From: Colwellia sp.
GTDB lineage: Bacteria; Pseudomonadota; Gammaproteobacteria; Enterobacterales; Alteromonadaceae
Direction of reading: 5' to 3'
Length of the DNA stretch: 64,000 nt
NCBI GenBank assembly: GCA_013215295.1
Contig: JABSOZ010000017.1
Location: 1 to 64,000, forward strand
Shown here: in pieces, positions 1-64,000 of the stretch
Position numbering within the stretch: position 1 is the first letter of the stretch
How the letters are laid out: each line of letters opens with the position of its first letter
Program-made: the position numbers and the translations under genes
The notes under the pieces: generated by a model
What the model saw: only the letters and a program-made list of their open reading frames with translations
Told to the model about the DNA's origin: nothing
Databases searched by the model: none

Positions 1-471
1 AAAGAAATTAGTGAGTTGTTTAATGCCTTGCCAGATGCAGAGCTTTACAATTCATTACCGGGTACTGGCCCGTGTTTAGCTCCTAGGTTACTAGTAGCTA
101 TTGGGGAAAACCGTAGTCGATTCAATAGCGCATCGGAAATTCAAATGTATGCAGGGATAGCACCCGTAACAGTGCGTAGTGGTCAAAAGAGCTGGATTCA
201 TTGGCGATATCAGTGTTCTAAATTTACTCGCCAATCATTTATAGAATGGGCGACTAAAAGCATAAGGCAATCTTATTGGGCGGAAATTTATTATCAGCAA
301 CAAAGGGAAAAAGGCAATACCCACCAGGCAGCTGTGCGTTCGCTAGCATTCAAGTGGATACGGATCGTATTTCGATGCTGGAAAACTAAAGAGCCATACA
401 ATGAAGCCAAGTATTTAAAAGCGTTGAGCGACAGAAATTCTCCATTACTTTTTAAAGAAAAAGCTTGTTAA
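1..471 (+). CDS. IS110-family transposase, C-terminal part (cut by window edge)
   Basis: The reading frame is open to the left edge, so the gene starts outside the window and only about 156 C-terminal residues are seen. They match the Transposase_20 (IS116/IS110/IS902) domain: a helix-hairpin-helix-like LPGTGPCLAPRLL segment, then the AGIAPVTVRSGQ and WIHWRYQCSKFTRQSF stretches that contain the conserved serine region of IS110 enzymes. The family moves circular intermediates using a RuvC-like N-terminal DEDD domain, which is not visible here. The first in-window start-like codon (TTG, base 16) lies inside the domain and is not a real start. The bases after the stop look like the non-coding right end of the element, but its tip cannot be placed. 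Family call is confident; whether the element is complete is unknown. Confidence 0.85.
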   Translation, partial: KEISELFNALPDAELYNSLPGTGPCLAPRLLVAIGENRSRFNSASEIQMYAGIAPVTVRSGQKSWIHWRYQCSKFTRQSFIEWATKSIRQSYWAEIYYQQQREKGNTHQAAVRSLAFKWIRIVFRCWKTKEPYNEAKYLKALSDRNSPLLFKEKAC

Positions 472-623
472 AGGTCTCAGGGCGTAGAGCTGACTATTCG
501 GATTTTTGATAAAGGGACTTCTCTGAGCGCTTTGCTGACGTTAGCTATTGTTTTACTAACGGCAGCTATTCCAATAAGTTAATGTTTAATTCTTTGTTAG
601 TGTAAACAACTTGTTCAGTATGT

Positions 624-1160
624 TTATATTTTATCTCCTCCTCTAACATGCAGTGAAAACATTTCAGAGGTAGCTCCCCATTCATTCAACCCCGCACCGT
701 AATTTAATGAAACCATGTAAGCCCCAACCCCCCACGTAGCCTCATCATCTACGAAAGTGTTAGTCCACACTTGAATATGTGTAGTGGGTGGGAGAAATTT
801 TATTAAATCATCATTGACGGCTGGATAGCATGAATACTCTATAATAGTTAATATCTCGTTAGTATTGGGTATTCTCCAATCAGTGAAACCTGCATATACG
901 CTGTGATTAGCTTGCTTGATCGATTCTTCTAGGTTACTTTCTAACCAATCGCCTTCGCACTTGTCATTTACCCATATCATCCCTGCAAAACAACGTGACC
1001 ACATTAGTCCTGTTACCTTGTCAGTAAAAGTGCCGTTATGATGAATTACGAACCTAGAAGTTGGTACATACCTATCTAAATAGCTACTACAGTCTGCTGC
1101 AATAGAGTTAAAATTAACAAAAATTAGTAACAAATATAATACAACAGATAATTTAGTCAT
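624..1160 (-). CDS. DUF1566 (Lcl C-terminal) domain exported protein
   Basis: Product of about 178 residues with an N-terminal hydrophobic signal segment (MTKLSVVLYLLLIFVNF) followed by one DUF1566 domain. Its hallmarks are VTGLMWSRC near the start of the domain and GFTDWRIPNTNEI, then a WTNTF segment. The start chosen is the ATG that overlaps the end of the upstream gene by 8 bases, because it places the signal peptide at the N-terminus; an in-frame codon 8 residues further upstream would add a charged extension. The overlap suggests translational coupling with the neighbouring lipoprotein, which carries the same domain. DUF1566 is common in surface-associated proteins of marine bacteria, and its molecular role is not established. 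No enzymatic motif is visible. Confidence 0.72.
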   Translation of the reverse strand: MTKLSVVLYLLLIFVNFNSIAADCSSYLDRYVPTSRFVIHHNGTFTDKVTGLMWSRCFAGMIWVNDKCEGDWLESNLEESIKQANHSVYAGFTDWRIPNTNEILTIIEYSCYPAVNDDLIKFLPPTTHIQVWTNTFVDDEATWGVGAYMVSLNYGAGLNEWGATSEMFSLHVRGGDKI

Positions 1161-2274
1161 CGTTTGCTCCCAAATAACTTCCACGTACTAAACGGGTGTT
1201 ATGTATCTTAAAAAAATCCATACTGGCGAAGCGCCCTCCATAGAACATAAACATAGGTTTTAAAGCATCAAATGGTACTGTAGACGTCCAAGTTGTGTTT
1301 GAATACTCATGTTGGATATCAAAACGAATAATTCCCTCTTCATACAATACATTATCGATTGAATGACTTCTCACGTGATTAAACGTATTTAATTCCCTGA
1401 CAGTTGGTACCCTCCAATCTGTATAACCACAATATATTTCGTCATTAACTGCATTAATAAAACTCTCAGTATCACAGTCGCTTCCTTCACAGACACCACC
1501 ATTTTTAATACCAAAAAATGGGAGGTCACCTATAAATTTTTTATCTGTCGAGTAATAACTATAAAGTGCTTGATAATGATGGAGTTGTTCATCATTTTTT
1601 TTAATTTCCCACAAAAGCCCTGTAACATTATCTTTAACACAACTATGGGACGTAGATTCATAGGGCAGCTCTCCTCCATGAATATCCAGTTTTGTAAAAT
1701 CAAAGCTTTCAGGCCCATCACCAAGTTTTTTAATCTGAGCCATTAGGGCGTCTCTACCATATGATGAATCCCCTCCAATCAAAGCGCCTTCATCACCACA
1801 ATCAATCATATTATAATAGCCGTCAAAGCAACCTGTTTGGCCTGTATCATTAACTTCGCTATTTAATATCGACATATAATTAGGTGTAACAGAGACCTCA
1901 TAGGAATTACTACTTTCTTCTTTAAGATTAACTGCAGTAATCGATAAGTAATATGTTTTACCATTTTCTAAAGGAGCAATAGAAAAGGCATTAGATGCTA
2001 CTCCGGAGATGACATTCCCATCAGATAAAGTCATATAATTGTCTTTATTTACGTTAGGTTCAGAAGCAAAATAAATAGAATAGCTTGAAGCTCCATCAAC
2101 CCTTTTCCATGTAATGTCTAATAACTGATTAAACCCTGCAACAGCAAGCCCTACAGGAGGTGTTACCGGTGTATCTACAGGAACAATCTTATCTATCGAC
2201 TGTCCACCTCCTCCTCCGCAAGATATCAATATCATTGACAACCAAATAAAACATAATGCTTTAAAAATTTTCAA
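1153..2274 (-). CDS. DUF1566 lipoprotein with fibronectin type III-like domain
   Basis: Product of 373 residues. The N-terminus has a lipoprotein signal (lipobox LISC, cysteine at residue 19) followed by a glycine run, as in surface lipoproteins. Residues about 40-130 resemble a fibronectin type III fold (WKRVDGASSYSIYFA, YYLSITAVN). Residues about 190-370 are a DUF1566 domain with the paired motifs VTGLLWEIKKND and GYTDWRVPTVRELN. The TTG start is supported by AAGGAAAT just upstream. Transcribed first in a two-gene unit: its last 8 bases overlap the start of a second, shorter DUF1566 protein. Likely an envelope or surface protein; the ligand is unknown. FN3 assignment is moderate, lipoprotein and DUF1566 assignments strong. 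Confidence 0.75.
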   Translation of the reverse strand: MKIFKALCFIWLSMILISCGGGGGQSIDKIVPVDTPVTPPVGLAVAGFNQLLDITWKRVDGASSYSIYFASEPNVNKDNYMTLSDGNVISGVASNAFSIAPLENGKTYYLSITAVNLKEESSNSYEVSVTPNYMSILNSEVNDTGQTGCFDGYYNMIDCGDEGALIGGDSSYGRDALMAQIKKLGDGPESFDFTKLDIHGGELPYESTSHSCVKDNVTGLLWEIKKNDEQLHHYQALYSYYSTDKKFIGDLPFFGIKNGGVCEGSDCDTESFINAVNDEIYCGYTDWRVPTVRELNTFNHVRSHSIDNVLYEEGIIRFDIQHEYSNTTWTSTVPFDALKPMFMFYGGRFASMDFFKIHNTRLVRGSYLGANDD

Positions 2275-3109
2275 TTTATTTCCTTGAATTTAATAATATC
2301 ACTGTTTTTAATTTCAAATCAAACCAAAACTCATCATATCATTTAGTATCAAAAGGTCAACGGGATATACATAATCACATGTTTTATATGAGTTAATTGG
2401 TATTTTTACTGTAGCTATAAATATTTATATTTAGCGAACAGTTGACCCTAAGGAAATGAGACAACCACAGCCTCTAATGCGCACAAAGTGATCATATTTA
2501 TTAGTGGTAAACCTAATGTTATTAGGTGACAGTATTAGATGATAATGACTGGCTGTTCTGATGTAATTAGGTGGCACAAATGATGTAATTGTCCACTAAT
2601 CTTGAAACGAACACAAAGGGATGAGATAAGCAGTAATCAATAAGATTTAAAAGGGCCCCTCGTTATAATCATAACATTCAAGGTGCCCCTATGGTGCCCC
2701 TCATCACATTGAAGCCCTTTAGTTATATAGATTTAGATCCAACCGAGCATAGGCGCACAGGATAACTTGTGGGATATCATAAGGTTAAATGTAAATCCGT
2801 TCAATGTAAAGAGGAATTAATCACTAAAAGTAACGACTAATATATTGGTCAATTATACGGTTTGTTTTACTATTAAACAAAGAAAATCTAGCAGTTGAAT
2901 TATGATAACTATTGCCACAAACGCGACATTAATCTGAAGACATTTTTGATGGCAATCATGTCAGTTTTACTTGGAGAAAGCAGTCATTAATAAAAAAGCA
3001 CCGACCAAACTGGAAGATGCTTCTTGATGATTGTCGACGACTTTGGGCTAAATGGGTTCATTCAGGCATACCGCCATCGATAATTAATTTCGATAATAAG
3101 GAAACTAAT
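2275..3109. other. gene-poor stretch holding repeat copy A and a gene remnant
   Basis: After about 200 bases of AT-rich DNA upstream of the lipoprotein gene, this stretch is filled by dispersed repeat copy A and then a short open frame without a start codon, described separately. No intact gene, RNA gene or terminator was seen. Confidence 0.6.
2478..2919 (+). repeat. dispersed non-coding repeat, copy A (long form, one iteron missing)
   Basis: About 442 bp, nearly identical to copies B, C and D over their shared parts. The left end reads TGCGCACAAAGTGATCAT and the right end ATAACTATTGCCACA; these ends are imperfect inverted repeats of each other (about 14 of 21 positions) and give TG...CA tips. 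The left third holds degenerate 21-23 bp tandem units around the core ATGTTATTAGGTGACA. One 23-bp unit present in B, C and D is absent here. The copy contains the 144-bp segment (2750-2893) that C and D lack. No open frame of note lies inside. Likely a non-autonomous mobile element or the remnant of transposon ends; this is inference. Confidence 0.8.
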
Positions 3110-3136
3110 TTAAGATTGTTTCTTAAATCGACGTGA
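2933..3136 (+). pseudogene. unrecognised gene remnant, C-terminal fragment
   Basis: An open frame of about 67 codons with no start codon at its head begins 13 bases after repeat copy A and runs to a TGA inside the end of the convergent PEP-CTERM gene. It encodes a basic, tryptophan-rich peptide containing VSFTWRKQSLIKKHRPNW, then LLDDCRRLWAKWVHSGIPP. The composition looks like real protein, perhaps the tail of a DNA-binding or transposition protein, but the family was not recognised. It may be what is left of a gene cut by the repeat. The alternative is a chance open frame. Confidence 0.3.
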
Positions 3137-3775
3137 TGCTAAACCCATCAAGCCTAATGCGAAAATAGCTAAAGTAGATGGTTCTGGGACCTGACTAACC
3201 CGAACTAACGCATGAGTCTGTATCGGGCCATTACCAATATCATCATTAAAGATATTGGTAAAGTCGTAACCACCTCCGACACCAAGATTTCGACTGAAAA
3301 CACCTTTAGATCCGTTTATTTGTTGGTCTATGCTGTATAGCCCAAAAAATGCGGTATCGCTCGACCCAACTTCATCTATGGAACCATATGCGATCCAGAA
3401 TCCATAACTGACATCACCATTGAGACTCGTCATTTGCGTACTCCCAAAATTATTATTTAACCAATTACTTCCATCTACATTAGCTGCATGTGACCCTTCT
3501 TCCTCTCCCCATAAGCTGTCAAATAATAAATTGAAGTCGCTTTTTTTAGCGTATCTCCATCCATCATATAAACCGCCAGATTGCATTTCGCTCAACATCG
3601 TTGTACGGCTAATATTGGTAAGGTCATGCCATGTATGCCACTCTAAACCACCTAAATTTACGTTTTTACCAAGATCGGTTGTATGACTTCCAACTATTAA
3701 TCCTGCACTTGCAGTGAAGCTGCTCACCGACATCATAATTATCGTAAAAGCTGCACTTAAAAATCTAAACTTCAT
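3110..3775 (-). CDS. PEP-CTERM sorting domain protein
   Basis: Product of 221 residues. It has a signal peptide (residues 1-24, ending TASA) and, at the C-terminus, a textbook PEP-CTERM signal: VPEPSTLAIFALGLMGLASR followed by a basic tail. Such tails are recognised and cleaved by an exosortase (EpsH/XrtA type) during export, usually linked to exopolysaccharide production. The central region (WHDLTNISRTTMLSEM, DGWRYAKKSDFNLLFD) resembles DUF1566-like surface domains also found in nearby genes. The start is backed by AAGGAATAA upstream. No exosortase or polysaccharide genes are in this window, so the processing enzyme must be elsewhere in the genome. Confidence 0.85.
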   Translation of the reverse strand: MKFRFLSAAFTIIMMSVSSFTASAGLIVGSHTTDLGKNVNLGGLEWHTWHDLTNISRTTMLSEMQSGGLYDGWRYAKKSDFNLLFDSLWGEEEGSHAANVDGSNWLNNNFGSTQMTSLNGDVSYGFWIAYGSIDEVGSSDTAFFGLYSIDQQINGSKGVFSRNLGVGGGYDFTNIFNDDIGNGPIQTHALVRVSQVPEPSTLAIFALGLMGLASRRFKKQS

Positions 3776-4340
3776 TTTTATTCCTTTTAGTTTATTCTTC
3801 TTATATCTATAGTGAGTTGTTTTTAATTTAAAATTTTCATGTTAAAGCTAGTAGGCAAAATTCAGACCAAGACAATAAACATTAACAATTTCAATAAAAT
3901 ACCTTTTCCATTATTTTTTATAATTTACATAATGTAAAGATAATCGACACTGGTTGATAAGTATACACATGATTTTATTAGAGATTTATGCTCTAACTTC
4001 TGTAAATGGATTATTTAGCGAAAACTTATCCGAAGAGCGGTATTTATGTATCCATACATGAATATTAGAGAATGGAATGGGCACCTAAAAAGGTCCTTAT
4101 TGGGATATGTAGTTATTTTTATCTAACGTCTGCTCCTCGTTAATAAGAAGACCTCATATAACTCGTTAGGTTACAGTCTGCACTGCGCACAATGAAGACA
4201 TTAGTCATTAAAGCTACAAGGTTGGTTCAGATTATATTTTGTATGGATAACGCAGCAATAGACGGCTAAGTAACGCCTAAACCTAGTCAACCGTTTGAAA
4301 ATCCACTGCTATTCACTGACGATACGTTGAAATTCAAATT
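3776..4340. other. intergenic, no gene seen
   Basis: About 565 AT-rich bases between the PEP-CTERM gene and the first small gene. Both strands were read for open frames with ribosome sites, terminators and copies of the dispersed repeat; nothing supportable was found. Confidence 0.5.
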
Positions 4341-4508
4341 TCACAAATCGACTACACAAGAAACTTGGCTGCCCACAGGGTTTTGTTCATTAAGAATTTC
4401 CCATTCATCCAAAAGGTGGAGGTACTCCTTTAATTCATAAGGGGAGATAGTTTCATTAAATGCTTTTTCTGAAAGTGTATCGAGGCGTGCAAAGTCTTGA
4501 TTATCCAT
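4341..4508 (-). CDS. small acidic hypothetical protein (55 aa)
   Basis: A 56-codon frame starting with ATG and preceded by AATAAGGAATATTAAA, a usable ribosome site. The product begins MDNQDFARLDTLSEKAFNE and continues with YELKEYLHLLDEWEILNEQN. It is helical and strongly acidic, with no signal peptide or membrane segment. The amino-acid make-up and the ribosome site favour a real gene. The family is not named here; the DFARLDTLSEKA..E...P.ELKE pattern is compatible with a short cytoplasmic protein family of gammaproteobacteria (recollection, not a search result). A second small gene of similar size and orientation lies about 240 bp upstream in the direction of transcription, and the two may form a pair. 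Confidence 0.5.
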   Translation of the reverse strand: MDNQDFARLDTLSEKAFNETISPYELKEYLHLLDEWEILNEQNPVGSQVSCVVDL

Positions 4509-4745
4509 TTTAATATTCCTTATTAATGGCCTGATTAACTATAGGGTAGAACAGAATGGCTATTAATCAATAAATAAGGTAATCCAAAGATGGAACACTT
4601 TTTTTTGCTTGTAATACTATTAAGTCAATACGCCTGATGTATATCAGCGCCATTTGAGAACCAACGGGATAGACTGCTTTATTTGCCTATCTGTAGAACC
4701 CCAATACAATATATTGCACTGAACTCTTTTTAACCCGATACCTCT

Positions 4746-4910
4746 TTAATTTGATAAAGAGGCGGTGACTTTATATTCATACAAATCAGCCAAAGGTAGC
4801 CAAACTTCCTCAAACAACAGATTCTCTTTCTTGGTATCTGAATCCGTTGATTTAATAATATCAATCGCTCGCTGGTACAAATATTCTTCAAGCTCCAGTT
4901 CTTTAGTCAT
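4746..4910 (-). CDS. small acidic hypothetical protein (54 aa)
   Basis: A 55-codon ATG frame with the strong ribosome site GGAGGA seven bases upstream. The product starts MTKELELEEYLYQRAIDIIK and ends LYEYKVTASLSN. It is acidic, probably all-helical, and has no export signal. The strong ribosome site and balanced residue composition support it as a genuine small gene. No family was recognised. Same strand as the neighbouring 55-aa gene, whose start lies 238 bases downstream; the gap has no clear terminator. The two could be a small-protein pair, but there is no motif to support a toxin-antitoxin call. Confidence 0.55.
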   Translation of the reverse strand: MTKELELEEYLYQRAIDIIKSTDSDTKKENLLFEEVWLPLADLYEYKVTASLSN

Positions 4911-5980
4911 TTTGATATTCCTCCACTGATGAATATTTTCATATTACATGATTTAACAATATTAAATGTTGCTTCTGGTTACGAGTAGGCATTGGAGTTA
5001 TAAAAGTATCGGTCTCAGTAATTCCTGCCCACTTGAATACTTATTAATCTAGTTGAATTTCTTTTAATTTCAAGTAATTAAACTTACATTATTTTCTAAG
5101 TGTTACAATGTTTCAGGATATTACTATGAAGTCTCAGCCCGCCTTCCAAAGCAGAACTAGAATAGCCTTTAATTTCAATAACTTATTATTCACTTCATTG
5201 TGGTGACAGTATTAAAGATAATTCTAAGTAATATAACGAAATTGTTTCATTAGAAAATATATGGCAAATGTTTTGGATCTAATGTCTTCGATGCGCACAA
5301 AGTGATCATATTTATTAGTGGTAACCTAATGTTATTCAGTGGTCGCAGTAAATGTTATTAGGTGACAGTATTAGATGATAATGACTGGCAGTTCTGATGT
5401 AATTAGGTGGCACAAATGATGTAATTGTCCACTAATCTTGAAACGAACACAAAGGGATGAGATAAGCAGTAATCAATAAGATTTAAAAGGGCCCCTCGTT
5501 ATAATCATAACATTCAAGGTGCCCCTATGGTGCCACTCATTACCTTACAGCCCTTTAGTTATATAGCTTCAGATCCAATCGAGCATAAATTCACAGGATA
5601 ACTTGTGGGATATCATAAGGTTAAATGTAAATCCGTTCAATGTAAAGAGGAATTAATTACTAAAAATAACGACTAATATATTGGTCAATTATACGGTTTG
5701 TTTTACGATTAAACAAAGAAAATCTAGCCGTTGAATTATGATAACTATTGCCACACAGCTGCCCTCATTATTAGAGCTAAATACTTCACTTTTATGTCCG
5801 TTATCCTTGAAGATAGCTGACATTAGATGCATATTTCTGAGGCGTGCCCCCCTTTGCGACATAGAAACCTCTAATCAGGTGGCCAATTTAACAATGTCAC
5901 TACACTTATTGAAGAAATTCGACATGGTAGAAACTACGTCAAAATAAGGAGGCTAGAATTAAGAATAATACCTTGTGGCG
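4911..5980. other. gene-poor stretch holding repeat copy B
   Basis: About 380 bases of AT-rich DNA without a gene, then dispersed repeat copy B, then about 225 bases before the stop of the beta-barrel gene. A 70-codon frame begins inside the tail of the repeat but has no ribosome site and is not taken as a gene. Confidence 0.55.
5292..5755 (+). repeat. dispersed non-coding repeat, copy B (long form, full iteron set)
   Basis: About 464 bp and the most complete copy. Left end TGCGCACAAAGTGATCAT, right end ATAACTATTGCCACA, giving TG...CA tips. Six degenerate units of 21-23 bp follow the left end, with cores such as TATTTATTAGTGGTAAC, AATGTTATTCAGTGGTCGC, AATGTTATTAGGTGACAG and GATGTAATTAGGTGGCAC. 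The 144-bp segment at 5586-5729 is shared with copy A. No direct target duplication could be seen in the flanks. Confidence 0.82.
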
Positions 5981-6829
5981 TTAAAAACGATAAGAGCAAG
6001 CTAATTTTGTAGTATAAAGTTCGTCTGCATAAATTAAAACCTGTGGCTCGTATACATGTTTAATAACTGAGAAATTTATCCCACAGTGTGTCTGTGAATC
6101 CAGAATTAGACGATAACTGACTGTGGCAACGTTTTTTCTATACCCGCCTGGCTCCTGATCATCTCCTGCTTTTAACCGTGATATTCCAATGGATATATGA
6201 TGTAAATCTGCATGATAATTTATCGACATTGCCCATAAAAAACCTTGTCCATCGTGGTTAAGACGCGCTCTAACAGTATTTGTTTGCTCGGCCGCGGGCT
6301 CATCGTCTACTTCATAGAAATATTTAGCATATTCAAATGAAACTAGAAATGAAAAAGGATTATGAAAAAAGTTTATGTTCTTTTCTAATTGAAGACCTGA
6401 GTGCAACACCCAATGCCTATCATTATTCTGCGGGCCATTGAAATCAAGATCAGCGCCGGCTAGCCAACTGAGTGTTTTTTTATTACTGTGTTCAAATAAC
6501 GGCTGAGACAAAGTTAACGATGAACCAGTAGAAAAAGGACTCCTATTACTATCAAAACGTTCGGGGTTCTTTTCCCATTTTAGCTCAGTATAAAAATATA
6601 TATCGGGGTTAAAACTGTTGTTACTTTCAGTGTTTTTAATATACAAATAGGAAGACATTAATCCTAAGGCGTGAGGTACTTTACCATTATCAAAGAACAC
6701 ATTACTGTCTGGGTAATGCTCTTCAAAAACACCTATAGATAGGGTGCTTGAAGAGTCATCAGCACTGGCAGGTGTAATGGTTAACCAAAGCGCGAATAAA
6801 CACGGTAATTCAAATAGTAGCTTTTTCAT
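5981..6829 (-). CDS. outer-membrane beta-barrel protein, unknown function
   Basis: Product of 282 residues with a clear signal peptide (MKKLLFELPCLFALWLTITP, cleavage near ASA-D, residue 23). The mature part alternates polar and hydrophobic residues with many aromatics (DIYFYTELKWEKNP, WVLHSGLQLEKN, FLWAMSINYHAD) and ends in the C-terminal phenylalanine (CSYRF) typical of BAM substrates. The aromatic girdles and final Phe point to a small barrel of about 12 strands. It loosely recalls phospholipase A1-like or porin-like proteins, but no catalytic motif was found. Standing alone between two repeat-bearing gaps, its neighbours give no functional clue. Confidence 0.65.
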   Translation of the reverse strand: MKKLLFELPCLFALWLTITPASADDSSSTLSIGVFEEHYPDSNVFFDNGKVPHALGLMSSYLYIKNTESNNSFNPDIYFYTELKWEKNPERFDSNRSPFSTGSSLTLSQPLFEHSNKKTLSWLAGADLDFNGPQNNDRHWVLHSGLQLEKNINFFHNPFSFLVSFEYAKYFYEVDDEPAAEQTNTVRARLNHDGQGFLWAMSINYHADLHHISIGISRLKAGDDQEPGGYRKNVATVSYRLILDSQTHCGINFSVIKHVYEPQVLIYADELYTTKLACSYRF

Positions 6830-7348
6830 TGATGATTAAATGTCAGGTTGAAAAAACAAGCTGGCTGCAACAAATATATTTCCAGCACGAATAAATTAAA
6901 GTATAGCTACTAATAAATATTTTACTCATCGGTGATATAAACAGGAGTTATGACCGGTAAATACTGGGTATCAATTTTTCCTCATTGGCGTTATTTTCAT
7001 CCGTCAATCATGCAGAGCCTGAGGTATAAAGCATCCCTCCCAAAAATGTCCTGTGTATTTGTCTTCTTTGTTTGCTTGTCGGGCTATCGGCTCGTTCAAT
7101 GAACGCATAAACCCGCTAATGTCCGTTAACCGGCACCAACTTGTCGTTAGGATATTTTTGAAATATTGAATTTATAAAGTAAAGCTCAAAGTGCATGTAT
7201 CGGACTGCTCAAAGGGCAGTATCTGCCACAGTGATCTTGCCCCATATAAATGGAACAGAAGTACCCCAAAAGGACTATAATTAAGTATATAAATTCGAAG
7301 GTATCCCTTTAGTACTCCTTCACCTCTTACAGAGCAGTAAAAACGGGA

Positions 7349-7390
7349 GAGTCTGTCCAATCGAGCAGTTGACACATGACAGCTATTGCC
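7349..7390 (+). repeat. dispersed repeat, 3' terminal fragment F
   Basis: About 40 bp matching the right tip of the short-form repeat: TCCAATCGAGCAGTTG followed by ACATGACAGCTATTGCCACT. It differs from copy C at about one or two positions. The left part of the element is missing, so this is a truncated relic. Confidence 0.65.
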
Positions 7391-7671
7391 ACTTTTAAGA
7401 CCTAAGACTTTAGAACCATAACGTCAGCTCAAGGTTAGTAAGAGGTCATAAATTACGAGCTTGAATACTATATCTAGCAATCACTATTAGCACAAAGCAG
7501 TCATTACCTGATTAGCTATTGCAATTGATTCGGATTATGTTTTATACCACTAACGTCCCGCTAAATAATGGAGTTACTTGGCATGTGTTTTTTTGCAAAA
7601 GTCGTCAACTTAAAGAATCCGTATTGAGCGATTATTTGTTGCAGCTTGGATTAATTATATTGGTGTCATAC

Positions 7672-7698
7672 TCTAATAATATGACACCGCTGTTATCC
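7672..7698. other. perfect 9-bp inverted repeat (hairpin)
   Basis: GGTGTCATA and TATGACACC are separated by 9 bases. No T-run follows on either strand, so it is not an obvious intrinsic terminator. It could be a protein-binding site or RNA structure; nothing in the context decides. Confidence 0.3.
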
Positions 7699-7867
7699 TT
7701 ATTTGTCTTTAAATAGCAGCTAAACCCAAGATAATTATTAACTTAAAAATGCCTAACCAAATTGCCGCTTGCCACTAAACTTTCAGCAACAAACAATATC
7801 AAAAAGCTAGAAAACAGCTTTACTATCTGCGTATTAATGATTCGGGCTGTAAAATCCCCCCCGTTCT

Positions 7868-9361
7868 TTAGGTTTTGTTAAGCTTTTTTAATTGCTCTTT
7901 AGCGTGTTCATTCTCAGGCTTTAACCCAAGTACTTTTTTATAATGGTCAACAGCTTTTTCTGTATGACCTAATAACCAATAAGTTTCCGCCAAGCTATCA
8001 TGTGTATTGGCACTTAAAGGGAACAGATAGGTATTCAATTTAAAAACTTCTAACGCTTGTCGCTTTTTCTTTTGATTAATCAGTTTATAACCCCAAGTAT
8101 TTAACTCGTCCTCTGCAAACTTTAACTTATTAGTTTTCTGCAACTCTTCCACAACTTGAATAGCCCTTTTATCCCCTTTTGATTCTAACGCCTTCCAAAG
8201 TGTTTTTATGGTAGGAGGCAAGCCAAAACCATTCGCCGCTTTCATTTTGGGAATATAAAAACCTGCAATTTCATCGATAAAGTGTGATGGAATTGCACCC
8301 ATTAGGTTAGTCATTACCACTATGGATAGATCATCTTTTGGATAAACAAAAAATGCAGCACGATCTCCTCCCGCAGGAGCAACAGCAGGATGTTCAGATC
8401 TACCAACTACAGGCCACCCTAATGCATATCCGTTTAACAAATTATTAAAGCCTTTAGTTTTACCATTAGTGAGTACTGCTGGCGTCCATAGAGTCTCAAT
8501 ACTTGAAGGTTTCTTTAAGAGCTCTCCGTTTTGCAAGGCAATAACCCAATTAGCAATCTCTGTAGCGGTGGAACTCATGCCTGCCGTTGTACGAAGAAAC
8601 TCAGGAAAGTCACCAGCCTTGATGTTAGATATTTTTCCCGACCCATAATAATAAGTATAACGACGAGCAGAGTGCGCTATAACGTCTTTAAGGTTTGAAA
8701 AGCCAGCTTCTTCAGTTCTTTTCATGCTTGCTCTGCGTAATTGATTTTGCGTTATATATTCAATAAAACCTTGCCCACTTACGCTGTCTATAATTTTACC
8801 GATCAGCAAATAATTCGTTTGGTTATAACGAAACTGGGTATTAGCTGCAAAATCAAGTGGTTGTTGTTTAACCATTTGCCATGACGCCTCCGCGCCATCA
8901 TTCGAAAGTAGCTGGCCATTGTTACTATTCATGATATCTGGAAGCCCAGAAGTATGGGTTAATAACTGCTTTACTGTGATATTTTTCCACTCAACGGGGA
9001 GGTCTGGTAAATATTTAGATATCTTGGCAGATACCTCTAGTTTACCTTGTTCAACCAATTGCATTACCGCAACACCGGTAAATGCTTTAGTAATTGAGTT
9101 AATCGAAAATACTGTGTCATCGTCTACTGCAATAACATCTTGAATGTTGGCGAGTCCATAACTGGCCGTTTTAACTATTTTGCCATTTTTAACAACAGCC
9201 AGTTGTAAACCGGGAATTTTCCTTTTTACCATTTCACCGCGCAGAAAGTTGTCTATTTCGTCTGCCTGTACAAAACTACTTGTTAGCCCCATTAATAGGC
9301 TTAGTGAAAGTGCACTAACTATCATTAATTTTGCAATATTACAACTAATTGAACTACTCAT
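7868..9361 (-). CDS. serine hydrolase, beta-lactamase/PBP4* family with C-terminal TPR
   Basis: Product of 497 residues with a signal peptide (about 1-33). Residues 35-370 form a class C beta-lactamase-type (PF00144) domain: SxxK motif SITK at 89-92 with the nucleophile Ser89 and Lys92, the second motif YNQ at 179-181 (more often YxN), HTSGLPD at 136-142, and a third-motif region PAGGDRA at 329-335. Residues about 390-495 are helical repeats of TPR type (AETYWLLGHTEKAVDHYKK). Likely a periplasmic peptidase, esterase or peptide hydrolase; substrate unknown. The Q in place of the usual N of YxN is a mild departure. A membrane-bound AraC-type regulator is encoded just upstream on the same strand and may control it. 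Confidence 0.82.
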   Translation of the reverse strand: MSSSISCNIAKLMIVSALSLSLLMGLTSSFVQADEIDNFLRGEMVKRKIPGLQLAVVKNGKIVKTASYGLANIQDVIAVDDDTVFSINSITKAFTGVAVMQLVEQGKLEVSAKISKYLPDLPVEWKNITVKQLLTHTSGLPDIMNSNNGQLLSNDGAEASWQMVKQQPLDFAANTQFRYNQTNYLLIGKIIDSVSGQGFIEYITQNQLRRASMKRTEEAGFSNLKDVIAHSARRYTYYYGSGKISNIKAGDFPEFLRTTAGMSSTATEIANWVIALQNGELLKKPSSIETLWTPAVLTNGKTKGFNNLLNGYALGWPVVGRSEHPAVAPAGGDRAAFFVYPKDDLSIVVMTNLMGAIPSHFIDEIAGFYIPKMKAANGFGLPPTIKTLWKALESKGDKRAIQVVEELQKTNKLKFAEDELNTWGYKLINQKKKRQALEVFKLNTYLFPLSANTHDSLAETYWLLGHTEKAVDHYKKVLGLKPENEHAKEQLKKLNKT

Positions 9362-9510
9362 TATTTTTCCTCTACATACTAAAAATTAAATCCAATACTT
9401 AAAATCCCAGGCCTGGAATCGCCAAGGAAAAAGTAATAATTTGAATACAGTGTTGTCATACGTAAATCGAAAACTCGTTAACAACGGGGCAATAATGGCG
9501 TAGTTTTAAT

Positions 9511-9530
9511 ATGTATTCGACCGAATACGT
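9511..9530. promoter_or_regulatory. palindrome in the promoter region of the serine hydrolase gene
   Basis: GTATTCG and CGAATAC separated by two bases, within a 20-bp imperfect palindrome. It sits 150-170 bases upstream of the serine hydrolase start and just downstream of the AraC-type regulator gene. A candidate operator on position and symmetry only; AraC proteins more often bind direct repeats. Confidence 0.35.
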
Positions 9531-9599
9531 AAAGTCGGACGTGGCATTTCTAGGGAGACAGAGCGATTAATGTAATTTATATTCATTCATCGTAATAAT

Positions 9600-10739
9600 T
9601 TATGAATGTAGTTTACGATATTGAGAAGGCGTCATTAAAAGGTGCTTTTTAAAGGCGGAATTGAACGATGATTTTGAATTGAATCCGACTTCGTACAATA
9701 TCTCTAATACCGTTTTCTGTGGTTGCCCATCATTTGTGATTAACATTTTGGCCGCAAAATTTATTCGATATGAATTTACGAAATCAAAAAAATGTTGTCC
9801 TATTATTTTGTTGATACTGAGTGAAACTTCATTTCTAGGTAGGTTAATTTGTTTCGCTAAAGTTTCTAAACTCAAAGAGGGATCTAAAAAGGGTTTATTC
9901 TGTTGCATGTAGTCCCTTAATCGCAGAACAATCGCATCGTACTTTTCAGTTTCAATAGCGCTAAACTTAGAATCACTTGTCGGTTTTGTGACCGAAGCTT
10001 GTTCATCAATGACTTCTATGGTTGAACTCACCCCGCTAAATAGTGTGGGCTTATGCAATGCTTGCCATAATATCCAACAAATACTCAATAAAGCGGAAAT
10101 AATTAATATTGTCAGCACTAACCTTTCATACATATATAATTCGGAAAACCTGAAATACATTCGTCCTAAACCTATGACATAGCTGAGAGTAAACAGGTAT
10201 ATCAGTTGGGTTAACCAACTCCTGTTTAATCTATCTGCATCAGAGTAATTTTCAACAACAATTTTTCGATACCTTATCAAGTGCTTATAAATGACTAAAA
10301 GGTAAAAGCCAAGTTGGATAAATGTCATGAAATGAATAAAGGTTATTTCAGGGACATTAGTGAAATTGTCATAAACAAGCTGCTTTGCAGCATTATCTAC
10401 ACTGAAAAAGTTGGGTACCATCACCAAGCCAGCAATGACGTAAGGGATGGCGTGAACCAAGTGTTTAATTTTTAATTTAAAGTCATCGTAAATAGCCGCT
10501 TTAACATAAAGGTATAAAGTAGGGCCCGTAAACAATGAAAAATTAAACCTGAGTATATCAAAATCGAGATAAGCGCGGTAAAAGTCACTAAATATAACGT
10601 CACTCAGATCAATGACTACAACCAATAAATAAGTCGCAAGTAGCTTATGACTTAAACGGTTGCCAGTGCTGAGACTACAAAGAAAGGTGGCCACTAATAA
10701 ATGAGAAAAAAATACTACTAAGACAATGTTTTCAAACAC
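9600..10739 (-). CDS. membrane-anchored AraC-family transcriptional regulator
   Basis: Product of 379 residues. The N-terminal 230 residues contain about six or seven hydrophobic helices (IVLVVFFSHLLVATFL, LLATYLLVVVIDL, LVLTILIISALLSICWILW). The last 110 residues are an AraC-type double helix-turn-helix (LETLAKQINLPRNEVSLSIN, then TVLEILYEVGFNSKSSFNSA and FKKHLLMTPSQYRK). This architecture is common in marine bacteria, where the membrane part is thought to sense an envelope signal. The GTG start is supported by AGGAAAG six bases upstream. It is followed on the same strand by the serine hydrolase gene with a 240-bp gap carrying a palindrome, so that hydrolase is a plausible target. Confidence 0.85.
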   Translation of the reverse strand: MFENIVLVVFFSHLLVATFLCSLSTGNRLSHKLLATYLLVVVIDLSDVIFSDFYRAYLDFDILRFNFSLFTGPTLYLYVKAAIYDDFKLKIKHLVHAIPYVIAGLVMVPNFFSVDNAAKQLVYDNFTNVPEITFIHFMTFIQLGFYLLVIYKHLIRYRKIVVENYSDADRLNRSWLTQLIYLFTLSYVIGLGRMYFRFSELYMYERLVLTILIISALLSICWILWQALHKPTLFSGVSSTIEVIDEQASVTKPTSDSKFSAIETEKYDAIVLRLRDYMQQNKPFLDPSLSLETLAKQINLPRNEVSLSINKIIGQHFFDFVNSYRINFAAKMLITNDGQPQKTVLEILYEVGFNSKSSFNSAFKKHLLMTPSQYRKLHS

Positions 10740-11637
10740 TAATGGCTTTCCTGTTTTAACTGCTACTGATGATTTAGTTATAATTATGAAATTGAAATTA
10801 TTAACGGTTGCGGTGCTATGGATTATAACAACGCCGAGGATATTTTACCCTTTTCAAGTTCTTCTATTATTTCATTACTGACTAAAATTAGAGGAAACAA
10901 CTATTCCAACTCAAGAACTATTATACAGTTCACTAACAGGCTTTTAAAGCAAAGTGGTAAACATTAAATGTTATGTCGGACTATTCGTAAACTAACAGCA
11001 CTAACCTAGACTGATTAAGTATCGTCTATCTCAGGACTAAAAGACTATATTGTCGGAAGAAGTCATAAGGCAGTCATTGTTGCTAACGACCGCTTTAAAT
11101 CTTGGAGCTGCCATTAGTAAATCAAAAGCTACCGTCAACAATGCGCACAAAGTGATCATATTTATTAGTGGTAAACCTAATGTTATTCAGTGGTCGCAGT
11201 AAATGTTATTAGGTGACAGTATTAGATGATAATGACTGGCAGTTCTGATGTAATTAGGGGGCACAAATGATGTAATTATCCACTAATCTTGAAACGAACA
11301 CAAAGGGATGAGATAAGCGGTAATCAATCAGATTTAAAAGGGCCCCTCGTTATAATCATAACATTCAAGTTGCCCCTATGGTGCCACTAATCACCTTGAA
11401 GCCCTTTAGTTATATTGCCTTAGATCCAATCGAGCAGTTGATACATGACAGCTATTGCCACTTAGCCGAAGTACAATACCTCCAATTTTTGGTAGCTGGA
11501 ACATCAGTTTCAAAGTCATAAGCGGACGTAAGGAGAATCAATTACAGCTTTGCGTATCCAAATCCAAAATTTGGTCCAAAATGGGGCTTGAAATTCTTAT
11601 CATCTAAGGTTTGATAAAGTGTAGATCATACTTAGGA
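10740..11637. other. gene-poor stretch holding repeat copy C
   Basis: About 400 bases upstream of the repeat have no secure gene; a 49-codon ATG frame at 10818-10967 has no ribosome site. Repeat copy C follows, then about 175 bases with nothing recognised before the end of the GGDEF-EAL gene. Confidence 0.5.
11142..11462 (+). repeat. dispersed non-coding repeat, copy C (short form)
   Basis: About 320 bp. Same left end TGCGCACAAAGTGATCAT and same six iteron-like units as copy B, with AATTAGGGGGCAC in place of AATTAGGTGGCAC in one unit. It lacks the 144-bp segment of A and B: GATCCAATCGAGCA runs straight into GTTGATACATGACAG. The right tip is GCTATTGCCACT. Confidence 0.82.
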
Positions 11638-13872
11638 TTAGCTAGCCTGAGTTAACGGTGTCACTACACAATACTGCGTAGACTTTACATGTATCGCCTT
11701 GTTGTTTTCAAAGAGCTCAAACTGCTTTTTATAGAGATTATCATTATTATTTAGTACGTCACTTATCGCTTGTGCCCGAATAGGTTCAGAAAAATAATAA
11801 CCTTGTATATCATCAACTTGATTTTCCTCTAAAAAAGTCAATTGTTCTACCGTTTCTACTCCTTCTGCAATAACTTGGATAGACATGGTTTTTGAAATGG
11901 CTAAAATAGTACGAATGAGCTCTTCATCTTGCACATCCTTACCTATATCTTTGATAAAGCTACGGTCAATTTTGATAACGTCTACTGGCATTTTTCTGAG
12001 GTAATCCAGAGATGAGTGGCCAGTGCCAAAATCATCAATGGAAATTTTCACACCGAGAGCATGAATTTTTTCGAGTTCAGAGAAAAAAATTTTATGATCA
12101 TCAAATGTAGCGGTTTCAGTCACTTCTATTTCTACATATTCGGGCTTTATTCCATGCTTATTAATCGCTTTAACGAGCTTTTCTCTAAATTCACTTGTCC
12201 CTAATTGGCGAACAGATACATTAATGGCGGTAACCATACCTTTAAAGTAAGGAAGTGTTTGCCAGTATGATATTTGTTGGCAAACATTGTTTAAAATCCA
12301 ATTTCCAAGTTCGATGATTTGCCCAGTCTGTTCGGCAATTGGTATAAAGACATCTGGAGAGAGCATATCCCCCTCTTCAGGAAACCAACGTATTAATGCT
12401 TCACAGCCGACCATTTTCTTTTGCAACAATGAAATTTTTGGCTGATAAAGTACCGTTAACTCATTATTTAAAATTGCTTTGGAAAGCAGCATTTGAACCC
12501 GTTGGCTTTGCTCTGCTTTATCCTGCATTTCTTTGGCAAAAAATTGAAAGTTATTACGGCCTTCTGATTTTGCCTCATACATTGCCGTATCAGCCGCTTT
12601 TAAAAGATCATCCATATTCATCGAATTAGGATCATAGAAAGCAATACCAATGCTGGTACTGACTTCTATTTTTATACTATTAAGTTCGAGGGGTTCAGAT
12701 ACGGAACTTAGAATTTTTTGTGCGACGTTCAGAACATTAATGTTTGCTGGTATGTCTTGCAGAATAATGGCAAATTCATCCCCCCCCATTCGAGAGATTA
12801 GGTCACCTTCCCTTAAAATATGGGACAATTTCTGACTAATATTCTGGAGCAATAAGTCGCCAATATCATGACCATACTGATCATTAATAAATTTAAAATG
12901 ATCAATATCGAGAAACATCACCGCGAGTGTCGTATTAGATCGTTTTACGCGTATGATTGATTGATTTAAGGCGTCATAAAAATATGCACGGTTTGGAATA
13001 TTCGTTAGATAATCAAAGTTGGCTAAGTGTAGTAACTTAGCTTCAGTTTCTTTCTCTTGCGTGGTGTCTTTAAATGTTAAAACCGCTCCATTGATTTCAC
13101 CATTACTTTCTCCATTGAGCTCTCTAGTGACGTCACAAGAGTAATTTGAATGAAATATATTACCAGCCAGTGATTGCCAATTGCCACTGCCTTTTAAGTT
13201 TGTTTTTCCTAAACTACTTGCTTCATGAAAACTAGAAGTGAGTAAGTCAATTAGCTCACAATTGGAGTCTTTATAGTCCTGAGTTTCTGGTGTATTCTGG
13301 TTATGTAATATTAAGAAGTCTTGTAATTTTGCTGAAATATTTTCACTATCGATAGCGAGTAATTCTAAAGCCTTTGGATTGGCAAAGGTAATATTTCCAT
13401 CTAGATCAATCCCTAAAATCCCTTCACTCACGCTATTGAGTAAAATGTTTAATCGGGCAGTAGAGTCTTCAGCAATCCGACGGTGCTCATCTAAAGTAAT
13501 AAATTGTGCGACCTTTTTGGTGAGTATAATGTCGTCAACTGGCTTGGTAACAAAATCAACAGCGCCTGCCTCATAAGATTTAGGCAGCGCGTCACTGTCA
13601 TTATCATTGCTTGTTACCATTACAATAGGAATATGTTTAAACCGTGGATTGCTGTGTATAAGATTAACAACTTCATAACCTTTCATTCCTGGCATTTCGA
13701 TATCCATTAAAATGACAGCAAAGTCATGATTAAGTACTTTACCGAGCGCGTCTTTTCCTGATGATGCTTGGATTATAGTGATATCTAAAGGAGAGAGAAT
13801 GTGTTGAAGAATATTACGTTGGCTTGCAACGTCGTCAACAATCAGAATACTGCTTTTTTTGATATTATCCAT
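11638..13872 (-). CDS. response regulator with PAS, GGDEF and EAL domains (c-di-GMP turnover)
   Basis: Product of 744 residues. REC receiver at 1-125 with acidic pair D13-D14, phosphoacceptor D57 (LMDIEMPG) and K110. A PAS region lies at about 140-275, then GGDEF at 285-450 with the intact motif GGDEF at 363-367 and an intact inhibitory I-site REGD at 354-357. The EAL domain spans 460-710, with EALIRW at 491-496 and DDFGTG at 613-618, all as in active phosphodiesterases. Both catalytic halves therefore look competent, and phosphorylation of the receiver presumably sets the balance of c-di-GMP synthesis and breakdown. The protein has no membrane segment. The partner kinase is not adjacent. Confidence 0.93.
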   Translation of the reverse strand: MDNIKKSSILIVDDVASQRNILQHILSPLDITIIQASSGKDALGKVLNHDFAVILMDIEMPGMKGYEVVNLIHSNPRFKHIPIVMVTSNDNDSDALPKSYEAGAVDFVTKPVDDIILTKKVAQFITLDEHRRIAEDSTARLNILLNSVSEGILGIDLDGNITFANPKALELLAIDSENISAKLQDFLILHNQNTPETQDYKDSNCELIDLLTSSFHEASSLGKTNLKGSGNWQSLAGNIFHSNYSCDVTRELNGESNGEINGAVLTFKDTTQEKETEAKLLHLANFDYLTNIPNRAYFYDALNQSIIRVKRSNTTLAVMFLDIDHFKFINDQYGHDIGDLLLQNISQKLSHILREGDLISRMGGDEFAIILQDIPANINVLNVAQKILSSVSEPLELNSIKIEVSTSIGIAFYDPNSMNMDDLLKAADTAMYEAKSEGRNNFQFFAKEMQDKAEQSQRVQMLLSKAILNNELTVLYQPKISLLQKKMVGCEALIRWFPEEGDMLSPDVFIPIAEQTGQIIELGNWILNNVCQQISYWQTLPYFKGMVTAINVSVRQLGTSEFREKLVKAINKHGIKPEYVEIEVTETATFDDHKIFFSELEKIHALGVKISIDDFGTGHSSLDYLRKMPVDVIKIDRSFIKDIGKDVQDEELIRTILAISKTMSIQVIAEGVETVEQLTFLEENQVDDIQGYYFSEPIRAQAISDVLNNNDNLYKKQFELFENNKAIHVKSTQYCVVTPLTQAS

Positions 13873-14682
13873 TATCTGTGATAATCCATTGTAATCATAG
13901 TGCTACTAATTATAGATATTTATTATGAATTCGCTAATTTACTTACGTATGTGGCAATTATTTCGATAAGCAGGAAAATTCAAAGTTGTCTTTGAATATA
14001 GTCCTACATGAAAACATTTTTATACGGTAGAAGTTAACTAAGAGAATTCAGCCTAAGATGACCGCTATTGAACAGACTGTTGAAGTTGAATTTAACCATG
14101 ATTCACTTCCGCTTAGCGCACAAAGTGATCATATTTATTAGTGGTAAACCTAATGTTATTCAGTGGTCGCAGTAAATGTTATTAGGTGACAGTATTAGAT
14201 GATAATGACTGGCAGTTCTGATGTAATTAGGTGGCACAAATGAAGTAATTGTCCACTAATCTTGAAACGAACACAAAGGGTTGAGATAAGCGGTAATCAA
14301 TCAGATTTAAAAGGGCCCCTCGTTATAATCATAACATTCAAGGTGCCCCTATGGTGCCGCTCATCACCTTGAAACCCTTTAGTTATATAGCTTTAGGTCC
14401 AATCGAGCAGTTGATACATGACAGCTATTCACCACATTACGGTCGTTAGCAAGACTTTCAGAGATGATCACTTTGTGCACTTTGCTCAAATGGGAATGCC
14501 TAATTTTACTTACCGCAATTGACTTGATAGCAGACATCCAATACTGTGATTAACACTTCTTATTACAATATATGCGGATTCTAATAAGTAATTCTAAGAA
14601 TAAAAACAACTGAAGAAATTGATAATTTCTCCCGATAATACAACGGGCAGATGGACTAATAAATTTATATAAAGGGAATTGA
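13873..14682. other. gene-poor stretch holding repeat copy D
   Basis: About 240 bases of AT-rich DNA upstream of the GGDEF-EAL gene, then repeat copy D, then about 200 bases leading to the ribosome site of the next serine hydrolase gene. No further gene, terminator or RNA gene was seen. Confidence 0.5.
14115..14480 (+). repeat. dispersed non-coding repeat, copy D (short form with an extra inverted tip)
   Basis: Left end AGCGCACAAAGTGATCAT, full iteron set, no 144-bp segment. The usual right tip is altered (GCTATTCACCAC). About 45 bases later at 14464-14480 stands ATGATCACTTTGTGCAC, the inverse of the left tip with 16 of 17 positions matching, giving an outer pair of inverted ends about 365 bp apart. 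A perfect 9-bp hairpin (TTCAAGGTG with CACCTTGAA, 14337-14373) lies in the middle. Confidence 0.8.
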
Positions 14683-15762
14683 ATGAAAATTAAATTGTTA
14701 GTCGCTCTTGCGGCGTTATTGTTTTCGCAAGTCGTAGTAGCAATGGAAAGTAATAATATCGAGCGAGCGATATCAGATATAAAAAACAACCTTTATACGG
14801 GTATCGATAGTGTTCTTGTCTATCAAGATAATAAACTTGTAACGGAAAACTATTTTAACGGCTATTCAAGGTTTAAACATCATCATACACGTTCAACCTT
14901 CAAAAGTATTACAGGAATACTTGCGGCAATCGCTTTTGATAAAGGCATATTGGACCCAGAAGAGCCTGTTGTGCCGTTACTTTCCCGTTTCCATAAACTT
15001 GAATCGATTAATGCTCTTAAAGCAAGTATCAAGGTTAAGGATTTGTTGCATATGGTATCCGGATTGGATTGTGCAGAAATGCCGGGCAGCAAAGGCACTA
15101 ATCATGAATTTGGCATTGATGAAGGTCCTACTCCTTTAAAATACGGTTTTTCTATTGCTATGGTTATGGAGCCAGGAAAAGAGTGGCACTATTGTAACGC
15201 GAATACGTTCTTACTCGGCGTTACAATTTCAGCGGGATTGGAGCGTGCTGGTACCCCAGGAATCGATAAGTTTTCGAAAAAAAATCTATATTCACCATTA
15301 GGTATTATTGAGTATCGAACCTTTACCACACCAGACGGTTATCTATATGCTGCCGGAAGTGCACGATTTGCTCCACATGATCTCGCCAAGTTTGGCCTTG
15401 TTGTATTAAATAAAGGCATATATAACAAAAAACAGATTGTTTCCCAAAAACATATCCAAGCAATACTCGATGGTGTTGTAGATACACATTGGACTTGGAC
15501 CGACAATATCCAAGGACACACTCCTTTTAAAGAGCGATATGGTTATCAATGGCATCGTACGGTTTTTGAAGTAGAAGGCACACAAATTCCCGTGAGTCAT
15601 TCATGGGGCAATGGTGGCCAATTTATCTTTGTTGTGCCAAGTCAAGACAAGGTTGTTGTGTTTACTGGAAGCAATTACAACAACATTAACAAACAGAAAA
15701 AGGTCTTTGAAATTATGTATAAATATTTACTTCGGGATAATGAAAAATTGACGTCTCTATAA
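14683..15762 (+). CDS. serine hydrolase, beta-lactamase family
   Basis: Product of 359 residues with a signal peptide ending near VVVA (residue 20). It has the class C beta-lactamase-type fold (PF00144): catalytic STFK at 71-74 (SxxK), YCN at 170-172 (YxN) and HSWGNGG at 306-312 in the position of the third motif. All three catalytic motifs are present, so an active periplasmic serine hydrolase is expected, but such proteins are usually esterases or peptidases rather than antibiotic resistance enzymes. The start has AAAGGGAATTGA directly upstream. No linked regulator is seen; the gene stands alone after repeat copy D. Only distantly similar to the larger serine hydrolase about 6 kb to the left. 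Confidence 0.85.
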   Translation: MKIKLLVALAALLFSQVVVAMESNNIERAISDIKNNLYTGIDSVLVYQDNKLVTENYFNGYSRFKHHHTRSTFKSITGILAAIAFDKGILDPEEPVVPLLSRFHKLESINALKASIKVKDLLHMVSGLDCAEMPGSKGTNHEFGIDEGPTPLKYGFSIAMVMEPGKEWHYCNANTFLLGVTISAGLERAGTPGIDKFSKKNLYSPLGIIEYRTFTTPDGYLYAAGSARFAPHDLAKFGLVVLNKGIYNKKQIVSQKHIQAILDGVVDTHWTWTDNIQGHTPFKERYGYQWHRTVFEVEGTQIPVSHSWGNGGQFIFVVPSQDKVVVFTGSNYNNINKQKKVFEIMYKYLLRDNEKLTSL

Positions 15763-15934
15763 AATACCTTCTTTAGGCTAGTGAGGATTGGTTGTATATC
15801 CAACAACGTCCGGTCAGTGGCTACGGCCCTTAAAACCAATTACCCTAATGGCAGCTTATAATTAGGATATTCAGATCATATGCTTATTGCACACGAATAT
15901 CGTGCGCTAATTATCTTGATGAATTCCGCTTCGC

Positions 15935-18900
15935 TTACCTTCCTCGTGTAGGTGGTGCACAATCATCAGGTATCATAGAATTTATCCAATCATAAATTAA
16001 AGCCACGCCTTCAGTATGCACAATAGACTTACCTATGAGTGGCATTTCAACGCCAGCACTATGAGAGAGCATTCTTGTATATAAGATAGAGGCTTCAGCA
16101 TTACCCGGTACGATATCGTATTCATTATCACCCATAACTTCAGCATCGATTATGGTTGGTTTTTTACACACACCCGTGCTGGTATTGCCCTCTTCTTGAT
16201 TGTCCGTCAACCATTGCTCAGCGTTCAACCATAGCTTGGTCGAAGCCGCCAGCCCATCATTGTTGTTATGACAATGAGCACAGTTAGTCTCCAAATATGC
16301 CAATGCACGGTTTTCGAGAGTACCGTCCTCATCATCACTCCATACCGGATGGCGAGGTACAACATTAAACAAATCCACAGGTAGGTTCGCTAAAATTCCG
16401 GCATCATCCTGAAAATACTGCAATTGATTTTTTACGCCATTGGCATATTCAATATCATTATTCAAACGGTAGGTACGCGGCCCAAGAGGCTTATCAGTCT
16501 GACGGTTATGGCAATTGACACATTGACTGCTGTTGGGAATGTCATATTCTAAGGATTTAGTTTCGCCGATAACATTGATCCAGCTCACTTGTTTGCTACC
16601 ACCGTTTAAAGCTAACGTAGCCTGACCATTATCTTGCCAAATATAAGGTAATCGAGCCCATCCCTCTATTCGCTTAATCAACAGTCTTGTTTCAATTAAA
16701 TCAACAACTTGAGATTCAGACTCCTTGGTTTCATCATCGACATAATAAAAGGTTTTGGTAATGATAGTGCCGACAGGATATTCAAGATCGTCTTCGCCGT
16801 CGATATATTGAATTTTTTCGCCGTCCGGGACAAATATTTGACGATGTTTATGGGCATAATTAGTAAATAACGGTGTGGTTAATTCGAATACCTGCCCATT
16901 ACCATTCATTTCGCCGAGAGGATAACTACTCTCTGCAAATAATTGATAATCACTTAAATTAGAACAATCAGAATCAGCCGCCTGGTGATTTACAACGCCC
17001 GGCGTACCAGAATTACAATAGTCAGTACCAGCATCAACATTTACGGCCAGATCACTTATCCAGTTCATCACAACCAATGCATCTGCCGCACTGAGGGTGT
17101 CGACAAACGGCATTGATGAACCACAATCTTGAGCACCTATCAATTTTTGATAGAGCAAGGAACCCTGTGGGTTACCTGGGTCTACTCGGGGAAGAGTTGA
17201 GCCGTTACAGCTTGAGGCGACATTTATTAAATTATTTTTCCATATCTCGGGCGACAAATCCAATCCACCGCTGGCACCACTGCCGACATGGCAATCTCGA
17301 CAATTATTATCGATAATAACCTTCAGCATAGGCTCATCGGCAATATTAATATTATCATCATTAGCTCCTGTATCCTCACGAACGACAAGTCCATTGATCC
17401 AAGCAAATATCATATGAGTTGCTTCTGCATTAAGGTGAAAGTCTTGTAAGCCTACTGGCATGGCATCGCCGCAATTAGCATCATTGGTTATCTTGCGATA
17501 TAAAAGAGAATTATTGGGTTCTCCTGGAACGACCAACTTTAGTTTTTCTTCAAACTCAGGCTCAGCTGTACAATCAGAATCAACATTAATCAGTTGATCT
17601 TTCCAGTCATCTCTTTCTAATACTAATTCACCACTAACACGTCCATCAACACTGTGGCAGGCATAACAACCACTGGTAAGAAATATCAATTCCAGATCAC
17701 TGTCAGTGGGATTATTGACATCAAATTTGGGGCGTACTAGAGGATTAAGTTCTTGAGTAGCACAATCATCACTACAGGCCGCAATCTCGGTAATAATAGC
17801 TTTATGGTCAGAAGCAAACAGAGGACGATTATCCTCATCTCTGCCAAAATCGGTATCGTCATAATAAGAATTTATCAGCGCAACATCTTTTATAAAAACA
17901 TGATCGACACCGCCGGTGCGAACAATCTCCTCAGGGTTTATGACCTGCCAGCTTTCTACAAACCCTGATTTTAACAGCATATGAATCGACTCAACTTGCG
18001 CATGGCCGGCATTACAGTCACAGGTAAATATTTCCCTGAAACTACCAAATTCCACTTTGTGTTTTTCAATCAGCTGTAACAATTTATCAGACTGTAAAGC
18101 ATGCTGACAAACCGCCTTAGGTTCATTTTCTGGCGCGATCATATGAGTGTTATAGACCATATACTTTTCCATGCCTTGTTTGTCTTCTAAGAAAACCCAA
18201 TTAACATGACGAGTATCGGTATTGATCGGCTCTGGCGCTACAAAGCCACACTCGTAGCCTTTTTCTAGGGCCTCAGCAACAGGAACGACCATTTTTTCAA
18301 CACCGTTGGCTAAAACAGTAAAGCGGTCTGTGTTGACTAATATGGGGTTTTTATTTGTCGAGTCTTGATCTTCAGTTGCGACTCCTGGTGAATAATCCCA
18401 GCGATAAACGGCATAGTTTGAGTCTTGATAATGGTTACTTAGATCTTTTTGTTGGCTGTCATTATCTATACGGCCTGTTCCAGATAACTCTTGAATACCT
18501 ACTACATCAGGCATATGTGCAGCTATTACCTGATAAAATCGTTCTTCACGGCCCTCTTTCCAGTCACCGGTACCCTGATCAATTTGGCCATTAAAGGTCA
18601 TCACCTTAAATGAAGCACTGATACCTGTTCCCAATTCACCACTGCCATATCCTTCACCGATCCCTTCATCAGGATTGGAAGGTTCAGAATCATCACACTC
18701 GGAGGTATTTAGGCAGACCGAAATTGAAAATTCAATACTATCGCTCAAACTGCCATCAGAAACGGTGATAATGATATTACCGTAATCGCCAACATCATCA
18801 CTAGTGGGTGTGCCCGTTAGCATGCCATTACTGTTATCAAATGACGCCCAATCAGGAAGATTACTGACTTCAAAAGAGATAACATCGCCATCAGGATCCG

Positions 18901-19459
18901 TCGCCGTTGGTGAGAATTGGTAACTTTGCTCTACGATAATTGATGTATCAGGAGTGCCACTGATAACGGGTGCCTGATTAGTGGGTATTGGGTCACAGCC
19001 AGGATTATTAAAGCAGATCGAAATAACCGAAATTGAAAATTCAATACTATCGCTCAAACTGCCATCAGACACGGTAATAATGATATTACCGTAATCGCCA
19101 ACATCATCACTAGTGGGTGTGCCCGTTAGCAAGCCATTACTGTTATCAAATGACGCCCAATCAGGAAGATTACTGATTTCAAAAGAGATAACATCGCCAT
19201 CGGGATCCGTCGCCGTTGGTGAGAATTGGTAACTTTGCTCTGCGATAATGGAAGTAGCAGGAGTGCCACTGATAACAGGTGCCTGATTTGTAGGTATTGG
19301 AATATTTGGTATTGGATTACTAGATGAGTCTCCGCCACCACAGGCTGCCATTAGGAGAAAACTTAATACGACTGAAATTTTCTTAAACCATTTGAACATA
19401 ATACTTGAATGACGTTGTAGTGAATTTTTACGATAGATTGAATTATAATTGTTACACAT
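15935..19459 (-). CDS. large lipoprotein: Ig-like repeats, EEP nuclease-like domain and four-haem cytochrome region
   Basis: Product of up to 1,174 residues. AGGAAACAGAG lies before the ATG used here; an internal ATG at residue 21 (19399) gives a more usual signal peptide. Lipobox MAAC, cysteine 40. Two nearly identical putative Ig domains cover about 60-146 and 162-248 (DPDGDVISFE, NGLLTGTPTSDD). Residues 283-560 form an endonuclease/exonuclease/phosphatase fold (VMTFNGQ, GIQEL, YNTHM, GGVDHVF, SDHKAI). The rest carries four CxxCH haem sites at 598-602, 720-724, 980-984 and 1060-1064; the last part matches the HNE_0200/SO2930 family of c-type cytochrome proteins (TIGR03806). Predicted to be an outer-membrane or periplasmic lipoprotein. 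Fusion of a phosphodiesterase fold to a cytochrome is unusual; no frameshift was seen. Confidence 0.85.
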   Translation of the reverse strand: MCNNYNSIYRKNSLQRHSSIMFKWFKKISVVLSFLLMAACGGGDSSSNPIPNIPIPTNQAPVISGTPATSIIAEQSYQFSPTATDPDGDVISFEISNLPDWASFDNSNGLLTGTPTSDDVGDYGNIIITVSDGSLSDSIEFSISVISICFNNPGCDPIPTNQAPVISGTPDTSIIVEQSYQFSPTATDPDGDVISFEVSNLPDWASFDNSNGMLTGTPTSDDVGDYGNIIITVSDGSLSDSIEFSISVCLNTSECDDSEPSNPDEGIGEGYGSGELGTGISASFKVMTFNGQIDQGTGDWKEGREERFYQVIAAHMPDVVGIQELSGTGRIDNDSQQKDLSNHYQDSNYAVYRWDYSPGVATEDQDSTNKNPILVNTDRFTVLANGVEKMVVPVAEALEKGYECGFVAPEPINTDTRHVNWVFLEDKQGMEKYMVYNTHMIAPENEPKAVCQHALQSDKLLQLIEKHKVEFGSFREIFTCDCNAGHAQVESIHMLLKSGFVESWQVINPEEIVRTGGVDHVFIKDVALINSYYDDTDFGRDEDNRPLFASDHKAIITEIAACSDDCATQELNPLVRPKFDVNNPTDSDLELIFLTSGCYACHSVDGRVSGELVLERDDWKDQLINVDSDCTAEPEFEEKLKLVVPGEPNNSLLYRKITNDANCGDAMPVGLQDFHLNAEATHMIFAWINGLVVREDTGANDDNINIADEPMLKVIIDNNCRDCHVGSGASGGLDLSPEIWKNNLINVASSCNGSTLPRVDPGNPQGSLLYQKLIGAQDCGSSMPFVDTLSAADALVVMNWISDLAVNVDAGTDYCNSGTPGVVNHQAADSDCSNLSDYQLFAESSYPLGEMNGNGQVFELTTPLFTNYAHKHRQIFVPDGEKIQYIDGEDDLEYPVGTIITKTFYYVDDETKESESQVVDLIETRLLIKRIEGWARLPYIWQDNGQATLALNGGSKQVSWINVIGETKSLEYDIPNSSQCVNCHNRQTDKPLGPRTYRLNNDIEYANGVKNQLQYFQDDAGILANLPVDLFNVVPRHPVWSDDEDGTLENRALAYLETNCAHCHNNNDGLAASTKLWLNAEQWLTDNQEEGNTSTGVCKKPTIIDAEVMGDNEYDIVPGNAEASILYTRMLSHSAGVEMPLIGKSIVHTEGVALIYDWINSMIPDDCAPPTRGR
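18710..19300 (-). repeat. tandem near-identical segments inside the large lipoprotein gene
   Basis: Two segments of about 270 bases, offset by about 306 bases, encode the two Ig-like domains. They differ at only a handful of positions, for example GACTTCAAAAG against GATTTCAAAAG. Near-identity at DNA level points to recent duplication or gene conversion. Confidence 0.8.
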
Positions 19460-20098
19460 CTCTGTTTCCTATAAGTTGCACACACTACACTTAAGCATTA
19501 GAGTCCAGTATATTGATCTGGCTTTGTTATATGTATCTATCCTTGATATCGTTCCTGATAATTATCAAATGATCTATTTTAATTTTCCCTCAAAAAAGTA
19601 TTTTAAAGTTATAGTTTTGATAACTTATTACTATATATTTAATGACCTTTGACCAAGTCAAAAGGATGGCGACATTACCACCATGGCATGTTAATTTGAT
19701 CGAAAAGTTATCTACACAGTGTTCAAATAATGTGCAAAAGTCAAGACTTGATATCACACAACAGAAATGAAAATTCGACTTACCCCGTCATAGATGGTCA
19801 CAAATTTTCTGCAAAACAGTCGTTGCGACTTCAGTCATCTTAGACTCACCTGTAGTAGAAAAGTATAGATATTTTATGCAGTAAAAACTAACCTTTGAAG
19901 TCATATCAAAGCAATAATGTGAACGACTGCTTTGGTGTGTGAGTTGTTGCCAGTCATGAGAATTTTGGTTAGGTAAAATCTATGTCTTCTGAAATGCTCA
20001 TTGCTGCCAGTGGAAGTCAATCTCAGAACGCTAACTGACAAATGGGTCATTAATACCCGTTGTTTTTTTATCATTTTAGAGCGAAAAGTAGAAGTAAG
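19460..20098. other. intergenic, with a lone terminator-like hairpin
   Basis: About 640 bases without a supportable gene. The only structured signal is an intrinsic-terminator-like hairpin near its right end, in plus orientation. An unannotated short transcript is possible but no promoter was identified. Confidence 0.45.
20041..20069 (+). terminator. orphan intrinsic terminator-like hairpin
   Basis: AATGGGT and ACCCGTT pair (one G-T pair) around a 7-base loop, followed by TGTTTTTTT... in plus orientation. No protein gene ends just upstream on this strand, so it could close a small RNA or be a relic. Confidence 0.4.
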
Positions 20099-20757
20099 TT
20101 ATGGTTCATGGATGAAGTTCTTGATTAGATCTAGAATATGTTCTGCATGTGTTTTATGAGGAATATGACCACAGTCTTCGATGATTTCCATTCGAGATAT
20201 TCCACTTGAATTATTCACAAGAAACTCAGGAAATGCTTTAGAGCCATATTCATCGTTTTTACCATGTATAGCCAATAAGGGACAGTATACCTGCTTAATG
20301 TTATTCAATTGCCAATGACGAAAGCTAGAGCATAGCCAAATATCTGTCCATGCTTTAAATACCTATTCAGCTTTATCGCCATGCCATTTGCCAAGCTTTT
20401 CCATCTGCTTTGGATCTTGAAAATATTCTTTAGCAACTTGAATACCTCGTAATGTTATTTCCTCAACAAAGGGCTGAGCTGCAATGGTAATTACTGCGTC
20501 ACATTGATTATCTAATGCTGCAATATTTATTGCCATCGCACCACCAACACTATGTCCTAATAAAATATAGTTAGTAACTCCAAGGGCAGATTTTTGTGTG
20601 GAAAGTAGGTTATTGCTTTTTCTTCAATAAATTTATTCGTGGGTAACGTTTGCCTTGCATCAGACTTTCCGAAACCTAGTCTGTCATATAGTCTTACCTC
20701 CTTTTCGTGGACACGCTATAATTGTTGCTAAGGGTTCAAATCCCATTAACCAGCATA
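20099..20757 (-). pseudogene. alpha/beta hydrolase, decayed
   Basis: Reading the minus strand in pieces gives an alpha/beta hydrolase: YDRLGFGKSDARQTLP in one frame, then the nucleophile elbow LLGHSVGGAMAINIAA in another, and the C-terminal part LLAIHGKNDEYG ... IIEDCGHIPHKTHAE with the expected acid and histidine. At least two lesions break it: a frame change between the first two pieces (about 20620) and an in-frame TAG at 20363-20365 where a glutamine-like codon would fit (GDKAE*VFKAW). The 5' end has further stops. All catalytic elements are recognisable, so inactivation looks fairly recent. The last open piece alone is 69 codons. Confidence 0.75.
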
Positions 20758-21042
20758 ACTTCTTAATCCCTTGATAAATTTACTCACCCCCTCTTATATG
20801 CACGAAAAACAAATTGAAAAATTGTAATGCTTTAGTACTCCTTCTAAAAATCACCTGAGTAATAACTTGATAAATATTGCACTCGATAATCGAGTATGGC
20901 CATGTTATAAAAACGAATACAGTTTAATATCAACATCTATTATTAGGTATATAATATGAAATAGGATCAAATAAATATGAAAAATTAAGGCGTTCCACCT
21001 AAATATTCATTACAGCATTATAAATTGTTGACTAAGAGTAAA

Positions 21043-23073
21043 ATGATGCACGAAATCCAAGGCGAAAAATTATTACGATTAATAAAAATAATCCCTCCGG
21101 TTATAGTTACTGCTTTCGCCTGCTTAATAATTTTTACTGTCATCAATCATAACAATGCGCAACTTGGCGCTGATATCCAAAGCCTTAAACAAGATTTTAT
21201 CGCGTCAGAAAAGGAGCTGATAAAGGCACAAGTTGAACAGCTAATACAACAAATTACTTACGAAAGAGACAGTACTGAAGCGATATTAAAAGATAATATT
21301 AAAGAGCATATTTATCAGGCTCATAGTATTGCAACCAATATCTATGAGAACAATAAAAACAAATCTGAAAAAGAAGTCACCAAATTAATTTCCGATGCAC
21401 TAAGAAATGTTCGCTTTAATGAGGGGCGCGGTTATTTCTTTATTTATAAAACTAACGGCCTCAATATTATGCACCCTGTTATCCCCAAAGTAGAGGGGAC
21501 TTCAATGGGCGATTTCCAGGACATTAGAGGAAATTACATCGTTCGTGATTTAGGTCAATTAGCAAAGAAACATGGCGAATCATTTTATCACTGGTGGTTT
21601 GTCAAGCCAGATAATAAAGAGCAAGAGTTTGAAAAGATTGGTTTTGGCAAGTATTTCGCTCCCTACGATTGGTTTATAGGAACCGGAGAATACCTAATTG
21701 ATGTTGAAAATGATATCAAGCAACGCATAGAACGGAGAATTTCAAATATTAAATTTGGCAAAAACGGCTATATTTTCATATTAGATTATCAGGGTAATGT
21801 GATTTCCCATTATCGAAAGAGTTATGAAGGAACTAATTTATATAACAATGCAGATGAGAATGTTGTCATTGCGGGTAAACAAGTTATTGAAATCGCAAAA
21901 CAAGGTGGAGGCTATCTCAGTTATAATAGCCCTGTCATGCCAAGTACAGGAAAGTCAGCTCAAAAAATTAGTTTTATTAGTAACTTTCCACAATGGAATT
22001 GGATCATAGGTACGGGATTTTATAAAAGTGAAACTGATAGTTACCTTGCAAATCGTGAAAAAAAAATAGCTCTACAAAATAGAAACCAATTATTCCGTCT
22101 TTTAGGATTAAGTGTATTTGTAACACTATTTTTCATCGGCTTATCTCTATTATTAACTAAATATTTGGCTCGACGTTTTACTCTTTATGAAGATAAAATA
22201 AACGCAAACCAGCAACAATTACAACAACTCAATGAACAATTAGAATTTAGAGTACAACAACGCACCAATGAATTGACTAATACACTAGAAACACTTAAAA
22301 GCACTCAGTCACAGTTGATTGAATCGGAAAAGATGTCCTCGCTTGTGGGATTAGTTACCGGGATTTCCCATGAACTTAATACCCCACTAGGAATAATCAA
22401 CACCTCAATTAGCCATATAGAAGAAATAATTGAGCAACTGTTTGATCTAATAAATACCCAAAACCTCTCCCGAAAAGACATGGCCCGACTAGGTAAGTCT
22501 TATCAGGAAGGACTGGATTTACTAAAAGTCAGCATAAGAAAAACAGTCAGACTTATTGAAAATTTTAAAGCACTTTCCTTACATGAAAAAACAGATGTGG
22601 TTCAAGCGTTTTCAATTAACAAGCTCATTAATCAAATAATTGAGTCTCATAAAACTAATTTCACAGGACATTTAGTCAAAATCATAGCAGATATTAAAAC
22701 GAGTATTAATGCGTATAGTTATAAATCTTCCCTCACTGAAATATTGGTACAGTTAATTGAGAACTCATACGTTCACGGTTTTGAGTTTACCAAAGATGCC
22801 ACCATTAAAATTGAAGTGAGTGAAAACGAGGAAAATATATGCTTGATTTACAGTGACAATGGTTGCGGCATTCCAGCAGATGATTATGACAAAATATTTG
22901 AGCCATTTTATACCACAAAAAGAAGCACAGACTGTACAGGTCTTGGCCTACCAATCATTTACAATCATATTACCCAAAAATTAAATGGCACCATTTTTTG
23001 GGACAAATTAAACCCACAAGGGGTAAAAATTTTGATTAACTTCCCAAAGAATGTAAAGGAAATAGTTCTATAA
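21043..23073 (+). CDS. Cache-domain sensor histidine kinase
   Basis: Product of about 676 residues. TM1 at about 15-35, then an extracytoplasmic region to about 345 with two single-Cache-like modules (RGYFFIYKTNGLNIMHP and GYIFILDYQGNVISHY, each followed by a WFIGTG or WIIGTG segment). TM2 follows at about 350-372, then a coiled coil (residues 385-425), HisKA with phosphoacceptor H443 (GISHELNTPLG) and HATPase_c with the N box LIENSYVHG, DNGCGIP, FEPFYTTK and GLGLP. All kinase motifs are intact; no receiver domain. The ATG used has AAGAG upstream; a TTG 18 bases earlier is the alternative. A TonB-dependent receptor gene follows on the same strand after 120 bp, and no response regulator is next to it. 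Confidence 0.9.
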   Translation: MMHEIQGEKLLRLIKIIPPVIVTAFACLIIFTVINHNNAQLGADIQSLKQDFIASEKELIKAQVEQLIQQITYERDSTEAILKDNIKEHIYQAHSIATNIYENNKNKSEKEVTKLISDALRNVRFNEGRGYFFIYKTNGLNIMHPVIPKVEGTSMGDFQDIRGNYIVRDLGQLAKKHGESFYHWWFVKPDNKEQEFEKIGFGKYFAPYDWFIGTGEYLIDVENDIKQRIERRISNIKFGKNGYIFILDYQGNVISHYRKSYEGTNLYNNADENVVIAGKQVIEIAKQGGGYLSYNSPVMPSTGKSAQKISFISNFPQWNWIIGTGFYKSETDSYLANREKKIALQNRNQLFRLLGLSVFVTLFFIGLSLLLTKYLARRFTLYEDKINANQQQLQQLNEQLEFRVQQRTNELTNTLETLKSTQSQLIESEKMSSLVGLVTGISHELNTPLGIINTSISHIEEIIEQLFDLINTQNLSRKDMARLGKSYQEGLDLLKVSIRKTVRLIENFKALSLHEKTDVVQAFSINKLINQIIESHKTNFTGHLVKIIADIKTSINAYSYKSSLTEILVQLIENSYVHGFEFTKDATIKIEVSENEENICLIYSDNGCGIPADDYDKIFEPFYTTKRSTDCTGLGLPIIYNHITQKLNGTIFWDKLNPQGVKILINFPKNVKEIVL

Positions 23074-23195
23074 ATATAACTAGGGTGTATTGATCAATTC
23101 GCAGACCATGACTATATTTCGTGTATCGATAGTGGCATCGTAATAAAATTCAACATGTTGGTTATAGCTCAGCCATTACACCAAGAGAATATATT

Positions 23196-25778
23196 ATGAT
23201 GAGAATTTTTACTTCTCTTAAGCCGATAATATTATTAATTACTTTCTCTAGCTGTGGGGCTTTTAATGCAAACGCACAGCAAGATCAAAGTAAAAAAGAA
23301 AATCAAGATGAAAGTAAGATTGAAATAATCGAAGTGACCGCGCAAAAACGCACCCAATCCATTAACGAAATACCCATGGCCATTACGGCATTCAATGCCG
23401 TTCAGCTAAGTGAAATGGGTATCGAAAACACCACTGACCTTGCTACAGTTGTGCCCGGATTTAACTACAGCAATACCGCTTTTGGGCCTCCGGTTTATAC
23501 ATTACGGGGGGTTGGTTTTAATGAATCTAGCGCTCAAGCCACAGCAACAGTCGGTGTCTATATTGATGAAATTTCGATTCCCTTTCCAATTATGACCAAA
23601 GGCGCCAATATAGACATTGAGCGAGTCGAAATATTAAAGGGTCCACAGGGAACATTATATGGTAGTAACGCTACCGCAGGAGCAATAAACTATATCGCCG
23701 CGAAACCCATTGAAGATTTTGAAGCTGGCATTAAAGCAACAATAGCAAGTTTTCAAACCTTTAGCGGAGATGGTTATCTTACCGGGGCATTAACTGAAGA
23801 TGTTAATGCTCGATTCGCATTTAAGATCACTAACTCGGGTAAAGGTTGGCAGGAAAGTGTTTCTCGTGACGATACCTTAGGAAAACAAGATGAAATTGCC
23901 GCAAGATTAAGTTTTGATGTTAACTTTAGCTCCGATACCAATGCGTTGATTCGTTTCGGTTATTCGAAAGACCTCTCGGATAGTTTAGCCCCTCAAGCCA
24001 TAGAATATTTACCTGCCAAAGCTGGTGGCGCAGTCAACGCTTCATACCCTATTTTTGAGCCTATTCTTGATGTGAATACTAACCCACATTTATTCCCAGG
24101 TAATGGTGATGACATAAGTGCCGCCAATTGGACTGCAGACAGAAATCCTGCCCTTGCTCACCAAACGACCTCAATATCGTTAAGCCTTACTCATCAACTA
24201 TCGAACGATATGACGCTGACCGCCTTAACTGGATACACTAAGTTTAAAGATAATGGCTCTGAATATGAACGAGGTGGCACTGAAGGCGTCACCGCAGGAT
24301 ATATAAGAAATCTCACCGGAGGTCCTTTAGATACATTACTTGGCGGGTCTTTGGCTAATTTTTATGAGGGGCATTTACATGGTGATTATTTCACCATACC
24401 TGATAGTGAATATGTCCCTTCTGACTATGTTTTTCAGCATGGGACAATTGATTCAATTTCACAAGAACTTAGAATTACCCAGATACGAAGCGATGTTGTT
24501 TGGATAGCAGGTCTCTATTACAGTAAAAGTAACGTAGATTATAAAACGACCCAAGATTGGGGACTGGCGACCAATGTTAATATTTTGCCAACTTCAGGCT
24601 TTGGTTTTAACAAGCTTCGCAATGTGATCGAGCAAGAAACCACAACTTATGGGATATTTGTCAATGCAGATTGGCATATTTATGATGACCTAACCATAAC
24701 CACCGGCCTGAGATACACCGATGATACAGCAGATTATGCTGGCTGTACGGAAGATATTGGCGGTCCTGGTGTTGCGTTATTCAATCAATTTTTCTTTGCT
24801 GGTGAAGATTCCGGCACACCGGTGAATGGCTGTGTTACTGTTATTGATTTTGCCATGGACAGTCAAAGAACTGGCCGCATTATCGATACACTCGCTGAAG
24901 ACTCCTTATCTTGGCGACTCGCTGCCAATTATAAACTAACACCGAATAGCTCAGCCTACGCCTCATATAGCCGAGGTTTTAAAGCAGGCAGTTACCCTTC
25001 TCTTGCGGCAATTGTCAGTAGTCAGCTAGACCCTGTGGTGCAAGAACAGTTAGATGCCTATGAAATAGGTATAAAATCATTATTTGCCGAAGGTAAAGCA
25101 CAGTTAAACATGAGTGCTTTCTATTATGATTACCAGGATAAACAATTATTAACTAAAAAAACTATTCCGGTATTTAGAACGGCATTTACTCTCGGAAATG
25201 TCGACGAGTCTTTTGTCAAAGGCATTGAGTTGGATCTAAAATGGTTGCCCTTAGAAGGCCTTACAATTATGACGGCAATGGGATTATTGGACACTGAAAT
25301 AACTCGAGGAAATGGCTTTAATCAGCTAGGTCAGTCTGTCGACTTTGCTGGCTCACCTTTACCATTTTCCTCCAAATTCCAAGCAAATATTTTAGCGAGA
25401 TATGAATGGAATATTAGTGACTCATTGCTTGCATTTGCGGCTATGGATAGCGCTTACGCGAGTGCTTACAATACTGATTTTAAAGCTGGTGTAACAATGA
25501 CAACGCAAGTTTCTGATTTTATTGGCAGCCCTGTTGAAGTTAATATTCCACCGCAGCCTTATGAATATGATGACCGATTTACTCAAGATAATTATACGAT
25601 TGTTAACGCAAGGGTAGGTATTGAAAACACTAATGAGCAATGGAAAGTTTATATCTGGGTTAAAAACTTAAATGACGAATATTTCGTTACTAGTGTGGTT
25701 AAAAATAATGAGATGGTGGCAGCCTACAGCGGCATGACAAGAACCTTTGGTGTCACATTTGAATATAGCGCATTCTAA
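23196..25778 (+). CDS. TonB-dependent outer-membrane receptor
   Basis: Product of 860 residues with a signal peptide (about 1-28), a TonB-box region (IEIIEVTAQKR, about 42-52), an N-terminal plug domain (IPMAITAFNAVQLSEMGIEN, TLRGVGFN, RVEILKGPQGTLYGSNATAG) and a long barrel ending in phenylalanine (EYSAF). The VTAQKR type of plug is widespread among marine Alteromonadales receptors. It imports an unknown substrate, perhaps an oligosaccharide, lipid-like compound or siderophore. The start has AAGAGAA upstream. It follows a Cache sensor kinase gene on the same strand, suggesting that the kinase and the receptor could respond to the same compound; this is inference from order only. Confidence 0.92.
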   Translation: MMRIFTSLKPIILLITFSSCGAFNANAQQDQSKKENQDESKIEIIEVTAQKRTQSINEIPMAITAFNAVQLSEMGIENTTDLATVVPGFNYSNTAFGPPVYTLRGVGFNESSAQATATVGVYIDEISIPFPIMTKGANIDIERVEILKGPQGTLYGSNATAGAINYIAAKPIEDFEAGIKATIASFQTFSGDGYLTGALTEDVNARFAFKITNSGKGWQESVSRDDTLGKQDEIAARLSFDVNFSSDTNALIRFGYSKDLSDSLAPQAIEYLPAKAGGAVNASYPIFEPILDVNTNPHLFPGNGDDISAANWTADRNPALAHQTTSISLSLTHQLSNDMTLTALTGYTKFKDNGSEYERGGTEGVTAGYIRNLTGGPLDTLLGGSLANFYEGHLHGDYFTIPDSEYVPSDYVFQHGTIDSISQELRITQIRSDVVWIAGLYYSKSNVDYKTTQDWGLATNVNILPTSGFGFNKLRNVIEQETTTYGIFVNADWHIYDDLTITTGLRYTDDTADYAGCTEDIGGPGVALFNQFFFAGEDSGTPVNGCVTVIDFAMDSQRTGRIIDTLAEDSLSWRLAANYKLTPNSSAYASYSRGFKAGSYPSLAAIVSSQLDPVVQEQLDAYEIGIKSLFAEGKAQLNMSAFYYDYQDKQLLTKKTIPVFRTAFTLGNVDESFVKGIELDLKWLPLEGLTIMTAMGLLDTEITRGNGFNQLGQSVDFAGSPLPFSSKFQANILARYEWNISDSLLAFAAMDSAYASAYNTDFKAGVTMTTQVSDFIGSPVEVNIPPQPYEYDDRFTQDNYTIVNARVGIENTNEQWKVYIWVKNLNDEYFVTSVVKNNEMVAAYSGMTRTFGVTFEYSAF

Positions 25779-26583
25779 GTAATCTCTACCTAAAGCGCAG
25801 GGACATTTTTTACAAAAATATAGTGTTTGAATAAAATATAATAATTAAACAACCAATACATTTAACCAGCCCTTAAAACATTAACGAGCAATATAGTTTT
25901 ATCAATTACTTGTGAACAAATAAAATAACTTTAACAATGACCTATTGTCGAAAAAGTGCCTCCACGTTAGTTCAAATATCTTGATTTACAAAGTGATCAT
26001 TTAGGTTGTTGACTGAATATCAGAAATTATGATTGAAAAAAAAGAAACCAATATACTCTGATTTTTTAGCTTATCAAAATAAACATAATAATTGTCTGGC
26101 GATTTGTGACGTTATGACTGTTTTCTTACTAGTCTTTCCCCGGAAAATAGACCCCTTTTGATAAGTTTCATTTTTTACATGATTCCTATAGTGCCCACAA
26201 TCCCATGAAAACCATATAAAACGGCACCTTACGCCGAGCCGAGGACGAGGGTACAGAATAATCCATGTGATATCATGAGGTTAGGTGTAGGCCCGCTCAA
26301 TGTAAAGAGGAATTGATCACTAAAAATAAGGACTAATATATTGGTCAATTATACGGTTTGTTTTACTATTAAACAAAGAAAATCTAGCCGTTGAATTATG
26401 ATAACTATTGTCACTTTAAAGGCATTCATTATCTAAAAATTTTGATGTGATTATTGTTCGCTTTTGATTGTTTAGCTGACATAACCTTAAAATACTTTGT
26501 GGCAGAAAAACCTGACAGCAGACCTTTTTCATCTTTATGATTCACCATAGATTGTTGATTATGAATCAATTTATTACCGCCTC
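25779..26583. other. gene-poor stretch holding diverged repeat copy E
   Basis: About 200 bases after the receptor gene, then a diverged copy of the dispersed repeat, then about 170 bases up to the end of the convergent kinase gene. No gene or clear terminator was found. Confidence 0.5.
25986..26415 (+). repeat. dispersed non-coding repeat, diverged copy E
   Basis: The left tip ACAAAGTGATCAT and the right 150 bases (GATATCATGAGG, AATATATTGGTCAATTATAC, TATGATAACTATTGTCAC) match copies A and B closely. The middle 240 bases are only loosely alignable (for example CCTATAGTGCCCACAATCCC against CCTATGGTGCC). It belongs to the long form. Spacing between the ends is about 430 bp, as in A and B, so it is probably an older member. 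Confidence 0.6.
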
Positions 26584-28662
26584 TCAATCACCTGTTAATT
26601 TAACCGGAAAATCAATGGTAAAATGGGTCCCTTTACCCACGTCACTACGGCAGTATATTTTACCTTTTAGACTTGTTGTCACCAAGTTGTACACTAAATA
26701 CATGCCTAAGCCGCTGCCTCCACAATTTCTCTTGGTTGTATAAAAAGGTTCGAAAATCATGGGAATATTATCCGAAGGGATCCCTATGCCATTATCGCTA
26801 TAATTTATTGTTGCTGTGCTTTTTTCACTTTTAATTTCAATTTTTATCTCACCCTGTTTATCGCCATCAAAGGCATGAATCATTGAGTTCATTACCAAAT
26901 TAGTAATCACTTGATAAATAGGACCAGGAAAAACTTCAACCGTTAAAGAACTATCGCCAATCACATGAATTTGATGTGAATATTGCTTCGTTTCTGGCTT
27001 AAGGCTAGTGATCACTTCATTTATATAGTCATACAGGTTTAGTTGACGAGGCATTTCACTAGATACATCAACAGAAACTAGTTTAAAACTACTTATCAGA
27101 TCGGCAGCTCGGATTAAATTTGCCAACAACATTTGGATTGTTTCAGGCGCTTTATCAACGAAATTGAGAAAGTCTTGATTACTGAGATTTTTACTCTGGT
27201 AGGCAGTGATTAATTTAGCAATTGTTTCTTCTAAATAACTGGTCGCTGTTACACAGATACCGATAGGTGTATTGAGTTCATGGGCAATACCTGCAACAAG
27301 TCGTCCAAGTAAAGCCATCTTTTCTGACTCTACTAATAAACCTTGCGTATTTTGTAAATCTTCTACTGAACACTGCAACTCAAAGGTTCTTTTTAAAACC
27401 TTGTCTTCAAGTTCCTCTTGATACTTTAATAAAGCAGTTTCGGCTGCTATACGATAAGAAATATCACTTATCGATATGGTATTTATGGTTTCTGAAGCCA
27501 GTTCCAATCTGGAAATATTCGCTTCTATAGGGAATATTTCACCGCTTTTTTTGAGCGCTTTTAAAGGTTCTTTATTCAGCGATAATTTATGTTCTTTTGT
27601 ACCTGTATCGAAATAATTCACCATATCTACATATTGTTCTCGATAAGCTTTAGGGATTAATAGCGACACATCTTCCCCCATTACATTTCTATTATCGAAA
27701 CCAAACATTTGCTCAGCAGCTTTATTAAATAAAACTATTTCCTGTGAACTATTAATAGCAATAATAGCGGTTGCTGTTACGTCTAATAACGCCACAATAC
27801 GTTTTTCGCTATCGGTTAAAAGCGCAACTTTATTTTCTAACTCGGCTGCCTGCCTGTCGTTTTCTTTCAAGGTACTGGAAAACTGACTTACTGCATTGCT
27901 AAGTTTCTGCATATACTTGTCATTCTGCTCTGGTAAGCTCTTAATGTAATTTCCTTTTGCAAGACTAAATAGTGCTTGGTTAATCTTTCCTAATGAGTTT
28001 GCCAAGTTTCGTGAAAAATATAGTGCAGAAAACAGCATCAGAGATATCAAGATGACCGCTACTAGGCTCAATGCATTATTTTGTCCGAGTGAACTTTCGA
28101 TTAAACTTGAAGCTGAAGTCATTTTTTCAATGTGAATTTTTGATAATGTTAATAACAGTCTATTTAAATCTTGTAAGACCTTGCCTGCTAATAATAACTC
28201 CTGCTGGGCGCGATTAACGTCAACACTTGATAACTCAATCGCACCAATTACCGCATTCTTGTACAAAAGAAAAGCCTGTTTTATTTTTACAAAATGGTCT
28301 GTTTGAGGCTTTGATGTATCGCCAGAGTTTTCTATTTCTAAGCCATCTATAAACTCTTGTTCGATGTCGTGAAGATTATTTAATATATTACGCCCATCAA
28401 TGTATATCTTTTCTTCATCTTGATGTTTTTGAGCTGATAATAACAACAGGGTAAGTTGTGTATATTCGTCACCTAACAGTAAAGAACTTTGACTAATACT
28501 TGTTATCAACGGCAGGTTACTTTCGCTTAATTTTTCCAATACCTCACTGTGTTCATCAATAATGGCATTGCTAGCCATATATAAGAGTATCGCTAATACA
28601 ATGCCTATGACAGGTGCTATTAGAAAACGGCTACGTAGTGAGAGGAAAGTAAGATACTTCAT
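26584..28662 (-). CDS. PAS-containing sensor histidine kinase
   Basis: Product of 692 residues. TM1 at about 13-31; a helical extracytoplasmic region (about 35-195) rich in leucine and glutamate like four-helix-bundle sensors; TM2 at 198-217; a short HAMP-like linker; a PAS domain at about 285-405 (ATAIIAINSSQEIVLFNKAA, EQMFGF); a coiled coil; HisKA with H461 (GIAHELNTPIG); and HATPase_c with DNGIGIP, FEPFYTTKR and GSGLGMYLV. It is closely similar in its kinase half to the Cache kinase about 3 kb away, so the two are probably paralogues that swapped sensor domains. It is 21 bases downstream of the histidine phosphatase gene and likely co-transcribed with it. Confidence 0.9.
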   Translation of the reverse strand: MKYLTFLSLRSRFLIAPVIGIVLAILLYMASNAIIDEHSEVLEKLSESNLPLITSISQSSLLLGDEYTQLTLLLLSAQKHQDEEKIYIDGRNILNNLHDIEQEFIDGLEIENSGDTSKPQTDHFVKIKQAFLLYKNAVIGAIELSSVDVNRAQQELLLAGKVLQDLNRLLLTLSKIHIEKMTSASSLIESSLGQNNALSLVAVILISLMLFSALYFSRNLANSLGKINQALFSLAKGNYIKSLPEQNDKYMQKLSNAVSQFSSTLKENDRQAAELENKVALLTDSEKRIVALLDVTATAIIAINSSQEIVLFNKAAEQMFGFDNRNVMGEDVSLLIPKAYREQYVDMVNYFDTGTKEHKLSLNKEPLKALKKSGEIFPIEANISRLELASETINTISISDISYRIAAETALLKYQEELEDKVLKRTFELQCSVEDLQNTQGLLVESEKMALLGRLVAGIAHELNTPIGICVTATSYLEETIAKLITAYQSKNLSNQDFLNFVDKAPETIQMLLANLIRAADLISSFKLVSVDVSSEMPRQLNLYDYINEVITSLKPETKQYSHQIHVIGDSSLTVEVFPGPIYQVITNLVMNSMIHAFDGDKQGEIKIEIKSEKSTATINYSDNGIGIPSDNIPMIFEPFYTTKRNCGGSGLGMYLVYNLVTTSLKGKIYCRSDVGKGTHFTIDFPVKLTGD

Positions 28663-28683
28663 AATTTAGCAACTATCGTCGCC

Positions 28684-29337
28684 TTAATTAGGCCAATCAT
28701 TGGGTTTGATCAGGCCTCTAAGATACAGTTTATCTTGTTGTTTTTGAAATACAGCAATCACACCTTCTGGTTTTGGCCATACGCCTAACCCGTCTCGTAA
28801 ATTGGATGTGTGGCCAACAAAAACTGCATTGTATTTTTCTGTACTTGCTTGATGCATCATTTGTTTGAGTTGCTCTCCTAAAGATTGTGATTCTTGTCTA
28901 TTTTTACTAATAGAAAATTGTAACTTCGGCTCAATAGTGAATTTCCCAAAGACTATATTAGCAGTCTCTTTGGCCCTACAATAAGGGCTAGACAAAACTT
29001 CACCAATTGGGATTTTTAATGTTTGAATAGTTTGAGCTATTTTTTTCAATTGCTCACGCCCTGAGCGGGAAAGATTTCTCTGCTTTGTACAGTCAGTAAA
29101 GTCCTGAGTATTATCTTTTTGTTCATGGTTTGTCATGCCATGTCGCATATAAAGAATATAGCCTCCAGACTTCAATACATTGATCAGTTCTGAAGTAGGT
29201 AAATTGATTTGTGCTACTTTTGTCTTAGCAGAATTAGAAGAATTTAATTGTTCTGCCTGAGTAGCTGAATTGGCGAAAGACACAAAAGCAATAATAACGG
29301 TGATATTCAATATTACAGATGATAAATTAAATTTCAT
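28684..29337 (-). CDS. histidine phosphatase family protein, exported
   Basis: Product of about 217 residues after an N-terminal signal segment (MKFNLSSVILNITVIIAFVS). The catalytic RHG triad is at MRHGMTNHE, followed by LSRSGREQL, SSPYCRAKET and the second histidine region FVGHTSNLRDG, so the branch-2-like histidine phosphatase (phosphoglycerate mutase fold) core is intact. Probably a periplasmic phosphatase; substrate unknown. The ATG chosen follows GAGAACTGGT; a TTG six codons upstream is less likely. First gene of an apparent two-gene unit with the PAS kinase. The pairing could mean the phosphatase modulates the signal seen by the kinase, but that is speculation. Confidence 0.82.
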   Translation of the reverse strand: MKFNLSSVILNITVIIAFVSFANSATQAEQLNSSNSAKTKVAQINLPTSELINVLKSGGYILYMRHGMTNHEQKDNTQDFTDCTKQRNLSRSGREQLKKIAQTIQTLKIPIGEVLSSPYCRAKETANIVFGKFTIEPKLQFSISKNRQESQSLGEQLKQMMHQASTEKYNAVFVGHTSNLRDGLGVWPKPEGVIAVFQKQQDKLYLRGLIKPNDWPN

Positions 29338-29842
29338 ACCAGTTCTCAATAACAAAACGACTGTATTTATTATAGTAAAAACTATCGAAATGGCTAAAAT
29401 CCTATTAAATTGTTTTTACATTTCCAACTCACTGTGGTGATTAATCATTCCAATACCGTATGGTCAACCTTTCACATTGATGATTAAGGCTACTTTTCAA
29501 TGTGATCTGAAGATTCTGTACAAAACACTACTCGTCCATAATATCGACAGCCACCACTTTACTGATATTAAATTAGATAATCATCTTCATACCTTAATGC
29601 TTGCTTTAATAACAACTACGGAAGTTAAAATGTATTGCTACTCACTTCTTCTTTGCACACTTTGTTGACTGTTTTATGATCCAAATTCCTTTCCATTAAG
29701 AGGCAGTTTTAATACGAAAGTAGACATTTCCCTTATTTACTTTTTATGACTTGTCTAGCAGCAAAGTATATGTGTAACCTATGAGGAGGTTTTTCTAATT
29801 CAACATATCACCTGCAACGCCCTAAATTGAGAGAATATTTAT
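29338..29842. other. intergenic between divergent genes, nothing found
   Basis: About 500 AT-rich bases between the phosphatase and the alpha/beta hydrolase. A 63-codon frame at 29477-29668 lacks a ribosome site and has random-looking composition. Promoters for both flanking genes must lie here but none was clear enough to call. Confidence 0.45.
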
Positions 29843-30715
29843 ATGTTTATAAAAAGAGTTGTTCTAGCTTTCGTAATATTAACACTGTCGATGGCCTCAT
29901 ATGCTCAGAAAACAAATGAGTATCGTGCAACGACAACAGAGCTAACGATTAACTCATATGGTAAACGTATGTCAGGTTTTGTATATCAACCAGCAGGAAA
30001 AGGGCCTCATCCAACCGTATTGTTATTACATGGATATCCCGGCAATGAAAAAAACTTAGATGTGGCGCAAGCTTTACGCAGCAAGGGGTGGAATGTTGCC
30101 TTTTTTCATTATAGAGGCTCTTGGGGAAGCGAAGGTGACTTTTCCTTTCGCAATGCGGAACAAGATGTCCAAGTTGTATTACAATACTTAAGCGATAAAG
30201 ATAATGCTGCAGCACTTCGAATCGATCGACGTTTAATATCAACCGTTGGACATAGTATGGGCGGGCACATGGCAATAGCTGGTTTTCTTGATAACCCAGC
30301 CGTTAAATGTTCAATCGCTTGGGATGGTGCAAATTTAGGGGCTAAAGGCGTTGGCTTTGTAAATGATCCAAATACCACAATTCCTTGGAAGGAGTATGGT
30401 GATACCTTATTCATGTTGAATGGATGGTCTGGTGAAAAAGCGCAAAAAGAAACCCAAAAATACGCCAAAGAGTTGGATCTTATAACTCGCGCGGAAAAAG
30501 CTAATGGACGTCCTGTTCTTCTTATTGGTGCAGATACGAGTGTGATCCCAATGGAACTTCATATTAAGCCATTACTCGCTGCGCTAAAAGCGACAAAAAA
30601 CAGTTTAGTTTCTTATAAATTGATTAAAGATGATCATAGTTTTAACTCCTCAAGAATGGAATTAATTACTACTACGGCTAATTTTCTCGACGTAAATTGC
30701 AAAAGTAATAAATAG
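29843..30715 (+). CDS. alpha/beta hydrolase, exported (dienelactone hydrolase-like)
   Basis: Product of 290 residues with a signal peptide ending SYAQ (about residue 21). The alpha/beta hydrolase fold is shown by the oxyanion-hole motif HGYPG at 63-67, the nucleophile elbow GHSMGG with Ser138, and a late histidine in DDHSF (His265); the acid is probably in the IGADTS strand (Asp231). All three catalytic positions look present, so it is probably an active periplasmic esterase or peptidase-like hydrolase; the substrate cannot be read from the sequence. GAGAG lies upstream of the ATG. It stands alone; the next gene is convergent. Confidence 0.82.
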   Translation: MFIKRVVLAFVILTLSMASYAQKTNEYRATTTELTINSYGKRMSGFVYQPAGKGPHPTVLLLHGYPGNEKNLDVAQALRSKGWNVAFFHYRGSWGSEGDFSFRNAEQDVQVVLQYLSDKDNAAALRIDRRLISTVGHSMGGHMAIAGFLDNPAVKCSIAWDGANLGAKGVGFVNDPNTTIPWKEYGDTLFMLNGWSGEKAQKETQKYAKELDLITRAEKANGRPVLLIGADTSVIPMELHIKPLLAALKATKNSLVSYKLIKDDHSFNSSRMELITTTANFLDVNCKSNK

Positions 30716-30797
30716 TTTAGTTGTCAGCTATATAGCTCAACACAGCTAATTTACTCTAAACCATGGGCGGCTTAATATCAGTTCCTATGATTTTTAT

Positions 30798-31280
30798 CTA
30801 TTTTACTGAACCTTCATAAGTATCTACGTAAGCTTGAAGGTTTTCGCCCTGAGAAACTTCGAATGCCACCCAAGAGTCGTGAAATATTTTAATGGTAACA
30901 ATAATGCTAGAGTCGTGATATTTTTGTTCCATATAACCGAGTTCATATTGTCTAATAAGATTTTGCAAACGGTATGCGTGGGCAGTTAAAAAGTTGCGGT
31001 ATTGATTAAATTCAATGGCTGTTAGAGCGGTCATACCTTCTTGAATAATCTTCGTACCTTGTCCATTATTTTCAATGACCTGCGATTGAATTCGAGATAA
31101 TACTTCCGATTCCGCCACACGCATTCTTAAGTCTTGCAGCGCATTAGATCTTTCTTGAAATGCCTGCGCTTTCATAGCGTTATTACTATGTTTTATTTGT
31201 ATGGCCAAATACATCAAAGATGCAAATACCGCAAAGGTACCCGCTATTTCAACCAAGGCACTAATTTCATCCAAGTTCAT
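30798..31280 (-). CDS. hypothetical protein with one membrane segment
   Basis: Product of 160 residues. One N-terminal transmembrane helix (about 7-27, ISALVEIAGTFAVFASLMYL), followed by a helical, probably coiled-coil cytoplasmic part (NNAMKAQAFQERSNALQDLR) and a C-terminal domain with EFNQYRNFLTAHAYRL. GGAAAAT precedes the ATG. Similar short proteins occur singly in many marine gammaproteobacteria (recollection), with no known function. Neighbours give no functional hint: a hydrolase gene converges from the left and a solute-binding protein gene lies upstream on the same strand. Confidence 0.65.
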   Translation of the reverse strand: MNLDEISALVEIAGTFAVFASLMYLAIQIKHSNNAMKAQAFQERSNALQDLRMRVAESEVLSRIQSQVIENNGQGTKIIQEGMTALTAIEFNQYRNFLTAHAYRLQNLIRQYELGYMEQKYHDSSIIVTIKIFHDSWVAFEVSQGENLQAYVDTYEGSVK

Positions 31281-31474
31281 ATATTTTCCATGTTAATTTC
31301 CACGCTAATAATAGAAACAATAGCTTTTTAACTGATAATTAAGCAACAGTTTATTCAGTTAATATTAACTTTACTGCTAATAAAATCCTTCATATAAATC
31401 ATATCAATATCAACAAAAGAGCGGGTTAAAATGGCGATACATGAGCAGCAACCTAGAAAGACCATTTTCTGTAA

Positions 31475-32302
31475 TCAATGCCTTGTTTCTGCTTCTTTTA
31501 ATTCTCGTGGCGTATGAATCAACTGGGTATTGGGATATAAAAATTGGTGAGAACTTCTAATTTTATCAACAATATGGCTTGGAGTTCCTTTGTTAATTGC
31601 CATGCAAAGATCAGCTTGGTCCTCAAGTTTTAAAGTGTACACTTTTTCTATTGTTTCTCTTGGTAACTTCATACGAGCAAGCATTTGAAACATTGCGTCT
31701 TCAATTTCAACAAGTAAATCGACCCTATTCTTTAACAGCATTTGTAAATTTGATTTGTTCGAAGACGTTAAAAAAAGATTAACCCCTTCTTCCATGCCTT
31801 TGCTTGTAAATAATTTGTGAAGAAAAGTACCACGCGTGATACTGAAGGAATATTGATTAAGATCACTTTCCTTTTTAATGCGCAAATCTTTCCGACTAGA
31901 TAATTTGTAAACTGAATGTGGTGGGCTGGATAATAAGGGGCAGATCCAATGAAAAAATTTTTCTCGAGCTGCGGTCCGATAAATGGAATAAATCAAAACA
32001 TTATCTTGTGATTTTGCGATGCTATACGAACGCTGCCAAGGATATAGGCCAATTTCATAAGTAATATTGGCATGTTTTAGTATCGATGTAACAACTTCTG
32101 TTGATTTACCTGTAAGTTTGCCATTTGAGTCAACATAATTATAAGGAAACCACGATTCAGTGACGACTATAAGTTTATCGCTAGGCGGCATGATTTTTGT
32201 ATTCAACTCATGTTGATTATTTTCGCTAGCAATGGCGAATTTCAACAGCATTAGAAAAGTAAGGATACATTTTATAAGTGTCGTTCGATAATTACCTTTC
32301 AT
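31475..32302 (-). CDS. periplasmic solute-binding protein (SBP_bac_3 type), solitary
   Basis: Product of about 275 residues with a signal peptide (MKGNYRTTLIKCILTFLMLL ... ASE). The mature part fits the type-2 periplasmic binding fold: LIVVTESWFPYNYVDSNGKLTG at the N-lobe, PWQRSYSIAKS, then YSFSITRGTFLHKLF, and LLKNRVDLLVEIEDAM in the second lobe. Such domains bind amino acids or similar small molecules. An in-frame ATG four codons upstream is an alternative start. No permease or ATPase gene is near, so it may act as a sensor partner rather than a transporter component. Two more solitary proteins of this fold lie within 7 kb. Confidence 0.78.
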   Translation of the reverse strand: MKGNYRTTLIKCILTFLMLLKFAIASENNQHELNTKIMPPSDKLIVVTESWFPYNYVDSNGKLTGKSTEVVTSILKHANITYEIGLYPWQRSYSIAKSQDNVLIYSIYRTAAREKFFHWICPLLSSPPHSVYKLSSRKDLRIKKESDLNQYSFSITRGTFLHKLFTSKGMEEGVNLFLTSSNKSNLQMLLKNRVDLLVEIEDAMFQMLARMKLPRETIEKVYTLKLEDQADLCMAINKGTPSHIVDKIRSSHQFLYPNTQLIHTPRELKEAETRH

Positions 32303-32423
32303 GCTGTAGACCATTTGTTGTCTATTAAGAGGTTAACATTGAGTATAGGGTATAGAATACAAGTAACACAAACACTCCTAGCCGGTCACAAGCGGTGGCT
32401 GCTAATAAAAATATTTTGATAGC

Positions 32424-32606
32424 TTAAACATGGTTTCGTCGCTTTAGTGCGAATGCAAACAAAGAAAGTCCAGCTAATAATATTATGGGATGTAAAAACA
32501 TGCCATGAAATATAGATATGTCAGCAATATTGCCATGTATTAAAGTAACCAATATGGTTATGAGTGCAATGATGATTAAAATTGATGTGATTAATTTCTG
32601 TTTCAT
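32424..32606 (-). CDS. small membrane protein (60 aa)
   Basis: Product of 60 residues made almost wholly of two transmembrane helices (LITSILIIIALITILVTLIH and MFLHPIILLAGLSLFAFAL) with a basic C-terminal tail KRRNHV. AGGAATCACC precedes the ATG. Two-helix proteins of this size are common, and no function was recognised. The composition and ribosome site make it a likely real gene. Confidence 0.6.
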   Translation of the reverse strand: MKQKLITSILIIIALITILVTLIHGNIADISIFHGMFLHPIILLAGLSLFAFALKRRNHV

Positions 32607-32670
32607 GGTGATTCCTGCTCAATAATATGAGCATAGAATAACCAAGCACTTAACAAATAACTTGAATAAA

Positions 32671-33423
32671 CTAGCTAACTTTTTTGAAAAGAGCAATCGC
32701 TTGCCTTATTGTCATACCGAAGTTATTTCGAAATGTTCGACTTAAATGGGCACTATCTGAAAAACCAGCCAAATGAGCCGCGTCAGTTGCGGAACTCCCC
32801 TTTATCATTGCTTGAACTGCGCAGATAATTCGTCGCCATAATAAATAAGGCCGCCAAGAAATACCTAATTCGTCACTAAATAAATGAAGAAATCGACTTT
32901 CGGATAACGCTAATTTACTCGCGACTTCAGCTGCTCGCCAATTTGTCGGCTTAATACAGTCACCATGTAAACACTGATTTAATTCGGTTAATAACAGCTG
33001 AATACGTTTATCTTTCACCGTACTCTTATTAAAAATTAAGAACTGCTTTGTCAGTGTTAAGTCTTCAAATAATGGTGTTAAAAACCTGGTTATATCTTCA
33101 GTTTCTGCAGGTTGTTTAACTGATTCGAATAAAAGTGTCTTAAACGACTTAAACGGTTGCCCCATTAATTTAGTAAATAGTTCCTGTCCCAAATTACTTT
33201 TTGGCTCAATGAGTAGCACCCAACCTTCAACCATTTCTAGCTGATGTTTAACTTTTGAATCAATGATGATTCCCCCTGATATAACACCGCCATTTAACTT
33301 ACAAAGCGAATTATTCTTAGGCCATACTATTTGCATGGCAAGGTGGCTGTGGGAGATTGCATCAATGCTGGAACCATATATTGTAACAACACCGGGATGA
33401 ATCCAAACAGTAGGTTTGATCAC
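32671..33423 (-). CDS. AraC-family transcriptional regulator
   Basis: Product of 250 residues. The N-terminal 140 residues look like a cupin-type sensing domain (WIHPGVVTIYGSSID, WPKNNSLCKLNGG). The C-terminal 100 residues are an AraC double helix-turn-helix (WRAAEVASKLALSESRFLHL, then SATDAAHLAGFSDSAHLSRT and FRNNFGMTIRQA). The start is a GTG with AGG upstream. It is the nearest gene upstream of the 60-aa membrane protein on the same strand. The target is unknown; the neighbouring VOC and GyrI-like genes are transcribed toward it. Confidence 0.85.
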   Translation of the reverse strand: MIKPTVWIHPGVVTIYGSSIDAISHSHLAMQIVWPKNNSLCKLNGGVISGGIIIDSKVKHQLEMVEGWVLLIEPKSNLGQELFTKLMGQPFKSFKTLLFESVKQPAETEDITRFLTPLFEDLTLTKQFLIFNKSTVKDKRIQLLLTELNQCLHGDCIKPTNWRAAEVASKLALSESRFLHLFSDELGISWRPYLLWRRIICAVQAMIKGSSATDAAHLAGFSDSAHLSRTFRNNFGMTIRQAIALFKKVS

Positions 33424-33643
33424 TTTGATACGCCTGTTAAGGGGAGGTAAAACTTATATGTTGTCATAAGAAGTGAATAATGACTATATCATTCGCCTAT
33501 AGAGGAAGCTAAGTTACCCCACACTGATACCTTTAAGACTCAAAAGTGAAAGTTATATTGACTCAACAAATAGAAACATACCAATTTAAAAACGTATCAT
33601 TCCTAGTTCATTGGCTCGATATATGTTTAAAATTCAAACGCGA

Positions 33644-34009
33644 TTAAATCTTAAACTTGTTAGGGTGGGGCCATATTTCATTTTCGGGTTGATCAAACTG
33701 CAAGAATTCAATTAAGTTGATTCCATCCATTACAAAGGCAATAGTCACTCCTTTTACCGGACTTTCTGGTGCAAGAATAAGAGTTTTACCTTCAATCGCT
33801 TTATGCAAGTCATCTACTTTATAAGCGACATGAGGCATATTTTTAATAATATCTGGCAGAGAATTATCGTCATCAAAATACATCCACTCTATGCCATAGG
33901 GATTTTCAAAATAACCCGTCGAATATAATTTCAGTTCTTTGTTGTAACTCATCCCTGCTATTTTTTCTTTAACGGGAATACCAACATGATGAAAATTAAG
34001 CGTTTGCAT
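33644..34009 (-). CDS. VOC (glyoxalase/bleomycin-resistance fold) protein
   Basis: Product of 121 residues, the usual length of a VOC half or single domain. It begins LNFHHVGIPV, with a metal-ligand-type histidine at position 6-7, and includes NPYGIEWMYF, MPHVAYKVDD (second possible metal ligand) and INLIEFLQF (glutamate at the last strand). It probably binds a divalent metal and acts as a dimer; the substrate is unknown. The strong ribosome site AAGGAGAT precedes the ATG. It lies 81 bases after a GyrI-like AraC regulator gene on the same strand, so the two are probably co-expressed, and the regulator may sense the compound handled by this protein. Confidence 0.78.
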   Translation of the reverse strand: MQTLNFHHVGIPVKEKIAGMSYNKELKLYSTGYFENPYGIEWMYFDDDNSLPDIIKNMPHVAYKVDDLHKAIEGKTLILAPESPVKGVTIAFVMDGINLIEFLQFDQPENEIWPHPNKFKI

Positions 34010-34090
34010 TATTTATCTCCTTAGTAAAAATCTCAAAATAAAATTGAAAACCGAACAAACTGATAAGTCCGGTTAACGAGTCACCGTCTT

Positions 34091-34954
34091 TTATTCAATA
34101 GGTAAATATACATCCGTAATCATTTCGTTTTCTGACACTTCAGGAAAAAAACTCACCCTTTCAAAGAAAAGAGGAAAGTCTCTAATTTCAAAATCAGAAT
34201 GATTCAGCCATTCGCCATAGAGGTATTGCACCGCTAATCCAATAGAATCATCACTGCCAATATGTCTTACTACTGCGCATTTTCCAGCGGGTATAACTTT
34301 GTTCATGATCCCATTTGAATTTTCTACAATCGCATAGTCTATTGAACAGCACACATCAAATCTGTAGTCTTCAGGTTCTGTAATATTAGGATCATCATAA
34401 ATTAAATTAAATGTTTTATTTTTACTCGGTGGAAGATTATTTTTTTTTCTCCATTCAATAAATTTTCTAATGGTATGACCAATTTGGTTTGGTGCAGCCC
34501 TGTGCTCCATTGTAGCGATTAATGTCTCTGGAAAATCAACAGTTTTTGCATTAAATTTAACATTATGGCTCATGATTTTTGTCCTTAGTTTTAATATCGG
34601 TTCATATTGTGAATGCCAAAGAGTCCAATCAGGACACCGCTTAAAATCAGATGGACTTTTATTAAACTGTTTCTTGAAAGCACGGGAAAATGCTTCATGA
34701 CTTTCATAACCATTCGCCAGCGCTATATCTACAATTTTATCATTTCTGTAAGCTAGCTGATAAGCGGCTCTTTTTAATCGGAGTAACTTAACAATAGACA
34801 TGACTGGCATCCCAAAAAATATTGAGCACTGCCTATGAAAATGAAATTTGGATAAATATGTTAGCTGACAAAGTTTATTCGTATCAAGTTCTATATCGAG
34901 ATTAGCCTCTATATAGTCGATAACTTCAATAAATCGGTTGTCATATTTTGTCAT
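34091..34954 (-). CDS. AraC-family regulator with GyrI-like effector domain
   Basis: Product of 287 residues. The N-terminal helix-turn-helix pair of AraC type covers about 8-105 (LDTNKLCQLTYLSKFHFHRQ, IVDIALANGYESHEAFSRAF, KKQFNKSPSDFKR). Residues about 125-286 are a GyrI-like (AraC_E_bind) small-molecule-binding domain (MEHRAAPNQIGHTIRK, CCSIDYAIVENSNG, GKCAVVRHIGSDDS). This is the Rob/SoxS-like architecture of multidrug-responsive regulators. AAGGAT precedes the ATG. It is followed by the VOC gene, which is the most likely linked target. Confidence 0.85.
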   Translation of the reverse strand: MTKYDNRFIEVIDYIEANLDIELDTNKLCQLTYLSKFHFHRQCSIFFGMPVMSIVKLLRLKRAAYQLAYRNDKIVDIALANGYESHEAFSRAFKKQFNKSPSDFKRCPDWTLWHSQYEPILKLRTKIMSHNVKFNAKTVDFPETLIATMEHRAAPNQIGHTIRKFIEWRKKNNLPPSKNKTFNLIYDDPNITEPEDYRFDVCCSIDYAIVENSNGIMNKVIPAGKCAVVRHIGSDDSIGLAVQYLYGEWLNHSDFEIRDFPLFFERVSFFPEVSENEMITDVYLPIE

Positions 34955-35087
34955 TTCAATAATCCTTTCTCTTCAGCAGTGTTGATATTAAATCTATAAC
35001 AAGCTCTATTCTTGACCAAAGTTGCTCAATATTAATTAAAGAAAAGTTTCTCATCATCGTTGCCAACAATTAAGAACCTTATAAGCA

Positions 35088-35972
35088 CTAAAGTTTTAAA
35101 TAACTAAAATATTCAGTGGTAAATTTGATAAAGGTTTGTAGCCTTTTTGACTGTTGCAAAAGTTGGGGATAAATCATCTGAATTTGATTTTTTGATATAG
35201 AAGGCGTTTCAAAAATTATCTCGAGCAATCCCGCATCAACCTCTTGATCAACAAAATAGCTAGGGACTCTAATTATTCCTTCACCCGATAAAGCTAATTG
35301 TTTTAGCATCAAGGTGTTATTTATTTGCAACCAACCGTTAATAGATATTTCATCGTTATTTATTGACCATTTATTATCGTCTTGTCCTCGTATACATTGA
35401 TGACTCGTTAGTTCTTGAGGCGTTTTAGGCTTACCATGCATCACGAAATATTCTGAAGAAGCGCATATAAGATGATTATAAGAAAGTAATGCTTTTGCAA
35501 CCATATTAAGTGGTGGCTTTTCCGTTGAACGAAATGCTAAGTCAAAGTCTTTTCTATTTAAATCATGGTTTGTATAACTACAATCTATCGAGAAAATCAC
35601 CTCTGGGTGGCGTTGATTAAATTTAGAGGTAATATCAAGTAAATACCGATGAGTAAAAAGTGCCGGTGCTGTAATTTTAATCATGCCTTCTATCGTTTCT
35701 CCTTCTTGCTCAGCGCTTCGCTCTAATTCAATGATTGCTAAGCGTATTTTATCCATCCCTGACATCATACGTTCACCTACACCCGTTAAGCGCACACTGC
35801 GTGTAGAGCGCACGAACAATGGCACCCCCATATCAGCTTCCAATTTTTTTATTTGTGCTGACAAATGTCCCCTAGAAATACCTAATTTTTCGGCGGCAAT
35901 TGTAAAACTCAATGATTGAGCTACTTCACTAAATAACAGTAGACGTTCAAGTTTTTTGTGTTGTTGTTTCAT
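35088..35972 (-). CDS. LysR-family transcriptional regulator
   Basis: Product of 294 residues, the usual LysR length. N-terminal winged helix-turn-helix (residues 5-65: LLLFSEVAQSLSFTIAAEKL, ISRGHLSAQIKKLEADMG), then a linker helix and a two-lobed effector domain (EGMIKITAPALFTHRYLLDI, LDLAFRST-like FDLAFRSTEKPP). It is transcribed divergently from the short-chain dehydrogenase gene, with a 135-bp gap that carries an ATTGT-N12-ACAAT palindrome of the T-N11-A kind. By analogy with the family, it probably controls the dehydrogenase and its own gene. Confidence 0.88.
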   Translation of the reverse strand: MKQQHKKLERLLLFSEVAQSLSFTIAAEKLGISRGHLSAQIKKLEADMGVPLFVRSTRSVRLTGVGERMMSGMDKIRLAIIELERSAEQEGETIEGMIKITAPALFTHRYLLDITSKFNQRHPEVIFSIDCSYTNHDLNRKDFDLAFRSTEKPPLNMVAKALLSYNHLICASSEYFVMHGKPKTPQELTSHQCIRGQDDNKWSINNDEISINGWLQINNTLMLKQLALSGEGIIRVPSYFVDQEVDAGLLEIIFETPSISKNQIQMIYPQLLQQSKRLQTFIKFTTEYFSYLKL

Positions 35973-36001
35973 CGCGTTATTTATCGGTAAGTTTATTGCT
36001 T

Positions 36002-36023
36002 ATTGTATTTTATATCACACAAT
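36002..36023. promoter_or_regulatory. candidate LysR-type operator between divergent genes
   Basis: ATTGT and ACAAT separated by 12 bases, lying in the gap between the LysR gene and the divergent SDR gene. It contains a T-N11-A core. Symmetry and position fit a LysR recognition site; no experimental support. Confidence 0.45.
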
Positions 36024-36107
36024 GAATTTGGTATTGGTATATTTTTCTTACTAGTCATTTGATTCATAATGACTACACAAGAGCAATTAACTAACAAGGT
36101 GATAAAT

Positions 36108-36824
36108 ATGAACCCAGGTTTAAAAAACAAATGGGCACTCGTTACAGGTGCAAGTCGAGGTGTAGGTCAACAAATAGCCATCGGATTGGCTCAATATGGC
36201 GTCAATTTAGTACTTCACTCGACAAATATTAACAATCAAAAAAATACCGTCAATTTGTTAGAGAAATATGACGTAAATATAGTGAATGTAGCAGGTAGTT
36301 TAGAATCAAATAAAGAGATTGCTCAGTTTGTTTCTGATGCTGAACTGAAGTCAGGCGGTATAGACATTCTCTATAACAACGCTGCAATAATGACACCTGC
36401 GATCTCTTTGTTTGAAACCCCACAAAGTGATTACGAAAAGAGCTTTCAGATTAATGTGTTCAGTATGATACAAATATGCAGCTATTTTGCACCAAAAATG
36501 AAGTCACGCGGTTTTGGCCGTATTATTAATGTGTCGTCAGGAATTAAAGACACGCCTGTCTTGGATGCTTATAGTGTTAGTAAAGCCGCTGTTGATAAGT
36601 ACACACGAGACTTAGCCATTGAACTTTCTGATACTGGCGTGTTGGCTAATCTACTTGACCCTGGTTGGTGTCGCACAGATCTTGGCGGCGAAAATGCATT
36701 TAATGATGTCACTTCGGTCATTCCTGGGGCATTAATTCCGGCAATGTTGGGTAATGAAGGCACTGAAGCACCCAAGGGTATATTGTTCGCGGCTCAAGAT
36801 TACGCAGGCCTCAAACTATCATAA
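36108..36824 (+). CDS. short-chain dehydrogenase/reductase (SDR)
   Basis: Product of 238 residues using the ATG that follows AAGGTGAT; an upstream ATG 13 codons earlier has no ribosome site. Rossmann NAD(P) motif TGASRGVG at 13-20, NNAA at 90-93, catalytic Ser143/144, Tyr155 and Lys159 (YSVSK). All classical SDR catalytic residues are present. An oxidoreductase of an alcohol or ketone is expected; the substrate cannot be told. Transcribed divergently from a LysR regulator that likely controls it. Confidence 0.9.
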   Translation: MNPGLKNKWALVTGASRGVGQQIAIGLAQYGVNLVLHSTNINNQKNTVNLLEKYDVNIVNVAGSLESNKEIAQFVSDAELKSGGIDILYNNAAIMTPAISLFETPQSDYEKSFQINVFSMIQICSYFAPKMKSRGFGRIINVSSGIKDTPVLDAYSVSKAAVDKYTRDLAIELSDTGVLANLLDPGWCRTDLGGENAFNDVTSVIPGALIPAMLGNEGTEAPKGILFAAQDYAGLKLS

Positions 36825-36943
36825 TATATAACAAATCCCATTAAAATCAATAAACAACAGGACGACTTCAACCTGCTACAAAGCTTAAAACTGAAAATAC
36901 ATTGGACCCTAGATAAAAAAGAATAAAACGCTATACTTTTATT

Positions 36944-37738
36944 ATGATGAGTTTTATAAAAACAATGAGTTTACTCTATTTTTTGTCACTATCTGCATTC
37001 GCTCAAACGAGCGAAAAGTCAAACGATGACCAATTAACAAAGGGTAAAACCATTCTGACAGTAGCAATTCAAGAGATAGGTTACTTTCCATTTTACTACA
37101 CAGAAAATGGAAAATTACAGGGGTTTTCTATTGATATACTCGATTATGTGGCAGCTCATTCAAAGTATGAATTTGAATATATAATTCGCCCTTGGCCAAG
37201 GGCTATTTACCTTGCGACTCAAGGTGAAATCGATATTTTAATGGCTTTAGTTAAAACACCAAAGCGCGAACAAAAATATCACTTTATTGAGCCGTCTTTT
37301 GCTGATGAAGTGAATCAATTGTTTACTTTAATGGGGAATGATTTTGAGTTCGCGGGCAATTTAAAAGAGTTAATACCTTATTCTATAGGTACTGTCAGAG
37401 GTTATTCATATGGAGAATATTTTGATCAAGCGAGTTATCTTAATAAATCCCCTGCATTGTCGGAAGAGATCCTATTAAAATTATTGTTGAGTAAACAAAT
37501 TGATATGCTCATCAGTAACCCGTTACTTTTTAATAATATTTTATTAAAAGAGAGCTCATTTACTCATGTTAAAGCGATAAAGCCCTACATATCACTTACA
37601 CCTGTATATACGGCTTTAACCAAAAGAAGAAAAGACGCTTCAGAAATAAAAAAAACGATGAGTGAACTAACTCAACAATTAAAACTGTCTCCTTATTACC
37701 AAATACTAATAGACAAATACAATTTAAATCCTAACTAA
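36944..37738 (+). CDS. periplasmic solute-binding protein (SBP_bac_3 type), solitary
   Basis: Product of 264 residues with a signal peptide (ending AFAQ, about residue 21). Type-2 periplasmic binding fold: ILTVAIQEIGYFPFYYTENG, LQGFSIDILDYVAAHS, RPWPRAIYLATQGEIDILMA, then YSIGTVRGYSYGEYF and LLLSKQIDMLISNP. It resembles amino-acid-binding components of ABC transporters, but no permease or ATPase is adjacent. There is no clear ribosome site; MM at the start leaves a one-codon uncertainty. A second solitary protein of this fold follows on the same strand. Confidence 0.8.
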   Translation: MMSFIKTMSLLYFLSLSAFAQTSEKSNDDQLTKGKTILTVAIQEIGYFPFYYTENGKLQGFSIDILDYVAAHSKYEFEYIIRPWPRAIYLATQGEIDILMALVKTPKREQKYHFIEPSFADEVNQLFTLMGNDFEFAGNLKELIPYSIGTVRGYSYGEYFDQASYLNKSPALSEEILLKLLLSKQIDMLISNPLLFNNILLKESSFTHVKAIKPYISLTPVYTALTKRRKDASEIKKTMSELTQQLKLSPYYQILIDKYNLNPN

Positions 37739-37981
37739 CATGATCAAGACAATTAAATTCAGACAACATATTAAATGGATATTTACTCAATTATGTTAAA
37801 TCGTCGCTAACTAAGCATTAAAGTGCTCACTTCAATTCTTTTTCACGTCAGAATATTTTGACTATTTACTTAATATAAATATATTTATGTATAAAAAATA
37901 AGATCATAGTAATAATATAGGCTATATATTATTACTATGTTTAAGCAATGTAATACTTAGTGAGTTTATTTAGGGGCAACA

Positions 37982-38743
37982 ATGAAAGTATTACTTTGCA
38001 TACTATTAGGGATGATTGTTTTTACAACCCATTCAACTGCTGAAACTATCCGTATAACAAGTGGGGAATGGGAGCCATTTATATCTCAGCATATTTACCA
38101 ATTTGGTCTTGATTCTCATATAATCACTGAAGCATTCAAATTGGAAGGTATCGATGTAGAATGGGGGTTTTTCCCATGGCAACGATCTTATGAGAATGCT
38201 AAAGATAATGATGAATGGGATGCTTCTTGTTGTTGGTGGCCTGATGATGAAACAAAAGATGAATTTTTGATGAGTGATCCTATTACTGAAACTTCTTTCG
38301 TTTTTTATCATCTAAAAAGCTATAAATTTAAATGGGATTCTTTTCAGGATTTAAAAGGAATTAAAGTTGGTGCTACGATAAAATATCATTATGGCAACGA
38401 GTTTATGAATGCCATCGAAGCAAAAACGCTAAACGTTCAAAATGCGCCAAAGGATGAATTCAATTTCAGAAAACTTATCGCTGGCCGTATAGAGATATTC
38501 CCAAATGACCCCGCTGTTGGTAATGCTCAAATTAGAAATAATCTATCACCAGATGAGGCTAATCTCATCACTTATAGTCCTAAAAAATTCGGAGAAAGCA
38601 CACTGCATTTAATTATGAATAAAAACAAAAAGCGCAGTAAGTACTTTCTAGATAAATTTAATGCGGGTTTGAATAAATTAAAAGCAAGTGGTCAATACCA
38701 AAAAATGTTGAAAGATTTAGAAGCAGGAAAATATGCTAACTAA
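37982..38743 (+). CDS. periplasmic solute-binding protein (SBP_bac_3 type), solitary
   Basis: Product of 253 residues with a signal peptide (about 1-20, ending STAE). The mature chain has the type-2 binding fold: IRITSGEWEPFISQHIY, WGFFPWQRSYENAKDNDEWD, DASCCWWPDDETKDEF, DLKGIKVGATIKYHYGNEF and RKLIAGRIEIFPND. AGGGG lies before the ATG. The CCWWPDDE segment in the ligand region is distinctive. Like the other two such proteins nearby it has no transporter genes beside it, and it differs enough from them to be an old paralogue rather than a recent duplicate. Confidence 0.8.
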   Translation: MKVLLCILLGMIVFTTHSTAETIRITSGEWEPFISQHIYQFGLDSHIITEAFKLEGIDVEWGFFPWQRSYENAKDNDEWDASCCWWPDDETKDEFLMSDPITETSFVFYHLKSYKFKWDSFQDLKGIKVGATIKYHYGNEFMNAIEAKTLNVQNAPKDEFNFRKLIAGRIEIFPNDPAVGNAQIRNNLSPDEANLITYSPKKFGESTLHLIMNKNKKRSKYFLDKFNAGLNKLKASGQYQKMLKDLEAGKYAN

Positions 38744-38870
38744 ATTTAACGTTTAAGCAATAATAGAGAATCTACAAAACATGAGTTCATGCCATACTAA
38801 CCTGAGTATCTAACTATATTTTATGTTTATATGCTATCAGGACAATTGTCGTAGCCAAGTGCAGCCTTTC

Positions 38871-39692
38871 TCACGGATGAATATAGTCTTTTGGCGTCAC
38901 ACCTATCATATCTTTAAAATCTCGAATGAGATGAGACTGATCTGTATAGTCTAACAACGCCACTATATCTAATAAATTTACCTTCTGTTGCTCAAGAAGT
39001 TCCAATGCTTGATGCAAGCGATATTTTCGGATCAACCATTTGGGACTTAGTCCTAAATATTGTTGAAAACAACGTTGAATGGTACGAATTGAGATATTCG
39101 ATTTCTCAGATAAGTGTTCAACTTTGGTGATGTCTTCGCTGTTTTTTATGTGGTTAACCAGTTCTCGAATCCTTATTATCTCTGGTGAAGGGGGAGTATT
39201 AAATTGCGCTATAAAAGCATGTAAAATGTCAACTTTTTGCTCATCGTTTTTCCCAGCTAATAACATTGAAATAAACGAGTCAGCATCAATATTTACGAGT
39301 TGTTGAAAATCGATTTCTTTGTCAACATAGTGCGAGAGCGGAGATTTCAAATAGCCTGACAATGCTCCCAACGCAAATTTTATGCCGATGATTTCGCCTG
39401 CACCTTCCATTTTGTACGAATAGCTTTTACTGATAGGCCCGATTAATTTCACTTTCTTTATATCTACGACTTGAGAGTCTACTGTGCGAACATCTACGAT
39501 TAAATGAAAGTTTGGATCAGGTAAGTTTTGCTGGGTATGATATTTATCATCTTTAAAATCCCAACTGACAAACCAAAACTGTTCGACAAAATCCCCAAGA
39601 GGATCACTTGGAAAATATCTCCGTAAATTATATCGCTCCGCACTCAGCTTATGATGCAGAACTCCTGTTGTTTTTTTATCGTTTATCTTCAA
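38871..39692 (-). CDS. AraC-family regulator with DUF6597-like N-terminal domain
   Basis: Product of 273 residues. The N-terminal part (YNLRRYFPSDPLGDFVEQFW, LPDPNFHLIVDV, GIKFALGALSGYL) matches the DUF6597/XylS-like sensor type. The C-terminal helix-turn-helix pair is AraC-like (VEHLSEKSNISIRTIQRCFQ, LLDIVALLDYTDQSHLIRDF, KDMIGVTPKDYI). The start is a TTG without an obvious ribosome site, so the N-terminus is uncertain. It is divergent from the DUF3224 gene with about 100 bp between them, so that gene is its probable target. Confidence 0.82.
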   Translation of the reverse strand: MKINDKKTTGVLHHKLSAERYNLRRYFPSDPLGDFVEQFWFVSWDFKDDKYHTQQNLPDPNFHLIVDVRTVDSQVVDIKKVKLIGPISKSYSYKMEGAGEIIGIKFALGALSGYLKSPLSHYVDKEIDFQQLVNIDADSFISMLLAGKNDEQKVDILHAFIAQFNTPPSPEIIRIRELVNHIKNSEDITKVEHLSEKSNISIRTIQRCFQQYLGLSPKWLIRKYRLHQALELLEQQKVNLLDIVALLDYTDQSHLIRDFKDMIGVTPKDYIHP

Positions 39693-39793
39693 AACTGTAC
39701 TTAGTTCAATGACGTGTTTTTACAATACCACAATTGATCGCTATGATATTGTCACGATAAGTTTTCTATTTAATTTAAATGCAAGAGGTCGTT

Positions 39794-40168
39794 ATGCAAC
39801 TTAAGGGAACATTTCAAATTACTGATTGGCAAGAGTCTGTTGAAAAATCATTTGATGAAGGAGGTAAATTAACAACTGCGAAGGTATATCAAACTTACAG
39901 TGGTGATATCTCGGGTAAAAGTGAAATAACCTATCAAATGAATTATGAGACTAATGGCAACGCATCTTTTATCGGCTTTGAGTTCATTGTCGGAACTCTA
40001 GCAGATAAACCTTGTAAATTAACGATCAAACATGATGGCGGCTTTGAAAACGGCTTAGCTAAAAGCCAGTTCTCAATTATTAATAGTTGCACCCATAAGG
40101 AATTGGTTGGAATAACAGGAAAATTCGAATCAGCAGAAGGTAGAAAAGCAAATTTCGTTATCGGTTAA
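39794..40168 (+). CDS. DUF3224 family protein
   Basis: Product of 124 residues from the ATG preceded by AAGAGGTCGTT; an upstream ATG five codons earlier is less well placed. The sequence (LKGTFQITDWQESVE, TAKVYQTYSGDISGKSEITY, GFEFIVGTLADKPCKLTI, IINSCTHKELVGITGKFE) matches DUF3224, a small beta-barrel family resembling allene-oxide-cyclase-like or lipocalin-like folds. It has no signal peptide and is probably cytoplasmic. Function unknown. Divergent from an AraC regulator; such linkage suggests it responds to a small molecule. Confidence 0.82.
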   Translation: MQLKGTFQITDWQESVEKSFDEGGKLTTAKVYQTYSGDISGKSEITYQMNYETNGNASFIGFEFIVGTLADKPCKLTIKHDGGFENGLAKSQFSIINSCTHKELVGITGKFESAEGRKANFVIG

Positions 40169-40730
40169 ATAACCTGAACTCTGGATAAGCAGCACTTGCT
40201 CAATATTCCCCTTTATCCAATTCTCAGCGTTAAAACGTCGATAAATAACTCGTTATTCATAAACGTTTTACCTTGATAATCGAATAAATTGAAACATTGA
40301 TAGCGTTTATCGATACTTAATCTTGTAAACTATTTCATTAATAACCGTAAGATGTTGTTTTTAAATAAATATCAAGCACTCGTCACCCAGAATTCAGGTT
40401 AAGTAATAATTTGTATCTTTATCCTCTAAAAAAGACCTTATTTTTAAGTCAATCAAGGTCTTCTAAAGGCGAAAACGCCTGAACATATAGAACACTCGTT
40501 CAATATGTTCTTTCTATATTCAGATGGCGCCGGCATTAAAACATTTTAGTTTAAACAACACAAAATCTGTCACAAGGTCTAGCCAACTTCAAAGAGGGTA
40601 CACGTTCGTGTACATACAAAGTCAACTTACCTCTTCATACACTTATCAAATACTTTTAGCGATTCCTCAAGTTACTTTTAAGTGTGCTATATTTTTATTA
40701 TGAATTTAACTATTTGGTTTTAAATACAGA
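40169..40730. other. intergenic with several small hairpins
   Basis: About 560 bases without a gene. It contains an inverted pair AAGACCTT/AAGGTCTT at about 40432-40462, a short AGGCG/CGCCT hairpin just after it, and GAACATAT/ATATGTTC at about 40481-40510 with a 14-base loop. These could form part of a leader or terminator region upstream of the TonB receptor gene, but no T-run follows. Confidence 0.4.
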
Positions 40731-42968
40731 ATGAATCAAAAAGTATTTATTTTAACATTATTCTTTTTATTTGCGTTTCATACTCAAGCGCAAGAAAAGG
40801 GCTTAGAAATAATTGAAGTGACTACTCAATTTAAATACGAAAACGTCCAAAAAGTACCTATATCCTTGTCAATCGTTAATAGTGAGCGGCTAGCGAGCCA
40901 AGATATAAACGACGCGACAAGTATTGCTCACCTGTCACCCAGTGTATCTTTTACAGAATTTGCCCCAGGACAAGGTTATATGTCAATCAGAGGCATACTC
41001 TCTGCCGAAGATGGCGCGAGTATGGATAATTCTGTCGTAGTGTTAATAGATGGAATTTATGTAGGAAGGCTTGCACATATTAACTTTGATCTTTTCGAAA
41101 TTGAGCGTGTAGAAGTTTTACGAGGTCCACAGGGAACGTTATTTGGCAGAAATGCAATTGGCGGTGCAATTAATATAATAACAAAACAGCCTGAGAGTGA
41201 ATACTCACTGAACTTGTCATTGACCAAAGGTAATTATGGGGCTACGCGCTATAGCGCTGTAATTACGGGTTCATTAACAGAAACGTTAACGGCAAAGTTA
41301 AGTATGAACCACCGAGAACATGATGGCTATACGCGTAATGTTGTTTTAAATGAAGATAATCAAACCGAAGACACTGACACCTTTCGCTTACAATTAACGT
41401 ATGATCTAAATAACAGTCAATGGAAATTTATGTATGAGCGTAATGACGATGACCGCTCAGACATGGGCAGAACGCCAATTATCAACGGTAATTTTGACTA
41501 TATCAAGGTGTGGGAATCATTAGGAGGAAAAGCATTTGCATCGACAGCTCCTATCTCTGGCTTTTCAAAGCGCAATAATGAAAGCATCGGTGTACAAGGT
41601 AATATTGATTTTTCATCGGGGCAACTCACAACTATTATAGGCTGGCGAAATAATCTATCTGACTGGGAAATGGCAAGTGTCGGCGCACCTCTCAGTGGAA
41701 ATCATTCATTAGCTGATAGTGTTTATGGAGCTGACGTTAATGATGACATTTACGAAACGGTCAAACAAAAATCAGCTGAATTACGCTGGACATCACAAAT
41801 AAACACCTCATTAGACTATGCGATAGGCGCTTTCTATCTTTCAGAAACAACTGAACGAATAGAGCAATACAAGCTTGATTTTAATTCTCAAAGTACAGGG
41901 CAATATACCTTAGGCAATGAAGTTTCTGAGCAATATAACCAAACTGATAGTTTTGCCATCTACTCACAGGTTCATTGGAAGTTTAATGAAAAATGGAAAA
42001 CCACCTTTGGTGCAAGATACACAAAAGATAAAAAGGATGCCACATTTGTTACGCTTAATTGTGGACATCAAGACAGTGATTTGGTGTTAACAAGTACTTG
42101 GTGTGATTCTAAAAAAGGCAGTTTAGGTATTCTTCAACAAACTTTTGAAACAAAAATCAGTGACGCGTGGCATGACTTTTCTCCAAAGTTTTCATTACAA
42201 TATTTACCTGATAAAAGTTGGATGGCATTCGCCAGTGTAACGAAAGGCTTTAAATCAGGTGGTTTTCCTGGTTCTCCAGGATTAATAGAAACTTCAGAAA
42301 AGTCAGTTGCACCAGAGGAGGCCTTAAGCTACGAAATAGGTATTAAATCTGATTGGGCTGAACAAACGTTTCGCTTAAATACCAGTCTTTTTTATACTGA
42401 CTATAAAAATTTACAAGTAACATGGTTTGGTCCATCAGAATTAAACCCAGACTTTGGTAGTTTTATTTCCACCAATATTGCAAAGTCTGAAATATCAGGG
42501 CTAGAGGTTGAATTTCAACTTGTTATTAATGATTATTTATCACTAGCGGGAAATTATTCCTATATTGACTCTACAATTAATGATTTCATTATTCCAACTT
42601 TTGGTAGCGAACTTGATCTCAGTGGCTCTTCATTACGCCAAGCCCCAAAAAATAAAATCTACCTTTCGGCTGATGTAATCATTCCAACCCAAGACAATGG
42701 CAGTATTTTATTTAACACAAATTATCATTACACTGATGAGCAACTTGGCGACTACATTAACCAAAATGTAATGCTAGAATCTCATGAATTACTGAATGCG
42801 AGGTTAGCTTGGCGTTCTAATGATGAAAAATACCAAGTCTCTTTTTTAGCTAAAAACATTTTAAACGAAACTTACATTTCTCATAGTTATGTTATAGGTC
42901 CTGGTGTTATCGGCATTTGGGGAGCACCAAAAACTTACAGTATTACTTTCAATATGCGATTTGAGTGA
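40731..42968 (+). CDS. TonB-dependent outer-membrane receptor
   Basis: Product of 745 residues with a signal peptide (about 1-20, ending TQAQ). TonB-box-like [11 protein letters not shown] at about 24-34, plug domain ([54 protein letters not shown]) and a 22-strand-type barrel ([25 protein letters not shown]) ending in NMRFE, one residue past the usual terminal Phe. The start has no strong ribosome site. The next gene, a hybrid kinase, begins 7 bases after the stop, so the two are almost certainly one transcript. Substrate unknown; the link to sensor kinases resembles nutrient-responsive uptake loci. Confidence 0.92.
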
Positions 42969-42975
42969 GCGAATA

Positions 42976-44847
42976 ATGGAATTGTCTGATGTTATTAATA
43001 TTGTAGGCATTACAGCCTACACACTACTAACAATTTTCTTTTTATGGGTATCTAGAGTTTCTAGTAACTTCTCTAGAACTCACTATTGGCTCATTTCAGT
43101 TTCATTAATGCTTCTAGGTCGTTTGAATTTATATTTTTTGCCATCCCTTGTAGCAGCAGAAAATATACAAACGATTTATGCAATTTTACTCACGCTTGAA
43201 AAATATTTTTTAGTGCTTGGTTTACTCTATTTCATCGATAAACATGTTTCAAAAACACACCTTCGTCGCCTCATTATATTTTCATTCACCATACTGATTG
43301 GTCTTTTAACTTGTAATTATTTCTTTCATTTTGAAACCCTATTTTTAATTTTATTTTCAACCACACAAGCACTTTACCTATGTGTTATAGCCACTATTTT
43401 ATGGAAGAATCGCCATCAACATTATACTGAAAATAAGGTCTTCCTTATTATATTACTCATTATTTATGCTATTCACTGGATAACATTTCCAATCGCCATA
43501 AATTATCCTACATGGCTATCTTATGGTTACTTATTTGGTAATACTTTAAATTTAATTTTGTATTTATCATTTGCCTATCTGGTTATCTATCGCTTTCAAC
43601 ATAGAATGCTTCAAGCAGAAAAATCAGCATTAGCATTGGCTGATGAAGCTAGGACAGCTAATCAAGCAAAAAGTGAATTTTTAGCGAATATGAGCAATGA
43701 AATAAGAACGCCTATGAACGGTGTTTTTGGCATGTTAGAGCTATTAAATAATGACATTTTGACAGAGGGTCAACACGAAAAAGTTAATGTCGCATTAAAA
43801 TCTAGCAAAAATTTATTAAGAATCATTAATGATATATTGGATTTTTCTAAAATTGAAGCCGGTAAGTTAACATTTGAAAGCATAGATTTTAGCTTAGTTG
43901 CCATGTTAGAGGAAGTTACAAATGTGATGAGAAACTTAGCAGAAAACAAATCAATAAGTTTAGTTTTAGATACTACTCAAGTCACCACACTCATTGTTAA
44001 ATCGGATCCATTTAGAATTAAACAAGTGATACTGAATATCATCGGCAACGCAATAAAGTTTACAGAGTCTGGTGAAATTTATATTAAAGCGAGCATCATA
44101 AAAAAAGATAAAAACTTATTATTTACCTGCTCAATAACTGATACAGGTATAGGTATAGATAAAATGAACATCAACGCTATATTTCATTCATTCAGTCAAG
44201 CCGATACCTCTACAACTCGTGACTACAGAGGCACGGGGCTTGGTTTATCTATTTCAAAACGTTTATGTAACATGATGAATGGAGATATAACGGTAACCAG
44301 TGAATTGGGCGTAGGGAGTTGCTTTACGATTAGTCTCCCTTTAACAATGAGTAAGAAAGAAATAAAGAGACTTGCTGCGTTCAGTGCCAGTAATAATGAA
44401 GGGATGATAAGTGATGATAATTTACCTGAACCAACGAGTCCGCTGTGGTCACCAGAAACTAAAATATTGCTTGTTGAGGATAATAGAATTAATCAAGTCG
44501 TTGCAATTCAAATACTAAAACATTTTAATTTATCATGTGATACAGCGGATAATGGCTCAGAAGCACTTGCTGAGCTCAAGCTATCAAGTCACGTTAATTT
44601 TCCATACACGATTGTATTGATGGATTGCCAAATGCCCATAATGGACGGTTATGAAGCGACTATTAATATACGTTCCGGCGAATGCGGTGAACATCATCAA
44701 CACATTCCCATCATAGCCATGACCGCAAATGCGATGACCGGAGATAGGGACAAATGTCTAGAGGTTGGCATGAACGATTATTTTACAAAACCAATAAATC
44801 AAGAAGCAATACTCGCAATTCTACAAAAATGGATAAAACATCGCTAA
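42976..44847 (+). CDS. hybrid sensor kinase with degenerate phosphoacceptor site
   Basis: Product of 623 residues. About six or seven membrane helices in residues 5-205 ([56 protein letters not shown]), a coiled coil, a HisKA-like segment at 225-290, HATPase_c to about 455 (N box [22 protein letters not shown]) and a receiver at 495-623 with D550 and K605. The conserved histidine of NMSHEIRTP is asparagine here: residue 241, NMSNEIRTP, codon AAT at 43696-43698. Ordinary autophosphorylation at this site therefore looks impossible. The start chosen has GAGCGA upstream and sits 7 bases after the receptor gene; an earlier overlapping start is unlikely. It may act as an ATP-binding scaffold or work through the following kinase. 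Confidence 0.88.
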
Positions 44848-45026
44848 CATCAAATTTACAAAAAATTTACAATACCTAGATGGAGTTTCATTGTGTCATA
44901 TTATTGTACGTGCGGCTCAAAATATCGTTTACCTGTAACACGCCTTATTTCAGCTTGAGGGATATAGTTTTAGGATATAAACTACTAATATTATAGTAGT
45001 CGATCAGTTTGAGTGTATTTGTACAA

Positions 45027-47078
45027 ATGTCAAAATTAGAACTAGCGTTACCTAAAATAATCAAAAGCTTAAAATCTACTTATGGGCGTGATTTTTTCAA
45101 TGAAATAACGCTACAACTGAATAAAATAACGGGTGCTGATTATACCTTTATTGCTCAAGTTGATTACAAACGTTTTACATCAACAACCATTAGTTTAGTT
45201 GTAAAAAATCAGCTAGCTGATAACTTTGAATATCATTTAAACGACACACCTTGTGCCATCCTCACCGAAGACAGTGTTTGCATATACCCCAAAGATATTT
45301 GCAGCTTATTCCCAAAAGACCAGTTATTAATTGATATGAACATTGAAGGTTATGTCGGCGTGCCTTTACATGACTCTCAAGGCGGTATTATTGGTATAAT
45401 TGTCGCTTTACATGAGAATGAAATAAAAGATACAGAATTTATACAAACCTTGTTTGAATTATTTTCAGGACGAATTGCCGTAGAAATGGAAAGAAAAATT
45501 CAAGACAATAATTTAAAACAACTCAATATAAAATTGACCACTAAAATTGATGAATTGATAAGAAGCGAAACTAAGTTGTCGCTCCATATAAAGAATACGC
45601 CTTTAGGCTGTATAACATGGGATAGGCACTTTCATTGTATCGAATGGAATAAAGCCGCTGAAAAAATATTTGGTTACTCGTCACAAGAAGCAATAGGCAA
45701 ACATGCTACAGAATTGATTGTGCCGCCTGAAATTAAAGAGAAAATGACTAAAGTATTTGATGCTTTATTGAATCAAACAGGAGGATATCAAAACTCCAAT
45801 GAAAACATCACTCAAGATGGTAAATTGATTAAGTGTGACTGGTATAATACGCCGATTATCTCGGAAGACGGTACGGTTATAGGTGTAACATCATTAACGC
45901 AAGACACGACTGAACGAGATCACAAAGAAGAATTACTGCGTCGCAGCCAAAAAATGGATGCGCTAGGTCTTTTAGCAAGTGGAATTGCACACGATCAAAA
46001 CAATATGCTCGGTATTATTACCGGTTATAGCGACTTATTGAGCCTTAAATTAAATGATCAGCCTAAGCTGCTTAATTATTTATCTCAAATTCAACAGGCG
46101 AGTAGTCGAAGTGCCCTTTTAATCAAAAAATTATTAGCGTTTTCCAAAAACACGAGTCTTGCGTCATCAAAAATTAACATTAATAACTTATTATTAGCAC
46201 AGCGAGATATGCTGCAAAGAGCAATCACCGTTGAGATAAAGTTAAATTTCCAACTTGCTGATAATTTATGGTCTGTATGGCTTGATAAAAACGATTTAGT
46301 CGATGCCATTGTTAATTTAATCATTAACGCTATGCATGCGATGAATAGTAAAACTTTTATGCCTCAGATAACGATAACTAGCCAAAATATAACATTGTCC
46401 CCTCTTAACGCTAAAGAGAAAGATATTACGTCTGGTGACTATGTCGTGCTATCTGTTTCTGACAATGGCTGTGGAATAGACAATAAAATTCAAGAAAAAA
46501 TATTTGACCCTTTCTTCTCAACAAAAGGCGACAAAGGTTCAGGACTTGGCCTTTCTCAAGTACTTACTTTTGTAAATAACTCAAAGGGTAGTATTTATCT
46601 AGAATCACAACTTGATTTAGGAACAGAGTTCACCTTATATTTCCCTCGTTATCAGAAAAGCGAAAATGAAAAAACAGCAGTAGACGAACATAAGAAAATT
46701 TCAATTGAAGGCACTGAAACCATTCTTGTTGTTGATGACGAGGAAGGTTTACGAGAATTAGCTACAGAGTTTTTGACTATGGTTGGTTACACTGTACATT
46801 GTGCAAATGGTCATAAAAAAGCATTAGAAATTCTTGGCACTCAAAAAATAGACTTAATGTTATCTGATGTCGTTATGCCTGAAATGAATGGTTATCAACT
46901 AGCATCATTAGTACAACAAAAATATCCTACCGTAAAAATTCAATTAGTTAGCGGATACGTAGACTCTACAAACATTTCCGTTATAGACAAAAACCTGCAC
47001 GAGAACCTAATACATAAACCCTATAGCTATCATTTGTTGAAGAATAAAGTCAGAGAATTACTAAACGACAAAGTGTAA
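45027..47078 (+). CDS. GAF-PAS hybrid sensor kinase with receiver
   Basis: Product of about 683 residues with no membrane segment. GAF-like domain at about 1-155 (FFNEITLQLNKITGADYTFI, GYVGVPLHDSQGGIIGIIVA), PAS at about 180-300 (LHIKNTPLGCITWDRHFHCI, EWNKAAEKIFGY), HisKA with H322 (GIAHDQNNMLG), HATPase_c (NLIINAMHAM, DNGCGI, GSGLGLSQ) and a C-terminal receiver with D614 (LMLSDVVMPEMNG). All catalytic residues are intact; HDQNN replaces the commoner HDFNN. A TTG six codons upstream is an alternative start. It follows the histidine-less kinase by about 180 bp and could supply phosphoryl groups to that protein's receiver. Confidence 0.88.
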   Translation: MSKLELALPKIIKSLKSTYGRDFFNEITLQLNKITGADYTFIAQVDYKRFTSTTISLVVKNQLADNFEYHLNDTPCAILTEDSVCIYPKDICSLFPKDQLLIDMNIEGYVGVPLHDSQGGIIGIIVALHENEIKDTEFIQTLFELFSGRIAVEMERKIQDNNLKQLNIKLTTKIDELIRSETKLSLHIKNTPLGCITWDRHFHCIEWNKAAEKIFGYSSQEAIGKHATELIVPPEIKEKMTKVFDALLNQTGGYQNSNENITQDGKLIKCDWYNTPIISEDGTVIGVTSLTQDTTERDHKEELLRRSQKMDALGLLASGIAHDQNNMLGIITGYSDLLSLKLNDQPKLLNYLSQIQQASSRSALLIKKLLAFSKNTSLASSKININNLLLAQRDMLQRAITVEIKLNFQLADNLWSVWLDKNDLVDAIVNLIINAMHAMNSKTFMPQITITSQNITLSPLNAKEKDITSGDYVVLSVSDNGCGIDNKIQEKIFDPFFSTKGDKGSGLGLSQVLTFVNNSKGSIYLESQLDLGTEFTLYFPRYQKSENEKTAVDEHKKISIEGTETILVVDDEEGLRELATEFLTMVGYTVHCANGHKKALEILGTQKIDLMLSDVVMPEMNGYQLASLVQQKYPTVKIQLVSGYVDSTNISVIDKNLHENLIHKPYSYHLLKNKVRELLNDKV

Positions 47079-47183
47079 TACAATACTCAATATAACGATT
47101 ACAGGTGTAGTGTACCTTTTTCATAGATTATTAATGTTTATTATTATGTTCTATCATTAACCATCAGTTATTGGCTTCAAAAA

Positions 47184-47210
47184 AAATACCGATAAAATTT
47201 ATCGGTATTT
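47184..47210. terminator. bidirectional intrinsic terminator
   Basis: AAATACCGAT pairs with ATCGGTATTT, flanked by an A-run on the left and T-rich bases on the right. It lies between the convergent hybrid kinase and feoB genes, so it can end transcription from both sides. Confidence 0.7.
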
Positions 47211-47233
47211 AATAATCAAAACTCAACGTTTGC

Positions 47234-49450
47234 TTAATAATAAGAGACTTGAGTCGGTATCGTTAAAATACTTTTTCCAAAGCGTTTTAGCCAATAATAT
47301 ATCGCAGCAAAAATACTAATCACGACAAGTATACTTATTCCCGCAGATAACGGGTTGGAAGAAAACGTCGCGACTTGATAAGTGAAAGTAGCAGCTAAAT
47401 AAGCAAGAGAAAAACTCCACAACCCAGCGAAAGCTGCCCATCTAGTTCCTACCTCACTTTTTATTGCACCCATTGCGGCTGCACAAGGGGTGTAAAGTAA
47501 AATGAATAATAAATAACTAAATGCACCAATTTTACCCGCGAATGCTGCCTGCATAACGGTAAATATTCCCTCACTCACCCCCTGCTCTTCTGCCGCAATA
47601 TGTAAGTTTGAAACATCACCAATATCAGTTCCTAAAGGATCATCCGCTTTAATACCTAATAAGTTTTCTTTTACTGAATCAGTCGCATCAATCCATAACT
47701 CTGACATTGATTTTAATTCTTCAACTTCAGCACTTGCATCAGTGTATAAACTATTGAATGTCGCAACGAGCGCTTCTTTCGCAAAAAGTCCGGTAATAAT
47801 ACCAACACTCGCTTGCCAGTTATCCTCTTTAATTCCCATTGGCGCCAGTAATGGTGTAACAACTTGAGCACTTTTACTTAAAACCGAGTCTTGAGAATCA
47901 TGATGGCCAAACTGACCATTAGTGCCTAATGAGTTGAAGAAGTTAGGAACACAAACTACGAGTACAATAGTTTTTCCTGCACCAAGTATGAATGAGTGAG
48001 TTCGTTGCCAAACACGATGTGCTAAATAAGATAGTTTTGGCATTTCATAAAGCGGTAATTCCATAATATTGATAGAATTCTTACCCATTAATACCGTGTG
48101 CATTAATAAGAAACCTGTAAACAATGCAGCCGCAATACCAATCAAATAAAGTAGAAATACTAAATTTCGCCCTGAATCAGGGAAAAATGCTGCAGCAAAT
48201 AAAGCATATACGGGTAAGCGGGCGCCACACGACATAAACCGCGACATCATGATGGTAGTAATACGCTCGCGTTCACTATCAAGAATTCGTGCCGACATTA
48301 CCGCAGGAACGGTACAACCAAAACCTACAATTAATGGTACAAATGCTTTACTGGGCAAACCGATTTTTTGCATTGCACTATCAACTACAAATGCAGCACG
48401 TGCCAAGTAACCACTACTTTCTAAAATAGACAAACCAATAAATAAACAGGCGATTACTGGGATAAATGTCGCTACTGTTTGAATGCCTAAGCCCGCCCCT
48501 TCAATAAGTGTAAACAACCACTGAGGCAAATCAAAACTTGATAAAAAATGTTGAGGATAATCAACAAAAATAGCGCCTGCTAAAATATCAAAAAAGTCGA
48601 TAAATGCACTACCGACATTAATAGCAAACATGAATAATAAATACATCATGCCCAGAAAAATAGGCACGCCTAACCATGGATGAAGAATAAACTGGTCAAG
48701 GCGATCACTTAAACTTATTGCAGATTTTTGTTCCGAGCTTGGCAGGCTTTCTTTGACATCAAGCAATAATTGTTGAATGAATTCATATCGTGCTTGCATG
48801 ATACTAATCGCATCGTCATTCGTTTGCTGACAAGTACCATCATCATTGCAAGAGCCGCATTCAAGTTCGAATAAAGCATCTGTTGAACTTTTATCTGCGA
48901 TTTGATTAAGCAGTCTTTCAGGTAAAATTAATTTTTTTGGCCGAGTACTTGCCTTAGGCATTTCAAGTAAAGCAGCCTCAACATCTTTCAAGGTGTTTTT
49001 AGATAAACTATTAGCGATAATAACTTTACAGCCAAGTTCTTTCGCTAGAATATTTGTATCAACGTTTTGAGCTTCTTTTCGGTCTGATTTATTAATCACT
49101 AATAAAACAGGTAAACCGAGTTCAAGTAGCTGAGTAGTTAAGTACAGTTGACGCTTTAATTGTGTCGCATCTACAACGATGATTAAACAATCAATCGATT
49201 TGCTTTTAATAAAGTCCTGAGTGATTGAAAGATCTTTGCCTTGCTGATTGCGACTAGCGAGAGAACTGACACTAGGCAAATCAGACAATAACGCTTGTTG
49301 ATGATTAAATGGAAAAGTCTGTTGCTTCGTCGCGACAGTGACACCTGTCCAGTTACCCGTTTGTTGTTTTGCGCCTGTTAAGGCATTAAAAAATGTGCTT
49401 TTTCCTGAATTGGCAAAGCCAACTAGAGCAAAATGTAAAACTTGAGACAT
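47234..49450 (-). CDS. feoB: ferrous iron transporter FeoB
   Basis: Product of 738 residues. The N-terminal G domain has G1 GFANSGKS at 11-18, the switch-region threonines (GNWTGVTV) and G4 NKSD at 120-123. The G3 motif is DLPS at 57-60 instead of DLPG: Ser60 is encoded by AGT. The remainder has the Gate domains (PLIVGFGCTVPAVMSARIL, AGKTIVLVVCVPNF) and about ten membrane helices of FeoB, which imports Fe2+ across the inner membrane. Its ATG overlaps the feoA stop by one base (TAATG), so the two are translationally coupled. No feoC was found downstream. Confidence 0.94.
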   Translation of the reverse strand: MSQVLHFALVGFANSGKSTFFNALTGAKQQTGNWTGVTVATKQQTFPFNHQQALLSDLPSVSSLASRNQQGKDLSITQDFIKSKSIDCLIIVVDATQLKRQLYLTTQLLELGLPVLLVINKSDRKEAQNVDTNILAKELGCKVIIANSLSKNTLKDVEAALLEMPKASTRPKKLILPERLLNQIADKSSTDALFELECGSCNDDGTCQQTNDDAISIMQARYEFIQQLLLDVKESLPSSEQKSAISLSDRLDQFILHPWLGVPIFLGMMYLLFMFAINVGSAFIDFFDILAGAIFVDYPQHFLSSFDLPQWLFTLIEGAGLGIQTVATFIPVIACLFIGLSILESSGYLARAAFVVDSAMQKIGLPSKAFVPLIVGFGCTVPAVMSARILDSERERITTIMMSRFMSCGARLPVYALFAAAFFPDSGRNLVFLLYLIGIAAALFTGFLLMHTVLMGKNSINIMELPLYEMPKLSYLAHRVWQRTHSFILGAGKTIVLVVCVPNFFNSLGTNGQFGHHDSQDSVLSKSAQVVTPLLAPMGIKEDNWQASVGIITGLFAKEALVATFNSLYTDASAEVEELKSMSELWIDATDSVKENLLGIKADDPLGTDIGDVSNLHIAAEEQGVSEGIFTVMQAAFAGKIGAFSYLLFILLYTPCAAAMGAIKSEVGTRWAAFAGLWSFSLAYLAATFTYQVATFSSNPLSAGISILVVISIFAAIYYWLKRFGKSILTIPTQVSYY

Positions 49451-49683
49451 TAGACGATTTCTATACCTATTTGTTGAGCGACACTAGGTGCTAAACAAAT
49501 TTTAGTACCATGAAGGTGAAAGGCAAGTAGCCCGTTAAAGGGAGCTTTGTGAGCTAATGATATTTCAGTTTTTAACGCAAAGCCCTGCTCGATTAACTTT
49601 GACGTTAAATCGAAATTATCAGGTAACCGACGAATTACCACTCGTTGGGTACTCGTTAATTTTTCAGCAAGCGTATATAGCAT
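49450..49683 (-). CDS. feoA: ferrous iron transport accessory protein FeoA
   Basis: Product of 77 residues, the usual FeoA length, with an SH3-like fold: MLYTLAEKLTSTQRVVIRRL, DLTSKLIEQGF, SLAHKAPFNGLLAFHLHGTK and CLAPSVAQQIGIEI. It works with FeoB in iron(II) uptake in the cytoplasm. The stop overlaps the feoB start by one base. No convincing Fur box was seen in the 110 bp upstream. Confidence 0.9.
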   Translation of the reverse strand: MLYTLAEKLTSTQRVVIRRLPDNFDLTSKLIEQGFALKTEISLAHKAPFNGLLAFHLHGTKICLAPSVAQQIGIEIV

Positions 49684-49794
49684 AGGAAATGATCTATACC
49701 AGCTAAAGCCTATAAAGCTTTAAAACTTAGCTTGAAATTTAATTGTTTAAAAAGCGTTCTGTATAGTTAGGTTCAAAAAAGATGAGTAAAGCCT

Positions 49795-50100
49795 ATGTGC
49801 AGCACCCCTAGACCTAAAAGAGCAGAGAAAGTTAAGTCGACTCCACGTGTCGTCAGTATTATGGCGTCAATGGACGCAGAAGCCCGTCATCGTTTTACAG
49901 AAAGAGCGAATGAAGCATCAAAACGAAAAGAGGCTGTGCGCCAAGAAAAAAAATTACTGTGTTTAGCAAAAAAAAAAGAAACTGACCAACGAAAAAACCA
50001 AAAAATGTTAAACATAAAACAACAAAATCAAGGATTAGGTTATTGGCTTTTTTCTGCAAGCTTTGCTGATATTTTCAAAAAGTTAACTTCCGGACAGTAA
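49795..50100 (+). CDS. basic hypothetical protein (101 aa)
   Basis: Product of 101 residues, very rich in lysine, arginine and glutamate, with a predicted helical or coiled-coil middle (AEARHRFTERANEASKRKEA) and a short hydrophobic C-terminus (GYWLFSASFADIFKKL). The ribosome site is weak. No family was recognised. It overlaps the end of a minus-strand gene candidate by about 60 bases. The composition is compatible with a real small protein. Confidence 0.5.
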   Translation: MCSTPRPKRAEKVKSTPRVVSIMASMDAEARHRFTERANEASKRKEAVRQEKKLLCLAKKKETDQRKNQKMLNIKQQNQGLGYWLFSASFADIFKKLTSGQ

Positions 50101-50429
50101 TAAAGCAGGTTCATTTTAACAACCATTGACTTATTAACGCCTTGTCTAATAATCCACTTTTCCGTGAAACTTACCTGCTTCGTCAACAAAATAACTGCGC
50201 GGTAATTCTCCATACCAGCTTGGATCAATATGATATCGACTTTTACCCCCTTGTCCGTCAGCAAAATAAAAATTTCAAATAAATTCATTTCATAATCAGC
50301 AAGCACTTGCTTACGTTCAAAGGCAACTTCATCGCTGTCATCTGCGTTAATATATACAACATTGAGTGGTTTATTAGGAGCTGATTTTTGTATCGACTGA
50401 TACTGTGTTAGTTTTAGTTTTAGTTTCAA
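50040..50429 (-). CDS. hypothetical protein, possibly frameshifted DUF4174-like gene
   Basis: An open frame of 129 codons with a weak TTG start. Its core (LNVVYINADDSDEVAFERKQ, YEMNLFEIFILLTDKGVKV, AGMENYRAVILLTKQV) has the strand-helix pattern of thioredoxin-like DUF4174 proteins, though the match is only suggestive. Upstream, in a different frame, an ATG at 50505 begins MHTKTTLTIIAFMNCQLCTS LSAE, which reads as a signal peptide and runs into the same repeat-rich ACTAAA x3 stretch. The simplest reading is a single exported protein broken by a one-base frameshift near 50425, either real or a sequencing error. Confidence 0.45.
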   Translation of the reverse strand: MKLKLKLTQYQSIQKSAPNKPLNVVYINADDSDEVAFERKQVLADYEMNLFEIFILLTDKGVKVDIILIQAGMENYRAVILLTKQVSFTEKWIIRQGVNKSMVVKMNLLYYCPEVNFLKISAKLAEKSQ

Positions 50430-50505
50430 GTGTCTCGGCAGATAAAGAAGTACAAAGCTGGCAATTCATAAAGGCTATAATGGTAAGTGTTGTTTTCGTA
50501 TGCAT

Positions 50506-50864
50506 AACTTCTTTTTATTTTAATGACCAAATATATTTGAAGTTATAATAATGAAATTTAAAGGCTTTGTAGTGTGACTAAATGTCGCAGTTTCCGATTT
50601 AGTCGACATTTTATTTACTGCAGATTAAGATTGATCGATGCAAAGTCAGCATTCAACAATAAACGATCAAAACCTATAACTTTTATGCCAACATAAATAA
50701 GCATCACTCATGTTAAATACATCTCTAACCTCCCGCTATTCTTTTGATTAACGTCTTGCGAGATATTAACGAACAACCAATAGAATTTACTTTATTTAGG
50801 GATAATAGATGACAATTTCCCTAACAGTGGCACAATGAGGTAAGACTAAAAATAAGGAAAATAA
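50506..50864. other. intergenic, nothing found
   Basis: About 360 AT-rich bases upstream of the HtrA-like protease gene. No gene, terminator or recognisable regulatory site was seen apart from the protease ribosome site AAGGAAAATAA. Confidence 0.5.
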
Positions 50865-52118
50865 ATGAAAGGTTTAACTACCTTAATTTTATTGTGTATT
50901 AGCACAGTAAGTTATGCCACCGAACAAGCTGAAGAAATATTCAAACAACTTGCACCGTCACTTTATCAAATAAGACTCATAGATATCGCGAGTGGAGAGA
51001 AGTCATCTATCGGCTCAGGTTTCCAAATAAGCAGCGACGGTTTGATAGCAACGAATTATCATGTTATTTCTGGCTATGCGCGGCACCCGAATAAATACTC
51101 CATTGAGATTTTCGATCATCAAGGCAATAAAGCACCACTTACTTTACTGAGTGTTGATGTAATAAATGATTTAGCTTTAGTTAAAAGAACGACTGATAGC
51201 GAAATGCCTTTTTTTAAAATAGCTAAAAGTGTGCCTCACAAAGGTGAAGAGCTCTATTCTTTAGGTAATCCTCACGACTTAGGCATGATAGTTGTACCTG
51301 GTACTTATAATGGTTTGAAAAAAGAATCATTTAACGACCGCATACATTTTACGGGTTCGGTAAATTCAGGTATGAGTGGCGGGCCTGTTGTGAACAAAAA
51401 CTCAGAAGTTGTTGGCGTGAATGTTGCTACATCTGGTAATCAGATTGGCTTTTTAGTGCCACATGATAAATTGCTTAACCTATATCAGCGTTATAAAACG
51501 TCCGAACCGGCAAGCATTGATGCGCAAATGGCTCAGCAACTAACCGATAATCAAGACAAATTAATCTCGACATTGCTAAATAGTGAATGGCAAATGCGAC
51601 CATTAGGTGAAGGCTTAATCCCTATAGTCAACATTCCATTTATCCGCTGCTGGGGCGAGTCAAATGCTGATAAAGCAGACGCGATTGTATCTGCCGTTGT
51701 AGCCAATTGTGCCTTAGATGAAAATACATACATTTCTAATAACTTCTTCACGGGTTCAATTGAAATGGAATATCGCTATATGCAGGCTAGGAAGCTTAGC
51801 GATACAAAATTTTACCAAATATTTGAGCGTCAATTAAACCAAGTAAGATCAGGTAACAAAGCAGGTAAAGATGATGTCTCGGAATATCAATGTCAACACG
51901 ACATCATTACACCGTTAAATCTAGCGATTACTAATAAATCTGTTTTTTGCACCCGTGCTTATAAAGATTTCCCCAAATTATTTGATGTTTTATACGTTGC
52001 TATTTCTGTTGATAAAGGAGACCAAGCATTACTAAGCCACTTCACCATCGCAGGTGTTAGCCAAGAGAGTGCGCTTAACTTCACTGAGAAATTTATGGAG
52101 TCTATCTCATGGAAATAA
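50865..52118 (+). CDS. HtrA-like (S1C) serine protease, exported
   Basis: Product of 417 residues with a signal peptide (about 1-18, ending YATE). The trypsin-like domain at about 25-215 has an intact triad: His66 in NYHVIS, Asp102 in INDLALVK and Ser171 in SGMSGGPVV. No PDZ domain follows; instead residues 225-417 form an unrecognised domain with several cysteines (RCWGESNADKA, CALDENTY, CQHDIITPL, CTRAYKDF). The start has AAGGAAAATAA upstream. Its last 10 bases overlap the start of the FHA membrane protein gene, so the two are co-translated and likely act together in the envelope. Confidence 0.85.
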   Translation: MKGLTTLILLCISTVSYATEQAEEIFKQLAPSLYQIRLIDIASGEKSSIGSGFQISSDGLIATNYHVISGYARHPNKYSIEIFDHQGNKAPLTLLSVDVINDLALVKRTTDSEMPFFKIAKSVPHKGEELYSLGNPHDLGMIVVPGTYNGLKKESFNDRIHFTGSVNSGMSGGPVVNKNSEVVGVNVATSGNQIGFLVPHDKLLNLYQRYKTSEPASIDAQMAQQLTDNQDKLISTLLNSEWQMRPLGEGLIPIVNIPFIRCWGESNADKADAIVSAVVANCALDENTYISNNFFTGSIEMEYRYMQARKLSDTKFYQIFERQLNQVRSGNKAGKDDVSEYQCQHDIITPLNLAITNKSVFCTRAYKDFPKLFDVLYVAISVDKGDQALLSHFTIAGVSQESALNFTEKFMESISWK

Positions 52119-53083
52119 TCATTGAAGAAATTACGCGCGCACACAAGTTAATAGCTCGCCATAAATTTTTGCAAGATAATATCAATATTGGCCGTGGTTA
52201 TGATAATGATATTATTATGGCTGATCCGCATATTTGTGCTCAACACCTTAGTCTTAACTTTAATGGTGAACATTGGGTGTTAAATGACGAAGACACTATT
52301 AATGGTAGTTTTTATGAAGATGAATTTTCAAAAACAAAATTAGCGGTTCATCAACACATCGTGCATTCAGGACAAGTGTTTGTTATTGGAAAAAGCTTAA
52401 TGCGCGTAATTTTCCCCGACCACCCTGTTCCTGAAAGTATCAGTTTCAGCCCCTTTGAAAACATTTTAAATTTAACAAGGCACCCTATTTTTTTAACGCT
52501 AAGCATTTTGTTTTTCGCCACAATCACTGGTTGGTTATTTAATCTTCACAGCCCAGTAGAGGCCACATTTACCGGATTATTAGTCCCAGCCATTGGCATG
52601 ACATTAATGTTCACGCTCTGGCCTGCTGGCGTTGCGTTAGTTTCTCATTTAACCAAACATGAGGCTCGATTTAGGGGACAGTTAGGCATCTGTTTTGTCT
52701 TTTTCAATTTGATGTGGGTCAGTGACTTTATTGAAAACTTGATCAGCTTTAATTCCTCATCTCAATCTATGTACGGTATGGTTGCTTCTTTATTACCTAT
52801 CGTATTAGCTTTTTGCTTGTTCTGGCTTAATTGCCATATTGGTTTCCAAATGACCAATAAACGCAGAACGGTAGTTGCCGCTTGTATGACCCTACTATTG
52901 TTTGGCGGTAGCTATTTAATTCAGTTAAGTAAAAAACCCGAATTCAGTATTCGACCTGCCTTCAATACCACATTAATGGCGCCAAGTTATTTATTTACCA
53001 GCAGCAATAATGTGCAAGACTTTATTGAAAATAGCAAAGCGTTATTTACTAAAGCACAAGAAGCTGCAAAAGAAGAAAAGTAA
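52109..53083 (+). CDS. FHA-domain membrane protein
   Basis: Product of 324 residues. An N-terminal FHA domain (about 20-105) with INIGRGYDNDIIMADPHICA and QHLSLNF, the phosphothreonine-binding fold. It is followed by about four to five membrane helices (HPIFLTLSILFFATITGWLF, LLVPAIGMTLMFTLWPAGVA, LPIVLAFCLFWLNCHIGF, VVAACMTLLLFGGSYLI) and a short C-terminal tail. The gene begins inside the end of the protease gene (10-base overlap). FHA domains read Ser/Thr phosphorylation, but no Ser/Thr kinase is in this window. Probably forms an envelope stress or signalling pair with the protease. Confidence 0.85.
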   Translation: MEIIIEEITRAHKLIARHKFLQDNINIGRGYDNDIIMADPHICAQHLSLNFNGEHWVLNDEDTINGSFYEDEFSKTKLAVHQHIVHSGQVFVIGKSLMRVIFPDHPVPESISFSPFENILNLTRHPIFLTLSILFFATITGWLFNLHSPVEATFTGLLVPAIGMTLMFTLWPAGVALVSHLTKHEARFRGQLGICFVFFNLMWVSDFIENLISFNSSSQSMYGMVASLLPIVLAFCLFWLNCHIGFQMTNKRRTVVAACMTLLLFGGSYLIQLSKKPEFSIRPAFNTTLMAPSYLFTSSNNVQDFIENSKALFTKAQEAAKEEK

Positions 53084-53129
53084 ACGCTAAGACTAAGCAT
53101 ATTAAATTGAGTTCTGTTGATAATAACTA

Positions 53130-53166
53130 AAAAGGCTAACGAGTGATCGTTAGCCTTTTGTTTTTA
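53130..53166. terminator. bidirectional intrinsic terminator
   Basis: AAAGGCTAACGA and TCGTTAGCCTTT form a perfect 12-bp stem with loop GTGA, followed by TGTTTTTAC on the plus strand. It lies between the convergent FHA gene and trpS. Confidence 0.85.
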
Positions 53167-53188
53167 CTATTATTTAATTCAATATAAA

Positions 53189-54193
53189 TTATGGGCGAGG
53201 AATAAAACCTACTGCGTCATAAACTTTTGCTAATATTTTACTCGCTCGGGCTGAAGCTTTTTCAGCCCCTATTTTCATTACTGAATCTAAATAAGCTTGG
53301 TCATTTCGAATTTGGTGATATCTCTGTTGAATGGGCTCTAATAAAGCAACCACTGCATTAGCAACGTCACCTTTTAAATGGCCGTACATTTTATCTTCAT
53401 ATTGTGGCACTAACTGCTCAACAGTTTCACCGGTACAACATGACAACAAAGACAGTAAGTTGGATACACCAGGTTTTTCTTCAATATTAAAATAAATATT
53501 GGCGTGCTCGTCAGAATCCGTCATCGCACGTTTAATTTTTTTACTGATTTTTTTAGGCTCTTCTAACAAACCAATAAAATTGCCTGGATTAGTATCTGAC
53601 TTAGACATTTTTTTAGTGGGTTCAAGCAAGCTCATCACTCGAGCACCAAATTCAGGGATATATGGGTCTGGCACCGTAAAGGTTTCACCATGTAGGTTAT
53701 TGAAGCGGGTAGCAATATCGCGCGCTAATTCTAAATGTTGCTTTTGATCGTCACCCACAGGTACACGGTCAGCATTATAAAGTAAAATATCTGCCGCCAT
53801 TAATACCGGATAAGTAAATAAGCCTGAATTCATGTTGGCTTCTGACTTTTGAGATTTATCTTTGTATTGAGTCATCCTATTCAATTCACCCATTTGCGTG
53901 TAACAATTTAACACCCAACTAAGCTGAGCATGTTCAGGAACATGCGATTGAATAAAGATGGTACTTTTTTCAGGGTCAACGCCACACGCTAAATACAAGG
54001 CTAAACCGTCAAGTGTTGCTTTTCTCAAATCTGCTGGATTTGGACGAACGGTAATAGCATGTTGATCTACAAGCATGTAATAGCACTCATGACTATCTTG
54101 CATGCTAACCCATTGTTTTAACGCACCTAAATAATTACCAATGGTTAAATCACCTGATGGCTGACAGCCGCTTAATACGATAGGTTTACTCAT
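53189..54193 (-). CDS. trpS: tryptophanyl-tRNA synthetase
   Basis: Product of 334 residues, the standard bacterial length. Class I signature TIGN (HIGH equivalent) in [13 protein letters not shown] and KMSKS in [13 protein letters not shown], with the typical LVDQHAIT and [13 protein letters not shown] stretches. It charges tRNA-Trp in the cytoplasm. AAGGGAAATC precedes the ATG. The stop is close to a bidirectional terminator. It lies downstream of rpe on the same strand, 34 bases after it, in one transcription unit. Confidence 0.96.
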
Positions 54194-54227
54194 GATTTCC
54201 CTTTATTTTAATTAATTTGTTTATTGA

Positions 54228-54902
54228 CTATTTTGTAACTTTCGCTAATTCATTGCGCATTTCATCAATGGCAACTTTATAATCTGGTTTTGAAAAAATG
54301 GCTGAACCCGCAACGAACATATCCGCGCCCGCCGCTGCAATTTCAGCAATATTATCTGCTTTAACCCCACCATCTACCTGCAAACGAATATCTCGACCGC
54401 TCGCGATGATACGCTCTTTGACTAGTCTTAATTTATCTAACGTAGTAGGAATAAATGATTGGCCACCAAAACCAGGATTAACCGACATCAATAAGATGAC
54501 ATCAAGTTTATCCATAACAAAATCTAAGCAGTGCAAAGGTGTTGCCGGATTTAAGACCAAACCCGCTTTACAACCGTGATCTTTAATCAACTGTAGCGTG
54601 CGGTCAATATGATCACTTCCTTCTGGATGAAAGGTAATAATATCAGCACCGGCTTTAGCAAAACCAGGAATTAAACTGTCAACTGGCTTCACCATTAAAT
54701 GCACATCAATGGGGGCAGTTATACCGTAATCACGTAAAGACTGACAAATCATCGGTCCGAAAGTTAAATTAGGTACAAAATGATTATCCATTACATCAAA
54801 GTGCACAACATCGGCACCGGCAGCTAAAACCTTAGCAACATCATCACCTAAGCGTGCGAAATCAGCAGATAAAATGGAAGGAGCAATTAAAAATGAAGAC
54901 AT
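54228..54902 (-). CDS. rpe: ribulose-phosphate 3-epimerase
   Basis: Product of 224 residues with the full TIM-barrel pattern: [60 protein letters not shown] and [12 protein letters not shown]. The metal ligands (His and Asp in these motifs) are all present. It interconverts ribulose-5-phosphate and xylulose-5-phosphate. AAGGTTT lies before the ATG. In many gammaproteobacteria gph sits between rpe and trpS; here it is absent and trpS follows directly. Confidence 0.96.
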
Positions 54903-55359
54903 AGATAAACCTTTTTAGAATAATGAACGCATTATAACAACGACCTAAGGGAAAACTCTATAGATAGATTCATTCATGTAAGTACTATTTAGTTGAAGTG
55001 ACCTTTATATGTCACGGCTTATTATTTATGAGAAATATCGGGCTTTAATCTAAAATTGATATTCTTTATTACTCAAAATATGTTAAAACGTACGCAAACT
55101 GTGAATTTATCAATAATTATTCCTAATAACTCGTAATCATTATTTATTGCTCTTATTGTGAGCGTTATTATTTTCAGTTGCACCAAAACAGATCGTTTTT
55201 AATAAATATTAATTTACAAAAAAATAAAAAGAACTCAATTACATGAATTTTAAGGATAAAATTTTATCATTTCTATTGGCCGCTCAGGCATCTACCTTGC
55301 AACGTAGGGTTAGCACTAAAATATTTCATATAAAAATACAACTATATAAAGAGACTCTC
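54903..55359. other. intergenic between rpe and the porin gene
   Basis: About 450 AT-rich bases between divergent genes. An extended in-frame start for the porin (at 55243) is not supported. No terminator, RNA gene or clear promoter could be named. Confidence 0.45.
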
Positions 55360-56049
55360 ATGAAAAAAACACTATTATCACTATCGCTTACATCTTTAAT
55401 TGCCGCAACTTCATTGTTATCAACACAAACATTTGCTGTCGAAGGTTTATCAGCTAATGTTGCCGCTACCAGTAACTATCTATGGCGTGGCGTAAGTCAA
55501 ACTGATAACGCTGCAGCTATTTCAGGTGGTATCGATTACGCAGCCGACTCTGGATTCTACGCGGGAACTTGGGCTTCAAATATTGACTTTGGTGACGATG
55601 CTAGTGCTGAATTAGACTTTTACTTAGGCTTTAGTGGTCAGTTAAATGAAGATGTTAGTTACGATGTAGGTTATATCTATTATGCCTACCCTGATTCAGC
55701 ACAAACAGATACGACAAATGAATATGATTTCGGTGAAGTATACGGTTCTTTGTCTTATTCATATTTTTCTCTTTCAGCAAGTTACGGTATTAATAATGAT
55801 GATGGTGCAGCATTTGCTGATGCAAGTTTGTATGTTTCTGCTGATGCAGAATTTGAGGTTGCTGAAGGCTTAACATTAGCTTTTCATTTAGGTGATTATT
55901 CTTTTGATGATGCGATGGTTGCACAAGACTATAACGATTACAGTGTAAGCTTGAGCAAAGATGGTTTCACTTTTGCTGTATCTGATACAGATATGGATAA
56001 TGATGATATGAAATTTGTTATTTCATATGCTGTTGATATCGACTTATAA
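55360..56049 (+). CDS. TorF-family putative porin
   Basis: Product of 229 residues from the ATG that follows AAAGAGAC; an in-frame start 39 codons earlier lacks a signal peptide. Signal peptide MKKTLLSLSLTSLIAATSLL, cleaved near TFAV. The mature chain begins LSANVAATSNYLWRGVSQTD, the hallmark of the TorF/Gcw_chp (TIGR02001) family, and continues with alternating strands (ADSGFYAGTWASNIDFGDDA, ISYAVDIDL at the end). A strongly acidic outer-membrane beta-barrel, probably a general or specific porin. A terminator-like hairpin follows. Confidence 0.9.
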   Translation: MKKTLLSLSLTSLIAATSLLSTQTFAVEGLSANVAATSNYLWRGVSQTDNAAAISGGIDYAADSGFYAGTWASNIDFGDDASAELDFYLGFSGQLNEDVSYDVGYIYYAYPDSAQTDTTNEYDFGEVYGSLSYSYFSLSASYGINNDDGAAFADASLYVSADAEFEVAEGLTLAFHLGDYSFDDAMVAQDYNDYSVSLSKDGFTFAVSDTDMDNDDMKFVISYAVDIDL

Positions 56050-56055
56050 CAGCAA

Positions 56056-56095
56056 GCAAAGCCAGTAATACACATTGCTGGCTTTGCGTTCTATT
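56056..56095 (+). terminator. intrinsic terminator after the porin gene
   Basis: GCAAAGCCAGTAAT pairs with ATTGCTGGCTTTGC (one mismatch) around a 4-base loop; the tail GTTCTATTATTT is only moderately T-rich. It directly follows the porin stop. Confidence 0.65.
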
Positions 56096-56304
56096 ATTTA
56101 AAGACAGTGCAAAAAAATTCCCACCGTAGTACAATTCAATCTGTGTTGATTTAAAAATAAACGGCAGTGTAGCTAAGATACTTAAAACATTATAAAAAAT
56201 GTTTTTAGCTAAACTAAAAGCCGATTTTCATCACAATTAATATTTGCATCCGTTAGTGAAATTATAAATTTATACCAAATTAAATTAAATTTTAAGGATT
56301 TTAC

Positions 56305-57111
56305 ATGCAAATAATTATTTTTGATGATGCTGAACAAGTTGCAGAGAATGCGGCACATTGGGTTAGCGAATTAATCACGAAAAAAGCAAAACCTGTTCTA
56401 GGTCTTGCTACCGGCAGCACGCCAATTAGCCTCTACAAACAATTAGTAAACAAACATAAAAATGCTGGCCTTAGCTTTAACAATGTTTCCTCATTTAATC
56501 TTGATGAATACCACAACATTAATGCTGATAACCCACAAAGCTATCGCAGTTTTATGAAACAACATTTATTTGATCATGTAGATATTGATCAAAATAACAC
56601 TTACCTACCTACCTGCACTAATGAGCAGAACCCTCGTGTTCAAGGGCTTAGCTACGAAGATAAAATAAAATCATTAGGTGGCATAGATTTACAAATTTTA
56701 GGGATTGGTGCTAATGGTCATATTGGTTTCAATGAGCCGACATCAAGCTTGTCATCTCGTACACGTATCAAAACGTTAACTCAACAAACACTAACCGACA
56801 ACAGTAGATTGTTCGAAGAAGGTGAAGAACAACCCTCAATGGCGATGACTATGGGTATTGCCACCATTATGGATGCGCGGTATGTATTATTGATGGCTAC
56901 TGGCGAAAACAAAGCGAAAGCGGTAAAAGATATGATCACCGGCGCTTTATCTGCCATGTGCCCTGCTTCAGCGTTACAAATGCATGAAAACGCGGTTATT
57001 TTGTTAGATAAAGCAGCAGCAAGCCAATTAGAAGATCAAGATTATTATATTTGGGCTGATAAACAACATCGTAAAATAAACGAAACTTATGGCTTTTATC
57101 ATAATTATTAA
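56305..57111 (+). CDS. nagB: glucosamine-6-phosphate deaminase
   Basis: Product of 268 residues, as in E. coli NagB. Conserved stretches LGLATGSTPISLYK, FNLDEYHNINADNPQSYR, LGIGANGHIGFNEP with the catalytic His/Glu region, and GENKAKAVKDMITG. It turns glucosamine-6-phosphate into fructose-6-phosphate and ammonia. AAGGA precedes the ATG. It stands alone here, without nagA or nagE neighbours, and is closed by a strong terminator. In this genus the other amino-sugar genes are usually elsewhere. Confidence 0.95.
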   Translation: MQIIIFDDAEQVAENAAHWVSELITKKAKPVLGLATGSTPISLYKQLVNKHKNAGLSFNNVSSFNLDEYHNINADNPQSYRSFMKQHLFDHVDIDQNNTYLPTCTNEQNPRVQGLSYEDKIKSLGGIDLQILGIGANGHIGFNEPTSSLSSRTRIKTLTQQTLTDNSRLFEEGEEQPSMAMTMGIATIMDARYVLLMATGENKAKAVKDMITGALSAMCPASALQMHENAVILLDKAAASQLEDQDYYIWADKQHRKINETYGFYHNY

Positions 57112-57131
57112 GTCGATAAGTGTAAATGGTT

Positions 57132-57165
57132 AAAGCGCTTGATTAACAAGCGCTTTTTCTTTTTT
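57132..57165 (+). terminator. intrinsic terminator after nagB
   Basis: AAAGCGCTTG and CAAGCGCTTT form a perfect 10-bp stem with a 5-base loop, followed by TTCTTTTTT. A strong Rho-independent terminator about 20 bases after the nagB stop. Confidence 0.88.
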
Positions 57166-57345
57166 ATGACTCAAACACTTTTTATCTTTATTAATGATTT
57201 CATAACAATGAAGGTACATTTTAATATGTGGAATTTTATCTCTCAAGCTTGTATTAAGCCTGAGTATAAAATGAAGAGTAACATTTAGGATTGTTTTAAC
57301 CGGTAAATTAGGCGATTATCTTTTTACCACTTTACAATAAAGTTT

Positions 57346-57576
57346 ATGATGCAAAATAAAGACTCATCAAATAAATTAACGACTCCTGAAAATAACAGTA
57401 GCTTTAAAGAGACGGCTAAAAGTGTCGGAGCTGCATTTTTTGGCGTACAAAGTGATAATAACCGTGAGCGAGATTTCAACCAAGGAAAGTTAAGTCACTT
57501 CATCATTGCAGGCCTTATAGGTGCAGCGCTTTTTATCGGTGTTTTAATTGCAGTGGTATCTTTAGTCTTACCTTAG
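57346..57576 (+). CDS. DUF2970 domain protein
   Basis: Product of 76 residues (75 if the second ATG is used). SFKETAKSVGAAFFGVQSDN matches DUF2970, followed by one C-terminal membrane helix (HFIIAGLIGAALFIGVLIAV). A small inner-membrane protein of unknown role, common in Alteromonadales and other Proteobacteria. Its stop lies 6 bases from the convergent dam stop. Confidence 0.82.
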   Translation: MMQNKDSSNKLTTPENNSSFKETAKSVGAAFFGVQSDNNRERDFNQGKLSHFIIAGLIGAALFIGVLIAVVSLVLP

Positions 57577-57582
57577 GCTGAG

Positions 57583-58401
57583 TTATTTATAGAGCACAAG
57601 CAACTCAGCAACTTTAGTACGCTTACTTGTCGAGCGACTTATCGTACGAGCGACTTGTATGGTTTTTTGCTTATTAGCATGTTCGTATATTTTACGTGTC
57701 CAGATAGTGTCATGATTACTGATCAACACTGCTATTTTATGCTGCTCTGTTACTTCTTCTGCTGCATTTGCTAGATCAGCTTGTTCATCCAAACCAAAAC
57801 CATTACCGGCATAACTTGTAAAACTAGCCGTTTTACTTAATGGTACATAAGGTGGATCACAGTAAATTACGTCGCCACTTTTCGCCCGTGCAAATGTTTC
57901 TCGGTATCCTTCACAAACAAATGTCGCTTTCTTTGCTTTTTCAGCAAAAAACAGCATTTCGTTTTCAGGAAAGTAGGGGCGCTTATATTTCCCAAAAGGT
58001 ACATTGTAACCACCCGACTTATTATAACGACATAGGCCATTATAGCCGTGACGGTTCATATAAAGAAAAATAAGCGAGCGAAAGTAGCTGTCAGTACTCG
58101 CATTAAAGTCTTTACGTAACTGATAATAAACTTCTGCTTGATTATATTCTGGCGTAAAATATTCAGCCGCGTCTTTGATAAATTGTTGAGGATTTTCTTT
58201 CAGAATATTATAGAGGTTGATCAGGTCTTGGTTGATATCATTTAATATGTAGTGTTCATATTTAGTGTTTAAAAACACTGAGGCAGCACCAACAAAAGGT
58301 TCTATTAAACACCCACCTTTGGGTAGCATCTTATTAATCACATCGCTGAGCCTATATTTTCCGCCAGCCCACTTTAAAAATGCTCGATGCTTTTTGATCA
58401 T
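57583..58401 (-). CDS. dam: DNA adenine methylase (GATC-specific)
   Basis: Product of 272 residues, the usual Dam length. AdoMet motif FLKWAGGKYRL at the N-terminus, the catalytic DPPY in GDVIYCDPPYVPLS, and the Dam-type MNRHGYNGLCRYN target-recognition stretch. It methylates adenine in GATC and acts in mismatch repair and replication control. It lies in the typical gammaproteobacterial block after damX; in many relatives rpe follows it, but here the region has been rearranged and nagB and DUF2970 genes intervene. Confidence 0.95.
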   Translation of the reverse strand: MIKKHRAFLKWAGGKYRLSDVINKMLPKGGCLIEPFVGAASVFLNTKYEHYILNDINQDLINLYNILKENPQQFIKDAAEYFTPEYNQAEVYYQLRKDFNASTDSYFRSLIFLYMNRHGYNGLCRYNKSGGYNVPFGKYKRPYFPENEMLFFAEKAKKATFVCEGYRETFARAKSGDVIYCDPPYVPLSKTASFTSYAGNGFGLDEQADLANAAEEVTEQHKIAVLISNHDTIWTRKIYEHANKQKTIQVARTISRSTSKRTKVAELLVLYK

Positions 58402-58491
58402 TTAACCCATTTGCCTTACAACTAATTACTTAAGTATGATGCTTAAATATGACGTTTAAAAAATAAAACGGATTGTATCCTGATTAGCGCA

Positions 58492-59919
58492 TTATTGGGA
58501 GCGTTGATAAGCATTGATTTCATTATTAATTGCCTCAATAGACTTTACCCATGGCTGATAAGCTTTAATTGCACTTGGTAGTAGCATAACAGCCTGTTCA
58601 GCAGCCAAACGCGTTTGAAACACCTCTGAGGTTATCATTAACATCGTTTGTTGATTAAAAAGCCTGTAGTAGCTTTTAATGTTCATCCCTTCAAAATCAG
58701 GAAGAAACTTTTGATAGGCAGAAAGACGTGTAAAGCCGGAAATTTGAATAACAAAGCCTGTCTGTGCAGAAGTATAATAACTGGCCTCGTCGCCAACATT
58801 TTCAATCGAGTTAGCATTGTCTTTATTTTCCACCTCTCCTGCTTGAGCTAATGGTTGAACTGAAGTTTGTGCTGTATGACTTTCAAGCGTTATAGTTTGT
58901 ATAACATCTAGCTGAACGGCTCTCGATTTAAATGTTGCTGCAATGTCATCTTGAACCACTGGTTTTTCATCAAGAAAAGAGACAAATCGATTAGTTTTAT
59001 TTATGATTTTTGGTTCGATTAATTTTACCGTACTTTGCCCAAAACTGACAATTGCTTGAACTATGTCAGCGGGCTTTGCCGCTACATTTTGAATTTCTGT
59101 TACTTGTTGTACTGGTGCAGTTAAAGAAATAAAAATATCTTCTGTTTTTGCTGAAGGGCTTATCTTATTCTCTTTATAAGCTGAAACAATATTGGTTGAA
59201 TTGGGCGTTGCCGCTTGCAAACTCAGTTTTGTTTTTAAACTAAAAACATCTTGCTGAAATAACCAATAACCGGTTAATCCTAAACAAATCACAAAACTAA
59301 TAAAAGCTATCATCCATTTGGTAAAACGAGTGAATTCAAATAGAGGCTTACTTATTTTGAATACTTTGGCATTTAGAGGTAATAACTGCCCCGTTTCTCC
59401 GGATAACACAGAGATTTTTTTATGAAATAATGATTTGTTATTAGCAAGTACAAGACCTGTTTGGGGTGTACCTAGCATAAGAACGCTAATCGCATAATCT
59501 GCTTTTTTAGCTATGTCGGTTAATTGACATAATTCGTGTAAAATCTGTACAGTGAGAAACTGGGCGTGTTCAATGACAATATCAATCGCGTGCTTTTCTT
59601 GCTTCGCTAAATTAATTAAACTAACAGCCAATGACTGTTCTGGATCAAATAATGTATCAGAAAATAGTTGTTCAACAATACGGCAACGAATTTGTATATC
59701 GTTTAGCTTAGGTGAGATGGCAATGAATGCCGCATTGTGATCTGTAGCTAAAGAGCCAAGAAACTGACTTGCTACTTGAGAATAAACATTCACGTCTTGA
59801 TCTACAACCAAAACAGCATGCTTTGAAAAGCGTAAAATATAGTCAACGCGCGCATTAGCGCTAATTGTGGTAACACTTCTTGGAGCGTTATATTCTATGT
59901 CATGTGCTTGTGCAGACAT
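58492..59919 (-). CDS. damX: DamX-like cell-division protein with SPOR domain
   Basis: Product of 475 residues. The N-terminal 195 residues resemble an AAA-like module of DamX proteins in this order (VDYILRFSKHAVLVVDQDVN, DIVIEHAQFLTVQILHEL). A single membrane helix at about 202-221 is followed by a low-complexity, threonine- and valine-rich periplasmic stretch. A SPOR domain at about 390-465 (GFVIQISGFTRLSAYQKFLP) binds denuded peptidoglycan at the division site. CAGGTGA precedes the ATG. It lies between aroB and dam, exactly as in related genomes. Confidence 0.88.
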   Translation of the reverse strand: MSAQAHDIEYNAPRSVTTISANARVDYILRFSKHAVLVVDQDVNVYSQVASQFLGSLATDHNAAFIAISPKLNDIQIRCRIVEQLFSDTLFDPEQSLAVSLINLAKQEKHAIDIVIEHAQFLTVQILHELCQLTDIAKKADYAISVLMLGTPQTGLVLANNKSLFHKKISVLSGETGQLLPLNAKVFKISKPLFEFTRFTKWMIAFISFVICLGLTGYWLFQQDVFSLKTKLSLQAATPNSTNIVSAYKENKISPSAKTEDIFISLTAPVQQVTEIQNVAAKPADIVQAIVSFGQSTVKLIEPKIINKTNRFVSFLDEKPVVQDDIAATFKSRAVQLDVIQTITLESHTAQTSVQPLAQAGEVENKDNANSIENVGDEASYYTSAQTGFVIQISGFTRLSAYQKFLPDFEGMNIKSYYRLFNQQTMLMITSEVFQTRLAAEQAVMLLPSAIKAYQPWVKSIEAINNEINAYQRSQ

Positions 59920-59943
59920 GTTTCACCTGTTCTGTATTAAGAA

Positions 59944-61008
59944 TTACAGAATTTGTTTAAGCATGTCCTCACTTATATCATCACGCATTTCTGATTGACC
60001 AATAGCGGTAGGTACGATTAACCGTAATACACCTGCCAAATTCTTTTTGTCACGACGCATGTGACAAATAAATTCTTCAAACCCCATATTTTCAGGAGCA
60101 ATCAATGGTAAATTAAACGCGGCAATTAAAGTTTCTATACGACGAAGATCTGACGCTTTAAGCAAATTCAATGCTACAGATAACTTAGAGGCAAGTACCA
60201 TGCCAGTCGCTACTGCTTCACCGTGTAACCAGTTACCATAACCTTGATCAGCTTCAATGGCATGACCAAAAGTATGGCCTAAATTTAATAATGCACGAAC
60301 GCCTGCTTCAGTTTCGTCAGCCGCAACTATATCTGCTTTACATTGACAACAAGTTTTAACCATTTCGATCAGAGTGATTTTATCCCCTGATTTTATTTTA
60401 TCCGTATTAGTTTCCAGCCAAGTAAAGAAATCGCCATCACCTAAAATACCGTATTTAATAACTTCCGCCATACCCGCATTAAATTCTCGGATAGGTAAAG
60501 TGACCAAGCTATCAATATCAATAAGAACAGCTTTTGGCTGATAAAAAGCGCCAATCATGTTTTTACCCAGTGGATGATTAACCGCTGTTTTTCCTCCAAC
60601 AGAAGAGTCGACTTGTGAAAGTAATGTCGTTGGTACTTGAATAAAGTTAATACCTCGCTGATAACATGCTGCAGCAAAGCCAGTAATATCACCAATAACA
60701 CCACCACCTAAAGCGATTAGTGTTGAATCTCGTCCGTGACCATTCGAGAGTAAATGCGACATAATAACGTCAAAGTTTGCTAATGATTTTTGTGCCTCAC
60801 CATCTGGCAATATAATTTCATCAACTTGAAAATCAGTTAACTTTTCTTTTAAAGTCTCAAGATATAACGGTTTAACAATATTATTCGAAACTATACAAAC
60901 CCGTTTACCGCGGATATGTTGAGTCAGCAGACTATTATCGTTTAATAGTCCACTATCAATATAGATGGGGTAACTGCGTGTACCGAGCTCAACATTTAGC
61001 GTTGTCAT
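59944..61008 (-). CDS. aroB: 3-dehydroquinate synthase
   Basis: Product of 354 residues. NAD-binding and metal-binding motifs are clear: [74 protein letters not shown], and the zinc ligands in [11 protein letters not shown]. It makes dehydroquinate from DAHP in the shikimate pathway. Second of the aroK-aroB pair; 33 bases separate it from aroK. Confidence 0.96.
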
Positions 61009-61040
61009 GTTTGGATCTTTTTGGGAGTGCTACTTACTTA

Positions 61041-61559
61041 TTAGAAATCTAAGCGTTCAACAATTTTGTGGGCTACAACTTTAGCACTTTGATCATCAGT
61101 CTTTACAATAACATCAGCAATTTCTTCATATAAAGGATTGCGTTCTATTGCAAGGTTCTCAAGCACTGTGCGTGGTTCTTCTGAGGTTTGCAATAATGGA
61201 CGTTTGCGATCTCGCTGCGTACGAGCCACTTGCTTATCTATAGTTGTTTCTAAATAAACGACTATACCGCGTGCAGATAAACGATTACGCACTTGTTTGC
61301 TAATCACTGATCCACCGCCAGTCGCTAAAACAATACCTTGTTTTTCGCTTAGGTCTTCAATCACACCTTCTTCTCTCTTACGAAAACCTTCTTCGCCTTC
61401 AAGATCAAAAACCCATGCGATATCAGCACCTGTTCGGCGTTCTATTTCCTGATCAGAGTCAAAAAATTCAAGATGTAGCCTTTCAGCTAATTCTCTACCA
61501 ATTGTGCTTTTACCAGCGCCCATAGGGCCTATAAGGAAAATATTACGTTTTTCTGCCAT
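61041..61559 (-). CDS. aroK: shikimate kinase
   Basis: Product of 172 residues using the ATG that gives the standard start [20 protein letters not shown]; an earlier non-ATG start eight codons upstream is unlikely. Walker A GPMGAGKS, shikimate-binding [15 protein letters not shown] and LATGGGSV, lid arginines in [12 protein letters not shown]. It phosphorylates shikimate. It belongs to the pilQ-aroK-aroB-damX-dam cluster. Confidence 0.96.
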
Positions 61560-61716
61560 TAGATTAACTTCAGCTCGTATCAATAATTACGTTTACAAAT
61601 ATGAGGGAATCCCCTCCGAAAATTTTAAGGGCGTAATTATCGCAATTGTTCGGTGTAAATTGCAAGTTAACTGAGACGAAATAATTTTTAAAATACCCTG
61701 TTTATCACAAAGTTGT

Positions 61717-63774
61717 TTAAAAACGTTCAGTTACGATGCGCGGTGTCACAAAAATTAATAGTTCTTTTTTCTCATTAAAGTTGTTGCTATTTCTAAATAA
61801 CCAACCGAAATAAGGAATGTCTCCTAAAATAGGTACTTTTGATACCGTACTAATAATTGCTTGTTGATAAATTCCGCCAAGTACGATCGTCTCACCATTA
61901 TTTACTAAGACTTGAGTACCTATTCGTTGTGTATCGATACCAGGAGCTTGACCATTCTGTACGGTAGAGACAGTATCTTGAGTGACAATTAAATCAAGAA
62001 TAATACGATCATCAGGCGTTATATGTGGTGTCACGGTTAAACTAAGCACCGCTTTTTTGAATTGAGTTGTCGTCGCGCCACTTGAAGAGGCTTCTTGGTA
62101 AGGTATTTCTACCCCTTGCTCAATATAAGCTTGTTTTTGATTGGCCGTGGTAATTCTTGGGCTCGCAATGACTTCACCTTTATTTTCTTTTTCCATAGCA
62201 CTTAGTTCAAGATCTAAGATTGTGCCATCAGCTAATCGCGCCACTTGGAAGGCAAGACTTGCAGCAGGATTTGCCACAGGTAAGTTAACATTTAATCGGT
62301 CAGCTAAATCAGGGACAATGCCACTGCCTGCAGTATTTGCTCCTTCTAAGGTGCCTGATGTGGCGAATTCACTATCAGTATCTGTAACTCCCCACCGTAT
62401 ACCTAATTCTTCGTTTATACTATCTTTAACCGTTACCATACGTGCTTCTATAATAACTTGGCGGACAGGAATATCTAAAACACTTACCATCCTCCTAATA
62501 TCTTCAATACTATTAGCCGTATCACGAATCAATAACGTATTCGTTCTCTCATCAACACTGACACTTCCGCGCATTGATAAAATACTATTAGATTCATTTT
62601 TAATTAACTCCGCAAAGTCTGACGCTTCGGCGTAATTCACTTGCACATATTCTGTATATAATGGCGCAAGCTCAGCAACTTGTTGCTTGGCTTGTAAATC
62701 ACGAGCTTCTCGGGCAGAAAGCTCTTCACTAGGTGCAACCATTAAAATATTGCCTTCCATACGCTTATCAAGTCCTTTAACTTTTAATATAATGTCAAGG
62801 GCTTGATCCCATGGAACACCATCTAAACGTAATGTGACATTACCAGAAACGGTATCACTAGTGACTAAGTTAAAGTCGTTATAATCGGCAATTATTTGTA
62901 ACACTGTACGTACGGGAATATCTTGAAAATTCAAAGAAATAGCACGCCCAGTAAAGTCTGCATCTTCCTCTAAATAGCCAGGGGCTTTATCATTCTTAAC
63001 AACCGTGAGTGAAAATACATTATTGAGTTGTTGATGCTTAAACGTAAAATCACTATTGATATCTACGATAAGTTTTGCGTTGCGGCCATCTCTAAACGTT
63101 TCAATGCCTGTCACTAAGGTACCAAAATCTGTAACATCTAATTTGTAAAGAAGGTCATCCGTAATTTGCGTATTATGGAACTCTATAAATAACTTACCGA
63201 GTTTATCGACTACATCAACAGCAACCATACTGTCATCAAGGTAAACAAGGATTTGTGCTTCATCATTATCACCATTACGAAAATCTAATGATGCTATATT
63301 ATTGATAAAATTATTACCTAATGGGTTAACTTTAGTAACAGGAGAATCATTAACGCCTTTATTTAATATTAATGAAAACAAATTTCCATTGTGTTGAACA
63401 TCAAAAATTGAAAGTTGATCTAAGTGAACCGTAGCAACGACTTTTCCTCTTAACTTTTGAACACTAATATGACTAACACCGGCGTGTTCAACAGTGGTTT
63501 TCAATAAGTTTTCATTAAACTTTTCAGCTTCAAAGGTAATTTTAATTTGAGCTGGATTCATCGACGTTTTCATTTCAGGCTTGTTGACAATTTTATCTGA
63601 AAGCTCAAACTGCAATTCTATTTCATCATTTTGTAAAGTATTATATTTAATACCTATTAGATCACTAGACCATGCCGAAAAAGCAAAAGAATATAACATC
63701 ACTGCAGTGATACAACATCGCGTTACATATATTTTCATTGAGTGATGACTTTTCATTTTATTAAATAGCAACAT
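61717..63774 (-). CDS. pilQ: type IV pilus secretin PilQ
   Basis: Product of 685 residues with a signal peptide (about 14-40, CCITAVMLYSFAFSAWS). AMIN domains at about 40-250, STN/secretin N domain (ISLNFQDIPVRTVLQIIADY), a second N-domain (EYVQVNYAEASDFAELIKN) and the C-terminal secretin pore (GVEIPYQEASSSGATTTQF, VPILGDIPYFGWLFRN, ITPRIVTERF-like end VTPRIVTERF). It forms the outer-membrane channel for type IV pili. The ATG is preceded by GGGAAGTA and overlaps the pilP stop by one base, so the genes are coupled. Confidence 0.95.
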   Translation of the reverse strand: MLLFNKMKSHHSMKIYVTRCCITAVMLYSFAFSAWSSDLIGIKYNTLQNDEIELQFELSDKIVNKPEMKTSMNPAQIKITFEAEKFNENLLKTTVEHAGVSHISVQKLRGKVVATVHLDQLSIFDVQHNGNLFSLILNKGVNDSPVTKVNPLGNNFINNIASLDFRNGDNDEAQILVYLDDSMVAVDVVDKLGKLFIEFHNTQITDDLLYKLDVTDFGTLVTGIETFRDGRNAKLIVDINSDFTFKHQQLNNVFSLTVVKNDKAPGYLEEDADFTGRAISLNFQDIPVRTVLQIIADYNDFNLVTSDTVSGNVTLRLDGVPWDQALDIILKVKGLDKRMEGNILMVAPSEELSAREARDLQAKQQVAELAPLYTEYVQVNYAEASDFAELIKNESNSILSMRGSVSVDERTNTLLIRDTANSIEDIRRMVSVLDIPVRQVIIEARMVTVKDSINEELGIRWGVTDTDSEFATSGTLEGANTAGSGIVPDLADRLNVNLPVANPAASLAFQVARLADGTILDLELSAMEKENKGEVIASPRITTANQKQAYIEQGVEIPYQEASSSGATTTQFKKAVLSLTVTPHITPDDRIILDLIVTQDTVSTVQNGQAPGIDTQRIGTQVLVNNGETIVLGGIYQQAIISTVSKVPILGDIPYFGWLFRNSNNFNEKKELLIFVTPRIVTERF

Positions 63775-64000
63775 TACTTCCCTTGCCCCTTGGTACCTGA
63801 CTTAACCATTTTTATAGTCGTTTCACGTTCTACCCAACAGCCAGTGCCATCAGGGATTAACTCTATAATTTTAATATTAAATTGATTAACAGTCGTAATA
63901 CGACCATTATTAAAACCCAAATAACTGTCTACAGCAACTCGGTGTAATGTCGTATCAGAAGCTTCAACAAGCGCCCAAATTACGCCTTGTTCGCCTAAAG
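63774..64000 (-). CDS. pilP: type IV pilus lipoprotein PilP, C-terminal part (cut by window edge)
   Basis: The reading frame enters from the right edge; about 75 C-terminal residues are visible. They include GEQGVIWALVEASDTTLHRV, NNGRITTVNQFNIKIIELIP and the end WVERETTIKMVKSG, matching the PilP beta domain that contacts the secretin N domains. The TAA stop overlaps the pilQ start by one base. The identity rests on position and this motif pattern. Confidence 0.88.
   Translation of the reverse strand, partial: LGEQGVIWALVEASDTTLHRVAVDSYLGFNNGRITTVNQFNIKIIELIPDGTGCWVERETTIKMVKSGTKGQGK

Follow-up and report, generated by a model that had tools for sequence, protein, structure and literature searches.

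Intergenic repeats of a Colwellia genome as probable att junctions of a tandem genomic-island array at the 5' end of dusA

The window analysed here, a 64,000-nt stretch of contig JABSOZ010000017.1 (C9) of Colwellia sp., contains a row of intergenic repeats that alternate with protein-coding cassettes. A search of the genome with the copy at 5292–5755 (copy B) as query showed that the plus-strand repeats at 2478–2919, 5292–5755, 11142–11462 and 14115 to approximately 14433 are real. The copy at 2478 shares 91% identity with copy B over the whole length, and those at 11142 and 14116 share 96% over nucleotides 1–294 (E values for the three from 1e-133 to 1e-192). This search bears out the original prediction of four high-identity copies in plus orientation within gene-poor gaps; no ORF of at least 100 aa overlaps any copy, and all copies lie on the plus strand. 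The diverged copy proposed at 25986–26415 was also recovered, matching copy B over the right half with 89% identity. Two assignments were revised. What had been taken for a 3' fragment at 7349–7390 is a whole junction (approximately 7260–7393) with a different left-arm type, whose left side resembles C4:184670 and arrays in a relative. The copy formerly drawn from 14115 to 14480 ends near 14433, and 14424–14478 is a piece of another repeat of the genus. Further copies exist outside the window: the right part of one at C4:184666, and no more than the left 140 nt at C24:8812. An additional junction lies at C4:183007. The window gave no Rfam match at gathering thresholds. The promoter scan of 2400–5800 returned 16 promoter-like sites versus 15.2 expected, and we therefore make no promoter claim.

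The repeats are not one element. Each is a junction composed of a left arm, a 12-nt core, and a right arm. The following features were identified:

16–471, plus strand: start of contig C9, with the C-terminal portion of a transposase of the IS110 family (PF02371)
2478–2919, plus strand: junction A; left arm, core 2738–2749 (TCCAACCGAGCA, one mismatch), long right arm corresponding to the DusA 5' end
within 2478–2919, plus strand: left arm of junction A; 142-nt repeat unit lacking 23 nt, followed by beta1 arm
2682–2700, plus strand: arm-type site GGTGCCCCTATGGTGCCCC of junction A; equivalents start 56 nt left of the core
2739–2780, minus strand: N-terminal remnant of DusA, MISHKLSCAPMLGW in junction A and MISHKLSCEFMLDW in junction B
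2750–5573, unstranded: cassette A–B; PEP-CTERM protein gene 3110–3775
5292–5755, plus strand: junction B; left arm as in A, exact core 5574–5585, long right arm
5518, 7300, 11369, 14342 and 26179, plus strand: starts of the arm-type site equivalents; that at 26179 (junction E) has a background-level score of 10/19
5586–7355, unstranded: cassette B–X7; one protein without Pfam match, 5981–6829
7260–7393 (left limit approximate), plus strand: junction X7; beta3 left arm as at C4:184670, exact core 7356–7367, short right arm
7368–11424, unstranded: cassette X7–C; PF00144 serine hydrolase/beta-lactamase family gene 7868–9361, AraC-type regulator 9600–10739
11142–11462, plus strand: junction C; beta1 left arm, exact core 11425–11436, short right arm
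11437–14397, unstranded: cassette C–D; response regulator-GGDEF-EAL protein 11638–13872
14115–14433, plus strand: junction D; beta1 left arm, exact core 14398–14409, short right arm (tip changed)
14410–26234, unstranded: cassette D–E (11.8 kb); PF00144 gene, putative Ig/cytochrome-domain protein, Cache-domain histidine kinase, TonB receptor
25986–26415, plus strand: junction E; beta2 left arm, decayed core near 26235, long right arm

The 12-nt core, TCCAATCGAGCA, is dusA coding sequence read on the minus strand (..MLDW..). An intact copy of this tRNA-modification gene (product with Pfam Dus, 9.6e-89), fused to the same core, is present on contig C4 of this genome, beside a phage-type integrase gene (Phage_integrase, 4.9e-21) and a filamentous-phage-like prophage. 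Six exact cores occur genome-wide, all of them on the plus strand and on C4 or C9; with one mismatch allowed, the core is found in eight junctions. Direct repeats as in dusA islands are present, namely the core at dusA and at seven further junctions, plus one decayed core, the comparison being with dusA itself. An in-frame MISHKLSC..ML.W is present in the right arms of A, B, and C4:184670 and resembles the distal dusA remnant, MISHKLSVAPMLDW, of two relatives. The statement that the repeats encode no protein is accordingly correct in general but not for the right arms of A and B, which are a DusA N-terminus on the minus strand. A replacement dusA 5' end is supplied by the C4 prophage and by the long arms at A, B, and C4:184670, and in relative G003 dusA is fused to such an arm. 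Junctions X7, C, D, and C4:183007, with their short arms, lack such an end, as does the decayed junction E.

C4 and C9 are probably adjacent, since each of their facing ends breaks off within a transposase gene of the IS110 family, C4 with the N-terminal part (PF01548) and C9 with the C-terminal part. A multi-copy IS could make this two-part link misleading. The zur gene of this genome is located on C23, not on C9, and the far end of the array was not resolved here by the markers zur, the maoP-like gene, and the solute-binding-protein gene at 37.9 kb.

The cassettes are 1.7–11.8 kb in size and carry ordinary regulatory, sensory, and transport genes on both strands. A dusA-associated integrase is present for the dusA-proximal prophage on C4 but absent from the window cassettes, as judged by tblastn of the window with four dusA integrases (E 1e-5), and no recombinase family was recognized among the 11 main ORFs of positions 1–26 kb. 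The window cassettes thus have the make-up of CIMEs, with cores at both ends and no integration genes.

Arm-like sites located 56 nt from the core were found in 15 of 21 junctions; two of these 15 score only 10/19. Scores of at least 12/19 at positions -55 to -57 were obtained for 13 of the 21 junctions, and in six junctions the best match lies elsewhere than at the fixed position. In the integrase-side arms, sites of at least 12/19 occur at +129 to +139 in five of six cases. Among background 120-mers, 62 of 3000 reach 12 anywhere, a figure to be read with the consensus having been picked after the junctions had been seen. These arm-type sites are candidate integrase-binding sites.

Copy B matched 6 of 59 genomes, all within one of 54 genera. 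At least three junctions were present in three of the six genus genomes examined. One relative, G003, displays an unbroken array from dusA to zur, with dusA, four cores, and zur located on one contig. Two junction-like matches for which no dusA link was seen speak against the dusA reading: a right-arm match of 71% approximately 429 kb from dusA in G002, and one on another contig (L086) of MAG DT_20. When 84,980 species genomes were searched for the core plus short right arm, seven stretches were returned, two of them in this Colwellia MAG. The other five, in records of Melainabacteria, Chloroflexota, Verrucomicrobia, an unplaced bacterium, and Parabacteroides, were taken as chance matches.

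Several origins of this arrangement were weighed. No target duplication was visible in the flanks of A–E, in agreement with the original prediction; site-specific integration at one att site explains both this absence and the single orientation. That the copies are MITE-like elements, bordered by inverted tips and mobilized by a transposase, is improbable. The two tips do agree at 12 of 18 inverted positions, which random window pairs reach in 9 of 20,000 trials (26 of 20,000 with sliding allowed; the tips had been picked beforehand by eye), and the 142-nt unit and the G003 unit, two further repeats of the genus whose interiors differ, share the left tip or half of it. Against it stand the missing target duplications at A–E and the lack of any match to copy B outside the genus among the 59 genomes. 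Exact left tips lacking the remainder of a copy lie on five other contigs, homology changes at the internal core, and whole junctions, like the exact cores, were found in this genome only on C4 and C9. For the whole copies, neither a MITE nor a dispersed transposon is supported. Dispersal does apply to the left 142 nt of A–D, a separate non-coding repeat of the genus that is also found alone elsewhere and has only a weak consensus fold (-5.84 kcal/mol, covariation term 0).

Comparison of 253 junction pairs from the genus, once ungapped and once with gaps, bears on the next alternative. In 32 pairs (ungapped) or 46 pairs (gapped) the likeness was confined to one side of the core, with the other side at background level, while one or three pairs, respectively, were alike on both sides. 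This one-sided likeness points to site-specific recombination rather than to segmental duplication of one locus with subsequent divergence, which we consider highly improbable. Duplication would explain the likeness of A/B and C/D on both arms. The same is seen in G005:3274/25641, and junction E, whose beta2 left arm is common in G005, shares 83% over 446 nt with G005:14473 and 77% with G005 25641 and 30057 (BLAST). Such both-arm likeness, occurring also between species, indicates shared descent of whole junctions. No long repeat outside the junctions links the cassettes among the largest 20 of 30 repeat families, and other species hold the same arm types in different orders. An equally slight probability is given to a chromosomal integron array; its attC sites would be unusual, and its genes would likewise alternate with repeats of the same orientation. 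Integron integrases above the family cut-off are encoded in four of six genus genomes, including this one, but here the only such intI is located on C16 (287–1240) and not on C4 or C9. The repeats that adjoin intI in G001 have ends of GGCGTT type and differ from these junctions. The core here belongs to the dusA coding sequence, and a tyrosine integrase gene is adjacent to it. Cassettes of up to 11.8 kb with genes on both strands also disagree with an integron.

The copies are very probably att junctions of a tandem genomic-island array inserted at the 5' end of dusA. In favour of this reading are the core's identity, the integrase at dusA, the fixed arm geometry in most junctions, the switching of homology at the core, the single orientation, and the similar arrays of relatives. 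The locus is most likely a gene-swapping site at the start of dusA, not a new transposon. The left arm, with its arm-type sites, would be the right end of one island, and the right arm the left end of the next, its long form re-supplying the dusA start. The earlier idea, that a mobile element had lost its interior and left its paired ends, is half right: two ends are joined, but the cargo lies between the copies. Islands would have been inserted one after another at dusA. They appear to be mostly integrase-less dusA islands of the cis-mobilizable type, a mobility that we infer. The dusA-type integrases of neighbouring autonomous elements, here presumably the filamentous-phage-like prophage, may insert and excise such cassettes in trans, so that the locus would grow by accretion. 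The reassortment of arms is consistent with mobilisation of this kind, as far as sequence comparison can indicate.

Islands and prophages specific to dusA have been described (Farrugia 2015, PMC4482086). As reported there, they share with the Colwellia array a single site in the dusA 5' end, imperfect direct repeats, a tyrosine-recombinase integrase beside dusA, and, for the C4 prophage and the long arms, an island-supplied dusA 5' end. The integrase is called the only universal feature of those islands, whereas most Colwellia cassettes lack one and form a long array; the main text of that paper never uses the word 'tandem'. Two islands in tandem at dusA, IEVpaBan1a/b, the second with two predicted integrases, are described for Vibrio (Durand 2021, PMC8409611), compared with nine mostly integrase-less junctions in the Colwellia genome, counted across the probable contig link. 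Dehalococcoides likewise harbors many tandem islands at one gene, ssrA, with direct repeats of the end of that gene as their borders; 15 of the islands lack the integration module and were read as possible cis-mobilizable elements growing by accretion (PMC3146451). That system, as described, uses a serine recombinase and ssrA, while Colwellia has a tyrosine integrase, dusA, and a core flanked on either side by long conserved arms. Some small tailless or filamentous prophages of marine Vibrio also reside at the dusA 5' end and complement the disrupted gene; those at dusA are tailless, and the passages describing them mention no cassette array (PMC11630473). No long dusA array or Colwellia dusA array was found in the literature covered, mostly outside subscription papers. 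Tandem dusA pairs and long integrase-less ssrA arrays are thus already published, and a long dusA array is new as far as these sources go.

The apparent unknown repeat hereby becomes a record of island gain at one gene, with integrase-less cassettes standing in a row upstream of dusA. This suggests that dusA is a cassette-stacking site and not only a prophage site. Since the same core is common to cassettes with different arms, trans-mobilisation is directly testable.

The sharp start and end of cargo at the same short tips is not accounted for by dusA integration alone. Tentatively, and with the odds against it, Colwellia may possess an integron-like cassette platform based on dusA-type integrases, in which exchangeable end modules (left tip-arm-core-arm-right tip) are joined to unrelated cargo at fixed short tips, the same tip logic recurring at a second site, the G003 repeat array. 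Such a platform would imply a second step joining cargo to att modules at the tips. PADLOC analysis of ten proteins (six from the window and four from C4) produced matches in two prophage proteins and a marginal match of the GGDEF protein (E 1.4e-4).

A BLAST search of the Colwellia sp. genome with the copy at 5292 (copy B) returned seven matches including itself: five on contig C9, which begins with the window, and a single one each on C4 and C24. The repeat copies are real, far above chance, and exist outside the window too. Those in the window are all plus-strand and intergenic, with no overlap with ORFs of at least 100 aa. Their homology is modular: the copies at 11142 and 14116 match copy B up to nt 294 only, C4:184666 from nt 278 only, 26253 from nt 302 only, and C24:8812 over nt 5-140 only. 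Among relatives, copy B found matches in 6 of 59 genomes and 1 of 54 genera; all six genomes examined in this genus match.

We read the copies as junctions, i.e., att joints of tandem, mostly integrase-less islands at the 5' end of dusA, in which a 12-nt core separates a left from a right arm. The core, TCCAATCGAGCA or a near form, occurs in every junction except E (25986), where it has decayed. In L031, a stretch of C4, it is the reverse complement of dusA codons, and the dusA ORF reads MSIPVKPLNSANPIDHRLSVAPMLDWTDRHCRYF:

L031 1976-2986, minus strand: dusA (Pfam Dus, E 9.6e-89)
L031 3094-4164, plus strand: Phage_integrase protein (E 4.9e-21), the next plus-strand ORF after dusA

The 14.6 kb between the dusA core and the core at C4:183007 also holds Zot and Rep_trans family genes, names which we take to indicate a filamentous-phage-like prophage. 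A gene pair of this prophage (L031 13372-15821) matches the PADLOC defence toxin-antitoxin models ShosT (7e-16) and ShosA (4e-76).

Allowing one mismatch, the core 12-mer has 24 occurrences across the whole genome (14 for the reversed pattern used as control). Six are exact and all plus-strand (C4 168407 and 184670; C9 5574, 7356, 11425, and 14398); the 18 one-mismatch places comprise two junctions (C4:183007 and C9:2738) and 16 scattered ones. This gives nine junctions, counting dusA and the decayed E. A 16-nt core pattern is present in 47 of 118 Colwelliaceae genomes, and close pairs of it also occur in other genera (G126, G119, and G031).

The arms were compared, taking 60 nt to the left of the core and 40 nt to its right, in 253 pairs of 23 junctions, those at dusA omitted (8 from this genome, 10 from the genus relative G005, 3 from G003, and one each from G004 and G001; one counted under G005 sits on another contig of MAG DT_20, which is taken to be G005, with no dusA link as far as seen). 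Without gaps, 32 pairs shared at least 75% identity on one arm and at most 50% on the other, and only A/B (2478/5292) reached 75% on both. With gaps, 46 pairs had at least 75% on one arm while the other lay inside the 95% range of random window pairs (0.63, 0.65); three pairs reached 75% on both (A/B, C/D, and G005:3274/25641). For short right arms, identity is lowered because the 40 nt extend into cargo. For example, A and C (11142) share the left arm and diverge directly after the core; X7 (7260) has the same right arm as C, and these two diverge where the core begins on its left. Between G004 and G001, the right arm is 93% and the left arm 33% identical, as would be expected of the original chromosomal side. 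Such one-sided switching at the core disfavours both an origin of the copies by segmental duplication and their being a single transposed unit. Whole junctions are also co-inherited, since E matches G005:14473 (83% over 446 nt) and G005:25641 and 30057 (77%) across the junction in BLAST.

In 15 of 21 junctions, a 19-nt arm motif of two direct half-sites, GGTACCCCATTAGTACCCC, picked after the junctions had been viewed, matches best at -55 to -57; 13 of these score at least 12/19. On the integrase side, five of six arms score at least 12 at +129 to +139. By comparison, 62 of 3000 random 120-mers (window 26.5-64 kb) reach 12 at any position. At the fixed place, C4:183007 and E score just 10/19, and the best match is displaced in five junctions of G005 and one of G003. 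Right arms are of three types. The integrase type adjoins int. In A, B, and C4:184670, the long type has an in-frame MISHKLSC..ML.W reading, similar to the distal dusA remnant MISHKLSVAPMLDW of G004 and G001; for the arms of A and B the claim that no protein is encoded fails, and otherwise it stands. The short type, without this reading, occurs in X7, C, D (14115), C4:183007, and several G005 junctions.

At the end of C4 stands the N-terminal part of an IS110 transposase (PF01548, 2e-13), and a C-terminal part (PF02371) opens C9; the simplest reading is that these contigs are neighbours. In this genome, the zur gene lies off the array contig (C23:48728-49159), while in G001-G004 it shares the dusA contig; a rearrangement or a much longer array is possible.

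The clearest picture of the array is provided by G003, on a single contig:

11383-12372: dusA (Dus), fused to a long-type arm
12306, 13458, 16538, and 21806: cores
about 26.7 kb: zur (FUR family)

Its dusA-to-zur cargo includes a type IV pilin methylation motif protein, a TonB receptor, and a LysR regulator, among others; four dusA integrases used as queries gave no match in this stretch. In G005, nine junctions stand in order on its contig C9 ahead of zur (57513), the first of them accompanied by a broken integrase; dusA is on C37 together with another integrase. The next core was detected 15 kb (G004) and 36 kb (G001) from dusA. G002 has a broken integrase, and its scanned stretch yielded no second core. 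Roughly 429 kb from dusA, at G002:C82:153754, a right-arm match of 71% adjoins a 142-nt unit of the kind described below, with no dusA link as far as seen. This match and the unlinked MAG DT_20 junction count slightly against the island reading and slightly in favour of a MITE-like element. The G001 dusA (L057 1979-2964) is split in two frames (219 and 103 aa), by sequencing error or as a broken gene.

From core to core, the window contains the following cassettes:

A-B, 2.8 kb: PEP-CTERM protein
B-X7, 1.8 kb: protein without Pfam match
X7-C, 4.1 kb: PF00144 hydrolase and AraC regulator
C-D, 3.0 kb: response regulator-GGDEF-EAL protein
D-E, 11.8 kb: PF00144 hydrolase, Ig/cytochrome protein, Cache histidine kinase, and TonB receptor

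At 18717-19300, a direct 275-nt duplication (96% identical, 309 nt apart) lies within a 1174-aa ORF carrying two He_PIG (putative Ig) domains. No homologue of the dusA integrase was found in the window.

The published description of dusA islands is by insertion at the 5' end of dusA, by direct repeats, by an integrase, and by a new start supplied for dusA (Farrugia 2015, PMC4482086). The C4 prophage agrees with this description in every testable respect; the window cassettes agree in their att joints, without the integrase, and fit cis-mobilizable elements as proposed for the ssrA arrays of Dehalococcoides (PMC3146451). A single tandem pair at dusA is on record (PMC8409611), and no long dusA array was found in the published literature searched.

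The left tip of the copies, GCGCACAAAGTGATC, has nine exact occurrences in this genome. Four lie in the window; the other five, on different contigs, lack the remainder of the arm. A shorter form, CACAAAGYGRTC, occurs in all six genus genomes at 6 to 44 places, compared with 1 to 6 for the reversed control. The inverted pairs that this form makes in G003, 33 nt apart, lie inside a ~150-nt repeat with 34 matches in that genome. One 36.7-kb contig carries 11 plus-strand matches, mostly separating gene blocks of about 2-7 kb. Where copies are partial, the break tends to fall at two internal points that may mark another att core; in the Colwellia sp. genome, the repeat has six matches, short or weak. 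The first 142 nt of A-D (TGCGCAC..GTCCA) also occur on their own, at C24 and in four of the relatives (G001-G004):

window 5292-5432 and stretches L006, L009, L011-L015, L017-L019: 142-nt unit, intergenic, alone or fused to the A-D left arm

This unit has internal direct repeats of ~22 nt (by eye) and a weak fold, and an Rfam search of the window gave no match. From these repeats and the tip distribution, it follows that the tips are common to several genus repeats with different interiors. Tip sharing is the basis for a further, rather unlikely reading, an integron-like cassette platform joining cargo to att modules at the tips. Separately, an integron integrase above the family cut-off (447.8 bits) is encoded at the start of contig C16 of this genome (L132 287-1240). 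A second array (L091-L092; G003:C107, about 8195-33357) consists of the ~150-nt non-coding repeat in one orientation, with the inverted pair CACAAAGCGGTC..GATCACTTTGTG at a 33-nt offset.
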